38,524 bases of DNA from a virus. The notes below the pieces were generated by a model. It did no database searches, had not been told where the DNA came from, and saw nothing but the letters and a program-made list of their open reading frames with translations. Positions within the stretch are counted from its first letter, which is position 1; every line of letters begins with the position of its first letter. Shown one piece after another: positions 1-38,524 of this stretch. The stretch is taken from positions 1 to 38,524 of IMG/VR virus record IMGVR_UViG_3300037339_000138; one strand, written 5' to 3'. Position numbers and translations under genes: made by a program.

Positions 1-740
1 GGGCTATCCAGAGGGCTATCGGTGGTGAAAGTTACATGCTTCTTACGAAGCATAACTTTTTGACCTAAACTCCTGGTTCTATCCATTCTCTGAAATGGGG
101 TTGAATAAGCAACCCATTCTAGATAAGCAGTATATTTTACAGTAAATAAAGTACCTATATCAGGTGCGCTGCCTGTCCACTTTATCTTCTTACCAATAAA
201 GGTAAAGTCTCCTCCCTGGGAGTAAACTACACCATTCATATCTTCGCACCAAATAGCACACCCCGGTCTGTACCATAGGCGATCTTCATTATCTTCTAAG
301 TCAGTTACGTATTCAGAGTTGTTCTCTAATGTATGAGAGCCACGCATAATAACTTGTCCCTCATTTATGGGGGAGGTAAAGCAAAAAGTAATCTTATCAA
401 AGTCAGTAATAATACCAGATTGGACCGAAGGAGAGAATATCACGTCACCCGGAACCGCATATCCAAGCTCAAATAACTGTCTATTCCTACCTGGGTCTAG
501 GCTAGTTATCAGTCCTAATACACTACGGGCATTCCTATATAAGAAACCATCTCCCTGACAGCCAGGACAAGCTAGAATCCTTTGATTGGCAGGCTTTCCA
601 TCTTTGAGGATAAAGGCAGCATAAAGGTCTCCGTTTCGGCAAGTACATGCAACGGAAGTCTCTAGGGTAACTTTCTCCCCACGAGCTTCTATAAGTTCGT
701 TTAATAGAGGAAAGTTCCAATCTACTCCCAATAAACTCAT
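1..740 (-). CDS. Virion structural protein with a four-cysteine cluster (3' end outside window)
   Basis: An open frame runs from an ATG at 740 to the window edge, so at least 246 residues are visible and the C-terminus is missing. The N-terminal 70 residues hold Cys32, Cys34, Cys58 and Cys61 in a CxC...CPGCQGDG arrangement, which suggests a small zinc-binding element. The rest is predicted to be beta-rich, with many Trp and Tyr residues and no membrane segment. The gene is the last visible member of the run protease, scaffold, capsid, head proteins, so a neck or head-completion role is likely from position alone. I do not recognise the family. The reading frame is intact and starts 14 bases after the stop of the preceding gene. 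Confidence 0.75.
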   Translation of the reverse strand, partial: MSLLGVDWNFPLLNELIEARGEKVTLETSVACTCRNGDLYAAFILKDGKPANQRILACPGCQGDGFLYRNARSVLGLITSLDPGRNRQLFELGYAVPGDVIFSPSVQSGIITDFDKITFCFTSPINEGQVIMRGSHTLENNSEYVTDLEDNEDRLWYRPGCAIWCEDMNGVVYSQGGDFTFIGKKIKWTGSAPDIGTLFTVKYTAYLEWVAYSTPFQRMDRTRSLGQKVMLRKKHVTFTTDSPLDS

Positions 741-753
741 AAGTAAACCCTAC

Positions 754-2571
754 CTATACAACTACAAGTGTTACGCCTCTATATTTAGCTCTTAGTTCCT
801 TGCCTCGTTCTGTAATCCAGTCTTTATATGCTTGAATAGTTCCAGTGAACAGACCGTACCGGGCTGAGTTAATGTACGAAACAGACTCAGATACTCCGTC
901 CCTACTAAGGGAAACAGAACCCAGACCAGGACGAAGAGCTTGTCCGGCCATCACAAGAGCATCAATAGCAGCTCTCTTTCCAATGAGGTCTTGAATGTCA
1001 CCTGAACATTCTCTCAGACCAACAATCATATTAAAGTGCCAGAAGTTTGGAAGTTCGGAAGCTCCTCTAAGAGCATTTACCCACAGCAGACCAATAAAGT
1101 CAAATGCTATTTCCTGGTTAAAAGGAACCAACTGAATGATACCTCCTTGCTCAGAATGTTCTATCCACTCTAGGTCTACATCAATAACACGAGTGTTGGC
1201 AATTGCCCCATATAAACTATCTACTCTTAGAAGCTGTGGGTATGGAGTCTGAATGTGAACCCATTGCCCTTGTGTCCTAGGTACAAAGTAGGTCAAGGGA
1301 CTAACAATAAAGTCAAAGTCAGTATCACTAAATATAGGAGCAGGGGCATTGATGCCTGCTGCATATTGAATGGTAGTTGGGTCTCTGTCAGTGACTACGT
1401 TTGTGGGCTCAACATGTGTTGCTAAGAAGTCTTTTTCAACCCAGTCAGTTGCGTGATTTACATATCTACGCAGAGTTTCATCGTCCATTACCTTACGGTC
1501 GATAAGGATTGGCTCAACAACATCCTCTGTTGGCAAAAGAAGAGTACTAGTTACTCTTATAATTATATAGTCTCTAGTCACACCTGAAAAGGAAGAACAG
1601 CCAGAGGTTCCAGCACTCTCCCCACCAGAGAACAAAGTGTATGTTCCCGCCGTGGGAATACTAACTAAGGGGCCACCGTCCCAGTTCATCTGCCTAATTA
1701 TAGAAGTAATACCACCAGAAAAGGGAGTTGGGTCTATAGCAATAGCAAATATCCCAGTTCCCGTACCCGAAGCTACAGCGCTAAAGCCACCCAAAGCAGC
1801 TACTGCAGCTGCCACTAGAGTAGCTGAGTTTTCCACATTTATAGGAACCCCGCCACTTACTGCTAAGTTTATAATTAACTCATTACCAGAAACTGAGGCA
1901 GAAAGAGCAGAAGAGCCAGCTGGAACCTGTACACTTGCTATAAAGGAGTTTCCAGCTGAGCCAGCGTTCGCTCCATCAGCAGTAATAGTAACTACACCGT
2001 CTGTGCCAGAACCTATGGGGCTTGTAGCGTTACTAATAGCAGTTTCATGGTAGAAATACCCTAGGTTAAAAACACCAACCGGATGAGTCTTACTAACTTC
2101 TATAACAGTAACGCCATCCAAAGCCTGAGGCTGAAACTTGGGTTCTTTAATCTCAGTTGCTGTAAGATCTAAACCAAATAAGAAGTCACTCTTGAGACGA
2201 TCAACCGTTATTATACTGACATTAAAGTCATCACTATCCGCAGTAATGTTATCATTTTCAACACAAGTAGCTCTTACAAAGTATTTACCATGACGAACCA
2301 AGTTAATGAGGTCTTGGTCTACAATATCCGGCAAATAAAACTGTACTATAGCCTGCTGTGGGTCTTCTGTGTCTGTAAAGGAGACAGTAGAAGTAGCTAC
2401 TACTGCGTCCCTGGACCTACGAGCTTTTATAAGGTCTACATAAATCTGAGTGTCAACGTACGGAGCACCACCGCTTATCGTAAGGGTGGCTGTAATAGTC
2501 TCTCTACCAATCTCATATTTGGAGTATTCGTTGTTATCAACTGATACTTCTATTATATTTATACAAGCCAT
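754..2571 (-). CDS. Large virion structural protein with Ig-like N-terminus and Ala/Gly-rich insert
   Basis: This 605-residue protein has no signal peptide or membrane segment. Residues 1-125 look like a beta-sandwich (alternating Val/Thr strands, FVRATCVENDNIT). Residues about 185-300 are an Ala/Gly/Ser/Val-rich low-complexity stretch that resembles an inserted beta-rich domain. The C-terminal half is mixed alpha/beta and ends in a basic helix followed by GVTLVVV. It begins with a purine-rich GGGG Shine-Dalgarno sequence 4 bases before the ATG. Its place after the capsid genes and its composition suggest a head-tail connector, neck or tail-completion protein, but no enzymatic motif is present and the exact role cannot be read from the sequence. 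Confidence 0.8.
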   Translation of the reverse strand: MACINIIEVSVDNNEYSKYEIGRETITATLTISGGAPYVDTQIYVDLIKARRSRDAVVATSTVSFTDTEDPQQAIVQFYLPDIVDQDLINLVRHGKYFVRATCVENDNITADSDDFNVSIITVDRLKSDFLFGLDLTATEIKEPKFQPQALDGVTVIEVSKTHPVGVFNLGYFYHETAISNATSPIGSGTDGVVTITADGANAGSAGNSFIASVQVPAGSSALSASVSGNELIINLAVSGGVPINVENSATLVAAAVAALGGFSAVASGTGTGIFAIAIDPTPFSGGITSIIRQMNWDGGPLVSIPTAGTYTLFSGGESAGTSGCSSFSGVTRDYIIIRVTSTLLLPTEDVVEPILIDRKVMDDETLRRYVNHATDWVEKDFLATHVEPTNVVTDRDPTTIQYAAGINAPAPIFSDTDFDFIVSPLTYFVPRTQGQWVHIQTPYPQLLRVDSLYGAIANTRVIDVDLEWIEHSEQGGIIQLVPFNQEIAFDFIGLLWVNALRGASELPNFWHFNMIVGLRECSGDIQDLIGKRAAIDALVMAGQALRPGLGSVSLSRDGVSESVSYINSARYGLFTGTIQAYKDWITERGKELRAKYRGVTLVVV

Positions 2572-2580
2572 CTATCCCCT

Positions 2581-3195
2581 TTACGGAATGTCAAAGAGAT
2601 TCGCAGCCGCTGTGGGCACCTGCAAAGTACGCCTGTAGTTAGCGGCTGGTATAAAAACATCAACCTGAGAGCCTGTAATCAATGTCAGGGTGAAAAACCC
2701 GTCTGACCCAGACTTAACTGTTATCAACGTAACACTTTGAACATACTCCTCTGAGCCAACAGAACCAAGAGAAGGGGTGCCTAAAGCCCTGGCGGATACT
2801 GATGCGCCAGACACGGGTATCCCTTCCAGGTCTATTATGTACCCATACAACACCGTTGTACTAGCAGACAGGGAGCTAGAAGGATTAACAGGAACGGTCT
2901 CAGCTACATAAACATTAAGAAGAGAAGTCTTAATGGTAGGACCAGTAATACGTATATACATATTACCTAGAACGTCTACGTCTGAGGCAGCTAAAGTTAG
3001 CTGAAACGTACCATTATCTATTTCAACGAAGTTTAATCCGTCTACAACTTTAGCTGTAAAAGAACTTTCTCCCTCTTTCTTAAGATCTACATAGACATCA
3101 GAAAAAGTGATTCCTGTAGCTGGACCACCTGTTGTCAGTTCCAAGTAGGCAGTAACGCCACTTGCCGTATTTTGCAAGAGAATAATACTCGACAT
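2581..3195 (-). CDS. Ig-like / carboxypeptidase-regulatory-like virion protein
   Basis: This 204-residue beta-rich protein appears to have two sandwich domains. Residues about 105-204 contain GYIIDLEGIPVSGASVSA and later SDGFFTLTL, the pattern of the carboxypeptidase-regulatory-like (transthyretin-type) fold that phages use as decoration or adhesion modules. The first half has a similar strand pattern but no clear family signature. It is the first gene after the hairpin terminator at 3267-3301 and reads into the 605-residue gene with a 9-base gap, so both probably share a transcript. The Shine-Dalgarno AGGA lies unusually close to the ATG (AGGATATG), a spacing also seen at 37996. A role as decoration or neck protein is inferred. 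Confidence 0.8.
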   Translation of the reverse strand: MSSIILLQNTASGVTAYLELTTGGPATGITFSDVYVDLKKEGESSFTAKVVDGLNFVEIDNGTFQLTLAASDVDVLGNMYIRITGPTIKTSLLNVYVAETVPVNPSSSLSASTTVLYGYIIDLEGIPVSGASVSARALGTPSLGSVGSEEYVQSVTLITVKSGSDGFFTLTLITGSQVDVFIPAANYRRTLQVPTAAANLFDIP

Positions 3196-3222
3196 ATCCT
3201 AAAACCCAGGTAGGAGAATATA

Positions 3223-3250
3223 ATTATAGCCACAGTATAGCATGTTGATA
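3223..3250 (-). promoter_or_regulatory. Possible weak sigma70 promoter for the 3195 gene
   Basis: On the minus strand a perfect -10 TATAAT lies at 3228-3223, with TATCAA as a poor -35 at 3250-3245 (16-base spacer). It sits between a terminator hairpin and the first gene of the next unit, which is where a promoter would be expected. The poor -35 keeps confidence low. Confidence 0.3.
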
Positions 3251-3266
3251 TTAGCATGTAAAATAT

Positions 3267-3301
3267 AAACACCTCCGTTCCCCTGAAGGAAGGAGGTGTT
3301 T
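3267..3301 (-). terminator. Intrinsic terminator after the 3332-3643 gene
   Basis: A ten-base stem (AAACACCTCC with GGAGGTGTTT) extends after a one-base bulge into TTCC/GGAA around a 6-base loop. On the minus strand it is followed by TATATTTT-like U-rich sequence. It lies 31 bases past the stop of the 103-residue gene and before the start at 3195. Confidence 0.8.
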
Positions 3302-3331
3302 AACCGAGTATTACTAGGGAAACAATATTGA

Positions 3332-3643
3332 CTAAAAGTTAGAGTCAATACCCATAGCTACACGGGCGTCGTCATTAGAACGTGCCCTACGAGGATGAGT
3401 TGGGGTCGGCTTAACGCCGTTCAACTCTCGGAGGGTAGGTACATGACCGCTAGTAGTAGTGGTATCTCTACCCGCAGTAATAGAGTCCGAAACAACCTGA
3501 AGAGCCTCTTCGGCAGTCAAAGTAGTAGCTACTACCTCGGCACCGACTCTCTCAAGAAGAATCAACAAATTATTAAACTGACGACGAAGTTCGTCAATCT
3601 CTGCGCTGCTACTATCACTTACAACTGGGCGTGCCTTTGCCAT
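3332..3643 (-). CDS. Small helical head-cluster protein, unknown function
   Basis: This 103-residue protein has a predicted coiled-coil helix at residues 13-55 (IDELRRQFNNLLILLERVGAE) and a polar, Thr/Pro/Arg-rich tail. It has a good AAGGA Shine-Dalgarno 9 bases before the ATG, embedded around the stop codon of the upstream 193-residue gene, so the two are probably translated together. A terminator follows it. I do not recognise the family. By position (two genes after the capsid protein) it may be a capsid accessory or head-completion factor. Confidence 0.65.
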   Translation of the reverse strand: MAKARPVVSDSSSAEIDELRRQFNNLLILLERVGAEVVATTLTAEEALQVVSDSITAGRDTTTTSGHVPTLRELNGVKPTPTHPRRARSNDDARVAMGIDSNF

Positions 3644-3655
3644 AAGAAATCATCC

Positions 3656-4237
3656 TTACTCTGAAACCTTAGAAGCTGTCTTTTTGACAAACTTCCTAAT
3701 AGGCTCAGCTTTATTAATATTAGGTTTAGGGTCCTCAATCTTTTCAACTTCAACCTTTGGGGCAGGAGCTGGAACAGCCTTAGGTACTACAGGAGAGCTT
3801 TTGGTCTCCTCTACTATCGTAAGTCTATTAGGACGAGTACGAGAGTACTCAACAATCATGGGAACATCGCTTTCAAGACATTCAGCAATCCCATTTTCAT
3901 CAAAGGAAAGGACCAAACTATTTCCAACAACAAAAAGCCTGTTGCGGATACTGTTACTCTTTATCTTCACTGTCTTCATTGGCATCTCCTGCCTCAACGT
4001 TAAACTGGTTTTGTGTATGGTTTTAGTAAGAAGATTAAAACTAACTTCACCTTGTGTTCTTCCTTTAGTAGTTCTTAGTTTACCAAGTTCAGACATGTCA
4101 AGATTTACATTAACATCATCTGAATATGTTTTGTCTGAAGCAACTATTGGGGAACTTACAGACCTAAATAAACAATCATTACATGCAGGAATGGTCTCTC
4201 CTGGGAGAGACTTGTCACACCATTTACACTTAGCCAT
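3656..4237 (-). CDS. Zinc-ribbon head-cluster protein with Pro/Lys-rich tail
   Basis: This 193-residue protein starts with a compact zinc-ribbon pattern, Cys4 and Cys7 (CKWC) followed by Cys18 and Cys21 (CNDC). Residues 30-140 are mixed, and the C-terminal 50 residues are an alternating Pro/Val/Lys/Glu linker ending in a basic KKTASK tail. The gene starts about 12 bases beyond the hairpin that follows the capsid gene, and no clear Shine-Dalgarno sequence separates the hairpin from the ATG, so initiation may depend on hairpin structure or on a weak site. I do not know its function. The ATG at 4237 is preferred because the zinc ribbon would be lost from any later start. Confidence 0.65.
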   Translation of the reverse strand: MAKCKWCDKSLPGETIPACNDCLFRSVSSPIVASDKTYSDDVNVNLDMSELGKLRTTKGRTQGEVSFNLLTKTIHKTSLTLRQEMPMKTVKIKSNSIRNRLFVVGNSLVLSFDENGIAECLESDVPMIVEYSRTRPNRLTIVEETKSSPVVPKAVPAPAPKVEVEKIEDPKPNINKAEPIRKFVKKTASKVSE

Positions 4238-4248
4238 GAAACAAGATA

Positions 4249-4275
4249 GTAGGGGCTAGGCTATCTAGCCCCTAC
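4249..4275 (-). terminator. Hairpin terminator downstream of the major capsid gene
   Basis: A perfect ten-base inverted repeat (GTAGGGGCTA with TAGCCCCTAC) has a 7-base loop, 8 bases past the capsid stop codon. On the minus strand it is followed by TATCTTGTTTC, a modest U-rich tail, so it may be partial and allow read-through into the 193-residue gene whose ATG is just beyond. Confidence 0.7.
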
Positions 4276-4282
4276 ATATCCT

Positions 4283-5746
4283 TTATCGAGCGCTGAGCTG
4301 ACCAATATTAATAAGACGCATCCACTTCTTCGGAGCGAAGAGGATAGGAGTACCATACAGAAGAATCATCCAACGATAAGCTGGAGACAAAACTGCAAGG
4401 TCCATCTTCATCATTGGCATAAGCTGACGGAAAGTTACAACCGAAGGTGTAAGCTCTCCAACGTATGCCGAAGAAGTAAATGGAAGAATAAGGTTGTTAT
4501 CTAGCCAAGCAGTATTAGCCGTGCTAGCAGCTTGAGTGGTTGCTGGAATCTGAGCTACCAAAGAAAACTGAGCTAGAGAGGTCTTAACTGCTGTGCTTCC
4601 TGCAGCTGCAGAGCGATAAATACGGAAGTACTCAGGGGGGAAAGCTCCAATAGAAGCAGCATTGGTAACTACAACAGAAATGTTGGCACCAGTGCCCCGT
4701 TGAGCTGCAGTAAGGGTCGCGACGGCACCAACAGCTGGAATAGCAGTTGGAGCAGACTCACCAAAGCGGTTTGCAGCCGTTACTACATAGTAGAACGACT
4801 CTGAAGCCGCACCAGTTGATCCCTTAGTAAAGTCTCCAGCAGTAGCAGACGTAGCAGCTGTGGCTGCAACAGCTGGTGTTGCGGGAGCATTAGCAGACGT
4901 TGCGGCAGCAGGAGGGGTTGGGTTCTTGCGAATGAAAACATCCGGGTTGAACTCAAGAATACCAGCCTGTGTGCTTACAGTCTGGATGCTATTCCCGATC
5001 TGACCATTCTGTGGCGCGGGAAGCTGAATCCTCTCGCGTGGGTACATTGTCTTCACTAAGTCACTCATTGCACGAGTTCCAAGGAAGATGTCAGTTGGGA
5101 AACCGTAGTTCTCTATAATCTCATTTGACGACTCTTCGAGATCCGCTTCCTGAAGGCTGTTGCCCTCAAGGTCAAGAGTCTGTACTGGGTCAATGAGAGC
5201 ATCCATACCATCCCACTGCTCTGCTTCGCCATCGAAGGAGAGAGAAGAGTCACCCGTGAACAAGTTGCGCTCGGTCTGCTCAAGGAGCCAGAGAATGCCA
5301 CTCTGGTTCTCAAGAGCGATCAAGTCACCGTGTGCTGGGTGGACAAGGGACGCCTGATGTGTGACCTCACGAGTGGTACCAAGGAACTTCACAAGCTGAA
5401 CTCTACGTGCATACGCAGTGTCAGTAGCCTGTGGAAGCTCACCTTCCTGAACGAAAGGATTCTGGGTTCCACCATATGTGGTCAATTGATTGTATTCTTC
5501 TACTGTCGAATACGCTGGGCTCTTCGGTATCTTCTTCCAGAACTTAATATGGGAAGAGGTGTACGTTAAAACCTTTAATGATGCTTCAAGGGACTCGACA
5601 CGAAGGGCAGAACCGCCAGTTTGTCCCCCGGTCTGGTAGCCTGCTTCAAGAGCTTTGCTCAACTCAGCAATGTCTTGCTGTGTACCCGCACCGAAACCTG
5701 ACATACCTGAGGTCGAGTTTTGAAAGGAAGAAAGACCTATAGTCAT
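4283..5746 (-). CDS. Major capsid protein, HK97 fold with an inserted FN3/Ig-like domain
   Basis: This 487-residue protein follows the prohead protease and scaffold genes in the classic order. The N-terminal 60 residues are a removable helical arm. Residues 70-270 carry a typical capsid-core stretch (FWKKIPKSPAYSTVEEYNQL, then NPFVQEGELP). The core resumes near residue 425 and ends with LINIGQLSAR. Residues about 275-425 are an Ala/Thr/Pro-rich linker followed by a fibronectin/Ig-type beta domain (ESFYYVVTAANRFGES ... YFRIYRS), so the core is interrupted by a surface domain, as in other phages with decorated capsids. The gene is expected to be highly expressed from the promoter at 7543-7571. 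The assignment rests on context and core motifs, not on a search. Confidence 0.9.
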   Translation of the reverse strand: MTIGLSSFQNSTSGMSGFGAGTQQDIAELSKALEAGYQTGGQTGGSALRVESLEASLKVLTYTSSHIKFWKKIPKSPAYSTVEEYNQLTTYGGTQNPFVQEGELPQATDTAYARRVQLVKFLGTTREVTHQASLVHPAHGDLIALENQSGILWLLEQTERNLFTGDSSLSFDGEAEQWDGMDALIDPVQTLDLEGNSLQEADLEESSNEIIENYGFPTDIFLGTRAMSDLVKTMYPRERIQLPAPQNGQIGNSIQTVSTQAGILEFNPDVFIRKNPTPPAAATSANAPATPAVAATAATSATAGDFTKGSTGAASESFYYVVTAANRFGESAPTAIPAVGAVATLTAAQRGTGANISVVVTNAASIGAFPPEYFRIYRSAAAGSTAVKTSLAQFSLVAQIPATTQAASTANTAWLDNNLILPFTSSAYVGELTPSVVTFRQLMPMMKMDLAVLSPAYRWMILLYGTPILFAPKKWMRLINIGQLSAR

Positions 5747-5768
5747 TTTAATAACTCCTTATTTCTCT

Positions 5769-6701
5769 TTAGTTAGAGCGACCACTATGGTACGCCAGAA
5801 CTCTCGATTCCAGTTCGGGCGATATTGCACTAGTGGATTCGAATTTAATTACTTCGGTTGCACTGGCCTTACCAGACTCAACCATCTGAGTTAAATAGTT
5901 AAGAACCTGGGACTTACTAAGAGACTCACCCTGTGGTGCAACTCCTCCTGGTCCAAAGCTCTTCTCTACTGCAGAGATGGCGGACTTAGGGGCACGCGCT
6001 GGCGTGCTCTCAAGCTGCTCGATTCTCTGCGATTGAAGAGAAAGAACCTCAGCAAGACCTACAATTGACTTTGCAAGCTCTGTCTGATATTCCTTCTGCT
6101 CGTCGTGGATGCTCTCGATGGACTTACGAATACGAGACTCAACACTCGAAAGTGTATCGCTCTGTGCGTCTACCCATCCAGAAAGGAAAGAAGAGAGTTC
6201 AAGACCCTTGGAAACGTCTTCGTTCTCGGCAGCAACATCAGCAAGACTCTTGCCCACGTCGTCCTTGTCGTCGTCGTCACAAGATTCAGCCTTTTCGACT
6301 TCCTCTTCCTCATCATCCTTCTTGCCATATCCCTTGATAACGGCATCGAAAACGGCCTTTTCGATAGCGTCAAGTGGAAGACCCTTGGAGACCTTCTCCA
6401 TTACGGACTTTACCATCTCGGCGGAACCAGAATAGTCTGTTCCGTTCTCACTCACACCATCGGATGCTCCATCCTCAGGAGACTTACGCTGTCCACTTCC
6501 CGCCCAAGTTCCTGGGTCAGAGTTAGATGGCGTATGAAACACCTGAGTTGAACCAGACGAAGAACCAGCCCCAACGCCAGCATTTTGCATACTCTCTACC
6601 TTCGTGGTAGCAGTACCTCTGGAATTGTGACCCTTCGTCAGATCCTGCAGAGCCTCTAGTGCCTTTGCGACACTATCTATTTCTACAGTCTTTTTACTCA
6701 T
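5769..6701 (-). CDS. Capsid scaffolding / head assembly protein
   Basis: This 310-residue protein lies between prohead protease and capsid protein, the normal place of the scaffold. The N-terminal third is Gly/Ser-rich and low complexity, and residues about 118-150 are very acidic (runs of Asp and Glu). Residues 165-235 form a long predicted coiled coil (SIESIHDEQKEYQTELAKS). The C-terminal 60 residues form a conserved-looking helical domain with LSKSQVLNYLTQMVESGK, which is the part expected to bind the capsid protein. Charged, helical and lacking catalytic motifs, it fits a scaffold that is digested by the protease encoded upstream. Gaps to its neighbours are 11 and 22 bases, so all three are one transcript. 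Confidence 0.75.
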   Translation of the reverse strand: MSKKTVEIDSVAKALEALQDLTKGHNSRGTATTKVESMQNAGVGAGSSSGSTQVFHTPSNSDPGTWAGSGQRKSPEDGASDGVSENGTDYSGSAEMVKSVMEKVSKGLPLDAIEKAVFDAVIKGYGKKDDEEEEVEKAESCDDDDKDDVGKSLADVAAENEDVSKGLELSSFLSGWVDAQSDTLSSVESRIRKSIESIHDEQKEYQTELAKSIVGLAEVLSLQSQRIEQLESTPARAPKSAISAVEKSFGPGGVAPQGESLSKSQVLNYLTQMVESGKASATEVIKFESTSAISPELESRVLAYHSGRSN

Positions 6702-6712
6702 GATTATGCTCC

Positions 6713-7450
6713 TTAAAAAAGCTCAAACACTACATTTGCGACAGCCACTGCAGCTTCCTCGTTTAGTCCATGAGACTTTTGGAGATAATCTACAGTTTCG
6801 TCATAGGTTAAGGACTTGTTAGTGCGATCCTTTTTGATGCCACCTTCAAGACTCTCTGGAACAAGTGGCGACCCACCTGCTGTTAGGGCCTTCTCTTCAT
6901 CTTCCCCTGCTAATTCAGAGACAGACTTGTCGAAGTCCTTTTCTGTGCGCAGGGATTTCACAATCTCTGCCCACGTAGTTGTGTTAACTGGTGCTGGAGT
7001 CAGTGCTACATCTTGTATCCAGCATTCAACTATTTCTTTACCATTTCTCCTTTTAACCTTACCTTGAATAGAAAAACCTACTTTTCTAGAGGCATCAGAG
7101 GCAGTGAGCGCATTCATTAGCTCCCAGTACTCGTCTGCTTTTCTGTGGTTGTTAAAGAGAAATCCTTTTATCCAAAGTCCATTTTTAGTAACTTTAGCCT
7201 CAGTGGGCTGCCCTACCTTATGTTCAGGTCCGGGTTTGTGGTCGTCGTTTAGATATCCATTTTTAAGAAAGTAAGAGAAATCAATACCATTTTGATCTAC
7301 AATCTCACCCTGTAAATCCCGAGCATTAGTGGATGCAATTCCTTGAATCCATCTTTTACCATCTTTTCCTTTACTAGATTTAGATACATCTAAGGCCGTC
7401 ACCGGCATCCAAAACTGAAAAGTAGAATCGTCTATCCAGCCTTTATTCAT
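6713..7450 (-). CDS. Prohead serine protease (HK97/U35 type)
   Basis: This 245-residue protein processes the scaffold and capsid arm during head maturation. Visible family features are the early strand RWIQGIASTNARDLQGEIVD, the catalytic His71 in NDDHKPGPEHKVG, the catalytic Ser127 in KVGFSIQGKV and the conserved DVALTPAPVN strand (residues 147-156). The C-terminal 80 residues are a charged extension with a UBA-like helical end, possibly a self-cleaved or scaffold-like tail. It is the first gene behind the TTGACA promoter and the leader hairpin at 7475-7516, and an AAGGA Shine-Dalgarno lies 10 bases before the ATG. Order protease, scaffold, capsid strongly supports the call. Confidence 0.9.
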   Translation of the reverse strand: MNKGWIDDSTFQFWMPVTALDVSKSSKGKDGKRWIQGIASTNARDLQGEIVDQNGIDFSYFLKNGYLNDDHKPGPEHKVGQPTEAKVTKNGLWIKGFLFNNHRKADEYWELMNALTASDASRKVGFSIQGKVKRRNGKEIVECWIQDVALTPAPVNTTTWAEIVKSLRTEKDFDKSVSELAGEDEEKALTAGGSPLVPESLEGGIKKDRTNKSLTYDETVDYLQKSHGLNEEAAVAVANVVFELF

Positions 7451-7474
7451 GTAAATAGTATCCTTAAAACAAAG

Positions 7475-7516
7475 AAAAGGGAGAACCCGATATTACAACA
7501 TCGAGCTTTCCCTTTT
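7475..7516 (-). terminator. Terminator-like hairpin in the leader of the protease-capsid operon
   Basis: AAAAGGGA pairs with TCCCTTTT, and CGAT with ATCG inside, followed on the minus strand by TTTTCTTTGTTTT. It could end transcription arriving from the 7600-7863 gene. It also lies between the promoter at 7543-7571 and the protease ATG, so transcripts from that promoter must pass it. It may act as an attenuator, a processing site or a stabilising 5' hairpin. Confidence 0.7.
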
Positions 7517-7542
7517 GGATGGGACCTTCAAACTTAATGGTT

Positions 7543-7571
7543 AGTTTACACTAGGGGTAGAATCTTGTCAA
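7543..7571 (-). promoter_or_regulatory. Sigma70-type promoter for protease-scaffold-capsid operon
   Basis: On the minus strand a perfect -35 TTGACA (7571-7566), a 17-base spacer and -10 TAAACT (7548-7543) predict a start near 7536 and an 86-base leader. It lies in the 149-base gap before the prohead protease gene. Confidence 0.75.
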
Positions 7572-7576
7572 GCTAT

Positions 7577-7600
7577 AATTATGCATATGTATACATAATT
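7577..7600. repeat. Inverted repeat just upstream of the capsid-operon promoter (possible operator)
   Basis: AATTATG (7577-7583) and CATAATT (7594-7600) are perfect inverted arms around a 10-base centre, and the overlapping 12 bases TATGTATACATA (7586-7597) are themselves a perfect palindrome. The site abuts the -35 box, the usual place for an activator or repressor. It also touches the stop codon of the 87-residue gene. Confidence 0.4.
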
Positions 7601-7863
7601 TAATATTTAGGAGTTCTACCCTCCCCTTTAAAGCTACGAAGATAAAGTGGTGGAGAAGCCTCTTTTGCCAAGGATTTAACCATTTCCGTATCTAACTTCA
7701 CTGGAATTGGTATCTCTTCCCCGCAACCTTTACAAACAGCTCTGGCCCCCTTTTCCTCAGAAATGAGCAATATCTTAGTCCGCATCTTAAGCTCGCCATT
7801 AACGCTCTTAATAATCATTTCACTACATTTAGAGCAAGCCAAAAATACGGAAGGAGAAATCAT
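7600..7863 (-). CDS. Small zinc-ribbon protein, unknown function
   Basis: This 87-residue protein has two CxxC pairs, CSKC at residues 11-14 and CKGC at 44-47, separated by a 29-residue beta-rich stretch. That is the layout of a zinc ribbon. Phage ribbons of this size act as translational regulators (Com-like), transcription factors or assembly adaptors, and nothing here decides between them. The start overlaps the stop of the 379-residue gene (ATGA), so translation is coupled. It is the last gene of the long head cluster before the separately promoted protease operon. Confidence 0.7.
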   Translation of the reverse strand: MISPSVFLACSKCSEMIIKSVNGELKMRTKILLISEEKGARAVCKGCGEEIPIPVKLDTEMVKSLAKEASPPLYLRSFKGEGRTPKY

Positions 7864-8999
7864 GATACTACCAGCCTATACGTACCTTTATCCTTTGATA
7901 CTTCTTTAGTCAATAGTTCTACATGTTTATACTCATTACCAATATGAGACAAACCCCTAGTAGCCGTACCCTGCAAAACAGAGGAGGAAACATTAGAAGT
8001 ATTACTTGTTATGTACTGGTCTAGGTCCTTAGGAACCCTAAAATAGGTAGTACCTAAACTATGTATTACACTAGCATAAGTATTACCACCCTTACTCAAG
8101 TCTACTGAGCCAAAGGGGTAGTCATAGATAGATATATTAGCTGGATTCCCTTCTCTATTATAAAAGTCTATAGAAAAAGGGGTTACAACCCCATAGACAT
8201 CCTGGCACGTTGAAGTCTCTAAAGGCACAATGGAGCTAGGAACAGGGAAGTGGGACTTAACCAAAGGATAGACCTCATTAGAGAAGTCTTGGCCGTAATA
8301 CTTATTAGCTATATGTTTTACCAGCTCTGGAACTTCCTCAGTTGGATACATCTGTTCTTCTAGGTCTTCCTTAGCCTGAACCACTGCATTCATCTTCTCA
8401 GCTAGGTCAGGGTTTGCAGCAGAAAAGAAAGAGTCTTTAACCATCTCCCAAGCATAAACTTGCTTGTTATGGTTTCCATAAACTATTCCTTCAGAAGGAA
8501 TGGCTGTGTAGGAGCCTATACCAGACGAGACAGTAATACTCTCTGCCTTTCTAGCTCTCTTAAGCTTCTCCATATCCTGAACGTCAGCTACGGCGGGGTG
8601 TGGTTTCCCATCTATTAGGTCTCCCTCGTCCTTAAGTTCCAGATCAGTTCTTTCCCACAGCTCTGGCCTAGAGGGATGCCCCTTGGTTCTATAAAGAACT
8701 TGAGCATCTAAAACAGAAAGGTTTGGGTCCACTATACTAAAGTGATATGGAGCTATATGAAAAGCTGGGTTGGCATATCCCATAAGGAAATGCAGGTTGC
8801 CCTCCACTGAGCCTAGAGTTTTCTTATTTCCCTCTTGGCCTGGGTAACAAGTAGTAAAGGTAATATCAGATTCTTTCTTACCCTTAAGGCTATCAGCTAG
8901 GTAGGAAAGCTTACTCCATTTAGCCAACCCTAAAGGCTGCCTAGCTTTAATCAAAACTTCCCAAGCATCAAAAACGGAAAATATGCTATCAATACTCAT
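7860..8999 (-). CDS. Head-cluster protein of unknown function, 379 residues
   Basis: This is a soluble protein without signal peptide, membrane segment, cysteine cluster or recognisable catalytic motif. It is mixed alpha/beta, with aromatic-rich segments near residue 76 (NPAFHIAPYHFSIVDP) and a Ser/Thr/Val-rich strand region at 150-175. ATGA overlaps with genes on both sides show that it is part of a tightly coupled operon with the 507-residue topoisomerase-like protein and the 87-residue zinc ribbon. Its place between the MuF protein and the protease suggests an internal head, portal-associated or neck role, but this is inference from position only. Confidence 0.75.
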   Translation of the reverse strand: MSIDSIFSVFDAWEVLIKARQPLGLAKWSKLSYLADSLKGKKESDITFTTCYPGQEGNKKTLGSVEGNLHFLMGYANPAFHIAPYHFSIVDPNLSVLDAQVLYRTKGHPSRPELWERTDLELKDEGDLIDGKPHPAVADVQDMEKLKRARKAESITVSSGIGSYTAIPSEGIVYGNHNKQVYAWEMVKDSFFSAANPDLAEKMNAVVQAKEDLEEQMYPTEEVPELVKHIANKYYGQDFSNEVYPLVKSHFPVPSSIVPLETSTCQDVYGVVTPFSIDFYNREGNPANISIYDYPFGSVDLSKGGNTYASVIHSLGTTYFRVPKDLDQYITSNTSNVSSSVLQGTATRGLSHIGNEYKHVELLTKEVSKDKGTYRLVVS

Positions 9000-10519
9000 A
9001 CTTCCTTCTTTCCAAAGTCTGTGTCTACTGCTCCTGACTCTTGGTCAGCTACTTGTGACTCAACAGGATTACCCTCTGCATCTACGTCTGGAGTTTCTTC
9101 TTGCTGCTCAGCTTCCTCAAGAGAAGATGCAACTGCTTCCTTTACCAAAACCTCTTCCTCTGGGGTTAGGTCGTGGAAAGGAGTAGCGTGCAACCAAGTA
9201 GAAAATGTTATCTCCTCGTCTCTTCTACCTATTAAGTCGGAAAACACAGACAGTGTGCCGTACTCGTCTGCATCAACACGAGGAACTATACTTTTAGTAA
9301 TACTTTCCTTGTAGTTTTCCAAGAGAGTATTTCTAAGTTTAGTGTCAATAATATATTGCAAATCTTTTTGAGTCCCAAACGTTCTTTTAACTTCACTAAG
9401 AGCTATACCATCTATTTGTTTTGGATCTATCTTCTCAAAAGAAAGACGATTTACTACTTTGGAGTAAATATAGCTAGCATTCCAGGACAGTATATATGTG
9501 GGGGAAACCTTTAAATACTTCAATAAAGAAACGAAGTATCTAGTTCCCACCTTTCCTTCACCTAAAATAGAAGGAATCACAAACAAAGGAGAAGAGAAGT
9601 CCCTACCTACCCTAAGGCTAGTAATAAAGTCCATAAAAGGAGAATCAGTAACAAACTTACGCCCTAATAACTTAACTGTATCATCAATGAACTCTAAGTC
9701 ACTGACAGTGGCGTTAAGGAGGTCCTCTAACTCATACAACCCCTGATCCATCAACATAATAATAGCAGCAACTATTTTGTCTTTGGCATGAGGTTTATTA
9801 AACTTTGCAACTGCAAACTTCCTCAAGTTAGGAATATTAGCATCTGTAATACGAAGCTGGTATTGAACCCATAGGTCAATATTCTCACGTATATCTGAAT
9901 CTAGGTAAATATAGCGTCTCTCCCCTTCTCTCTCATATACTTCAAACCAAATATTACTAGAATCTACAGGATTATAGTTTTGGTTTCGTTCGGAGATAAG
10001 GTCAGGGGGAACGGCCATATGCCTCTTCTTGCCCTCAAAAGTAAAGAACTGGGGATTCTCAGCGGGCACCGGCTGACTCCTATCCATAATAGGAATGCCC
10101 AAGTTCTTGTCATAATCTTCGTGATCTTCAGGAGCATTAGTATATTTCCAGTAGTTGTTGCTACTATCAATATACCAATAATCATACACTCCCATTTCAC
10201 CAGTTTTGAAGATATAAGTATGCTCAGGGTCCACCAAGTCCGGCATGACACCCTTGTCTAAGGAATCAAAGCTTTCAAACCCCTTTGAATACAAATCCAT
10301 ATCTTTCCTTGCAGTGACAGTGGTAGTAGAAGGACCAGACTCAACTTCTATACCATGAGAAAAAAGCTTATGAGTGTGATCATCTCCTCTTGAAATAGGG
10401 GGACCACACAAAATACCATGAACCTCATGTATATGACCTGACTCGCTAGGAGCGGAAGAAGACACAACTTGAGAACCAGTTCTCAGAGTAAATCTATGGG
10501 CGTGTGTTTTGTCAGTCAT
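8996..10519 (-). CDS. His-rich N-terminus plus degenerate topoisomerase IB-like domain
   Basis: This is a 507-residue protein. Residues 1-57 carry repeated histidine clusters (HAHRF, GHIHEVHG, DDHTHKL, FSHG) that look metal-binding. Residues about 165-420 follow the bacterial topoisomerase IB order by eye: VPP, then a YIYL strand, a helix IPNLRKFA, KDKIVAAIIMLMDQGLYELE in place of the family's KVLAAVVRLLD-type helix, a TYILSWNASY segment where the family has the catalytic Arg-Thr-Trp, and LRNT...SIVPRV where the LGNT...SYVHP catalytic Tyr would be. The key Arg, His and Tyr residues appear to be missing, so it is probably not an active enzyme. The acidic, Gln/Glu-rich C-terminus is low complexity. 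It is coupled to both neighbours. A DNA-binding head protein is one possible role. Confidence is moderate for the gene and lower for the fold. Confidence 0.6.
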   Translation of the reverse strand: MTDKTHAHRFTLRTGSQVVSSSAPSESGHIHEVHGILCGPPISRGDDHTHKLFSHGIEVESGPSTTTVTARKDMDLYSKGFESFDSLDKGVMPDLVDPEHTYIFKTGEMGVYDYWYIDSSNNYWKYTNAPEDHEDYDKNLGIPIMDRSQPVPAENPQFFTFEGKKRHMAVPPDLISERNQNYNPVDSSNIWFEVYEREGERRYIYLDSDIRENIDLWVQYQLRITDANIPNLRKFAVAKFNKPHAKDKIVAAIIMLMDQGLYELEDLLNATVSDLEFIDDTVKLLGRKFVTDSPFMDFITSLRVGRDFSSPLFVIPSILGEGKVGTRYFVSLLKYLKVSPTYILSWNASYIYSKVVNRLSFEKIDPKQIDGIALSEVKRTFGTQKDLQYIIDTKLRNTLLENYKESITKSIVPRVDADEYGTLSVFSDLIGRRDEEITFSTWLHATPFHDLTPEEEVLVKEAVASSLEEAEQQEETPDVDAEGNPVESQVADQESGAVDTDFGKKEV

Positions 10520-10731
10520 ATGTTTAATTTATCTTCACATATCTTATATTCATTTAAACCAGTAATCTTACTACGAACCTTTATTAATATTCCTAAAGTT
10601 TCCATTTTAGTTATCACAAAAGGCTTCAAACCTAGAATCATTAACTGAGTTGTGGTTCTGGGTCCTAACGTCTTTAGCTTTCTAAGAACTAATATATCTA
10701 GAAAAGTAAGATTATAAGACTTCATGTTCAT
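10516..10731 (-). CDS. Small winged-helix-like protein
   Basis: This is a 71-residue basic protein. The stretch LDILVLRKLKTLGPRTTTQLMILGLKP reads like the first helices of a winged helix-turn-helix, followed by LGILIKVRSKITGLNEYKI as a beta-wing, the usual pattern of MarR/ArsR-like phage DNA-binding proteins. There is no dimerisation extension. It overlaps both neighbours by 4 bases (ATGA), so it is made together with head genes, which is unusual for a transcription regulator and could mean a structural role. Confidence 0.6.
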   Translation of the reverse strand: MNMKSYNLTFLDILVLRKLKTLGPRTTTQLMILGLKPFVITKMETLGILIKVRSKITGLNEYKICEDKLNI

Positions 10732-11195
10732 ACAGATTCAAATAAGAAATCTAACAGATAACCCCTTATTTCAGCTCTTAGCAACTCTGGGTCTTCTGCC
10801 TCCACCACATATCCAGGCCAAATCTTTTCCACTAAATCAACCAATATTACTGGGTCTAACACAGGGACAAGACCCATGAGCTTACTAACTCCTTCTGGAG
10901 TATCTAAGTCAAAGTCATAAAGAGACTTCAAAAGGTCATTAACATCAATACCCTTAGATAACTCTAAGGATAAAATAAAAGCGGACTGCTCTTCATTAAA
11001 ATCAATAACAAAGTCATTCAATAAGTAAGTTTCTTCAATAGGGGAAGACTTACTAACAAACTCCCCCAAAGGTTGCCCCGCTTCTACGATATTAGGAAAA
11101 GGATGTGAATAGGTAATAACATGGTGCAACGAGCCATCCCCACCCTGACGGGTGCAGTTATTTCCTCCTCCGTATATACATTTACGCAGCATCAT
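10728..11195 (-). CDS. Head-cluster protein with Cys-GGDG-His motif
   Basis: This protein of about 155 residues starts with MMLRKCIYGGGNNCTRQGGDG and then HH, a CxxGGxxxCxxxGGDGxxxH element that also occurs inside the 926-residue MuF protein (its residues 357-376). The rest is acidic and helical with no enzyme motif. A longer frame begins at 11219, but AAAGG lies 6 bases before the ATG at 11195, while the upstream start has only a poor site, so I prefer 11195. The start overlaps the end of the 87-residue gene. The shared motif suggests a metal-binding knuckle used by several head proteins. Function is unknown. Confidence 0.7.
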   Translation of the reverse strand: MMLRKCIYGGGNNCTRQGGDGSLHHVITYSHPFPNIVEAGQPLGEFVSKSSPIEETYLLNDFVIDFNEEQSAFILSLELSKGIDVNDLLKSLYDFDLDTPEGVSKLMGLVPVLDPVILVDLVEKIWPGYVVEAEDPELLRAEIRGYLLDFLFESV

Positions 11196-11445
11196 CAGTA
11201 ACCTTTCGGGCCGAAACATAACTTCTAAAATAGCTAGGAAGAGCTTTCAAGAAGTCTATACCGTCGTCTATAGTAAGCTTATCATCATTACCATGACTTA
11301 TAATTGTAGTATCTTTTAGTAACTCCAGCAAAGAGGGCTTACTTGTCTCTATTTCCTTACCGTTCCACCAAGCAGTCCCAAGAGATTTCTCTTCTTTACC
11401 ATAGCTGACTAGCTCGTACTCATGTTCTTTGACTTTGTTGTCCAT
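11182..11445 (-). CDS. Small acidic protein, unknown function
   Basis: This 87-residue soluble protein has an aromatic motif GTAWWNGKEIE near residue 23 and helical segments after it. It has no cysteines and no membrane segment. It lies between the MuF-kinase protein (17-base gap) and the Cys-GGDG protein (overlap of 14 bases with the preferred start), so it belongs to the head-assembly transcript. I do not recognise the family. Confidence 0.65.
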   Translation of the reverse strand: MDNKVKEHEYELVSYGKEEKSLGTAWWNGKEIETSKPSLLELLKDTTIISHGNDDKLTIDDGIDFLKALPSYFRSYVSARKVTDDAA

Positions 11446-11462
11446 AGGTATTTATCCCCTAG

Positions 11463-14243
11463 TTACTCTTGAATCTTTTCAGTCTTAGCTTGCTCAATAT
11501 CAGCTGCAGTCTTTTTGTCCTTCTTTGCTCTTAGATGAGCAAACTTAGTTACAGCGTTGGACAGGGAGCCTCTAGTATTTAGAGTTCTAATAGATCTATC
11601 AATGGCAGCATTTAATCTATTAAATGTATCTTCCTGCCCTGGAGGAACTAACTTCTTATAGACAGACTCTCTTGCCATTTTACGTTGATAAACTTGGGAT
11701 GATTTCAAACCATCTATTTTTACCTGTGCTTGTACTCTAAGATGCATCTTGTCTTTTAGAACTTCACGAGCATTCTTACGTTCTATCTCAATAAAAGGTT
11801 TTCGCTCATCTAGGAGGTTTGCAAACAACTTGTCATTAAGTTTAACGTAATTAGATTCAGCAATTACAACTTCTTTATCTAACTCCTCATATTCCTTGTT
11901 AGCTATATCTATCTTAGCTGTATACTCAACGTCTATAGCTTTTTGGGCAGCTCTTACCTCTTTTAAGGAAAAGTCTTCTTTTCCACTACGTTTCGCGTCT
12001 TCTACAGCTTTAGCTACTCTTATGAGCTTTTCCTGTTCAAAATGCTGTCCACCAGCCCTGCCGCTCCATTCCCTATGCATAAATATACCTAAGTCCATAA
12101 AAGACTTAGCAGCTAGAAACTCTGGACTACTAGGATCATTACCATGTTTGTCTATAAAGTCTATAGCAAAATCCTCAAACTTCTCATTGGGACCCTGTCT
12201 ATTATCTTCGTCCTCAGATGAAGTAAACTTAGAATCAGTTATAAACTCAGAATAAGGAAGATGTCCATGTTCCTCCTGTATCTTCATGGCATATTTCATT
12301 CTAAGATACACCTGAGCTACCTGCCAGTCTGGAACACGACCTCCAAGAGCCTTCTGCAAGTCTGCTACTGAAGTATTACTAAACCTCTCCATAGTACCCG
12401 AGGGTACTTTAGCCTTCATATTATTAGAGTTAAAACCCTCATGAATAAGCTGTTTGTAGTCACGATACCCCACTCCAAAGGCGAAACCATGATCTATAGC
12501 TTTAATATCTGAAAAGTCCTCAGTAACCATAACATTATTTAAATGACGATCTTTATTATTCATTAAAGTATCCATCACTATAATAAAAGACATCTTTTCC
12601 TTAAGTCCCTCCGGGTCTGAAGAAGTGTCCATTAGATGCTTTATACCATGCCTTAATCTAACTCCTTGGTCATCAAGTAATGTTCCCAGAGAATAAAAAT
12701 CACTTAGCCAACTATGCGCGCTAGCCAAGTTATCCTTGTGCATCCTACTTCCGGTAACAGGACATAGATCGCTACCAAAGAAAGAAAAGAGTTTATAAGC
12801 TCCAACTTCTTTATTTGCACTATCAAGAAGTTCTGGTTTCAAAAGAGCAGAGCCATTTCCAGCTATATCAACCTTCACAGCGTCAGTAGTAATACCAGGC
12901 GTAGCGGTTTTCACACTACCAAGTGGTGTAGAACTTATTATTTCTCCTTGTTCTAAATGCTGTAATATTTCATCTTTTTGATATTCTTGAGGCTTCCAGT
13001 CTTTGATTGCCATAATCTGAGCCGCAAATGCTTGAGGGTCATTCTGCTCTTCGGTATTAGCTCCTGTATTACTCAAATACTCAGCATGTGCTTGGGCAAT
13101 AGACCCCCCAACCTTATGAGTCTTTGCGCCGTCTCCACCGTGCTTAACACAACCCTCGTCCCCGCCAAACGGACAAGGCTGAAAGCCCTCTCTTGACCCA
13201 CCAATGCCCGGTCCTGGTTGATTATCTGGAGCAGGAACGCCTTTGATACTACCTGGCTTAGGTATTTCACTCTTTTGAGAACTCTTTGGTCCTGGAGGCT
13301 TTATGACAGGAGACATTGAGCCGGTATCAACCGCTTTACTTATATGTTCCTTATATTTACGATCATCTACTACTTTGAGTTTACCATTCTCCCACTCCAT
13401 GCCAGGTGGTACATAAACTAAAGAACAAAAGCAATGTGGATGTGCTGGGGGCATCACTGCCTTCCAGTTAGAATGAAGTCCTTGTTTGTTCCGAGTGTGC
13501 TTAACGCTAGGAGAAGCATTGGTCCCTGTGGCTACTAGTTCCTTTAGTTTAAAGACCTTAGGATTTCCTGACTCGTCAAGGTATAAATGTCTACAGTCAT
13601 CACAAGCTCCACGATTAGGAACTACACTAACATCGGAGTCTACACCAGCAGACTTGGAGTAGATATCGACCTTGTTGGCAATAGCCATAGCTGCACCACG
13701 CACCTTAGCTCTGTGCAACTCTGTTGTAGCAAACTTCTTCCAGTCTCTACTAAATCCTGTATTAAATATATTAGAAAGACTTGAAGCTAGTTCTTTAGCT
13801 GTCTTCTTCTCAGCTACTGCTACAGCTGTCTCATCTTTTAGAGTTTGTAATACATCGTTAACAAGGTCATTAGACGCTGTATTGACCTTATCATACACAG
13901 CATCTTGAACCTCATCTGCAATAGCCTGCATGTGACGCCCAGCATGTAGCTTAGCTTCTCTAATGGCTAGCTTTTCAATAGAAGAAAACTTCTTCTTTTC
14001 TAACCTAGAAAGCTTCTCTAAAGTAATATCTTCATAGTCAGCGGTCTTTAAAGTCGAACTTAATCGCCCTAAAGAAAAGGCTTTCTCTATGAAGCTTATA
14101 TCTTCCCCTAAAGATAGCTTACCGTATTTCTTAAGTTCAGCTAGGTCTTCTGCTGATACTAGCTCTTTTCCTAGTAAAACTACTGTAAGCCAATTAAGGT
14201 GAATGCGCAACAACCTGCGCAATGATGCTAATTGGCTGTCCAT
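11463..14243 (-). CDS. MuF-type head morphogenesis protein fused to a PI3/4-kinase- or HipA-like kinase domain
   Basis: This is a 926-residue protein. The N-terminal 280 residues match phage Mu F-type minor head proteins: a helical region, then FATTELHRAKVRGAAMAIA (171-189), GACDDCRHLYLDE (212-224) and PPAHPHCFCSLVY (265-277). A Pro-rich linker follows with CPFGG...C...GGDG...H (357-376). Residues about 440-600 look like a kinase of the PI3/4K/HipA group: SALLKP with Lys469, NKEVGAYKLF with Glu479, MNNKDRHLNNVMV with Asp565 and Asn570, and KAIDHGFAFG with Asp584 as metal ligand. The C-terminal 250 residues are charged coiled coil. MuF proteins are packaged in small numbers in the head and some carry toxin domains, so an injected kinase is plausible. 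The fusion lies in one intact frame. Kinase activity is inferred. Confidence 0.8.
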   Translation of the reverse strand: MDSQLASLRRLLRIHLNWLTVVLLGKELVSAEDLAELKKYGKLSLGEDISFIEKAFSLGRLSSTLKTADYEDITLEKLSRLEKKKFSSIEKLAIREAKLHAGRHMQAIADEVQDAVYDKVNTASNDLVNDVLQTLKDETAVAVAEKKTAKELASSLSNIFNTGFSRDWKKFATTELHRAKVRGAAMAIANKVDIYSKSAGVDSDVSVVPNRGACDDCRHLYLDESGNPKVFKLKELVATGTNASPSVKHTRNKQGLHSNWKAVMPPAHPHCFCSLVYVPPGMEWENGKLKVVDDRKYKEHISKAVDTGSMSPVIKPPGPKSSQKSEIPKPGSIKGVPAPDNQPGPGIGGSREGFQPCPFGGDEGCVKHGGDGAKTHKVGGSIAQAHAEYLSNTGANTEEQNDPQAFAAQIMAIKDWKPQEYQKDEILQHLEQGEIISSTPLGSVKTATPGITTDAVKVDIAGNGSALLKPELLDSANKEVGAYKLFSFFGSDLCPVTGSRMHKDNLASAHSWLSDFYSLGTLLDDQGVRLRHGIKHLMDTSSDPEGLKEKMSFIIVMDTLMNNKDRHLNNVMVTEDFSDIKAIDHGFAFGVGYRDYKQLIHEGFNSNNMKAKVPSGTMERFSNTSVADLQKALGGRVPDWQVAQVYLRMKYAMKIQEEHGHLPYSEFITDSKFTSSEDEDNRQGPNEKFEDFAIDFIDKHGNDPSSPEFLAAKSFMDLGIFMHREWSGRAGGQHFEQEKLIRVAKAVEDAKRSGKEDFSLKEVRAAQKAIDVEYTAKIDIANKEYEELDKEVVIAESNYVKLNDKLFANLLDERKPFIEIERKNAREVLKDKMHLRVQAQVKIDGLKSSQVYQRKMARESVYKKLVPPGQEDTFNRLNAAIDRSIRTLNTRGSLSNAVTKFAHLRAKKDKKTAADIEQAKTEKIQE

Positions 14244-14252
14244 TACTGGGTA

Positions 14253-14708
14253 TCACTTGCCTTTAGCTGCTAGTTTTTGAAACCTATTCTTACCAAGCTT
14301 TTTGCGCCCAATGGTGGCAGCCAGAGCGTCTGGGTCTTTTACACCCTTTTTACTCAACTTAGAAGACAACTGCTTAAAACGCTCTCCCGAACCTAACTTA
14401 GGCTTTTTCTTCTCTAAGTCATCCTCGTCTTTGTCTTTATCCATAAAAGCTTTAATAACAGCGGCAGGGTCAAGAGGAGGCTTACTTAGGCTTGGATTAG
14501 ACTTTTGAATTATTGGCTTTGAATCCTCAAAGCCAGGGCTAATAGAGGTAGCACGATTCATACTATGAAGTGAGCCATCTAAAGATCTTTGACGCTCCAT
14601 AGGGGACTGAGGGACCACAGTGTAAGTATCGCTGCCTATCCTAAATAGTGGATTTGGGTCCAACTCCCTTAGGGGTTGTGGACTATCTTTAAAAGTTTTA
14701 CTCATCAA
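14253..14708 (-). CDS. Basic low-complexity head-cluster protein
   Basis: This is a 151-residue protein with a Pro/Ser-rich N-terminal half and a Lys-rich C-terminal half. The sequence SGERFKQLSSKLSKKGVKDP, then ATIGRKKLGKNRFQKLAAKGK, repeats a helix-turn pattern typical of small phage proteins whose C-terminal basic element binds DNA or a capsid surface. No catalytic motif is seen. It ends 9 bases before the MuF-kinase gene and overlaps the 67-residue gene at its start. MM at the start leaves two possible initiation codons. The function is unknown. Confidence 0.65.
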   Translation of the reverse strand: MMSKTFKDSPQPLRELDPNPLFRIGSDTYTVVPQSPMERQRSLDGSLHSMNRATSISPGFEDSKPIIQKSNPSLSKPPLDPAAVIKAFMDKDKDEDDLEKKKPKLGSGERFKQLSSKLSKKGVKDPDALAATIGRKKLGKNRFQKLAAKGK

Positions 14709-14901
14709 ATAGTTCCTTTATTTCATAGCTAAGACTATCTAACATTTTATCCAAAGAATCACTAGCAAAAGCTACAAGCTCTGACTCAGCTGGATTTTCA
14801 GGAACAAACTTACCATCTACTTGATTTCTCTTAGCTAACTGAGCTAATCCCTTGCTAACTAGCCCAAGTTCTTCTGAAGTTAAATTTGTCCTAAGTCTCA
14901 A
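14698..14901 (-). CDS. Small helical protein, unknown function
   Basis: This 67-residue, mostly helical, acidic protein begins MRLRTNLTSEELGLVSKGLAQ. Its start overlaps the stop of the HNH nuclease gene by 4 bases, and its end overlaps the next gene by 11, which supports translation. It may be a chaperone-like or adaptor subunit of the head cluster, but there is no recognised family. Confidence 0.6.
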   Translation of the reverse strand: MRLRTNLTSEELGLVSKGLAQLAKRNQVDGKFVPENPAESELVAFASDSLDKMLDSLSYEIKELFDE

Positions 14902-15419
14902 AACTTATTTCCCTTGCTCATATTGTCTTCAGCTAAAAGATACTGTAAATTCTCCAAAACATGAAGACCGGAAACATTCTTACCTCTAAGTGGGACTATA
15001 TGGTCCACATGGTACCCCTCTGGACAACTCAAGTAAAACTCTTTTATTACTCTTAGGTCAACCCATGAAGGAGTTCTATCCTGTCTATCAGCCCTATACT
15101 GGGCGGTGTAGTACACACCTTTTTTTAATATAGTATTCTTGTTAGCTTCATAATAACCCTTCCTATATTCCCTAGCATATGCTCGCTGATTCTCAAGGTT
15201 ATCATAATAATACTCCATACGAAGCTTTCTACGCTCTTCTTTATTTCTGTGATAATATTTTCTAGCGTTTTCTCTTATCTTATCTGGATCCGGTATATAG
15301 TTTGCCTTTTGTTTATTGCAACAAACTTTACAAGATGGACATAAACCATTCTTCTTAGATTTATCTCGGTAAAAACAATAAAGAGACTTCTCCTGACCGC
15401 ATTTACTACACACTTTCAT
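14898..15419 (-). CDS. HNH endonuclease, free-standing homing type
   Basis: This 173-residue protein has an N-terminal zinc finger-like cluster (Cys4, Cys7, then Cys27, Cys30, Cys33 and Cys34), a long Tyr/Arg/Glu-rich helix at residues 50-110, and a C-terminal HNH core with VDHIVPLRG (Asp139, His140) then GLHVLENLQYLLAEDNMSKGNKF (catalytic Asn residues). This architecture is common among mobile HNH nucleases of phages, which cut alleles lacking them and spread by repair. It sits inside the head operon with overlapping starts and stops on both sides, so it inserted without breaking the operon. It is an alternative candidate for a packaging-associated HNH, but no terminase is nearby. Confidence 0.85.
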   Translation of the reverse strand: MKVCSKCGQEKSLYCFYRDKSKKNGLCPSCKVCCNKQKANYIPDPDKIRENARKYYHRNKEERRKLRMEYYYDNLENQRAYAREYRKGYYEANKNTILKKGVYYTAQYRADRQDRTPSWVDLRVIKEFYLSCPEGYHVDHIVPLRGKNVSGLHVLENLQYLLAEDNMSKGNKF

Positions 15420-15934
15420 TAGGCACGAGTCTGGTGACGACCAGGTGTGGAGCTACCACCCATACCAGCATTCCAGTTAAGCTCTTCACTAATATGAGCT
15501 GCAACTTCTTGCCGTATTTGTTCTATTTCAAGAAGACTAAGACGCAGTTGTACTACAGCAATAGCATCTACAATAGGCTCAGAAACAAAACTAAACTGAG
15601 TCGGGAATAATACACTCAAAGCAGTTCTTTCCTCATTATTAAGTTGATTAATACCGCCAGAGTCTTTCACTCTGTGTAAAGCATCTATCACTTTACTCAC
15701 AGCGTAGGGCACGTCAAGGGCACCATTCAAATAACGACGAAAGAATACATTTCCTTGCACTCGGTCTGGAGGAGTCCTATAAGAAGCAGAAGGACCAGAA
15801 ATATGAACAAATGGTTCATTCTCACTAAAGTTAGTTGCACTTAGCCTTTGTCCCGCAATTCCAGCTTGGGACTTCAAAAGCTCTTGGTTTTCTGGAATAA
15901 AGCTCACTGGCTGTCGTGGCAGATTACTAGACAT
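15419..15934 (-). CDS. Head-cluster protein, unknown function
   Basis: This 171-residue protein has a disordered N-terminus, a helical middle (DVPYAVSKVIDALHRVKDSG) and a long C-terminal helix (VVQLRLSLLEIEQIRQEVAAH), ending in a Gly/Ser/Arg tail. It overlaps both neighbours by one base, so it is part of the same coupled operon as portal and MuF genes. It has no cysteines, membrane segments or catalytic motifs. An internal head or connector role is inferred from position only. Confidence 0.65.
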   Translation of the reverse strand: MSSNLPRQPVSFIPENQELLKSQAGIAGQRLSATNFSENEPFVHISGPSASYRTPPDRVQGNVFFRRYLNGALDVPYAVSKVIDALHRVKDSGGINQLNNEERTALSVLFPTQFSFVSEPIVDAIAVVQLRLSLLEIEQIRQEVAAHISEELNWNAGMGGSSTPGRHQTRA

Positions 15935-16374
15935 TATTTATCTCCTAAATAAAGGTTCAGGCTCTTTCCAACTGCAAACTTCTTAACAGACCTAGTGGAG
16001 CCAGCAAATACACTACGATTCTTACTATGAGAGCCACTCACCTTTTTGGAAGCAGGGTCTTTAGCTTGTTTGGAAGACTTACTCTGTTCCTTCTTCAACT
16101 TAGACTGCAAGCGTTCTTTCATGGACTGGTTTGAACCTTTGCTCTTAGTCCCATCAGTTCCTGTCTTAGCTTCTCTCTGCTTAGACAAGTATTCCTCATA
16201 CTCTTTTAGGGAGGAGAAATACCTATACTGAGGGGAACCATCCTTCTCCATACCAGTTTGGACTCTAGCAGCATACTCGCCGCCTAACTGTTCTCCCGTT
16301 TGTTCTTTACTCTTTTGAACAAAGCCAAGAAAATCGTCTTCTAAATACAAACGTTTCTGCATTATCTTCTCCAA
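15934..16374 (-). CDS. Basic linker-type head protein with LYLED and LYLGD end motifs
   Basis: This is a 146-residue, Lys/Ser-rich, probably disordered protein. It begins MEKIMQKRLYLEDDF and ends KSLNLYLGDK. The same short hydrophobic-Tyr-hydrophobic-acidic element recurs at the termini of several head-cluster proteins nearby (see findings). A YRYF segment lies near residue 51. A second ATG at codon 5 is a possible start. It overlaps the DUF5661 gene by 13 bases. An internal head protein or assembly linker is plausible; no enzyme motif is present. Confidence 0.65.
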   Translation of the reverse strand: MEKIMQKRLYLEDDFLGFVQKSKEQTGEQLGGEYAARVQTGMEKDGSPQYRYFSSLKEYEEYLSKQREAKTGTDGTKSKGSNQSMKERLQSKLKKEQSKSSKQAKDPASKKVSGSHSKNRSVFAGSTRSVKKFAVGKSLNLYLGDK

Positions 16375-17192
16375 AAAGGAAGGGACTCTTGTGGACCAGC
16401 CTTCTTTACTTTGTATTCATGGTCTCCACATTCTCGTGGGGGAATAGCAAAGGGGGTTTCTATAGCACGAATAGGAACTATGGGGGGCTCATGGTCAGAC
16501 CTTAGTCGTTCCTTAGAAACACCAATGTTAGGGTCCAAGGGAATAGAAATAGGCTCTACCTCAAAGTATTGATTGGTACCAGCGGCAAGGCCAGCTTGGT
16601 ACGCAACATTTAATCGCTCTTTACGACTAAGACCAATTATAGAAGAGGCTTTTAGAGCCTTTGAAAGCTCCTGTACATAACCCAAGTGCATTCTCTTCTT
16701 AGTATCCTCATCACTCTTACTTAAAATGCCCTTTGGAAGATTTCGTTCAGCTGCAGAACGTTTGTACCGATCTTGTATTTCCGCCAAGAGCTTCTTCTTA
16801 ATGTCCATCTCGTCCTCGTCTATTGCTTCTTTCATAGACTTAATAAGGGCATTAGCTCTATCAAAGCTTTTCTTTACTTTCATCTTACCTTCTTTTTCAG
16901 CCTGTGATTCCATTTTCTTTAGTCTCTTATAATAGTCTGGAATTTCTGTAAGATGATCTTTGGAAATCTCTTTAACTTTATCTTTATCAGGAGTGTGTTC
17001 CTTCTCTATCTTTTTACCTGCTTTAAGCTCTTCGGGGTCAAATTCTTTATCGGACTTATTATCCCCCTTACCACCCTTTATCTCTTCGGCTTTCTTAAAC
17101 TTACTATGCATAATATTACTCTTAATAGTAAAAGATGTCTTACTTTCAGACTCTGAAAGAGGTTTTGGGGCGTATGGTTTATATTCAGGCAT
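16362..17192 (-). CDS. DUF5661-domain head-cluster protein
   Basis: This is a 276-residue, highly charged protein. Residues about 48-95 match the DUF5661 pattern: EFDPEELKAGKKIEKEHT, then ISKDHLTEIPDYYKRLKKME. That small helical domain is common in phage and plasmid proteins and has no proven function. Residues 100-180 are Lys/Glu-rich helices, and the C-terminus is Pro-rich and ends in SLPFWRR. It lies between the pyrophosphatase-like protein and the LYLED protein. It may be a scaffold-like or DNA-associated head protein, possibly related to the polyvalent-protein domains that phages co-inject. Domain call confident, role unknown. Confidence 0.7.
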   Translation of the reverse strand: MPEYKPYAPKPLSESESKTSFTIKSNIMHSKFKKAEEIKGGKGDNKSDKEFDPEELKAGKKIEKEHTPDKDKVKEISKDHLTEIPDYYKRLKKMESQAEKEGKMKVKKSFDRANALIKSMKEAIDEDEMDIKKKLLAEIQDRYKRSAAERNLPKGILSKSDEDTKKRMHLGYVQELSKALKASSIIGLSRKERLNVAYQAGLAAGTNQYFEVEPISIPLDPNIGVSKERLRSDHEPPIVPIRAIETPFAIPPRECGDHEYKVKKAGPQESLPFWRR

Positions 17193-17229
17193 AAATAGGA
17201 TGCACTCCGTTCAAGTATAACACCTTTTA

Positions 17230-17736
17230 TTACACTTTTCTAGGATTTATGTAAAGATTTGGTCCTTTAAGAATATTACTCTTAATCATTGACTCAGACA
17301 GATAGAGGATTTCTTTAGACTTAATGAGTTTACCATTAGATTTCTTCGCTTTAGACTTAAATTCATCAAGTGAAAGTTCCTTCATACTTCCAAAGAACCT
17401 AGAGTCATTAAAATGCCTTAGATAAGCAGCTTTAGCGGAATGTGAGTCCTTAAATCCAATCATAACTTTTTGCTCATCAACTTCCTTAAATTCAGGTCTC
17501 TTTAGCTGAGTTATTACAAATACCTTATCAGAAGACTTATCTGGCCCTACAAAAACATCTACTTCATCCCCATCCAGGCCCAGGGTACCCCTGACATACC
17601 CATAGGGGTGCTTCATTTTAGTCTTACCGTGCTCGTCTGCTTCAGGGTCGTACCAATGTCTAACTGACCCCTTTCTATTCTCTATAGAAACTGGAAGACC
17701 TTGAAACTCCATTCTATAAGACAACTTATGCTTCAT
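17230..17736 (-). CDS. Inorganic-pyrophosphatase-like (InPase) polyvalent-protein domain
   Basis: This 168-residue protein matches the small InPase domain found in phage polyvalent proteins: GLPVSIENRKGSVRHWYDP, then YGYVRGTLGLDGDEVDVFVG (the acidic DGDEVDV cluster is the likely metal site), then KVFVITQLKRPEF and DEQKVMIGFKD with SAKAAYLRHF. The last 35 residues carry LYLSESMIKS and GPNLYINPRKV elements. It starts at the base where the portal gene ends. The domain is known from proteins delivered with phage or plasmid DNA; whether it hydrolyses pyrophosphate here, or simply binds nucleic acid, is not known. The family call is by motif. Confidence 0.75.
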   Translation of the reverse strand: MKHKLSYRMEFQGLPVSIENRKGSVRHWYDPEADEHGKTKMKHPYGYVRGTLGLDGDEVDVFVGPDKSSDKVFVITQLKRPEFKEVDEQKVMIGFKDSHSAKAAYLRHFNDSRFFGSMKELSLDEFKSKAKKSNGKLIKSKEILYLSESMIKSNILKGPNLYINPRKV

Positions 17737-20700
17737 TACAAACTAGTTTTCCAAGAGTCCAACTCAGAAAGATCTATCTCTAAATACTTATGTCTATCCG
17801 ATACTATCAAAGACTTACCAAAAGAATCATTATATTGAGGAGCACCAACGGAGTCTTCGGCTTTTCCTTGGCTAGTAGTATCTTCCCCAGCAGCGGGCTG
17901 TGTTAGAGCCTGCTGTGCCTCAGCTTGCGCCTTTTGCTGCTCCATTTGAGCCTTTTGCTGCTCTTCTGCTGACTTCTGTTGCATAGCCTGCAGATAGGTA
18001 GGATTCATAGGAATGTCCCCAAACTCCAGGTCAGGAAGGTCATCTGACCTGCGAATCTCATTCAAAGTAAGATAGGAAGATACCTGCTCAGTCCTTAGGG
18101 TATGTTTTTCCTGGTCCGTTAGTTCTTCCAGACCTGCAAAGTCAAAGACAAAGTGGTCATCAATCTTATTGATAACATACTCATTAATGAGCTTAGATAT
18201 GAACCTAAGAAGAGGTTTAAGACCACGGTCTCTGGAAGCTTTCAGCTTCCATTCCTGAGAGGACTCAAATAGAGGAGTCTGCTGAACGCCACCCTTTAGA
18301 TCAAAGTTAATCTCAGCTGGATCTATTAAAAAGACCCCGCATGTGATTTTTATGAGGTATTCAAGCCAAGAACCAAACTCCATATCCCTGTTATTGGGAT
18401 GAAGGTCAATCCATTCCAAACCTTGTTCTGACTGTAAGATCGGAGTTCTCCAGGAATTAGAACAGAGAACATTATTAGCTACAAACATATGATCTTTGTG
18501 GTCTACAGACACATCGAACATAGGAACATAAAGCCCTGTATTACTTAGTTCCACAACAGTAGCGGTACTATAGTCATTAAGCCATGAGGGAGTTTCTTGG
18601 CCACACTTCTCCAAATATCTAATAAGCCTAGAACGGCTACACCCGTCTTCTCCGGACAGGATAGAATTAAGATCCATGCGCTCTCTTCGTGTAAGAAGAC
18701 TATAACTGCTTTCTTTATTTACGTTTCTACAAACATTTAAATACTTAATAATAGTACTCTTAGGAACCTTATCGAACTTATTAGATTCATTAAGCTTCTT
18801 AAGACCTTTAGGCTGCTTGTGATATTGCAAAAATCCTACAATATCAAAGAACAAATCCCTATCCTTAACCCTGAGCAAGTGAGGAGATTCTTTATATATT
18901 CTATTCTTTCCTTCAATTACTACTTTATTCTTGCCCTCAGACAAAGCACACCTAATCCCGACAGACAGAAGAAGATGCTTTATTTGATCTCTAATATCAT
19001 CTGCAGAAATAGTTATTTCTGGAGAACGTCTCTTTGCATTGTTGCCGTCCGCAGAGAATATGCCTCTCAAAAAAGCAACCCTATGAGACCTAGGCATAGT
19101 GAACAAGTTAGATGGAACTACTTTCTTCTTGCCAGCAGTAAAGCCATGAGAAGAAAACCATTTAGCTACCTCAACATCATTTATTCTAATCTGTGTTACT
19201 AAAGAAGATACAGATTTAAATCCATACTTTTCCTTTATATCTTCTATCTGTTCTTCCGAGCGCTTGTAAATATGCTTCTCAGCAGAGGGGAAGAATTCCT
19301 TAATAACCGACAAGTGGTTCTCTAAAATCTCTTGCTCTTTTTCGTGGTGATAGAATATTTGAACAGACCTAGGTCCTATATATCCGTCACCAATAAGCCA
19401 GCCAAGTACTTCCATAAACTCAGGAGTAGCCCTCTTTCCTGCCACACCCAGGGTTGTGCCAACAGCGGTATCTTCTCTATTTACAAGAAGAACATCTCCT
19501 AAAACAAGCTCATCTTGGGTTTTCCACTCGGGGTCTCCTGACTCCCCTACAACCTTGATTTTGTGATCTGGAGAAGTAGAAATAGTAACCCCATTATCTA
19601 ACTTAGTATGACAAAGTACTTTATCTTCTTTTGTCTTATAAACTAAACCAGTCTCCCAAGAAGTACCCGTCCATATATGCACAGGCACTTCTTTTTTGTC
19701 ACCACAAATACTTGACAAAGAAGAAAATCCATTTTCCCTGGTGTATATCCTAGTATCCCCAGCTAGACAGTTTTCTACTCCCTCAAGGTTAGACCTCCAC
19801 TGACGGCGAAAAGCCTCTAACATGTCAGGGGTCATGGCATCCCCTTTGAAGTTTAAAATTCCTTTCGGGGCACTGGATTGTGAAAAAAATCGCCTATTAT
19901 ACTCTTCTGCATATAAGTGAGCTGTAACTATAGTTACTAGTTGCTCAAGTTCCCCATAACCATACCCTTGAATATAAATATCTGTACGAGGGTTTCTTAC
20001 ACCAAATACCATCTCGCTTCTATCATAAACGTTTTCAATCTGCCCATTTAAGATTTGAACATAGTCTGGAGACTTACTAGTAATACCCCTTTCGTACAGC
20101 TTTAACATACGATAAGGATGTCTAGTGTCTGCATTAGAAGCTACTAAGCTACTTCCACTATAATTAGCGGACCTTTTGTGCCATGAGTTATTTGGACCAA
20201 AGGGGGTATCTGGAGCTGCTATACGAATAGTAGCAGCATCTACAGCCATAAACTCATATGGCTGACCTCTCCTATCTGGTACTAGCTCGAACGTCATTTG
20301 ATCGTACATAAGACTGTCCCGTACAGTCTTCTTTAAAAAGGACTCAAAGTCGTCGCGCTTAGTATTATTATAGGGATTAGGAGTATCATATCCACAGTTG
20401 TAGATAAATCTTTCTAAATCTTTAATAAACTCCTGCTCTGACTTAGTAGTCAGATGGCTAGGGTCTTTATGCTTAATGACATAGCCAACACTTTTAGAAG
20501 ACCTATAAGGAACGCTAAATGCAGCTACCTGATTGCATCTAGTTTGCAATATAGCAGAGACTACGGCTACTTGATGAGGTATTCTCTTTAACACATCATA
20601 AGTAACAGAATACTTACGGTCTTTATAGCCCATAGCATACTGTATGGACAATGGGTCATACATTAATGACCGAAGACCTTGAGCTGCATCTTCTGGTTTT

Positions 20701-20795
20701 AATCTAGACTTAATAATATGATCACGAACTAAAGAGGGGATAGAGCTAGTCTGATCCTGCCAAGAAGCTAATGTATCATTCCATTCGGTGCTCAT
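17736..20795 (-). CDS. Portal protein interrupted by an intein
   Basis: The 1019-residue precursor contains a 438-residue intein (residues 343-780), leaving a 581-residue mature portal. The exteins match the phage portal family: YDVLKRIPHQVAVVSAIL (67-84), a beta domain, GYGYGELEQLVTIVTAHLYAEE with YNRRFFSQSSAPKGIL (277-314), EAFRRQWRSNLEGVEN (327-342), and after the intein SWRTPILQSEQGLEWIDL and then LIKITCGVFLIDPAEINF, the fold that forms the dodecameric DNA channel at the head vertex. A Gln/Ala-rich tail with repeated QQKAQ follows and ends in HKYLEIDLSELDSWKTSL. It overlaps the 707-residue gene by 4 bases. The insertion lies in a conserved segment, so correct splicing should be essential. 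Confidence 0.92.
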   Translation of the reverse strand: MSTEWNDTLASWQDQTSSIPSLVRDHIIKSRLKPEDAAQGLRSLMYDPLSIQYAMGYKDRKYSVTYDVLKRIPHQVAVVSAILQTRCNQVAAFSVPYRSSKSVGYVIKHKDPSHLTTKSEQEFIKDLERFIYNCGYDTPNPYNNTKRDDFESFLKKTVRDSLMYDQMTFELVPDRRGQPYEFMAVDAATIRIAAPDTPFGPNNSWHKRSANYSGSSLVASNADTRHPYRMLKLYERGITSKSPDYVQILNGQIENVYDRSEMVFGVRNPRTDIYIQGYGYGELEQLVTIVTAHLYAEEYNRRFFSQSSAPKGILNFKGDAMTPDMLEAFRRQWRSNLEGVENCLAGDTRIYTRENGFSSLSSICGDKKEVPVHIWTGTSWETGLVYKTKEDKVLCHTKLDNGVTISTSPDHKIKVVGESGDPEWKTQDELVLGDVLLVNREDTAVGTTLGVAGKRATPEFMEVLGWLIGDGYIGPRSVQIFYHHEKEQEILENHLSVIKEFFPSAEKHIYKRSEEQIEDIKEKYGFKSVSSLVTQIRINDVEVAKWFSSHGFTAGKKKVVPSNLFTMPRSHRVAFLRGIFSADGNNAKRRSPEITISADDIRDQIKHLLLSVGIRCALSEGKNKVVIEGKNRIYKESPHLLRVKDRDLFFDIVGFLQYHKQPKGLKKLNESNKFDKVPKSTIIKYLNVCRNVNKESSYSLLTRRERMDLNSILSGEDGCSRSRLIRYLEKCGQETPSWLNDYSTATVVELSNTGLYVPMFDVSVDHKDHMFVANNVLCSNSWRTPILQSEQGLEWIDLHPNNRDMEFGSWLEYLIKITCGVFLIDPAEINFDLKGGVQQTPLFESSQEWKLKASRDRGLKPLLRFISKLINEYVINKIDDHFVFDFAGLEELTDQEKHTLRTEQVSSYLTLNEIRRSDDLPDLEFGDIPMNPTYLQAMQQKSAEEQQKAQMEQQKAQAEAQQALTQPAAGEDTTSQGKAEDSVGAPQYNDSFGKSLIVSDRHKYLEIDLSELDSWKTSL
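18456..19769 (-). mobile_element. LAGLIDADG intein in the portal gene
   Basis: The 438-residue intein has Cys343 at its N-terminus (CLAGDTRIYT, block A), GVTISTSPDHKIKV with His411 (block B), two dodecapeptide motifs VLGWLIGDG (463-471) and LRGIFSADG (576-584) of a homing endonuclease, and a C-terminal VPMFDVSVDHKDHMFVANNV segment (block F) ending LCSN before extein Ser781. The terminal Asn is preceded by Ser instead of the usual His. The frame is intact, so splicing and homing may both be active. The insert joins extein sequences GVEN and SWRTP. Confidence 0.9.
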
Positions 20796-22915
20796 TTAAT
20801 AAACTCACTAAGAGAAGATAAAGACTTTGATAAACGAGCATGAGCCCACGTATTAAATCTATGACGGTCTTTTCCAGAAATGGACAACTGTCCCTTGGCT
20901 ACTAAAATAGGATCGTATGCAAGCTCATTAATCATAAAAAGAGCTTCCATACTATTAGGCAATAATAAACTTAGTTCTTCTTTGATAGAGGAGTTTAAAG
21001 ACTTTAGAAAACCAACTGGGTCCAAAGATTTACTAACCTTCTTTTCCTCATCTTCTTTAACTTCTAGTTCCTTATCCACGTTAGCTTGGACTGAATCTTC
21101 ATCTTCATGCTTCCAGTCCTTACCTTTATCTGGGTCATCCTTGGTAACAAGACCAGAGTTGGCAACTCCAACAGGGTGTTTAGCGTAAGAAGCTTCAACC
21201 TCTCTTTTAGCCTTACGGTCGTCTGGAGTAGTCACTCCGGCATTAGGCATTTGTATTGCCTTAGATAAGTCTAAATAGATAGGAAGAGATTTAGAAGTAA
21301 TACCAAGTCTAGCTCTTTCATCCTTGATTACCTGTTTACTAAACTCCCCTTGTGTCATACTAGCAATATCTTTCTGGGGTGCACTTGTTTTACTAGAAGT
21401 ACTCTTCGAACGCAATAAATGCTGACCAAGTTTCACAGCTCCACCAATTCCATATTGTACACCACCAGAAGCTATATATCCCCCACCCTCTGCAGTTGCA
21501 GCAGCTGCCCCAAGGCGCTCTCCAGCTAGCCTAGCTCTATCAAAAATAGAAGAATAGTTTGTGGCTTTCTTCTTTGCGGAAGCAGTGCCAGGAGTCCCTC
21601 CACCAGGCGGTCCACCACCGGGAGGCCCACCACCGGGTGGAGGGGGAGGTGGAGGTGGAGGTGGAGGTGGAGGTGGAGGTGGAGGTGGAGGTGGAGGTGG
21701 AGGGGGAGGACCGCCAGGGGGAGGAGGAGGAGGCCCACCAGGGCGAGGGGCAGCCGCTGCCTGTGCACCACCCATCTTCTTCTTATTAGAAGCCGCTACA
21801 GCTGCTCTTTTAGCTTTAGTCTCTTCTGATGGTCCTGTTTTAGCTGCCGGAGCTTCAGAAGGCGCAGAAGTTTTGGTAGTCTCAGAAGGCCCAGAAGGGC
21901 CAGTAGTAGGGGTAGAGGCAGAAGGAGTAGCAGCACTAGGAGTAGTTTTTCCCGCTTTAGCATTATCTTTTGTAGACTTAACCCTCTTAGTAGATTTAAT
22001 CTTTTTAGCGGAAGGTTTCTTAGTTTCTTTCTTATGTTTGTCAGCCACACTTCCAAGGGAATCTAACCATGTAGTAAACTTCACATCTTCCTTCATGGAC
22101 ATTCCAGGATGATCTTTTATAGCGTCATAAGACTGTCGAGCCTTTTCAGCAGACGTGGCTGCTTCTTTATATCTTGCGTTTCTAATATGGTCTTCAGCTT
22201 CATCCATATGGTCAGTGTAAAACTTACCGTCTACAAACTGCTTTGTTTCCCACTCTGGATTAGCTTCTTTAAACTTAGATAACCTAGGACCAATCTTTTT
22301 CCACTCTTCTAAAGTCGAGGCAGACACGGGCTTAGCTAACTTATCTGGAGAAGAGGAAACGGGGCCAGTAGACTTATCACCAGAAGAAACTGGTTTTGTA
22401 ACAGGTTTTTGCCCGTCAGCAGCCTCAGACGGGGTTTCCGGGGGACTTACTTGGTCTTCTGTTGTTTTACCTACTGCTGTTTTATCTTCCGTTTTGGGTC
22501 CAGCACCCTTGGCCTGTCTACCAGGCCCTGACCCCTTCTTACGCCTCCAACCTCCTTCGGGTCCTTGTTCATACCCTAGAGAAGCCTTAGGGACACCTTC
22601 CCCCATGTACCATTCCCATTGCTCTGTTCTAGCAGAGCGCCCACCAGTAGAACGAGGCTTAGGAGTGGAAGGAGTCTTTCCTACTGAGGGAGTGGCCCCT
22701 GGTTGTGCGGGAGCCCTAGCAGAGGGCTTGGGTGTTTTTGGTCTGGTAGTAACAGCGGGAGCCCTAGCAGAGGGCTTCCCAGGAGAAAAAGGTTTAGGAG
22801 TGGAAGGGGACTTTCCTACGGGGGATGCAAGACTAGACTTAGGCTGTGCAGGAGCCCTAGCAGAAGGCTTATTTGCCTTCTCTAAATCTTCTATATAAAG
22901 ACCAGGCTTGAACAT
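20792..22915 (-). CDS. Large low-complexity head-cluster protein with polyproline tract
   Basis: This 707-residue protein lies upstream of and coupled to the portal gene (ATGA). Residues 1-100 hold three KPSARAPA repeats and two STPKP repeats. Residues 200-310 are a folded helical part (EEWKKIGPRLSKFKEANPEWE, then EAEDHIRNARYKEAATSAEKARQ, TPR-like). Residues about 380-440 are a run of more than 30 Pro broken by Gly, and the C-terminal third is helical and charged. It starts MFKPGLYIEDLEKAN, and SLPIYLDLSKA occurs near residue 560, both resembling a motif in neighbours. Its size, composition and position suggest an internal head protein or portal-associated scaffold. No catalytic motif is seen. 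The function is unknown. Confidence 0.7.
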   Translation of the reverse strand: MFKPGLYIEDLEKANKPSARAPAQPKSSLASPVGKSPSTPKPFSPGKPSARAPAVTTRPKTPKPSARAPAQPGATPSVGKTPSTPKPRSTGGRSARTEQWEWYMGEGVPKASLGYEQGPEGGWRRKKGSGPGRQAKGAGPKTEDKTAVGKTTEDQVSPPETPSEAADGQKPVTKPVSSGDKSTGPVSSSPDKLAKPVSASTLEEWKKIGPRLSKFKEANPEWETKQFVDGKFYTDHMDEAEDHIRNARYKEAATSAEKARQSYDAIKDHPGMSMKEDVKFTTWLDSLGSVADKHKKETKKPSAKKIKSTKRVKSTKDNAKAGKTTPSAATPSASTPTTGPSGPSETTKTSAPSEAPAAKTGPSEETKAKRAAVAASNKKKMGGAQAAAAPRPGGPPPPPPGGPPPPPPPPPPPPPPPPPPPPPPPPPGGGPPGGGPPGGGTPGTASAKKKATNYSSIFDRARLAGERLGAAAATAEGGGYIASGGVQYGIGGAVKLGQHLLRSKSTSSKTSAPQKDIASMTQGEFSKQVIKDERARLGITSKSLPIYLDLSKAIQMPNAGVTTPDDRKAKREVEASYAKHPVGVANSGLVTKDDPDKGKDWKHEDEDSVQANVDKELEVKEDEEKKVSKSLDPVGFLKSLNSSIKEELSLLLPNSMEALFMINELAYDPILVAKGQLSISGKDRHRFNTWAHARLSKSLSSLSEFIK
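21636..21707. repeat. GGTGGA hexanucleotide array encoding polyproline
   Basis: Nine perfect tandem GGTGGA units (21648-21701) are flanked by variant GGTGGA and GGGGGA units, about 12 units in all. On the coding strand they encode Pro pairs. The unit length is a multiple of three, so slippage would change protein length without frameshift. Confidence 0.95.
22707..22870. repeat. Three 23-base direct repeats encoding KPSARAPA
   Basis: Near-identical copies lie at 22707-22729, 22755-22777 and 22848-22870 (third with two changes). Each contains AGCCCT-N5-AGGGCT, so each could fold as a small hairpin in DNA or mRNA. They encode the repeated KPSARAPA segments at the start of the 707-residue protein. 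Confidence 0.85.
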
Positions 22916-22920
22916 GCTGA

Positions 22921-23619
22921 CTATCCCGCTCCCTCTTCGCTAACTCTACCATAAGTTGGTCTTGTGTTTTTGCCATAAATAGCAGCAACATCCTCTGGAG
23001 AGGTTCCAGTGGAATCCATATTAATGATTTGAGGGGACTTTTTTCCAACCATTATTTCAGCAAGTTGCTCTTTTGCTTTAGAGCCTTTACGAGGACTAAT
23101 TGCCTTTTGAGACAGCAAATCAATACCAGAGGTGTGCTCCCCCAGCATATGAGCAGGAACTTCCCGCTCAACTAAAGAACTTTCATCTAAAACCTTTAGA
23201 TTCGTATTATACTTGGAATTCTGACAAACAACAAGCTGAACCGGCTCTGTAGAGGTTGATAATGAATAAGAAATACCTCTTTTAAGGATAAGCTCATCTC
23301 CTGGCACAGCTTTTACCTCTTGGAGAATGTCCCCGTCCCTCAGCGAGGCAAACAAAATACCAGATAATATTCTTATGGTTTTATCCTTTGTTGGATGTTG
23401 AACTACTGGGGTTGCACTATTTGAAAGCATATACTCAAAATACGTCTCAAAGGACTTCCCAGAAAAACCAAACACAACATACCCTGTCTTAGTCTTTTCG
23501 TGCATCCCTCCTACTATTAAGGTAGAGGAATTTCTACGTACAATATCCGAATGTTTCTTTATAGTTCTAGAGTCTGGTAGACGCCTCTTATTCTTAAAGT
23601 TACCTAAACTAGCAGCCAT
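22921..23619 (-). CDS. Cupin-like beta-barrel head-cluster protein
   Basis: This is a 232-residue protein. Residues about 82-140 have the strand and turn pattern of a cupin-type barrel: IRILSGILFASLRDGDI, VKAVPGDELILKRGISYSLS, and then LVVCQNSKY, but without the metal-binding His set, so an enzymatic role is unlikely. The N-terminus is basic and the C-terminal 70 residues are charged and flexible, ending YGRVSEEGAG. It lies 6 bases from the polyproline gene and 11 bases from the membrane protein. A structural role in the head is plausible; family assignment is by strand pattern only. Confidence 0.6.
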   Translation of the reverse strand: MAASLGNFKNKRRLPDSRTIKKHSDIVRRNSSTLIVGGMHEKTKTGYVVFGFSGKSFETYFEYMLSNSATPVVQHPTKDKTIRILSGILFASLRDGDILQEVKAVPGDELILKRGISYSLSTSTEPVQLVVCQNSKYNTNLKVLDESSLVEREVPAHMLGEHTSGIDLLSQKAISPRKGSKAKEQLAEIMVGKKSPQIINMDSTGTSPEDVAAIYGKNTRPTYGRVSEEGAG

Positions 23620-23629
23620 AATATACCCC

Positions 23630-24235
23630 TCAATGATTCTTTAAATATAGAGACACATCGTCGTAGGCAGCCTCCTCATGATGACTGCCAATGTACAACT
23701 TTTCTCCACGTAAACCAGCTATTATAAAGTTTGAAAGCATGGACACATAGCCACATGTCCACATAACTAATGCCATAATCCATAAGTTGTTATCATACAA
23801 CATAGAATGAACAAATACAGGAACAGCAAACATGAAACTCCCAAGCATATAAGCTTCACCTTGCTCCGAGTGCCTATGTTCGTGCTGTTGTACTGGCCCC
23901 CACTCTCCCTTGGAGCTAGCACGCCATCCTGGACCGTAGAAAATAGCATGAGGACCTAGAGTAGTACCTCCCCAAGTACGGTACTTACCAAAAGGAGGCT
24001 GAATCTTAGGACTAAGCTCAATCTTCTTGCCACCCTGTTTATAAGTATACCAGGTACGGGCTGGCCATGAGTTAGGCTTTAAATCCATAGTAAGAACTGG
24101 GCTTCCCTGTGTTGCTTCTTTCTCCCAACATAAGTTTGTACCCCAACATGCCCACATAAAAAGAATAGCTAGCCAAGTTATGATATCCCATGGAAGAGTA
24201 ATTAGAAATATGAAGAAACGATGCCAGGGTGTCAT
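23630..24235 (-). CDS. Membrane protein with HExxH zinc-peptidase-like motif
   Basis: This is a 201-residue protein with membrane segments at about residues 7-32, 131-148 and 151-173. Between them, GPVQQHEHRHSEQGEAYM (114-130) contains HEHRH at 118-122, a perfect HExxH zinc-peptidase motif, and HHEEAAYD (185-192) could supply the third ligand as in gluzincins. The segment between residues 80 and 110 is Gly/Trp-rich. It would sit in the host membrane or virion-associated membrane. It is coupled by ATGA to the 59-residue zinc protein upstream. It may process a membrane or cell-wall partner during entry or lysis, or be inactive. Motif seen, function inferred. Confidence 0.55.
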   Translation of the reverse strand: MTPWHRFFIFLITLPWDIITWLAILFMWACWGTNLCWEKEATQGSPVLTMDLKPNSWPARTWYTYKQGGKKIELSPKIQPPFGKYRTWGGTTLGPHAIFYGPGWRASSKGEWGPVQQHEHRHSEQGEAYMLGSFMFAVPVFVHSMLYDNNLWIMALVMWTCGYVSMLSNFIIAGLRGEKLYIGSHHEEAAYDDVSLYLKNH

Positions 24236-24411
24236 CTAGTTGCCCTTTTAGCTTTCTTACGAAGTTCCATTTTCATATAATGGTCTTGGTCTCTTTTTTC
24301 CTTAGATTCCTTACACTGACAAGGTATAAAGTACCCTATCTCCCCATTAACTACGGAAGACTTGGACTCTCCACAATATTCACATACAAAATGAGGAATA
24401 TAGGGAATCAT
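24232..24411 (-). CDS. 59-residue zinc-binding small protein
   Basis: A 60-codon frame starts with ATG at 24411 and stops with TGA at 24234-24232, overlapping the next start by 4 bases (ATGA). The protein begins MIPYIPHFVCEYCGESKSS and carries a second CxC pair (PCQCKE), so Cys10, Cys13 and two later cysteines could bind zinc. The C-terminal 25 residues are Lys/Arg/Glu-rich. It starts 7 bases past the stop of the S4 gene. Coding overlap and the cysteine pattern support it as real. Function unknown. Confidence 0.7.
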   Translation of the reverse strand: MIPYIPHFVCEYCGESKSSVVNGEIGYFIPCQCKESKEKRDQDHYMKMELRKKAKRATR

Positions 24412-24417
24412 ATAGTA

Positions 24418-24774
24418 TTATCCTCTGTAGTTAAACTTAGTAGGGTCATTTATATATGGACTAGTTCCTGGGGAAGTTTGTCTTGAAGTTCTTAAGGTTA
24501 AACGACTAGAAGGAACTACAACAATATCTTGTCCTTTGGTCCTTCCATTAGGAAACCTAAGTTCAAGATAAAAAGGCTCCCCCGAAGAAACAGTATCTTT
24601 CAAGGAAGATATTAGCATACCATTTAAATATACTAAACCAGATTTAGTATAGTTTCTAGATTCCCGAACGCTATTGGTTAACCCACTAAGGTCAAGTATA
24701 CGCCAAACTTGAACATTAGTTTGATGTTTAAGAGTAGGCCAAGATATTACTTTAGGGGAGTTCTCACAGACCAC
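24418..24774 (-). CDS. S4-domain RNA-binding protein
   Basis: This 118-residue protein uses a GTG start preceded by AAGG at 7 bases. Residues 22-71 follow the S4 fold: VWRILDLSGLTNSVRESRNY, then KSGLVYLNGMLISSLKD with a beta-turn GEPFYLELRF. S4 domains bind structured RNA in ribosomal proteins, pseudouridine synthases and stress proteins. Here the domain is alone with a disordered tail (RTSRQTSPGTSPY). Its place next to peptide deformylase, and a tRNA island downstream in the window, suggests a role at the host ribosome or on tRNA. The tail ends with NYRG. Confidence 0.7.
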   Translation of the reverse strand: MVCENSPKVISWPTLKHQTNVQVWRILDLSGLTNSVRESRNYTKSGLVYLNGMLISSLKDTVSSGEPFYLELRFPNGRTKGQDIVVVPSSRLTLRTSRQTSPGTSPYINDPTKFNYRG

Positions 24775-24843
24775 AGTCTTACCTTACCTATAAGATACAA
24801 GTATTTCAGTATAAAGTTTACCATATATCATAATATATAGCAA

Positions 24844-25347
24844 TTAATCTAGATTAAACTTCTTTTTAACCTTTTGGAGTTTCTTTAACATAAAACCCCT
24901 TTTTATAGCACTAACTTTATCAATAAATAATACACCACTCAAATGGTCAAACTCATGCTGTGCAACAACTGCATCTGGCCCACTCAGCTCAGCGTTAAAC
25001 TCTCTACCGTCTACATCTATGGCTTCTATAGTGATCTCATTAAATCTATCTATTAACTCAAAAACATTAGGAAAAGACAAACATCCTTCCCTAGAAGTAA
25101 TACTTCCATCCGAACGAGTTATTCTAGGGTTTATAAAGTATTGAAGTTTCCCATCCACGTTAGTCACAAATACATTCTTTCTAACTCCTATTTGTGGGGC
25201 AGACAGGCCCATAGCTCCATAAGTGCCCACAGTATCCGCTAAGTCTTGCATAAGAGAAAGAAACTCTTCTGAAGTTAAGTCTTCTATGTCAGAAGACTCC
25301 TCTCTTAGTTCTTTTGCTGGATATAGTAATACCTTTTTAACTGACAT
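24844..25347 (-). CDS. def: Peptide deformylase
   Basis: This 167-residue metalloenzyme removes the formyl group from N-terminal Met of new proteins. All three family motifs are present: GLSAPQIG (47-54), EGCLSFP with the metal Cys89, and HEFDH (131-135) with His131 and His135 as the other ligands and Glu132 as the catalytic base. Phage deformylases are typically short versions that lack the C-terminal extension; this one keeps a short basic tail (KLQKVKKKFNLD). It is part of a run with metallophosphoesterase and IMPDH-like genes. It probably supports phage protein production when host deformylase is limiting. Confidence 0.93.
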   Translation of the reverse strand: MSVKKVLLYPAKELREESSDIEDLTSEEFLSLMQDLADTVGTYGAMGLSAPQIGVRKNVFVTNVDGKLQYFINPRITRSDGSITSREGCLSFPNVFELIDRFNEITIEAIDVDGREFNAELSGPDAVVAQHEFDHLSGVLFIDKVSAIKRGFMLKKLQKVKKKFNLD

Positions 25348-25349
25348 AT

Positions 25350-26003
25350 CTATAAATCAATCACGATAGGAAGATTGGTAGGAGCGTAGTTTTCCGTACA
25401 TATAGCAGCATTAATAATAGGAACACCAAAAAGGGAATGAGAACCATAGCCACCGTGAATATGACCACAGACTACTGCCCTAAGAAAACAACTAAACTCT
25501 TCTATTGCCTTAGTTAAAAAAGAACTTCCTAAGTGGGCAGACAATCCGCTAGCAATTTGGTCGGCGCAGCCGTGGGGAGGTCCATGACTTATTAAGACAT
25601 CAGTACCAACTGGTACTTTATTCCAGAGTTGTGTAGGGGTTGTTCCACACTTACTATATTGAAATGCCCAAGTATCTGGATAAAAGTCTGGAGTCCAAGG
25701 AACTCCATAAAAACGTAAACCAGAAACTTTGTCTGTGTAAGATGCATCTATTAAAAGATGAATACCAGACTTTTCAAACTCTAATCTTACAGGAGGAGAA
25801 ACCTCAACACAAATATCATGATTACCAGGAACCACAATCTTGGTCCTATGAGGAAGGGTTTCCATCCAATCTAGAAACTTACTAACCTCTGTGGCGTCTC
25901 CTCTTCCACAAAAGTCACCAGCATGTACAAGAATATCCCCAGGTGGAACATCCACAAACCTATGACGAGTATGAGTATCAGAGATACAAACTATAGAAGT
26001 CAT
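25350..26003 (-). CDS. Calcineurin-like metallophosphoesterase (MPPED/UPF0046 type)
   Basis: This is a 217-residue protein with the complete metallophosphoesterase signature: CISDTHTRH (metal I), LVHAGDFCGRGD, VVPGNHD, LISHGPPHG and CGHIHGGYG. Members of this small single-domain group hydrolyse phosphomonoesters or diesters, often cyclic nucleotides, with two divalent metals. The start codon overlaps the stop of the IMPDH-like gene (TAATG), and it ends 2 bases before the deformylase gene, so the three are one operon. The natural substrate cannot be read from sequence; removal of signalling nucleotides is possible. Confidence 0.9.
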   Translation of the reverse strand: MTSIVCISDTHTRHRFVDVPPGDILVHAGDFCGRGDATEVSKFLDWMETLPHRTKIVVPGNHDICVEVSPPVRLEFEKSGIHLLIDASYTDKVSGLRFYGVPWTPDFYPDTWAFQYSKCGTTPTQLWNKVPVGTDVLISHGPPHGCADQIASGLSAHLGSSFLTKAIEEFSCFLRAVVCGHIHGGYGSHSLFGVPIINAAICTENYAPTNLPIVIDL

Positions 26004-27031
26004 TATAAAATACCATGAGGCATAGACTCTTTTAGACCTGCCACAGTTATAGTAATAAACTCTGCCTCTTCTTGCAAGTCATGCAAGTTATCTACACCAC
26101 AATAAGTCATACCAGAGCGTATACCTTGTGTAAGGGAGGCAATAACATCCTCTACACTCCCCTTATAAGGAATCAAGCGTTCTGCTCCCTCAACATATTC
26201 TATACTATCAAAGTAATCTTTCTTAGCACCGTAAGACGCAGCTCCCCTATACACCTTATATTTTAAACGAGTCTTGTCATCTTTTAGTACTGGACCCGGT
26301 GCTTCTTCAGTTCCTGCCAGTAAGCTGCCCAACATAACTGCATCTGCTCCAGCGGCAATGGCCTTCACTATATCCCCACTAGACCTAATGCCTCCATCTG
26401 CAATTATAGACATTTCTGAATCAGTTTCATCCAAAGTCTTTCTAACATCCATAATAGACTGGAGAGTAGGAACTCCGAATCCAGTATTTATTCTAGTAGT
26501 GCAAACACTTCCTCCACCAACACCAACCTTAAGAGCTACTCTATGCTGGTCAGCTTCTGAAATCTCTTTATCAAAATGGGAAGCTGCATAAGATGTAGCT
26601 ATGTTTCCTATTATTAAAGAACAATCAAATGTATCTAAAAACTCTAAAGCAACATCAAGAACCTTCTTTTGATGACCATGAGCAACATCCAAACATATTA
26701 TGTTTACCATATTATCTATTAAACAGGAGGCTCTATCTTTCCAGTCTTCACCAATACCAATTGCGGCTCCTGTGTTAAACATAACATTTTGATTAACCTG
26801 CAAACATTGAGCTTCTATAGATTGCATCCTATGAATAATCCCAAGACCGCCCACATACCCCATAACTTCTGCCATCGCATATTCACATACTGAAGGCATA
26901 TTAGCAGCAATAATAGGAATATGAAAAGGCAAACCAGCTACAATAGTGTGTAAGCTAACGTCTGACCTACTAGGTACTTCGTTATACCCAGGAACTAGTA
27001 ACACGTCATCAAAGGACAATGCAAGTTTCAT
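26003..27031 (-). CDS. CBS-less IMP dehydrogenase / GMP reductase family enzyme
   Basis: The chosen start is the ATG at 27031 (342 residues), preceded by AAAAGGGG at a good distance. A longer frame would run through the tRNA-Ser gene and is rejected. The fold begins SFDDVLLVPGYNEVPSRSDV, with IIAANMPSV, then the active-site loop VGVGGGSVCTTRINTGFG (catalytic Cys177) and the nucleotide-binding IIADGGIRSSGDI. The C-terminal part, with RLIPYKGSVEDVI and IRSGMTYCGV, is IMP-dehydrogenase-like. The regulatory CBS pair of full IMPDH is absent, as in GMP reductase. It interconverts IMP with XMP, or GMP with IMP, and adjusts the guanine pool. Which reaction it favours is uncertain. Confidence 0.88.
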   Translation of the reverse strand: MKLALSFDDVLLVPGYNEVPSRSDVSLHTIVAGLPFHIPIIAANMPSVCEYAMAEVMGYVGGLGIIHRMQSIEAQCLQVNQNVMFNTGAAIGIGEDWKDRASCLIDNMVNIICLDVAHGHQKKVLDVALEFLDTFDCSLIIGNIATSYAASHFDKEISEADQHRVALKVGVGGGSVCTTRINTGFGVPTLQSIMDVRKTLDETDSEMSIIADGGIRSSGDIVKAIAAGADAVMLGSLLAGTEEAPGPVLKDDKTRLKYKVYRGAASYGAKKDYFDSIEYVEGAERLIPYKGSVEDVIASLTQGIRSGMTYCGVDNLHDLQEEAEFITITVAGLKESMPHGIL

Positions 27032-27049
27032 AATACCCCTTTTAGCTAG

Positions 27050-27135
27050 CGGAAGACAGAGTACTCGAAACTCATACCTTTGCAAGTACGCGCCGCTTTC
27101 CAGGCGGGCCTGGTTCCCTGACCAGTTTATCTTCC
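27050..27135 (-). tRNA. tRNA-Ser(GGA)
   Basis: Read on the minus strand it is an 86-base type II tRNA. The acceptor stem pairs GGAAGAT with GTCTTCC, and the D-stem pairs CTGG with CCAG. The anticodon loop is CTGGAAA (anticodon GGA, reads UCC/UCU). It has a long variable arm, T-loop TTCGAGT and discriminator G. There is one possible C-C mismatch at the base of the anticodon stem and a T-T mismatch in the T-stem. No encoded CCA, so the host must add it. Confidence 0.8.
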
Positions 27136-27152
27136 ATCTTTTCTGTCTTGTT

Positions 27153-27169
27153 CACTCGGCCACCTCTCC
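27153..27169 (-). pseudogene. Fragment identical to a tRNA-Ser 5' end
   Basis: Seventeen bases, GGAGAGGTGGCCGAGTG, are the standard start of a bacterial tRNA-Ser (acceptor strand plus D-arm), but no matching anticodon or 3' half follows. The intact tRNA-Ser begins 17 bases further on with a different acceptor strand. A leftover from recombination or loss of an older tRNA-Ser copy is the simplest reading. Confidence 0.45.
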
Positions 27170-27174
27170 AAACA

Positions 27175-27339
27175 TTATTCAGTCTTATTAGGCTCAGCCT
27201 TAATAACACCATGAATTAAACTAACAGTATTCAAAATAGACTCAGCTAGCTCATAAGCTTCCTTATCAGAAGGTGATTCTATATATACCGTAATTTCAAC
27301 CCTATGAGTGGCTTGTTCCGGTACTATGTCGTTTTGCAT
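27175..27339 (-). CDS. 54-residue small protein, unknown function
   Basis: An ATG at 27339 opens a 55-codon frame ending TAA at 27177-27175. The protein has a beta-strand (THRVEITVYIESPSD) and a helix (EAYELAESILNTVSLIHGV), a compact beta-alpha-beta pattern. The start lies inside the end of the 124-residue gene (38-base overlap), and the frame ends just before the tRNA-Ser fragment. I do not recognise a family. Overlap and coding-like composition support it. Confidence 0.55.
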   Translation of the reverse strand: MQNDIVPEQATHRVEITVYIESPSDKEAYELAESILNTVSLIHGVIKAEPNKTE

Positions 27340-27676
27340 TCTTTGCCTCAATACTTCTTCTAACTTTAGCTATTAGTCTAACTCTTCTGCTTAGCTTCTC
27401 TAACTCTTCTAAGTCTATATCACTAGATATAAAATAAGTATCAAAGTGATAAGAAGAAGTAGTACGTATACCAAAGATATACCTAAAAGCAATAGGAATC
27501 CTCCGAGAGAAAGAAACTCTTGAAGTAAGAATAGGTTTAATAACTAACTTACACCCATCGGAACGCAAACCAGAGGGACTAGTCCAATCCTCAATGGAAA
27601 TCTCTATAAGATGGTCTGAATGACCACACTCACATTGAAGAAACATCTTATCCTGAGCTGTGTCAATCTCACTCAT
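27302..27676 (-). CDS. Protein with CxCGHxxH zinc-like motif, unknown function
   Basis: This 124-residue protein has FLQCECGHSDHLIEI near residue 12 (Cys14, Cys16, His18, His21), which could form a small metal site. A beta-rich middle (IAFRYIFGIRTTSSYHF) is followed by a basic helix (KLSRRVRLIAKVRRS). It overlaps the HNH gene upstream by 8 bases and the 54-residue gene downstream by 38. Function is unknown. The basic tail suggests nucleic-acid binding. Confidence 0.6.
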   Translation of the reverse strand: MSEIDTAQDKMFLQCECGHSDHLIEISIEDWTSPSGLRSDGCKLVIKPILTSRVSFSRRIPIAFRYIFGIRTTSSYHFDTYFISSDIDLEELEKLSRRVRLIAKVRRSIEAKNAKRHSTGTSHS

Positions 27677-28205
27677 TCTCTAGCTCTTGAGTCCAGTATA
27701 AATAAGATCTCCACTCAGAGGGAGAGTTTGGCATAGAAAGAGCTAAACGACGTATAAGAGGTCTATGCTTAGGTACATAAGGTTTACTCTTCAAGTACAT
27801 TCCAGCTTCTTCTGGAGTTCTATCTGACTTCTTCCAGTTACATTCTATACAACAGGTAACTATATTATTCCAACAAGTCTTACCACCGCGAGACTTAGGC
27901 ACCACATGGTCATAAGTAAGGTTTGCTGTACCTGGTTGTATCCCACAGTAGGCGCAACTAAACCTATCTCTACCAAATACATTTATACGAGAGAACTTAA
28001 CGCTCTTTACGTCCAAAGAAACATACTTTAAAAGACGCACCACAGCGGGCATCTTACCACACCAGTCCTTAATGGCATCGTATACGCGCTCGGAATAGGT
28101 AGCTAGGATCTCTACTCGATCGTCCAACCACATACAAATAGCTCTTTCCCAAGAGCAAATACGTAAAGGCTCGTACGAAGCATTTAAAACTAAAGTTTGA
28201 GTCAT
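27669..28205 (-). CDS. HNH endonuclease (zinc-finger HNH family)
   Basis: This is a 178-residue protein whose N-terminus, MTQTLVLNASYEPLRICSWE, is typical of a widely distributed HNH family. The nuclease core has CAYCG, TYDHVVPKSRGGKTCWNN with the catalytic DH pair, then CCIECNWKKSDRTPEEAGM, giving two CxxC zinc pairs around an HNH fold. Bacterial members are usually free-standing nucleases. It lies between the tRNA island and the IMPDH operon, overlapping the next gene by 8 bases, with an inverted repeat in the upstream leader. It may be a homing nuclease or may degrade host DNA. Confidence 0.9.
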   Translation of the reverse strand: MTQTLVLNASYEPLRICSWERAICMWLDDRVEILATYSERVYDAIKDWCGKMPAVVRLLKYVSLDVKSVKFSRINVFGRDRFSCAYCGIQPGTANLTYDHVVPKSRGGKTCWNNIVTCCIECNWKKSDRTPEEAGMYLKSKPYVPKHRPLIRRLALSMPNSPSEWRSYLYWTQELENE

Positions 28206-28222
28206 ATAAAAATCTCTATTTT

Positions 28223-28240
28223 AGTAATATAAGTATTACT
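28223..28240. repeat. Inverted repeat upstream of the HNH gene (possible operator)
   Basis: AGTAATA (28223-28229) and TATTACT (28234-28240) are perfect 7-base arms around TAAG, located 18-35 bases before the HNH start codon. The position fits a repressor site or a small leader hairpin. No strong promoter is clear here, and the tRNA-Leu 3' end is 51 bases further upstream. Confidence 0.35.
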
Positions 28241-28290
28241 TTTAGAACAATACTTTTTCATTACCCATTTGACTCTACCCTCATAGTTAG

Positions 28291-28372
28291 TACCTACGGT
28301 GGGAGTCGAACCCACATGTCTCAAAGACGGATGATTTTAAGTCATCTGTGTATACCGTTCCACCACGTAGGC
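28291..28372 (-). tRNA. tRNA-Leu(TAA)
   Basis: This is an 82-base type II tRNA. The acceptor pairs GCCTACG with CGTAGGT. The anticodon stem GATGA/TCATC holds loop CTTAAAA (anticodon TAA, reads UUA). It has a long variable arm GTCT-TTG-AGAC, and T-arm GTGGG-TTCGACT-CCCAC. No encoded CCA. Confidence 0.92.
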
Positions 28373-28378
28373 TCATAG

Positions 28379-28451
28379 TGCGCACGGGAGGAATCGAACC
28401 TCCTAATCACTGCATATAAGACAATTGCCGTAACCATTTGGCTTCGTGCGC
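28379..28451 (-). tRNA. tRNA-Ile(TAT)
   Basis: This is a 73-base tRNA with acceptor GCGCACG/CGTGCGC, D-stem GCC/GGC, anticodon loop CTTATAT (anticodon TAT) and T-arm AGGAGG-TTCGATT-CCTCC. It reads AUA directly, which most bacteria do instead with a lysidine-modified CAT tRNA, so it is a marked supplement for a host that rarely uses AUA. Confidence 0.9.
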
Positions 28452-28455
28452 TTAG

Positions 28456-28528
28456 TGGATGGAGAGAGAATCGAACTCCCGACTTCCTCCGTGTAAGGGA
28501 GGCATTCTAACCGCTGAATTATCCATCC
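28456..28528 (-). tRNA. tRNA-Val(TAC)
   Basis: This is a 73-base tRNA with acceptor GGATGGA/TCCATCC, anticodon stem CCTCC/GGAGG with loop CTTACAC (anticodon TAC, reads GUA) and T-arm GGGAG-TTCGATT-CTCTC. Its first ten bases overlap the end of the 85-residue gene, and its bases 8-10 (TAA) are that gene's stop codon. Confidence 0.92.
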
Positions 28529-28776
28529 TTTAGTTTCTTTAAATAGTAAACAGGAACCCTAACATAAGGATAGCTATCTGGTCTTCCATCTAGCTTAACA
28601 ACAGCTGTTCGTATATTAAGTGCACTCTCAGTAAAAGAAGGAAGTAAAAAGCTAACTACAGTACCTTTCTTAAAGAGATTATAGCGTACCCTATCTCCCA
28701 CTTTAATAGTGCTGCTTTTTAAACCCTTATCAATCTCTCTATTAAACAGACTTGATAAGGTCTGTAACAAACGCAT
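28519..28776 (-). CDS. Small SH3/KOW-like protein, unknown function
   Basis: This 85-residue protein has a central beta-barrel pattern (KVGDRVRYNLFKKGTVVSF, then TAVVKLDG) typical of small SH3-like or KOW domains that bind RNA or protein. The N-terminus is basic and helical. The stop codon lies inside the tRNA-Val gene (10-base overlap), and the start overlaps the 161-residue gene by 35 bases, so translation and tRNA processing compete on the same transcript. Role unknown. Confidence 0.65.
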   Translation of the reverse strand: MRLLQTLSSLFNREIDKGLKSSTIKVGDRVRYNLFKKGTVVSFLLPSFTESALNIRTAVVKLDGRPDSYPYVRVPVYYLKKLKDG

Positions 28777-29227
28777 CGGGCTTCCCTTCTATAACAACAT
28801 GAGCAAATCTAGTTAATATAGCTAAGATATTATCCTTAGCTATATGAAACTCTTTTCTTTCAGAAGGGGTCTCAAATACTATTTCTATATGATCATTATC
28901 ATCTGCAGAAAAGGCCCAAGGCCCTATAGTAATAGTTGAAAAAGAGGAAGACCCAGATGCGGTGGCCCATCCACCGCCCGTACCAGTACTTATCAAGAAG
29001 TTTCCATCTGTAGTATATGTATCTCCAGTAGATGTAAGTAGATCGCCACTTGATATAGTAAGATTATTGGGGAAAAGAACACCACTACTATCTCCAGTGC
29101 TAGTACCAGAGCCAAAGATATTCGCAACATTACTACTTCCACTATTAGTAATAGTAGGATCTAAATAGCCTGTTCCACCATTATCTTCCCATTTATTAAT
29201 GTCGTAGTCATCCTTATTATTGGCCAT
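28742..29227 (-). CDS. Gly/Ser/Thr-rich protein with helical C-terminus
   Basis: This is a 161-residue protein. Residues 15-95 are low complexity with repeated Ser/Thr/Gly turns (SSGDLLTSTGDTYTTDGN), and residues 98-161 are a small folded domain (IGPWAFSADDNDHIEIVFET, then a helix AKDNILAILTRFAHVV). It has no signal peptide. It could be a surface or decoration protein, or an adaptor whose repeats extend it from a particle. It lies between the lipoprotein and the KOW-like gene, with the latter overlapping it by 35 bases. Not recognised. Confidence 0.6.
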   Translation of the reverse strand: MANNKDDYDINKWEDNGGTGYLDPTITNSGSSNVANIFGSGTSTGDSSGVLFPNNLTISSGDLLTSTGDTYTTDGNFLISTGTGGGWATASGSSSFSTITIGPWAFSADDNDHIEIVFETPSERKEFHIAKDNILAILTRFAHVVIEGKPDAFVTDLIKSV

Positions 29228-29236
29228 ATATACCTC

Positions 29237-29761
29237 TTAGTAGCGATATTCATTATCGCTTTTATGACAAAAGTTCTTATGGGTGCCTAAAGACCAATGG
29301 TGACATTCACCATCTAAGCAAAAATCCCAAGTACACTTATTTCCGTCTAAGCAATCTTGCCAGCAGGTACAAGTTTGAATAACGCCACCGCTGCCTCCGA
29401 CGCCGCCAGAACCACCTCTACCCCCAGAGCCAGCAACACCGCCTGTGCCGCCTCCCCCAGCAAAGCCACCAACTCCCCCAACGCCTCCAGTACCCGCAAA
29501 GCCCCCAATGCCACCTTGTCCACCTTCTCCTCCATATCCTGCATATCCACCTACTCCCCCAACTCCGCCTTGTCCACCAAAGCCCGCGTAACCACCAACG
29601 CCACCCGTGCCAGCATATCCACCTGAACCACCTACTCCACCATCAACGCAATCAGGCAAATCAGGATATGACTCACAGGGATAAAGTAAAATAGGCCCGG
29701 CAAAGCCATCTCCACAGCCAGCAGTTAATACTAAAACACACACAAATATAAATCTATACAT
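29237..29761 (-). CDS. Glycine-rich lipoprotein with Cys-rich tail (myxobacterial style)
   Basis: This is a 174-residue exported protein. The signal peptide MYRFIFVCVLVLTAGC ends in a lipobox-like cysteine at residue 16, so it should be acylated and attached to a membrane. Residues about 40-130 are a GGxGGxAGxGG repeat. The tail holds at least eight cysteines in the pattern CTCWQDCLDGNKCTWDFCLDGECHH, which closely resembles the DGNxCTxDxCxxGxC element of many Myxococcota surface proteins. It probably coats the infected cell or modifies its surface. A TTGACA promoter at 29770-29797 lies so close that the start codon is almost at the transcript end. Confidence 0.75.
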   Translation of the reverse strand: MYRFIFVCVLVLTAGCGDGFAGPILLYPCESYPDLPDCVDGGVGGSGGYAGTGGVGGYAGFGGQGGVGGVGGYAGYGGEGGQGGIGGFAGTGGVGGVGGFAGGGGTGGVAGSGGRGGSGGVGGSGGVIQTCTCWQDCLDGNKCTWDFCLDGECHHWSLGTHKNFCHKSDNEYRY

Positions 29762-29769
29762 AGAACACC

Positions 29770-29797
29770 ATTTTATACGTTACTAACCTCTTGTCAA
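29770..29797 (-). promoter_or_regulatory. Sigma70-type promoter for the lipoprotein gene
   Basis: On the minus strand -35 TTGACA (29797-29792), a 16-base spacer and -10 TAAAAT (29775-29770) predict a start about 29763, one or two bases before the ATG at 29761. The mRNA may be leaderless or nearly so; no Shine-Dalgarno is visible. The -35 lies right after the tRNA-Arg 3' end. Confidence 0.7.
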
Positions 29798-29810
29798 TAG
29801 AAAAAGCTAG

Positions 29811-29882
29811 CACGCCTAGATGGACTTGAACCAACATCACAGAGGTAGAAACTCTGGGCTCTATCCGTTGAGCTATAGGCGC
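29811..29882 (-). tRNA. tRNA-Arg(TCT)
   Basis: This is a 72-base tRNA with acceptor GCGCCTA/TAGGCGT, D-stem GCTC/GAGC, anticodon stem CAGAG/CTCTG with loop TTTCTAC (anticodon TCT, reads AGA), T-loop TTCAAGT and discriminator G. There is one likely mismatch in the T-stem. AGA is a codon that GC-rich hosts avoid. Confidence 0.88.
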
Positions 29883-29892
29883 AGAGGGGTAG

Positions 29893-29963
29893 AGCGGATA
29901 CTTGGACTCGAACCAAGGATAAAAGGTCGGAAACCTCTTGTGTTGCCACTACACCATACCCGC
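29893..29963 (-). tRNA. tRNA-Gly(TCC)
   Basis: This is a 71-base tRNA with acceptor GCGGGTA/TATCCGC, D-stem GTGT/ACAC, anticodon stem AGAGG/CCTTT with loop TTTCCGA (anticodon TCC, reads GGA) and T-arm CTTGG-TTCGAGT-CCAAG. Spacing to the next tRNA is only 10 bases, so these tRNAs are one processed transcript. Confidence 0.9.
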
Positions 29964-29971
29964 AACATCAG

Positions 29972-30043
29972 AGCTGGTGGGGAGAATCGAACTCTCGTCT
30001 TCTGAGTACAAAACAGAAATAATTGCCACTATACTACACCAGC
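29972..30043 (-). tRNA. tRNA-Thr(TGT)
   Basis: This is a 72-base tRNA with acceptor GCTGGTG/CACCAGC, anticodon stem TCTGT/TCAGA (one T-T mismatch at the loop side) with loop TTTGTAC (anticodon TGT, reads ACA) and T-loop TTCGATT. The D-arm is weak and the T-stem has an A-C mismatch, so stability is lower than for its neighbours. Confidence 0.8.
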
Positions 30044-30053
30044 AGAATATGGT

Positions 30054-30120
30054 AGCGGGCCGAGGTAACGCTCCTCGCTATTCAGGCTTATGAGACCCGA
30101 CTGATCGCTTGATCGCCCGC
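30054..30120 (-). tRNA. tRNA-Met(CAT)-like RNA with reduced D-arm
   Basis: This is a 67-base structure. The acceptor pairs GCGGGC with GCCCGC. The anticodon stem CGGGT/GCCTG holds loop CTCATAA (anticodon CAT), and a T-stem CGAGG/CCTCG holds an unusual loop AGCGTTA that lacks TTC. Only 14 bases lie between acceptor and anticodon stem, with a GATC-AAGC-GATC mini-hairpin instead of a normal D-arm. It is either a divergent tRNA, a decayed gene or a tRNA-like RNA. Confidence 0.5.
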
Positions 30121-30125
30121 AATAC

Positions 30126-30329
30126 TTATCCTAGGTACTGTAAAAGCTCCATCCCATGTTTCTTTAAACACTCATCACAAGAAACTTCCAGTAAAGAACA
30201 AGTTACGTCCGCAGGTGTTGACCACTTGTCACTACTAAGTGACTTTCTTCCACAAGAAGTCATCCACCACCTACGTATAAGTTTAGATCTTTTACCTTGT
30301 TGATAAATCATCAACTTTGCATAATGCAT
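30126..30329 (-). CDS. Small Cys/His protein, likely zinc-binding
   Basis: This is a 67-residue protein starting MHYAK and holding SCGRKS, then DVTCSLLEVSCDECLKKHG. The spacing of His2, Cys26 and the CxxC pair near residue 52 recalls small phage proteins with an HY...CG...VTCxxC zinc site. AAGG lies 7 bases before the ATG. It lies directly behind the small membrane protein and ahead of the tRNA run, so it should share their transcript. Function unknown. Confidence 0.6.
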   Translation of the reverse strand: MHYAKLMIYQQGKRSKLIRRWWMTSCGRKSLSSDKWSTPADVTCSLLEVSCDECLKKHGMELLQYLG

Positions 30330-30341
30330 ATCTATACCTTA

Positions 30342-30551
30342 TTAGGTATTACGCTTATTCTTTGTTCTTCTTACCCAAGCAGCTACTCCAGCTATAGCTG
30401 GAATAATAACAATAAGAGGTGTGCTAATGTATGCAACTATAGGCCAAGGAGATCTAAACCAAAGAAAGAACCATAAAACACTTGTTACAGTAGTTGTTGC
30501 TGTCAATATTACCCACGCTATAGGAGGGTTCTTATCTGCTGTATCATTCAT
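30342..30551 (-). CDS. Small two-pass membrane protein (holin-like size)
   Basis: This is a 69-residue protein with hydrophobic segments at residues 11-32 and 36-59 and a strongly basic C-terminal tail (WVRRTKNKRNT), the general form of small holins, antiholins or superinfection proteins. There is no lysis cassette (endolysin or spanin) beside it, so its role stays open. It lies between tRNA-Pro and the 67-residue zinc gene. Composition makes it a true coding region. Confidence 0.55.
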   Translation of the reverse strand: MNDTADKNPPIAWVILTATTTVTSVLWFFLWFRSPWPIVAYISTPLIVIIPAIAGVAAWVRRTKNKRNT

Positions 30552-30594
30552 TTATTATTCCTATTATTAGTAGTTTATTCTACCTTTTAATTGA

Positions 30595-30670
30595 TCGGAA
30601 CGGTAGGATTTGAACCTACGACTTCATGCTCCCAAAGCATGCGCTCTAATCCAGGCTGAGCTACGCTCCG
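30595..30670 (-). tRNA. tRNA-Pro(TGG)
   Basis: This is a 76-base tRNA with acceptor CGGAGCG/CGTTCCG, D-stem GCTC/GAGC, anticodon stem CATGC/GCATG with loop TTTGGGA (anticodon TGG, reads CCA), T-arm GTAGG-TTCAAAT-CCTAC and discriminator A. Its first ten bases overlap the end of the 140-residue gene, whose TAG stop is tRNA bases 8-10. Confidence 0.93.
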
Positions 30671-31083
30671 ATTGTAGATACCAAGTTCCTCATCTGAGTC
30701 TGTTGAACTCTAGTGGCTTCAATCCTATCAGCTAGACGACTAAAACCTTTTGTAATAACTGTTGGAACTTCCTCTCCTTCTCTTTGTGTAAAAGAAGAAG
30801 AAATAGTACGAAGCATCTTAGGTACTAAAGCAAAGCAGTCTTCCGATAAGAAGATTGAAGCAGCTGCTAATTCTCCTAAAACACCATCAATAATATTCTC
30901 TAACACAGAGATATTAGGTTCTGAACCTACATTTACTCCGTTATCAGCAAACATAGTATGTAGAGCCAAAACAAAGGCAAAAGAGTCCGCGGCAGCATCT
31001 ATCGCTTCCGCAGATACATCATCTGAGTCAGGGTTCTCAAACTCTTCTAAGTACTTTTCATAGTTATTCATAACATAACTCAT
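30661..31083 (-). CDS. Helical protein, unknown function, ending inside tRNA-Pro
   Basis: This 140-residue acidic, all-helical protein begins MSYVMNNYEKYLEEFENPD, with EAIDAAADSFAFVLALHTMF in the middle. It has no cysteine cluster or membrane segment. Its start overlaps the stop of the ribbon-helix-helix gene, so it may be the regulator's partner (an effector or co-regulator), as in two-gene regulatory modules. The last codons and stop lie within the tRNA-Pro acceptor strand. Function unknown. Confidence 0.65.
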   Translation of the reverse strand: MSYVMNNYEKYLEEFENPDSDDVSAEAIDAAADSFAFVLALHTMFADNGVNVGSEPNISVLENIIDGVLGELAAASIFLSEDCFALVPKMLRTISSSFTQREGEEVPTVITKGFSRLADRIEATRVQQTQMRNLVSTIGA

Positions 31084-31319
31084 TAGTGCATTGCACTAAT
31101 ACTTTCTGTGGTATAAGTTGAGGTTTCCCCATTAGTACTAACTCCAGTCACCAAAGTCACCACTTCCTTCTTCTCCGTTAAATAGCTATCAAGAGCCCTA
31201 GTTACTAACTCCGAAAAGCTAATCTTCTCCCCATTAGAAACACAATAATCCTTCGCTTTAGTAAAAACATCTGGCCTAATAGTAATTGAAGTACGTTCTT
31301 TATTTCCACTAGTTGTCAT
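31083..31319 (-). CDS. Ribbon-helix-helix DNA-binding regulator
   Basis: This 78-residue protein has a clear ribbon-helix-helix core: RTSITIRPDVFTKAKDYC as beta-strand plus helix, and SFSELVTRALDSYL as second helix. Such proteins bind operators as dimers and often repress their own promoter. A strong promoter and a hairpin lie directly upstream (31334-31398), which would suit autoregulation. The tail (VVTLVTGVSTNGETST) is beta-rich. The stop overlaps the start of the 140-residue gene. Targets are unknown. Confidence 0.85.
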   Translation of the reverse strand: MTTSGNKERTSITIRPDVFTKAKDYCVSNGEKISFSELVTRALDSYLTEKKEVVTLVTGVSTNGETSTYTTESISAMH

Positions 31320-31333
31320 ATTTCCTCATAGAT

Positions 31334-31357
31334 AAAGGGGGCTCTATGCCCCTCTTT
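31334..31357. terminator. G/C-rich hairpin in the leader of the RHH gene
   Basis: AAAGGGGGC and GCCCC(T)CTTT form a 9-pair stem with one bulge and a TCTAT loop. On the minus strand it follows the promoter start site and is followed by TTTATC; on the plus strand it is followed by TTG after CTTTTT. It may serve as a bidirectional terminator, a leader attenuator or a 5' stabiliser. Confidence 0.6.
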
Positions 31358-31369
31358 TTGTTATATTAC

Positions 31370-31398
31370 TTTATATAGTCGAAGTATAAATCTGTCAA
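31370..31398 (-). promoter_or_regulatory. Strong sigma70-type promoter for the RHH regulator
   Basis: On the minus strand -35 TTGACA (31398-31393), a 17-base spacer and -10 TATAAA (31375-31370) predict a start near 31363 and a 44-base leader that begins with the hairpin. This is the closest match to consensus in the window. Confidence 0.8.
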
Positions 31399-31407
31399 GT
31401 AACTCTA

Positions 31408-31986
31408 TTACAATTCTTTAAACTCTTCGGCTGGGTCGAATATTCTATGATAGAAAGGGTCAGAAACAGAGTCGGCATACCGTGCTACTATTTCCATAAT
31501 CTCTGTGAGTTTATTGAGAACTGCAACTTCCGTTCTCTTTCCAGGAAAGTACTTCTTTGAAAGAAGAATATCCATAAGAGGGAGAGCTATAGTTGACCCA
31601 TGACCAACCGCAGTATATGGGAAAGGACCAGAAATACCTCCATCGCCACCAATAACATGTAAAATAGGTTTATTATTCTCGTCTCCTGATACATGCAATA
31701 ACTCCGCTTCAATAGGCTCGGTGCCTAGCTCACCCCTAACTTCTGACTGAACTTCACAAACTAACTCACTAAACGTATAAGGGTCTCTGAGGTCGGTCCA
31801 AGGCTCATGCTTAGCTGTCTTAGCTCTAATTCTAGAAAGAGCAAAGTCTGAACCTGACTCTCCTATCATCAAGCACCCCATATTCCACCACTTGCCTTCT
31901 GACATTATCCTCCTAAATCCCATAGCGTCACCAATCGCACTGTCGGTTAAGACTACTATTTTATCATCGGATGTTAGGCAACCCAT
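31408..31986 (-). CDS. Proteasome/HslV-like Ntn-hydrolase
   Basis: The ATG frame gives 192 residues with the fold of proteasome beta/HslV proteins: KIVVLTDSAIGDAMG (strand and Asp), GKWWNMGCLMIGESGSDFAL (Lys and Gly-Ser turn), and later AVGHGSTIALPLMDIL. In this family the nucleophile is a Thr just after the initiator Met. Here the four codons before the ATG read I-T-C-V, and T-C-V-M-G would align with the family's TTIVG start, so a start at ATA (31998) would expose that Thr after Met removal. An AGGAGG Shine-Dalgarno lies 8 bases before the ATA, but 20 from the ATG. With the ATG start the enzyme would lack its Thr. Neighbouring genes are a phosphoesterase upstream and the RHH regulator downstream. 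Confidence 0.7.
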   Translation of the reverse strand: MGCLTSDDKIVVLTDSAIGDAMGFRRIMSEGKWWNMGCLMIGESGSDFALSRIRAKTAKHEPWTDLRDPYTFSELVCEVQSEVRGELGTEPIEAELLHVSGDENNKPILHVIGGDGGISGPFPYTAVGHGSTIALPLMDILLSKKYFPGKRTEVAVLNKLTEIMEIVARYADSVSDPFYHRIFDPAEEFKEL

Positions 31987-31994
31987 TACGCAAG

Positions 31995-32114
31995 TTATTG
32001 GCGCACCCTCCTCTCACGAGCACGCCCGTTGTGGTCAAGGGCTCCCACCCAAATCCAGCATCCAGTAGACTTGCGTACTACTATTTTACTCCAATACTTC
32101 TCTAATAGGGTCAT
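31995..32114 (-). pseudogene. Truncated HNH homing endonuclease N-terminus (39 residues)
   Basis: An ATG at 32114, preceded by GAGGAG at 8 bases, opens a 40-codon frame. The sequence MTLLEKYWSKIVVRKSTGCW, then IWVGALDHNGR, matches the start of free-standing HNH nucleases (STGCWIWTGA...GYGR), which are usually 100-150 residues. The frame stops (TAA) before any HNH motif, so it is a remnant or a very short peptide. Its TAA overlaps an ATA that could start the Ntn-hydrolase (ATAA). The remnant probably came with the rearranged junction between the phosphoesterase and the Ntn-hydrolase. Confidence 0.55.
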
Positions 32115-32125
32115 TGGGGAACTCC

Positions 32126-33412
32126 TCAAAAATGTATTAGGCCGCCATCTTCTATTCCTGGTATATTGATAATACTATCTAAAGAAGTATCTTTATCTGC
32201 TTCTCTAAGTTGTATTATCCTAAAGTCCCCAACTGGGTGGTCAAACACAGACTCAAACATAATCTGAGCTGGCATTGTATTAAAGTAGCCTATGGCATTC
32301 TGTGCAAAATTATCACTTCCTATTAATGAGCCATTTACTATACACACAGTACCGTCTGGTAACATAAACTGGCTGGGCTGATGCCAATGGCCAAATAAGA
32401 CTACACTAGGTCTTTTTGGAAGAACTTCTCCAGCATTCAACTTAAGAAGAGACTCTGTGGTCTTAGATACATTAAAACTCTTTCCTACATTACTAGTAGA
32501 TGGCTCTGTGTCTCCGTGAGTAGCAAAGACCAAATGGTTACCAGGAACAGTATAAGTTCCCATACCTGCCATGGGTACTGTGAAGTTAACGTGCTTAGTA
32601 TCTCTAAACCAACACTTTAAAGCTAAGTAAACAGAATGAGAATGAGAGTTCCAGCGTTGAGCTACTGCACGCTCGCTAGAGCGGTAGCTAGTACGATCAT
32701 GATTACCAGGAAGGCATAAAACATTGATGCTGCCAAAATGCTGAGACAGAAAACCAATAGCTTTAGAAAGGATCGCAGTAGCACCCCAAATCTGCTCTTG
32801 TATCTCTTTAATGTTTGCTTCACTTAAATGTATTATTCCATGGAGTATATCTCCATTAAGTACAATCTGAAGCTCAGTCTCTTCTCTATGTTCTGGCTTC
32901 CATTGTGCTGCCTGTTCAACTAACTTAGCCATTCTTCTGGTTGCAATCTTCCAATTGAACTCAGACAGAAGGACTTCCCTAGGGTCCACGTCTACACCAA
33001 AATGAAGGTCGCTCCAAAGAAGTGTAAGCATACGTTTTTTATACTTAGTCTTCCTAAACTTAACATTACCCTCTGGTATAGTTATTGGGTTCTTTTCAAA
33101 GATCTCTTTAAAACCCTTTAGGATCTTCTCAGAGAGGTAGTCTGCTGTAGCAGCTCTTCGTTCTAAAGAACGAACATAATCATTTCGTAGACTTATTCCT
33201 CTTGATGCGGGGGTATCTTCATAAGGAGCAACACCCCCAACATGGGCAGCGTCGGCCCTAAGCTTGGCATATCCGCCATATTTCTCTAAGTCGTGCTTTG
33301 TAATGTCGGTTTCTGGGAGAAACTGCTTTCTCCTTAGTATCCTAGGGTCTACTCCTAAAGTATTAGAAACTCTTATAATCTCATCAAGAACATAGTCTAG
33401 TGGTCTTGCCAT
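32126..33412 (-). CDS. Calcineurin-like phosphoesterase with N-terminal extension
   Basis: This is a 428-residue protein. Residues 1-135 are helical and charged (a possible DNA-binding or partner region: RRKQFLPETDITKHDLEKYG). The catalytic part shows WSDLHFG, VLNGDILHG, LPGNHDRTS, ATHGDTEPS and LFGHWHQPSQ, the five metallophosphoesterase blocks. It resembles SbcD-type or phage DNA-processing phosphoesterases more than the small MPPED-type enzyme at 25350. A TTGACG promoter at 33434-33462 and a GAGGG Shine-Dalgarno precede it. It may act as a nuclease or nucleotide phosphatase; no SbcC partner is in the window. Confidence 0.85.
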   Translation of the reverse strand: MARPLDYVLDEIIRVSNTLGVDPRILRRKQFLPETDITKHDLEKYGGYAKLRADAAHVGGVAPYEDTPASRGISLRNDYVRSLERRAATADYLSEKILKGFKEIFEKNPITIPEGNVKFRKTKYKKRMLTLLWSDLHFGVDVDPREVLLSEFNWKIATRRMAKLVEQAAQWKPEHREETELQIVLNGDILHGIIHLSEANIKEIQEQIWGATAILSKAIGFLSQHFGSINVLCLPGNHDRTSYRSSERAVAQRWNSHSHSVYLALKCWFRDTKHVNFTVPMAGMGTYTVPGNHLVFATHGDTEPSTSNVGKSFNVSKTTESLLKLNAGEVLPKRPSVVLFGHWHQPSQFMLPDGTVCIVNGSLIGSDNFAQNAIGYFNTMPAQIMFESVFDHPVGDFRIIQLREADKDTSLDSIINIPGIEDGGLIHF

Positions 33413-33433
33413 CTTGTGCCCTCATAACTAACC

Positions 33434-33462
33434 AATGTAGAACATATAGTACTATTCGTCAA
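33434..33462 (-). promoter_or_regulatory. Sigma70-type promoter for the 32126-33412 phosphoesterase
   Basis: On the minus strand -35 TTGACG (33462-33457), a 17-base spacer and -10 TACATT (33439-33434). The -35 box overlaps the stop codon of the patatin gene. It lies in the 46-base gap between the genes. Confidence 0.55.
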
Positions 33463-34310
33463 TAGTTCCAGTTCATACCTTTGGCGTCTTCGTAACCAAT
33501 CTTCCTATTTAAGATTACGTTCTCCTGACTAAAGTTTAAGCCATTACCATTAAGATGAACCTCAGGACACAACAACTTTACGGGTATCTTATCATATTCA
33601 GCAAATAAACTACCCAATATATAGTCTGTGTCGGACACTTCATCTAATAAGATACTAATCATATTAAGAAGAGAAGATATAGTATTCTTATTCTTATACT
33701 TATAAGTTCTATCTAGTGGACTAGTAATTATGACATCAAGCTGTCTAGCTCCCATAGATATAGCTTTTTCCATTGGAATAAAGTTTCTTATACCTCCATC
33801 TGTCCAAAGCTGATTCTCTATGGTAACCGGGGTAAAGAACATAGGGTAGGCGCTAGAAGCACACACAGCCTCCACAATGTCTGTAGAAGCTTCGTCCCAA
33901 TACCTAGCCTCTCCTGTGTCCAAAGACACGGCACCAACAGCTAACTTCTTACCTGAGGTAGCTATCTTGTTTTTATCTAAAGAAGCCTTCACAAGCTGAA
34001 CTAAAGGAGAAGAGTCGTATAAGCTCCTAGCTGACACAGCACTTAGTGCCATGCTAACTTTTTCACCCATTCTATAGTTCTTCTTATAGATACGATCTTT
34101 GTTAACCGTATCCCAGACTTTTCCTAGATCTGTAATGGCCTGCTTTTCTTCACCAGGAAGATACATAGAAACAAAAGAACCATTTAAAGCCCCGACACTG
34201 ATACCAGTAATGATATCATAGTGAGTCTCTTTTTCTCCCAAAAGATATTCTAGTGCGCCAACTTGGTATGCACCAAGAGCCCCACCACCACTAAGGACCA
34301 ACGCCCTCAT
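33459..34310 (-). CDS. Patatin-like phospholipase
   Basis: This is a 283-residue soluble protein with the complete patatin catalytic set: oxyanion loop LVLSGGGALGAYQVGAL (5-20), nucleophile Ser38 in GISVG, and Asp171 in the DGG motif (LWTDGGIRNFIP). Patatins hydrolyse acyl chains of phospholipids with a Ser-Asp dyad. It has no signal peptide, so it would act in the cytoplasm or from the particle, for example on the inner membrane during infection or at lysis. It lies between the small 114-residue protein and a promoter. Phage patatins are uncommon. The family call is strong. Confidence 0.92.
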   Translation of the reverse strand: MRALVLSGGGALGAYQVGALEYLLGEKETHYDIITGISVGALNGSFVSMYLPGEEKQAITDLGKVWDTVNKDRIYKKNYRMGEKVSMALSAVSARSLYDSSPLVQLVKASLDKNKIATSGKKLAVGAVSLDTGEARYWDEASTDIVEAVCASSAYPMFFTPVTIENQLWTDGGIRNFIPMEKAISMGARQLDVIITSPLDRTYKYKNKNTISSLLNMISILLDEVSDTDYILGSLFAEYDKIPVKLLCPEVHLNGNGLNFSQENVILNRKIGYEDAKGMNWNY

Positions 34311-34313
34311 TGT

Positions 34314-34658
34314 TTATGGCTCTCGTTGCCACACAGAGGCAGTATACGCGGATGTTCCATCAGCTGCTTGAATATATACGTACCTAGCTGCTTCTACAAC
34401 CAAGAAAGATAAGCTGGAGTTAGCAGGTATAATAGCTCCACCTGTGGTAGGGACCACGTCTGAAGCACCTCCGGTACCACTGAAGAGCACACGGATAGGA
34501 ACAGCTCCAACTGTAAGAATATGCATTCTATCTAAAGACAAAGGCTTGGTATTAGAAGCCTCTGTTGCCCCTGTATTAGCAAGATACTGAGGGGAAAAAG
34601 TACCAGAGTTAGCAATAGGAGGCATTACGCCCCTATTGGAGTCAAGATAACCAGCCAT
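34314..34658 (-). CDS. Small beta-rich protein, possible decoration or virion protein
   Basis: This is a 114-residue protein with an unstructured start (MAGYLDSNRGVMPPIANS), then beta-strands with Gly/Ala turns (VPIRVLFSGTGGASDVVP, then FLVVEAARYVYIQAADG), a pattern common among phage decoration or adaptor proteins. There are no cysteines or membrane segments. It lies 30 bases after the ribonucleotide reductase gene and 3 bases before the patatin start. A host-derived role cannot be excluded. Not recognised. Confidence 0.55.
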   Translation of the reverse strand: MAGYLDSNRGVMPPIANSGTFSPQYLANTGATEASNTKPLSLDRMHILTVGAVPIRVLFSGTGGASDVVPTTGGAIIPANSSLSFLVVEAARYVYIQAADGTSAYTASVWQREP

Positions 34659-34688
34659 AATATTACCTCAAAAATAGGAAAGTATCCC

Positions 34689-36653
34689 CTAGTTTATCAT
34701 ACAAGCTTCACCATCGCAAAAGCGATCTTCCATATCACGCTTAATATTACCATTATGCGTTATAGGGGTAATCTTGGCTACCATAGAGTCATATTCCTGC
34801 TTTGTAATAGCCTCATATGGTGCCTGAACGTATCCATGGTCTTTCATAGGCAAAAAGGACACACTTTTAAGCCTAGTCTCGTACAGCTCTAATGCATGCT
34901 TAATGTTCTCTGCTTCAGCCCCACTAAAAGTGATAGTGGCACTCACAGCATTGTCTGACCAATAAGACTGCATTTGAGCGGCCAACTCAAGTTGCTCCCA
35001 CATTGAGACATCTTTCTTAGCTCGGTCAAAGAACTCTTCCTTTACTGGAAACTCTACTACAACCGTATTTGGACTATATTTGTCTTCTTCAACCTTATAT
35101 CCAGTATTTCTTAGCTTATCCACTAAAGCACTATTAGACTGGAACCTAATCCTCCGTATATAATACTCAGAGTGAGGGAAGTGTATTCCAGGAGTTACTT
35201 GAGGAAGAAGAGAAACAGAGCCGGAGGGTTTTACAGTGGTAATCTTTATGGACTCCCTAACACACAACCAGTCACTGTAGATCTTATCTAGCTCCTTCAA
35301 AAACAGATAGCCACTGTCACACCAGTTAAAGAACTCTCTACGTCCGTGCTTCTGCATAGCCTGAACTATACCTGACATAGAAGTTCCTATCCTTCTGTTC
35401 CTCAACATAATCTGATTGGTCTTCTCACTATGGGTTGGGATAAGCGTTACTGTCTTGGCATACAAATAAGCGTACTTTAGTGTTTTCTCAAAGTCAGCAT
35501 AGGACTCATGCCTACTAGGAAACGTCTCTACTAAGTTACATAATTCCATACTCTCTAAAGTCATCTCACCACAAGGGTTCAGACCGACAACTCGTCTATC
35601 TTTGTCATCTGCAGGTCTGCCCATTCTGCTAAAGGCTTTAGCGTTCTCTAACCAAAGAAACCCTGGCTCTCCATTCTTAGCAGTCAAATTAGCTACTTTA
35701 CTATAATCCATTCCTACTTTAGCAAAAACAGTATTGTTACTAGCCCACCTAAACTTATACAGCTTATCCTGATTTATTGAAGGGTCCTTTAAAGAAAGAA
35801 ACTCTTCATCATCTGCCTCTCCCAACGCTAGTTCCGCTGACCTTCTAACATTACCAGCTACCACACAACGACCAATAAGATTGAAAATATCAACAATGGC
35901 AGTGCTTGTGATCTTTTCCCCAATAAGAGGAGTAAGAACTTCCTTAACAGAGGTTACGAGATCGTCCAAAGGACCAGGCCCACTAGCAGTACCCCCAAAG
36001 CCACGTATAGGAGAACCGGCGGGTCTAACGTCTGAATAGTCGATGCCTGCTGGTAAGCCCCCACGCCCAGTATAAGAGTCAAGAATCCTATATAAAAGGG
36101 ATACCCATCCCTCTCTACTATCTTTGACCAAAAAGACATCATCATTTTGTTTAGGCTCTTGAATCTTGACAAGTCCAGCTCCTTTAGCATCAAAGCCAAC
36201 ACCAACACCAAGCATAAGCATATCCATTGCCCAACAAAATGGTTCAGCAAAGTCTACGTTAATAGACTCGCTAGACACCATTGCACAATTATTCAAACAT
36301 CCCCCGCCGGTCTTCTCTACATGGTCAGCCCCCATCATCCAGAGACCTCTACCAGGAGGAAGCCATTTAAACTCCCACATTCGTATAAACATCTCTTGAG
36401 CGGACTTTTGCGCTTTGATGTTATCCCAGAACAGTCCTAAACGGTGACAATGCTTCTTTTGGATATTGTAACACCCCTCAACTACCCTCTTACAAGTTTC
36501 CCAAAACTCTTCTGAGGTTTGATCCTCTTTAACTCTAGAATAGGTTCTTGCATACGTAATATACCCAAGAGGACCCCAGTCTGGTTGTTTATTCTCAAAC
36601 TCTTCTAAGAAAGAAGAGGACAACTTAAAAGTACGTGCTTCGCTCATACTCAA
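34689..36653 (-). CDS. nrdJ: Adenosylcobalamin-dependent ribonucleoside-triphosphate reductase (class II)
   Basis: This is a 654-residue monomeric-type class II reductase that makes dNTPs from NTPs using vitamin B12. Visible features are the radical-site motif LNPCGEMTLESMELC with Cys361 and Cys372 (same 11-residue spacing as in the Lactobacillus enzyme), the disulfide Cys123 in NNCAMVS, the allosteric region NVRRSAE, the motif KPSGSVSLLPQVTPGIH, and a C-terminal CDGEAC cysteine pair (Cys646, Cys651) for external reduction. It needs no oxygen and no NrdB partner, only host or environmental B12. It lies after an inverted repeat in its leader. It should drive DNA replication of this phage. Confidence 0.93.
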   Translation of the reverse strand: MSMSEARTFKLSSSFLEEFENKQPDWGPLGYITYARTYSRVKEDQTSEEFWETCKRVVEGCYNIQKKHCHRLGLFWDNIKAQKSAQEMFIRMWEFKWLPPGRGLWMMGADHVEKTGGGCLNNCAMVSSESINVDFAEPFCWAMDMLMLGVGVGFDAKGAGLVKIQEPKQNDDVFLVKDSREGWVSLLYRILDSYTGRGGLPAGIDYSDVRPAGSPIRGFGGTASGPGPLDDLVTSVKEVLTPLIGEKITSTAIVDIFNLIGRCVVAGNVRRSAELALGEADDEEFLSLKDPSINQDKLYKFRWASNNTVFAKVGMDYSKVANLTAKNGEPGFLWLENAKAFSRMGRPADDKDRRVVGLNPCGEMTLESMELCNLVETFPSRHESYADFEKTLKYAYLYAKTVTLIPTHSEKTNQIMLRNRRIGTSMSGIVQAMQKHGRREFFNWCDSGYLFLKELDKIYSDWLCVRESIKITTVKPSGSVSLLPQVTPGIHFPHSEYYIRRIRFQSNSALVDKLRNTGYKVEEDKYSPNTVVVEFPVKEEFFDRAKKDVSMWEQLELAAQMQSYWSDNAVSATITFSGAEAENIKHALELYETRLKSVSFLPMKDHGYVQAPYEAITKQEYDSMVAKITPITHNGNIKRDMEDRFCDGEACMIN

Positions 36654-36663
36654 TCTAATCCTT

Positions 36664-36695
36664 ACAATAAGCTAATAGGTGAAGGTACTTATTGT
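36664..36695. repeat. Inverted repeat in the leader of the reductase gene
   Basis: ACAATAAG (36664-36671) and CTTATTGT (36688-36695) are perfect 8-base arms with a 16-base centre, 11-42 bases ahead of the nrdJ start. It may be an operator or a leader hairpin; it does not match the NrdR box well. No strong -35/-10 pair was found in the gap. Confidence 0.4.
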
Positions 36696-36726
36696 ACACC
36701 AAAAACAGAGTAATACCAGGTCAAAT

Positions 36727-37323
36727 CTAAACACGCCAAGACTCTTCCTCCCTAAAAGAACCTGGAGGCATAAAATGCTCCAAACCCTGAGGGCACCTAA
36801 CCACTATTCCATGTTTGTCATACACAGAAAAGACATGAGGGTCATCCTCAAAGAAGATAAATACGCCAGCTGAACCTATCAGCTCTTTTAGTCTAACAAT
36901 GGCTCTAGACTTGAACTGAGAGGCTGGGAGTCCTTCGTCAACGGTCTCTCTCATCAACAAAAGCTCTGTATCTCTCTTACCAGCTTTAAACTTTAGCCAC
37001 TCCTCTGTTACCTCAAAAGAAGTAAACTTAGACCTACCCGTAATAAAATGAACCTCTGCACTAAGCTCTCTAAGGCGATCCAACACATCTAGAGCTGAAG
37101 GAAAAGGAATATCCCTAGCCATTAAGTCTAAGTCCAAAAAGTAGTCCCAAGACTCTTGAGTAAATATGGAAGAAGTGCTGCCACAAGTGGGGCAAGGAGC
37201 ATAAGACTCAATTGGCATAGGCTCATGCAGGCACATAGAACATCTCTTCTTTAAAAGAGAAGACCTATGAGTGTGGTTAGCAAGAGTCCCATCAATATCC
37301 CACACAGTAACCAGTCTAGACAT
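36727..37323 (-). CDS. HAD-family phosphatase with inserted zinc ribbon
   Basis: This is a 198-residue protein. The HAD motifs are VWDIDGTLAN (nucleophile Asp), HFITGRSKF, a conserved Lys and FFEDDPHVF, as in polynucleotide 3'-phosphatases and nucleotide phosphatases. Residues about 25-55 carry two CxxC pairs (CSMC, CPTC), a zinc ribbon inserted after the first motif. The ATG at 37323 is preferred; a GTG three codons upstream (37332) abuts the stop of the 55-residue gene. It lies before the nrdJ gene. It may trim 3'-phosphates on nucleic acid or dephosphorylate nucleotides; no kinase domain is fused. Confidence 0.8.
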   Translation of the reverse strand: MSRLVTVWDIDGTLANHTHRSSLLKKRCSMCLHEPMPIESYAPCPTCGSTSSIFTQESWDYFLDLDLMARDIPFPSALDVLDRLRELSAEVHFITGRSKFTSFEVTEEWLKFKAGKRDTELLLMRETVDEGLPASQFKSRAIVRLKELIGSAGVFIFFEDDPHVFSVYDKHGIVVRCPQGLEHFMPPGSFREEESWRV

Positions 37324-37332
37324 CTTATACAC

Positions 37333-37500
37333 TTATGCGTAGATCTGAATAGAAAGGGCATCTACAGCTGCTTGTAGTGCTTCAATACCCTTCTTACTCT
37401 TTTCCCGCTCTTCTGACGTTAGTTGCCACGAAGACTGTCTCTCTCTCAAAACAGAGAGCATACTTAATAACATGCCTAGATTCTCTGTATGCTTTTCCAT
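37333..37500 (-). CDS. 55-residue helical protein, unknown function
   Basis: An ATG at 37500 opens a 56-codon frame ending TAA at 37335-37333, filling the gap between the membrane/coiled-coil gene and the HAD gene. The peptide is a likely coiled coil (LLSMLSVLRERQSSWQ, then EEREKSKKGIEALQAAV). Its stop abuts the alternative GTG start of the HAD gene, consistent with coupled translation. Small phage coiled coils often act as adaptors or inhibitors. Function unknown. Confidence 0.6.
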   Translation of the reverse strand: MEKHTENLGMLLSMLSVLRERQSSWQLTSEEREKSKKGIEALQAAVDALSIQIYA

Positions 37501-37541
37501 ATCTCAAAGTTTAGCACAGTTGCTATAAAATGTTAACTATC

Positions 37542-37814
37542 TCAGTTTAGCCCATTGTCCTCTATCTCTATGATACCTTCAGACTCTATGAGGGCTTTCC
37601 TATACATCTTAATAGATTCTTTCTGAGCCTGGTCAAGAAGTATATTACACTTCTTTTGAGTTTCCTCGATGTGGTGGGACATATTTGCATATAACATTTT
37701 CATCTGTTGATCCATATAAACAGAAACAGAAGACTTTATAATCCACTTACTGTGAAGACCCAAAGAATACCCAAGCATTAAAGTAAACAGAATAAATATT
37801 AAGTTACTAGTCAT
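37542..37814 (-). CDS. N-terminal membrane anchor plus coiled coil, unknown function
   Basis: This is a 90-residue protein. Residues 1-20 (MTSNLIFILFTLMLGYSLGL) form a single membrane segment, and residues 35-80 are a coiled coil with many Gln, Lys and Glu. The layout resembles an inner-membrane spanin or a membrane adaptor, but there is no partner outer-membrane lipoprotein directly beside it. Its start overlaps the stop of the next gene (TAATG). Role not established. Confidence 0.6.
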   Translation of the reverse strand: MTSNLIFILFTLMLGYSLGLHSKWIIKSSVSVYMDQQMKMLYANMSHHIEETQKKCNILLDQAQKESIKMYRKALIESEGIIEIEDNGLN

Positions 37815-37996
37815 TATTTCCCGCCCTTAGGTGGCCATGGTCTCTTTAGCATCTTAGCCAAAGACACTACGTCTTCTTCCTCAACAGGAAGAGAGGAATC
37901 AATATTCATCTTCCTAAGAATCATTTTAATATAGTTCTTATTAAAACTAAAAAGTTCAGAGAGGTTTTCTAACGAATAGGTTTTTGGTTCGGACAT
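37814..37996 (-). CDS. Small HTH-like protein
   Basis: The likely start is ATG 37996 (60 residues; GAGG just before it), not 38113, because the N-terminal 39 residues of the longer frame lie over the upstream membrane gene. The sequence YSLENLSELFSFNKNYIKMI has the pattern of a helix-turn-helix reading head, followed by EEEDVVSLAKMLKRPWPPK. Such small phage HTH proteins regulate transcription or copy DNA-binding steps. It overlaps the 83-residue gene by 41 bases. Confident as a coding region, moderate as HTH. Confidence 0.6.
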   Translation of the reverse strand: MSEPKTYSLENLSELFSFNKNYIKMILRKMNIDSSLPVEEEDVVSLAKMLKRPWPPKGGK

Positions 37997-38207
37997 ATCC
38001 TCGCATTCCCTGTAACGCCCCAAAAGATGACAAAGAAACAAACAACCAGTAAGAAGTCCTACCATCAGCCACAGCAACCCATGCTTCGGATATTGCGAAT
38101 AGCAAATAAACAACTATCATTAGTCCATAATGAATGTTGCCTTTCCCTTGCTCATTTAAGTTTACTATTTGTAGTATAAACCCAGCTAGGACTATTAGGT
38201 CAAACAT
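37956..38207 (-). CDS. Small multi-pass membrane protein
   Basis: This is an 83-residue protein with membrane segments near residues 2-17, 27-48 and 54-72, short polar loops and a basic tail (YVRTKNLFVRKPL). The size and topology suit a small holin-like or superinfection-exclusion protein. It starts one base after the stop of the 68-residue gene and overlaps the HTH gene at its end. No lysis genes flank it. Confidence 0.55.
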   Translation of the reverse strand: MFDLIVLAGFILQIVNLNEQGKGNIHYGLMIVVYLLFAISEAWVAVADGRTSYWLFVSLSSFGALQGMRGYVRTKNLFVRKPL

Positions 38208-38208
38208 C

Positions 38209-38415
38209 TTATGTTTTAAAAGAATATACGAACTTTTCTTCGATAGTATCCAGAATGTCTACTAAGTTCTTAACTGTAGCAGTTACGTCTCTAGCGTCCG
38301 CTACGTCTGTGTAGTCCCAGCTCATAGCATCTAAGCTCAGAGCAGCTTCTACGTGCATAATTGCAGCTTTAAGATGAGTCATTGCTTCAATACGATCTTT
38401 AGGGTCATAAGACAT
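38209..38415 (-). CDS. 68-residue helical protein, unknown function
   Basis: This is a compact acidic protein with two helices (IEAMTHLKAAIMHVEAALSL and TATVKNLVDILDTIEEKF) joined by a loop rich in Asp and Ala. Its end is followed after one base by the start of the membrane gene. Its start has only a weak AAAGA site. No family recognised. Confidence 0.55.
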   Translation of the reverse strand: MSYDPKDRIEAMTHLKAAIMHVEAALSLDAMSWDYTDVADARDVTATVKNLVDILDTIEEKFVYSFKT

Positions 38416-38445
38416 ATTATTATACTAATCTTTCTATCAGCAAAG

Positions 38446-38524
38446 TCAACCCACTTTAGCAAGTAGGCACATACTGAACTCAGCTTTACAAGACTCACAA
38501 GTAACGTTATCTACAATATATGTA
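38446..38524 (-). CDS. C-terminus of a small zinc-like protein (5' end outside window)
   Basis: Twenty-five codons in frame from the window edge end with TGA (38448-38446) and read DNVTCESCKAEFSMCLLAKVG at the end. The VTCxxC pair resembles the end of a small zinc-binding phage protein. Only the end is visible, so the call is tentative. Confidence 0.45.
   Translation of the reverse strand, partial: TYIVDNVTCESCKAEFSMCLLAKVG

Follow-up and report, generated by a model that had tools for sequence, protein, structure and literature searches.

A proteasome-like threonine peptidase of a phage probably translated from an AUA start codon

In 38,524 nt of viral DNA (IMG/VR record IMGVR_UViG_3300037339_000138; the whole stretch is called the window below), a minus-strand gene was found which, as read from its sequence, very likely encodes an intact phage HslV/proteasome-like threonine peptidase translated from an AUA codon (31998), a very rare start, much as its counterpart in a related contig would be from AUC. 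Start codons can usually not be fixed from sequence alone. In an Ntn hydrolase without a propeptide, however, translation has to begin at the codon immediately preceding the nucleophile. The chemistry thus pins the start, and for AUA/AUC initiation, in a phage moreover, this is among the firmer cases that sequence alone provides. What is new is the combination of a phage protease with an AUH start pinned by the catalytic N-terminus; AUU, AUC and AUA starts as a principle are already known.

The minus-strand codons of the gene read ATA ACT TGC GTA ATG GGT (coordinates in Table 1), which agrees with an earlier note on this DNA that had placed an ATA before a threonine codon and four codons ahead of the first ATG; as had also been argued there, a start at this ATG loses the nucleophile, since the threonine is included only when ribosomes start at the ATA or further upstream. 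An in-frame TGA (32016-32014) leaves just GAG GAG GGT GCG CCA ATA before the threonine codon, and the ATA is therefore the only near-cognate start. The AGGAGG reported 8 bases ahead of the ATA was located, and the Shine-Dalgarno (SD) duplex predicted between this start region and the 16S tail (-12.5 kcal/mol) was the strongest for any of the window's 43 candidate starts, with -8.9 for the runner-up. An energy of -12.5 was equalled or bettered at 0.2% of random positions, and pairing predicted for the internal ATG was near zero (-1.4 kcal/mol). The pattern AGGAGG-N(4-10)-ATH-ACN occurred once in the whole window (both strands), at the protease start. An overlap with the stop of the preceding short frame, likened by the note to ATGA couplings elsewhere, was found as described: within ATAA (31998-31995) the ATA shares bases with the TAA ending a 39-codon frame (ATG 32114 to TAA 31995), and genuine ATGA couplings occur at 7860, 8996 and 20792. 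The mRNA around the protease start showed no more structure than shuffled sequence.

Table 1. Features of the window discussed in the text.
Feature	Position	Strand	Remarks
Proteasome/HslV-like Ntn-hydrolase gene	31408..31998	-	196 codons if counted from ATA; stop at 31408
Proposed AUA start codon	31996..31998	-	ATC in L001 at 5001-5003
Catalytic Thr1 codon	31993..31995	-	ACT in both phages
Shine-Dalgarno AGGAGG	32007..32012	-	8 nt before ATA; strongest among the 43 candidate starts
Internal ATG, codon 5	31984..31986	-	Lacks an SD; unconserved (L001 has ATC); expected choice of gene callers
HNH-endonuclease remnant, 39 codons	31995..32114	-	PHROG E 4e-5; TAA overlaps ATA; absent from L001
Metallophosphoesterase (exonuclease-type)	32126..33412	-	Upstream of protease in both phages, 80% identical
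Patatin-like phospholipase	33459-34310	-	No counterpart in L001 syntenic region
B12-dependent ribonucleotide reductase	34689-36647	-	Counterpart in L001
IMP dehydrogenase/GMP reductase	26003-27031	-	Counterpart in L001
Peptide deformylase (PF01327)	24844..25347	-	Counterpart in L001; could deformylate fMet-Thr
Inorganic pyrophosphatase	17230-17736	-	Counterpart in L001

The assignment of the product to the proteasome-like Ntn hydrolases with a threonine nucleophile, made in the earlier note from the letters, was supported by several comparisons. Pfam PF00227 (Proteasome) was matched with an E-value of 1.9e-4 (21.6 bits, just below the cut-off of 22.4), and a profile of the window protein and its relative was aligned by hhalign with 23 phage HslV-family peptidases over residues 1-189 (P 3.6e-11), and with the MTC-type subset of these peptidases at P 4.7e-9. 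A two-sequence AlphaFold model had low confidence (pLDDT 42), and the 50 top-ranking PDB structures listed for it were without exception proteasome subunits, with E-values starting at about 1e-3; a BFVD fold search with this low-confidence model gave no useful match. With Thr1, Asp17, Lys33 and an oxyanion-hole glycine as the reference catalytic set, Thr 2, Asp 19 and Lys 36 (counted from the ATA) and the Gly of an ESG motif aligned with HslV and the phage homologues. Provided that its threonine is N-terminal, the protein looks from its sequence like an active threonine peptidase.

The profile-profile alignment set residue 1 of the window protein on the start residue of the phage HslV-family peptidases. 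In all 23 of these, taken from public phage records, a start codon stood directly before the threonine (ATG in 18, TTG in 5), which is the Met-Thr beginning for which an alignment of homologues had been proposed, and in E. coli HslV this codon is GTG; the one close relative has Ile(ATC)-Thr. By this family rule of a start codon followed by Thr, the protease start has to be the codon before the threonine. The phage HslV-family peptidases ("peptidase HslV family", "proteasome subunit"; PPH/AAH-type, Fuchs et al. 2021, PMC8665760) are like the window protein by full-length profile and share with it the Thr right after the start codon, the aligned Asp and Lys, a tailed-phage origin and the lack of a propeptide, whereas they differ in using ATG or TTG where the window and its relative have ATA and ATC; with about 17% identity to them, this pair forms a separate divergent branch. 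E. coli HslV likewise has the proteasome fold and a Thr1 nucleophile exposed once the initiator Met is lost; it starts with GTG, and its gene lies beside that for the ATPase HslU. The TTG starts among the phage peptidases (L152-L174) could be a sign that weak initiation is a common trait of this enzyme.

The relative, IMG/VR contig IMGVR_UViG_3300007871_000033 (L001), encodes a protease 64% identical to that of the window over all 196 aa. In L001, ATC stands directly before the same Thr, and the first in-frame ATG, GTG or TTG comes only at codon 32. Between the two protease genes pS was 0.89 (synonymous sites saturated) and pN 0.27. These values bear on the other two options left by the earlier note, namely that a recent ATG to ATA mutation had killed or crippled the gene, or that the base had been misread. 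Taken alone, the window could be accounted for by one G to A substitution, which in turning ATGA into ATAA would retain the upstream stop. The independent contig L001, however, has an Ile codon of its own in that position, with synonymous sites saturated and the protein under purifying selection, and this cannot be explained in such a way. That one base was struck by two separate errors or losses is unlikely, and the protease frame has no stops. Mutation or misreading was accordingly judged highly improbable, and of the note's three options the AUA start is strongly favoured, the ATC of L001 speaking for an AUH start throughout the lineage; on the two sequences, this odd start is very probably real.

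An internal start, yielding a non-catalytic Ntn-fold protein, would be conceivable at ATG 31986 in the window or 5094 in L001, in particular since codon 32 is ATG in both phages and an AGGAGG lies 3 nt before it in the window. That AGGAGG, however, encodes an Arg-Arg pair, written CGT CGT in L001, and initiation at codon 32 would delete the first two predicted strands, while ATG 31986 has no SD and, being ATC in L001, is no conserved start. Over codons 2-31, 14 of 30 residues were kept between the phages in the protease frame, relative to 5 and 3 in the other two frames; because this in-frame conservation, which includes Thr1 and the Asp, lies upstream of the first ATG in L001, the stretch appears to be translated in both phages, and an internal start has very little probability. 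Gene callers would choose internal starts in both phages, and the proteins would be reported as catalytically dead. A CTG at 4986 in L001 was rejected as a start, having neither an SD nor a counterpart in the window. The remaining comparable genes common to both phages have canonical starts in the window and L001 alike, so that genome-wide odd initiation was ruled out and the odd start belongs to the protease gene.

A third account would make the Ile an ordinary residue of a longer precursor, produced by a -1 shift out of the frame of the upstream gene and self-cut before Thr1. It would explain the drift between ATA and ATC, which are synonymous if read as Ile, and by inspection the protease does sit in the -1 frame relative to the upstream gene in both phages. 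These upstream genes are different ones, however: an HNH remnant has been inserted between the phosphoesterase and protease genes of the window, and in L001 the metallophosphoesterase itself precedes the protease. The in-frame residues before the Ile are also unlike (EEGAP in the window, LIGDT in L001), the window frame is open for just 5 codons upstream, no slippery heptamer was seen by inspection, and the SD sites are spaced to suit ATA and ATC. Apart from HslV and proteasome beta, no members with a propeptide are known (PMC8665760). A frameshifted precursor was thus considered a slim prospect. A complete HNH gene of L001 (L001:5588-6106), which shares 38% identity with window 14898-15419, follows directly after the protease and overlaps its stop, and in Ochrobactrum phage vB_OspM_OC (L164) a proteasome-like gene is flanked by HNH endonuclease and serine/threonine phosphatase genes, resembling the window neighbourhood.

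For the AUA/AUC starts, we infer from the two sequences that ribosomes initiate at these codons and that the Met is then removed. The initiator tRNA would pair with AUA or AUC via the first two anticodon positions, placing fMet there; in the window the strong SD would assist, as might ribosomes ending at the overlapping UAA of the HNH remnant (termination-reinitiation). The formyl group of fMet-Thr would be taken off, possibly by the deformylase that the phage itself encodes, and the host's methionine aminopeptidase would then remove the Met, as is expected ahead of a small residue, exposing Thr1 as the N-terminal nucleophile, with the Asp (residue 19) and Lys (residue 36) as the other putative catalytic residues. 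No phage gene for IF3 or methionine aminopeptidase was found in the window or the L001 contig, both of which are possibly fragments. A phage initiator tRNA reading AUA was also considered and rejected: the tRNA-Ile(UAU) at 28378-28451 (minus strand) is of the elongator type (G1 and C72 are paired, and the anticodon stem lacks a G-C triplet). It is one of seven phage tRNA genes at 28290-30671 and a reader of AUA in elongation; the L001 stretch carries 25 tRNA genes, including Ile(GAU).

AUA and AUC are poor initiators, and the weak start codon probably keeps the protease scarce, its synthesis being low and IF3-sensitive, with the AGGAGG (and, in the window, reinitiation) as compensation. In S. 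aureus, infC, ccpN and citZ have working AUA starts with an extended SD, giving about 10-30% of the AUG output where measured (PMC13009471), and in Streptomyces sigR has an IF3-repressed GTC start with AGGAGGTG (PMC5472188); such starts therefore work and lower expression. An excess of IF3 reduces re-initiation in E. coli, with a smaller effect if there is an SD (PMC2268962). The reinitiation at non-canonical starts described in PMC4648390 is eukaryotic and was set aside as support. The genes with AUU, AUC or AUA starts (infC; S. aureus ccpN, citZ and cvfC1; PMC13009471) and sigR (PMC5472188) have non-canonical starts with a strong or extended SD; like those of the phage pair, these starts are conserved among relatives, and they are thought to limit expression, held down by IF3. 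By comparison, the SD of the window protease is strong, whereas that of L001 (AGGGG-ACACC ahead of the ATC) is ordinary (-6.4 kcal/mol, matched by 11% of random positions). Those genes are also host regulatory or metabolic genes that have been tested experimentally; the putative case read here from sequence is a phage protease, whose requirement for an N-terminal Thr dictates where it must start. More tentatively, and with doubts prevailing, the lineage could have been selected for AUH over AUG, with output gated during infection by initiation fidelity (IF3 level or activity), which would make this an IF3-sensing viral protease.

Conservation of the AUH start refers to two members, the window and L001 (n = 2). 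No third member emerged from scans of viral contigs anchored on protein, profile or motif or on nearby genes (phosphoesterase, ribonucleotide reductase, capsid). Scans of genomes, tblastn against phages and plasmids, and searches of 37 entire viral records with profiles likewise yielded nothing beyond L001. With the rule that fixes this start, hidden non-canonical starts can be sought among all N-terminal Thr/Ser/Cys hydrolases, and the protease start bears on the question of a rationing of toxic enzymes by phages through weak starts.

A few further features of the window were noted. The best full-length match of its phosphoesterase was in Myxococcus phage Mx1, and a glycine-rich lipoprotein-like protein with a Cys-rich tail (29237-29761, minus strand) is reminiscent of myxobacterial proteins; a myxobacterial host is our guess. 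The probable portal gene (17736-20795, minus strand) contains a large insertion (about residues 357-772) that is missing in L001 and looks intein-like.
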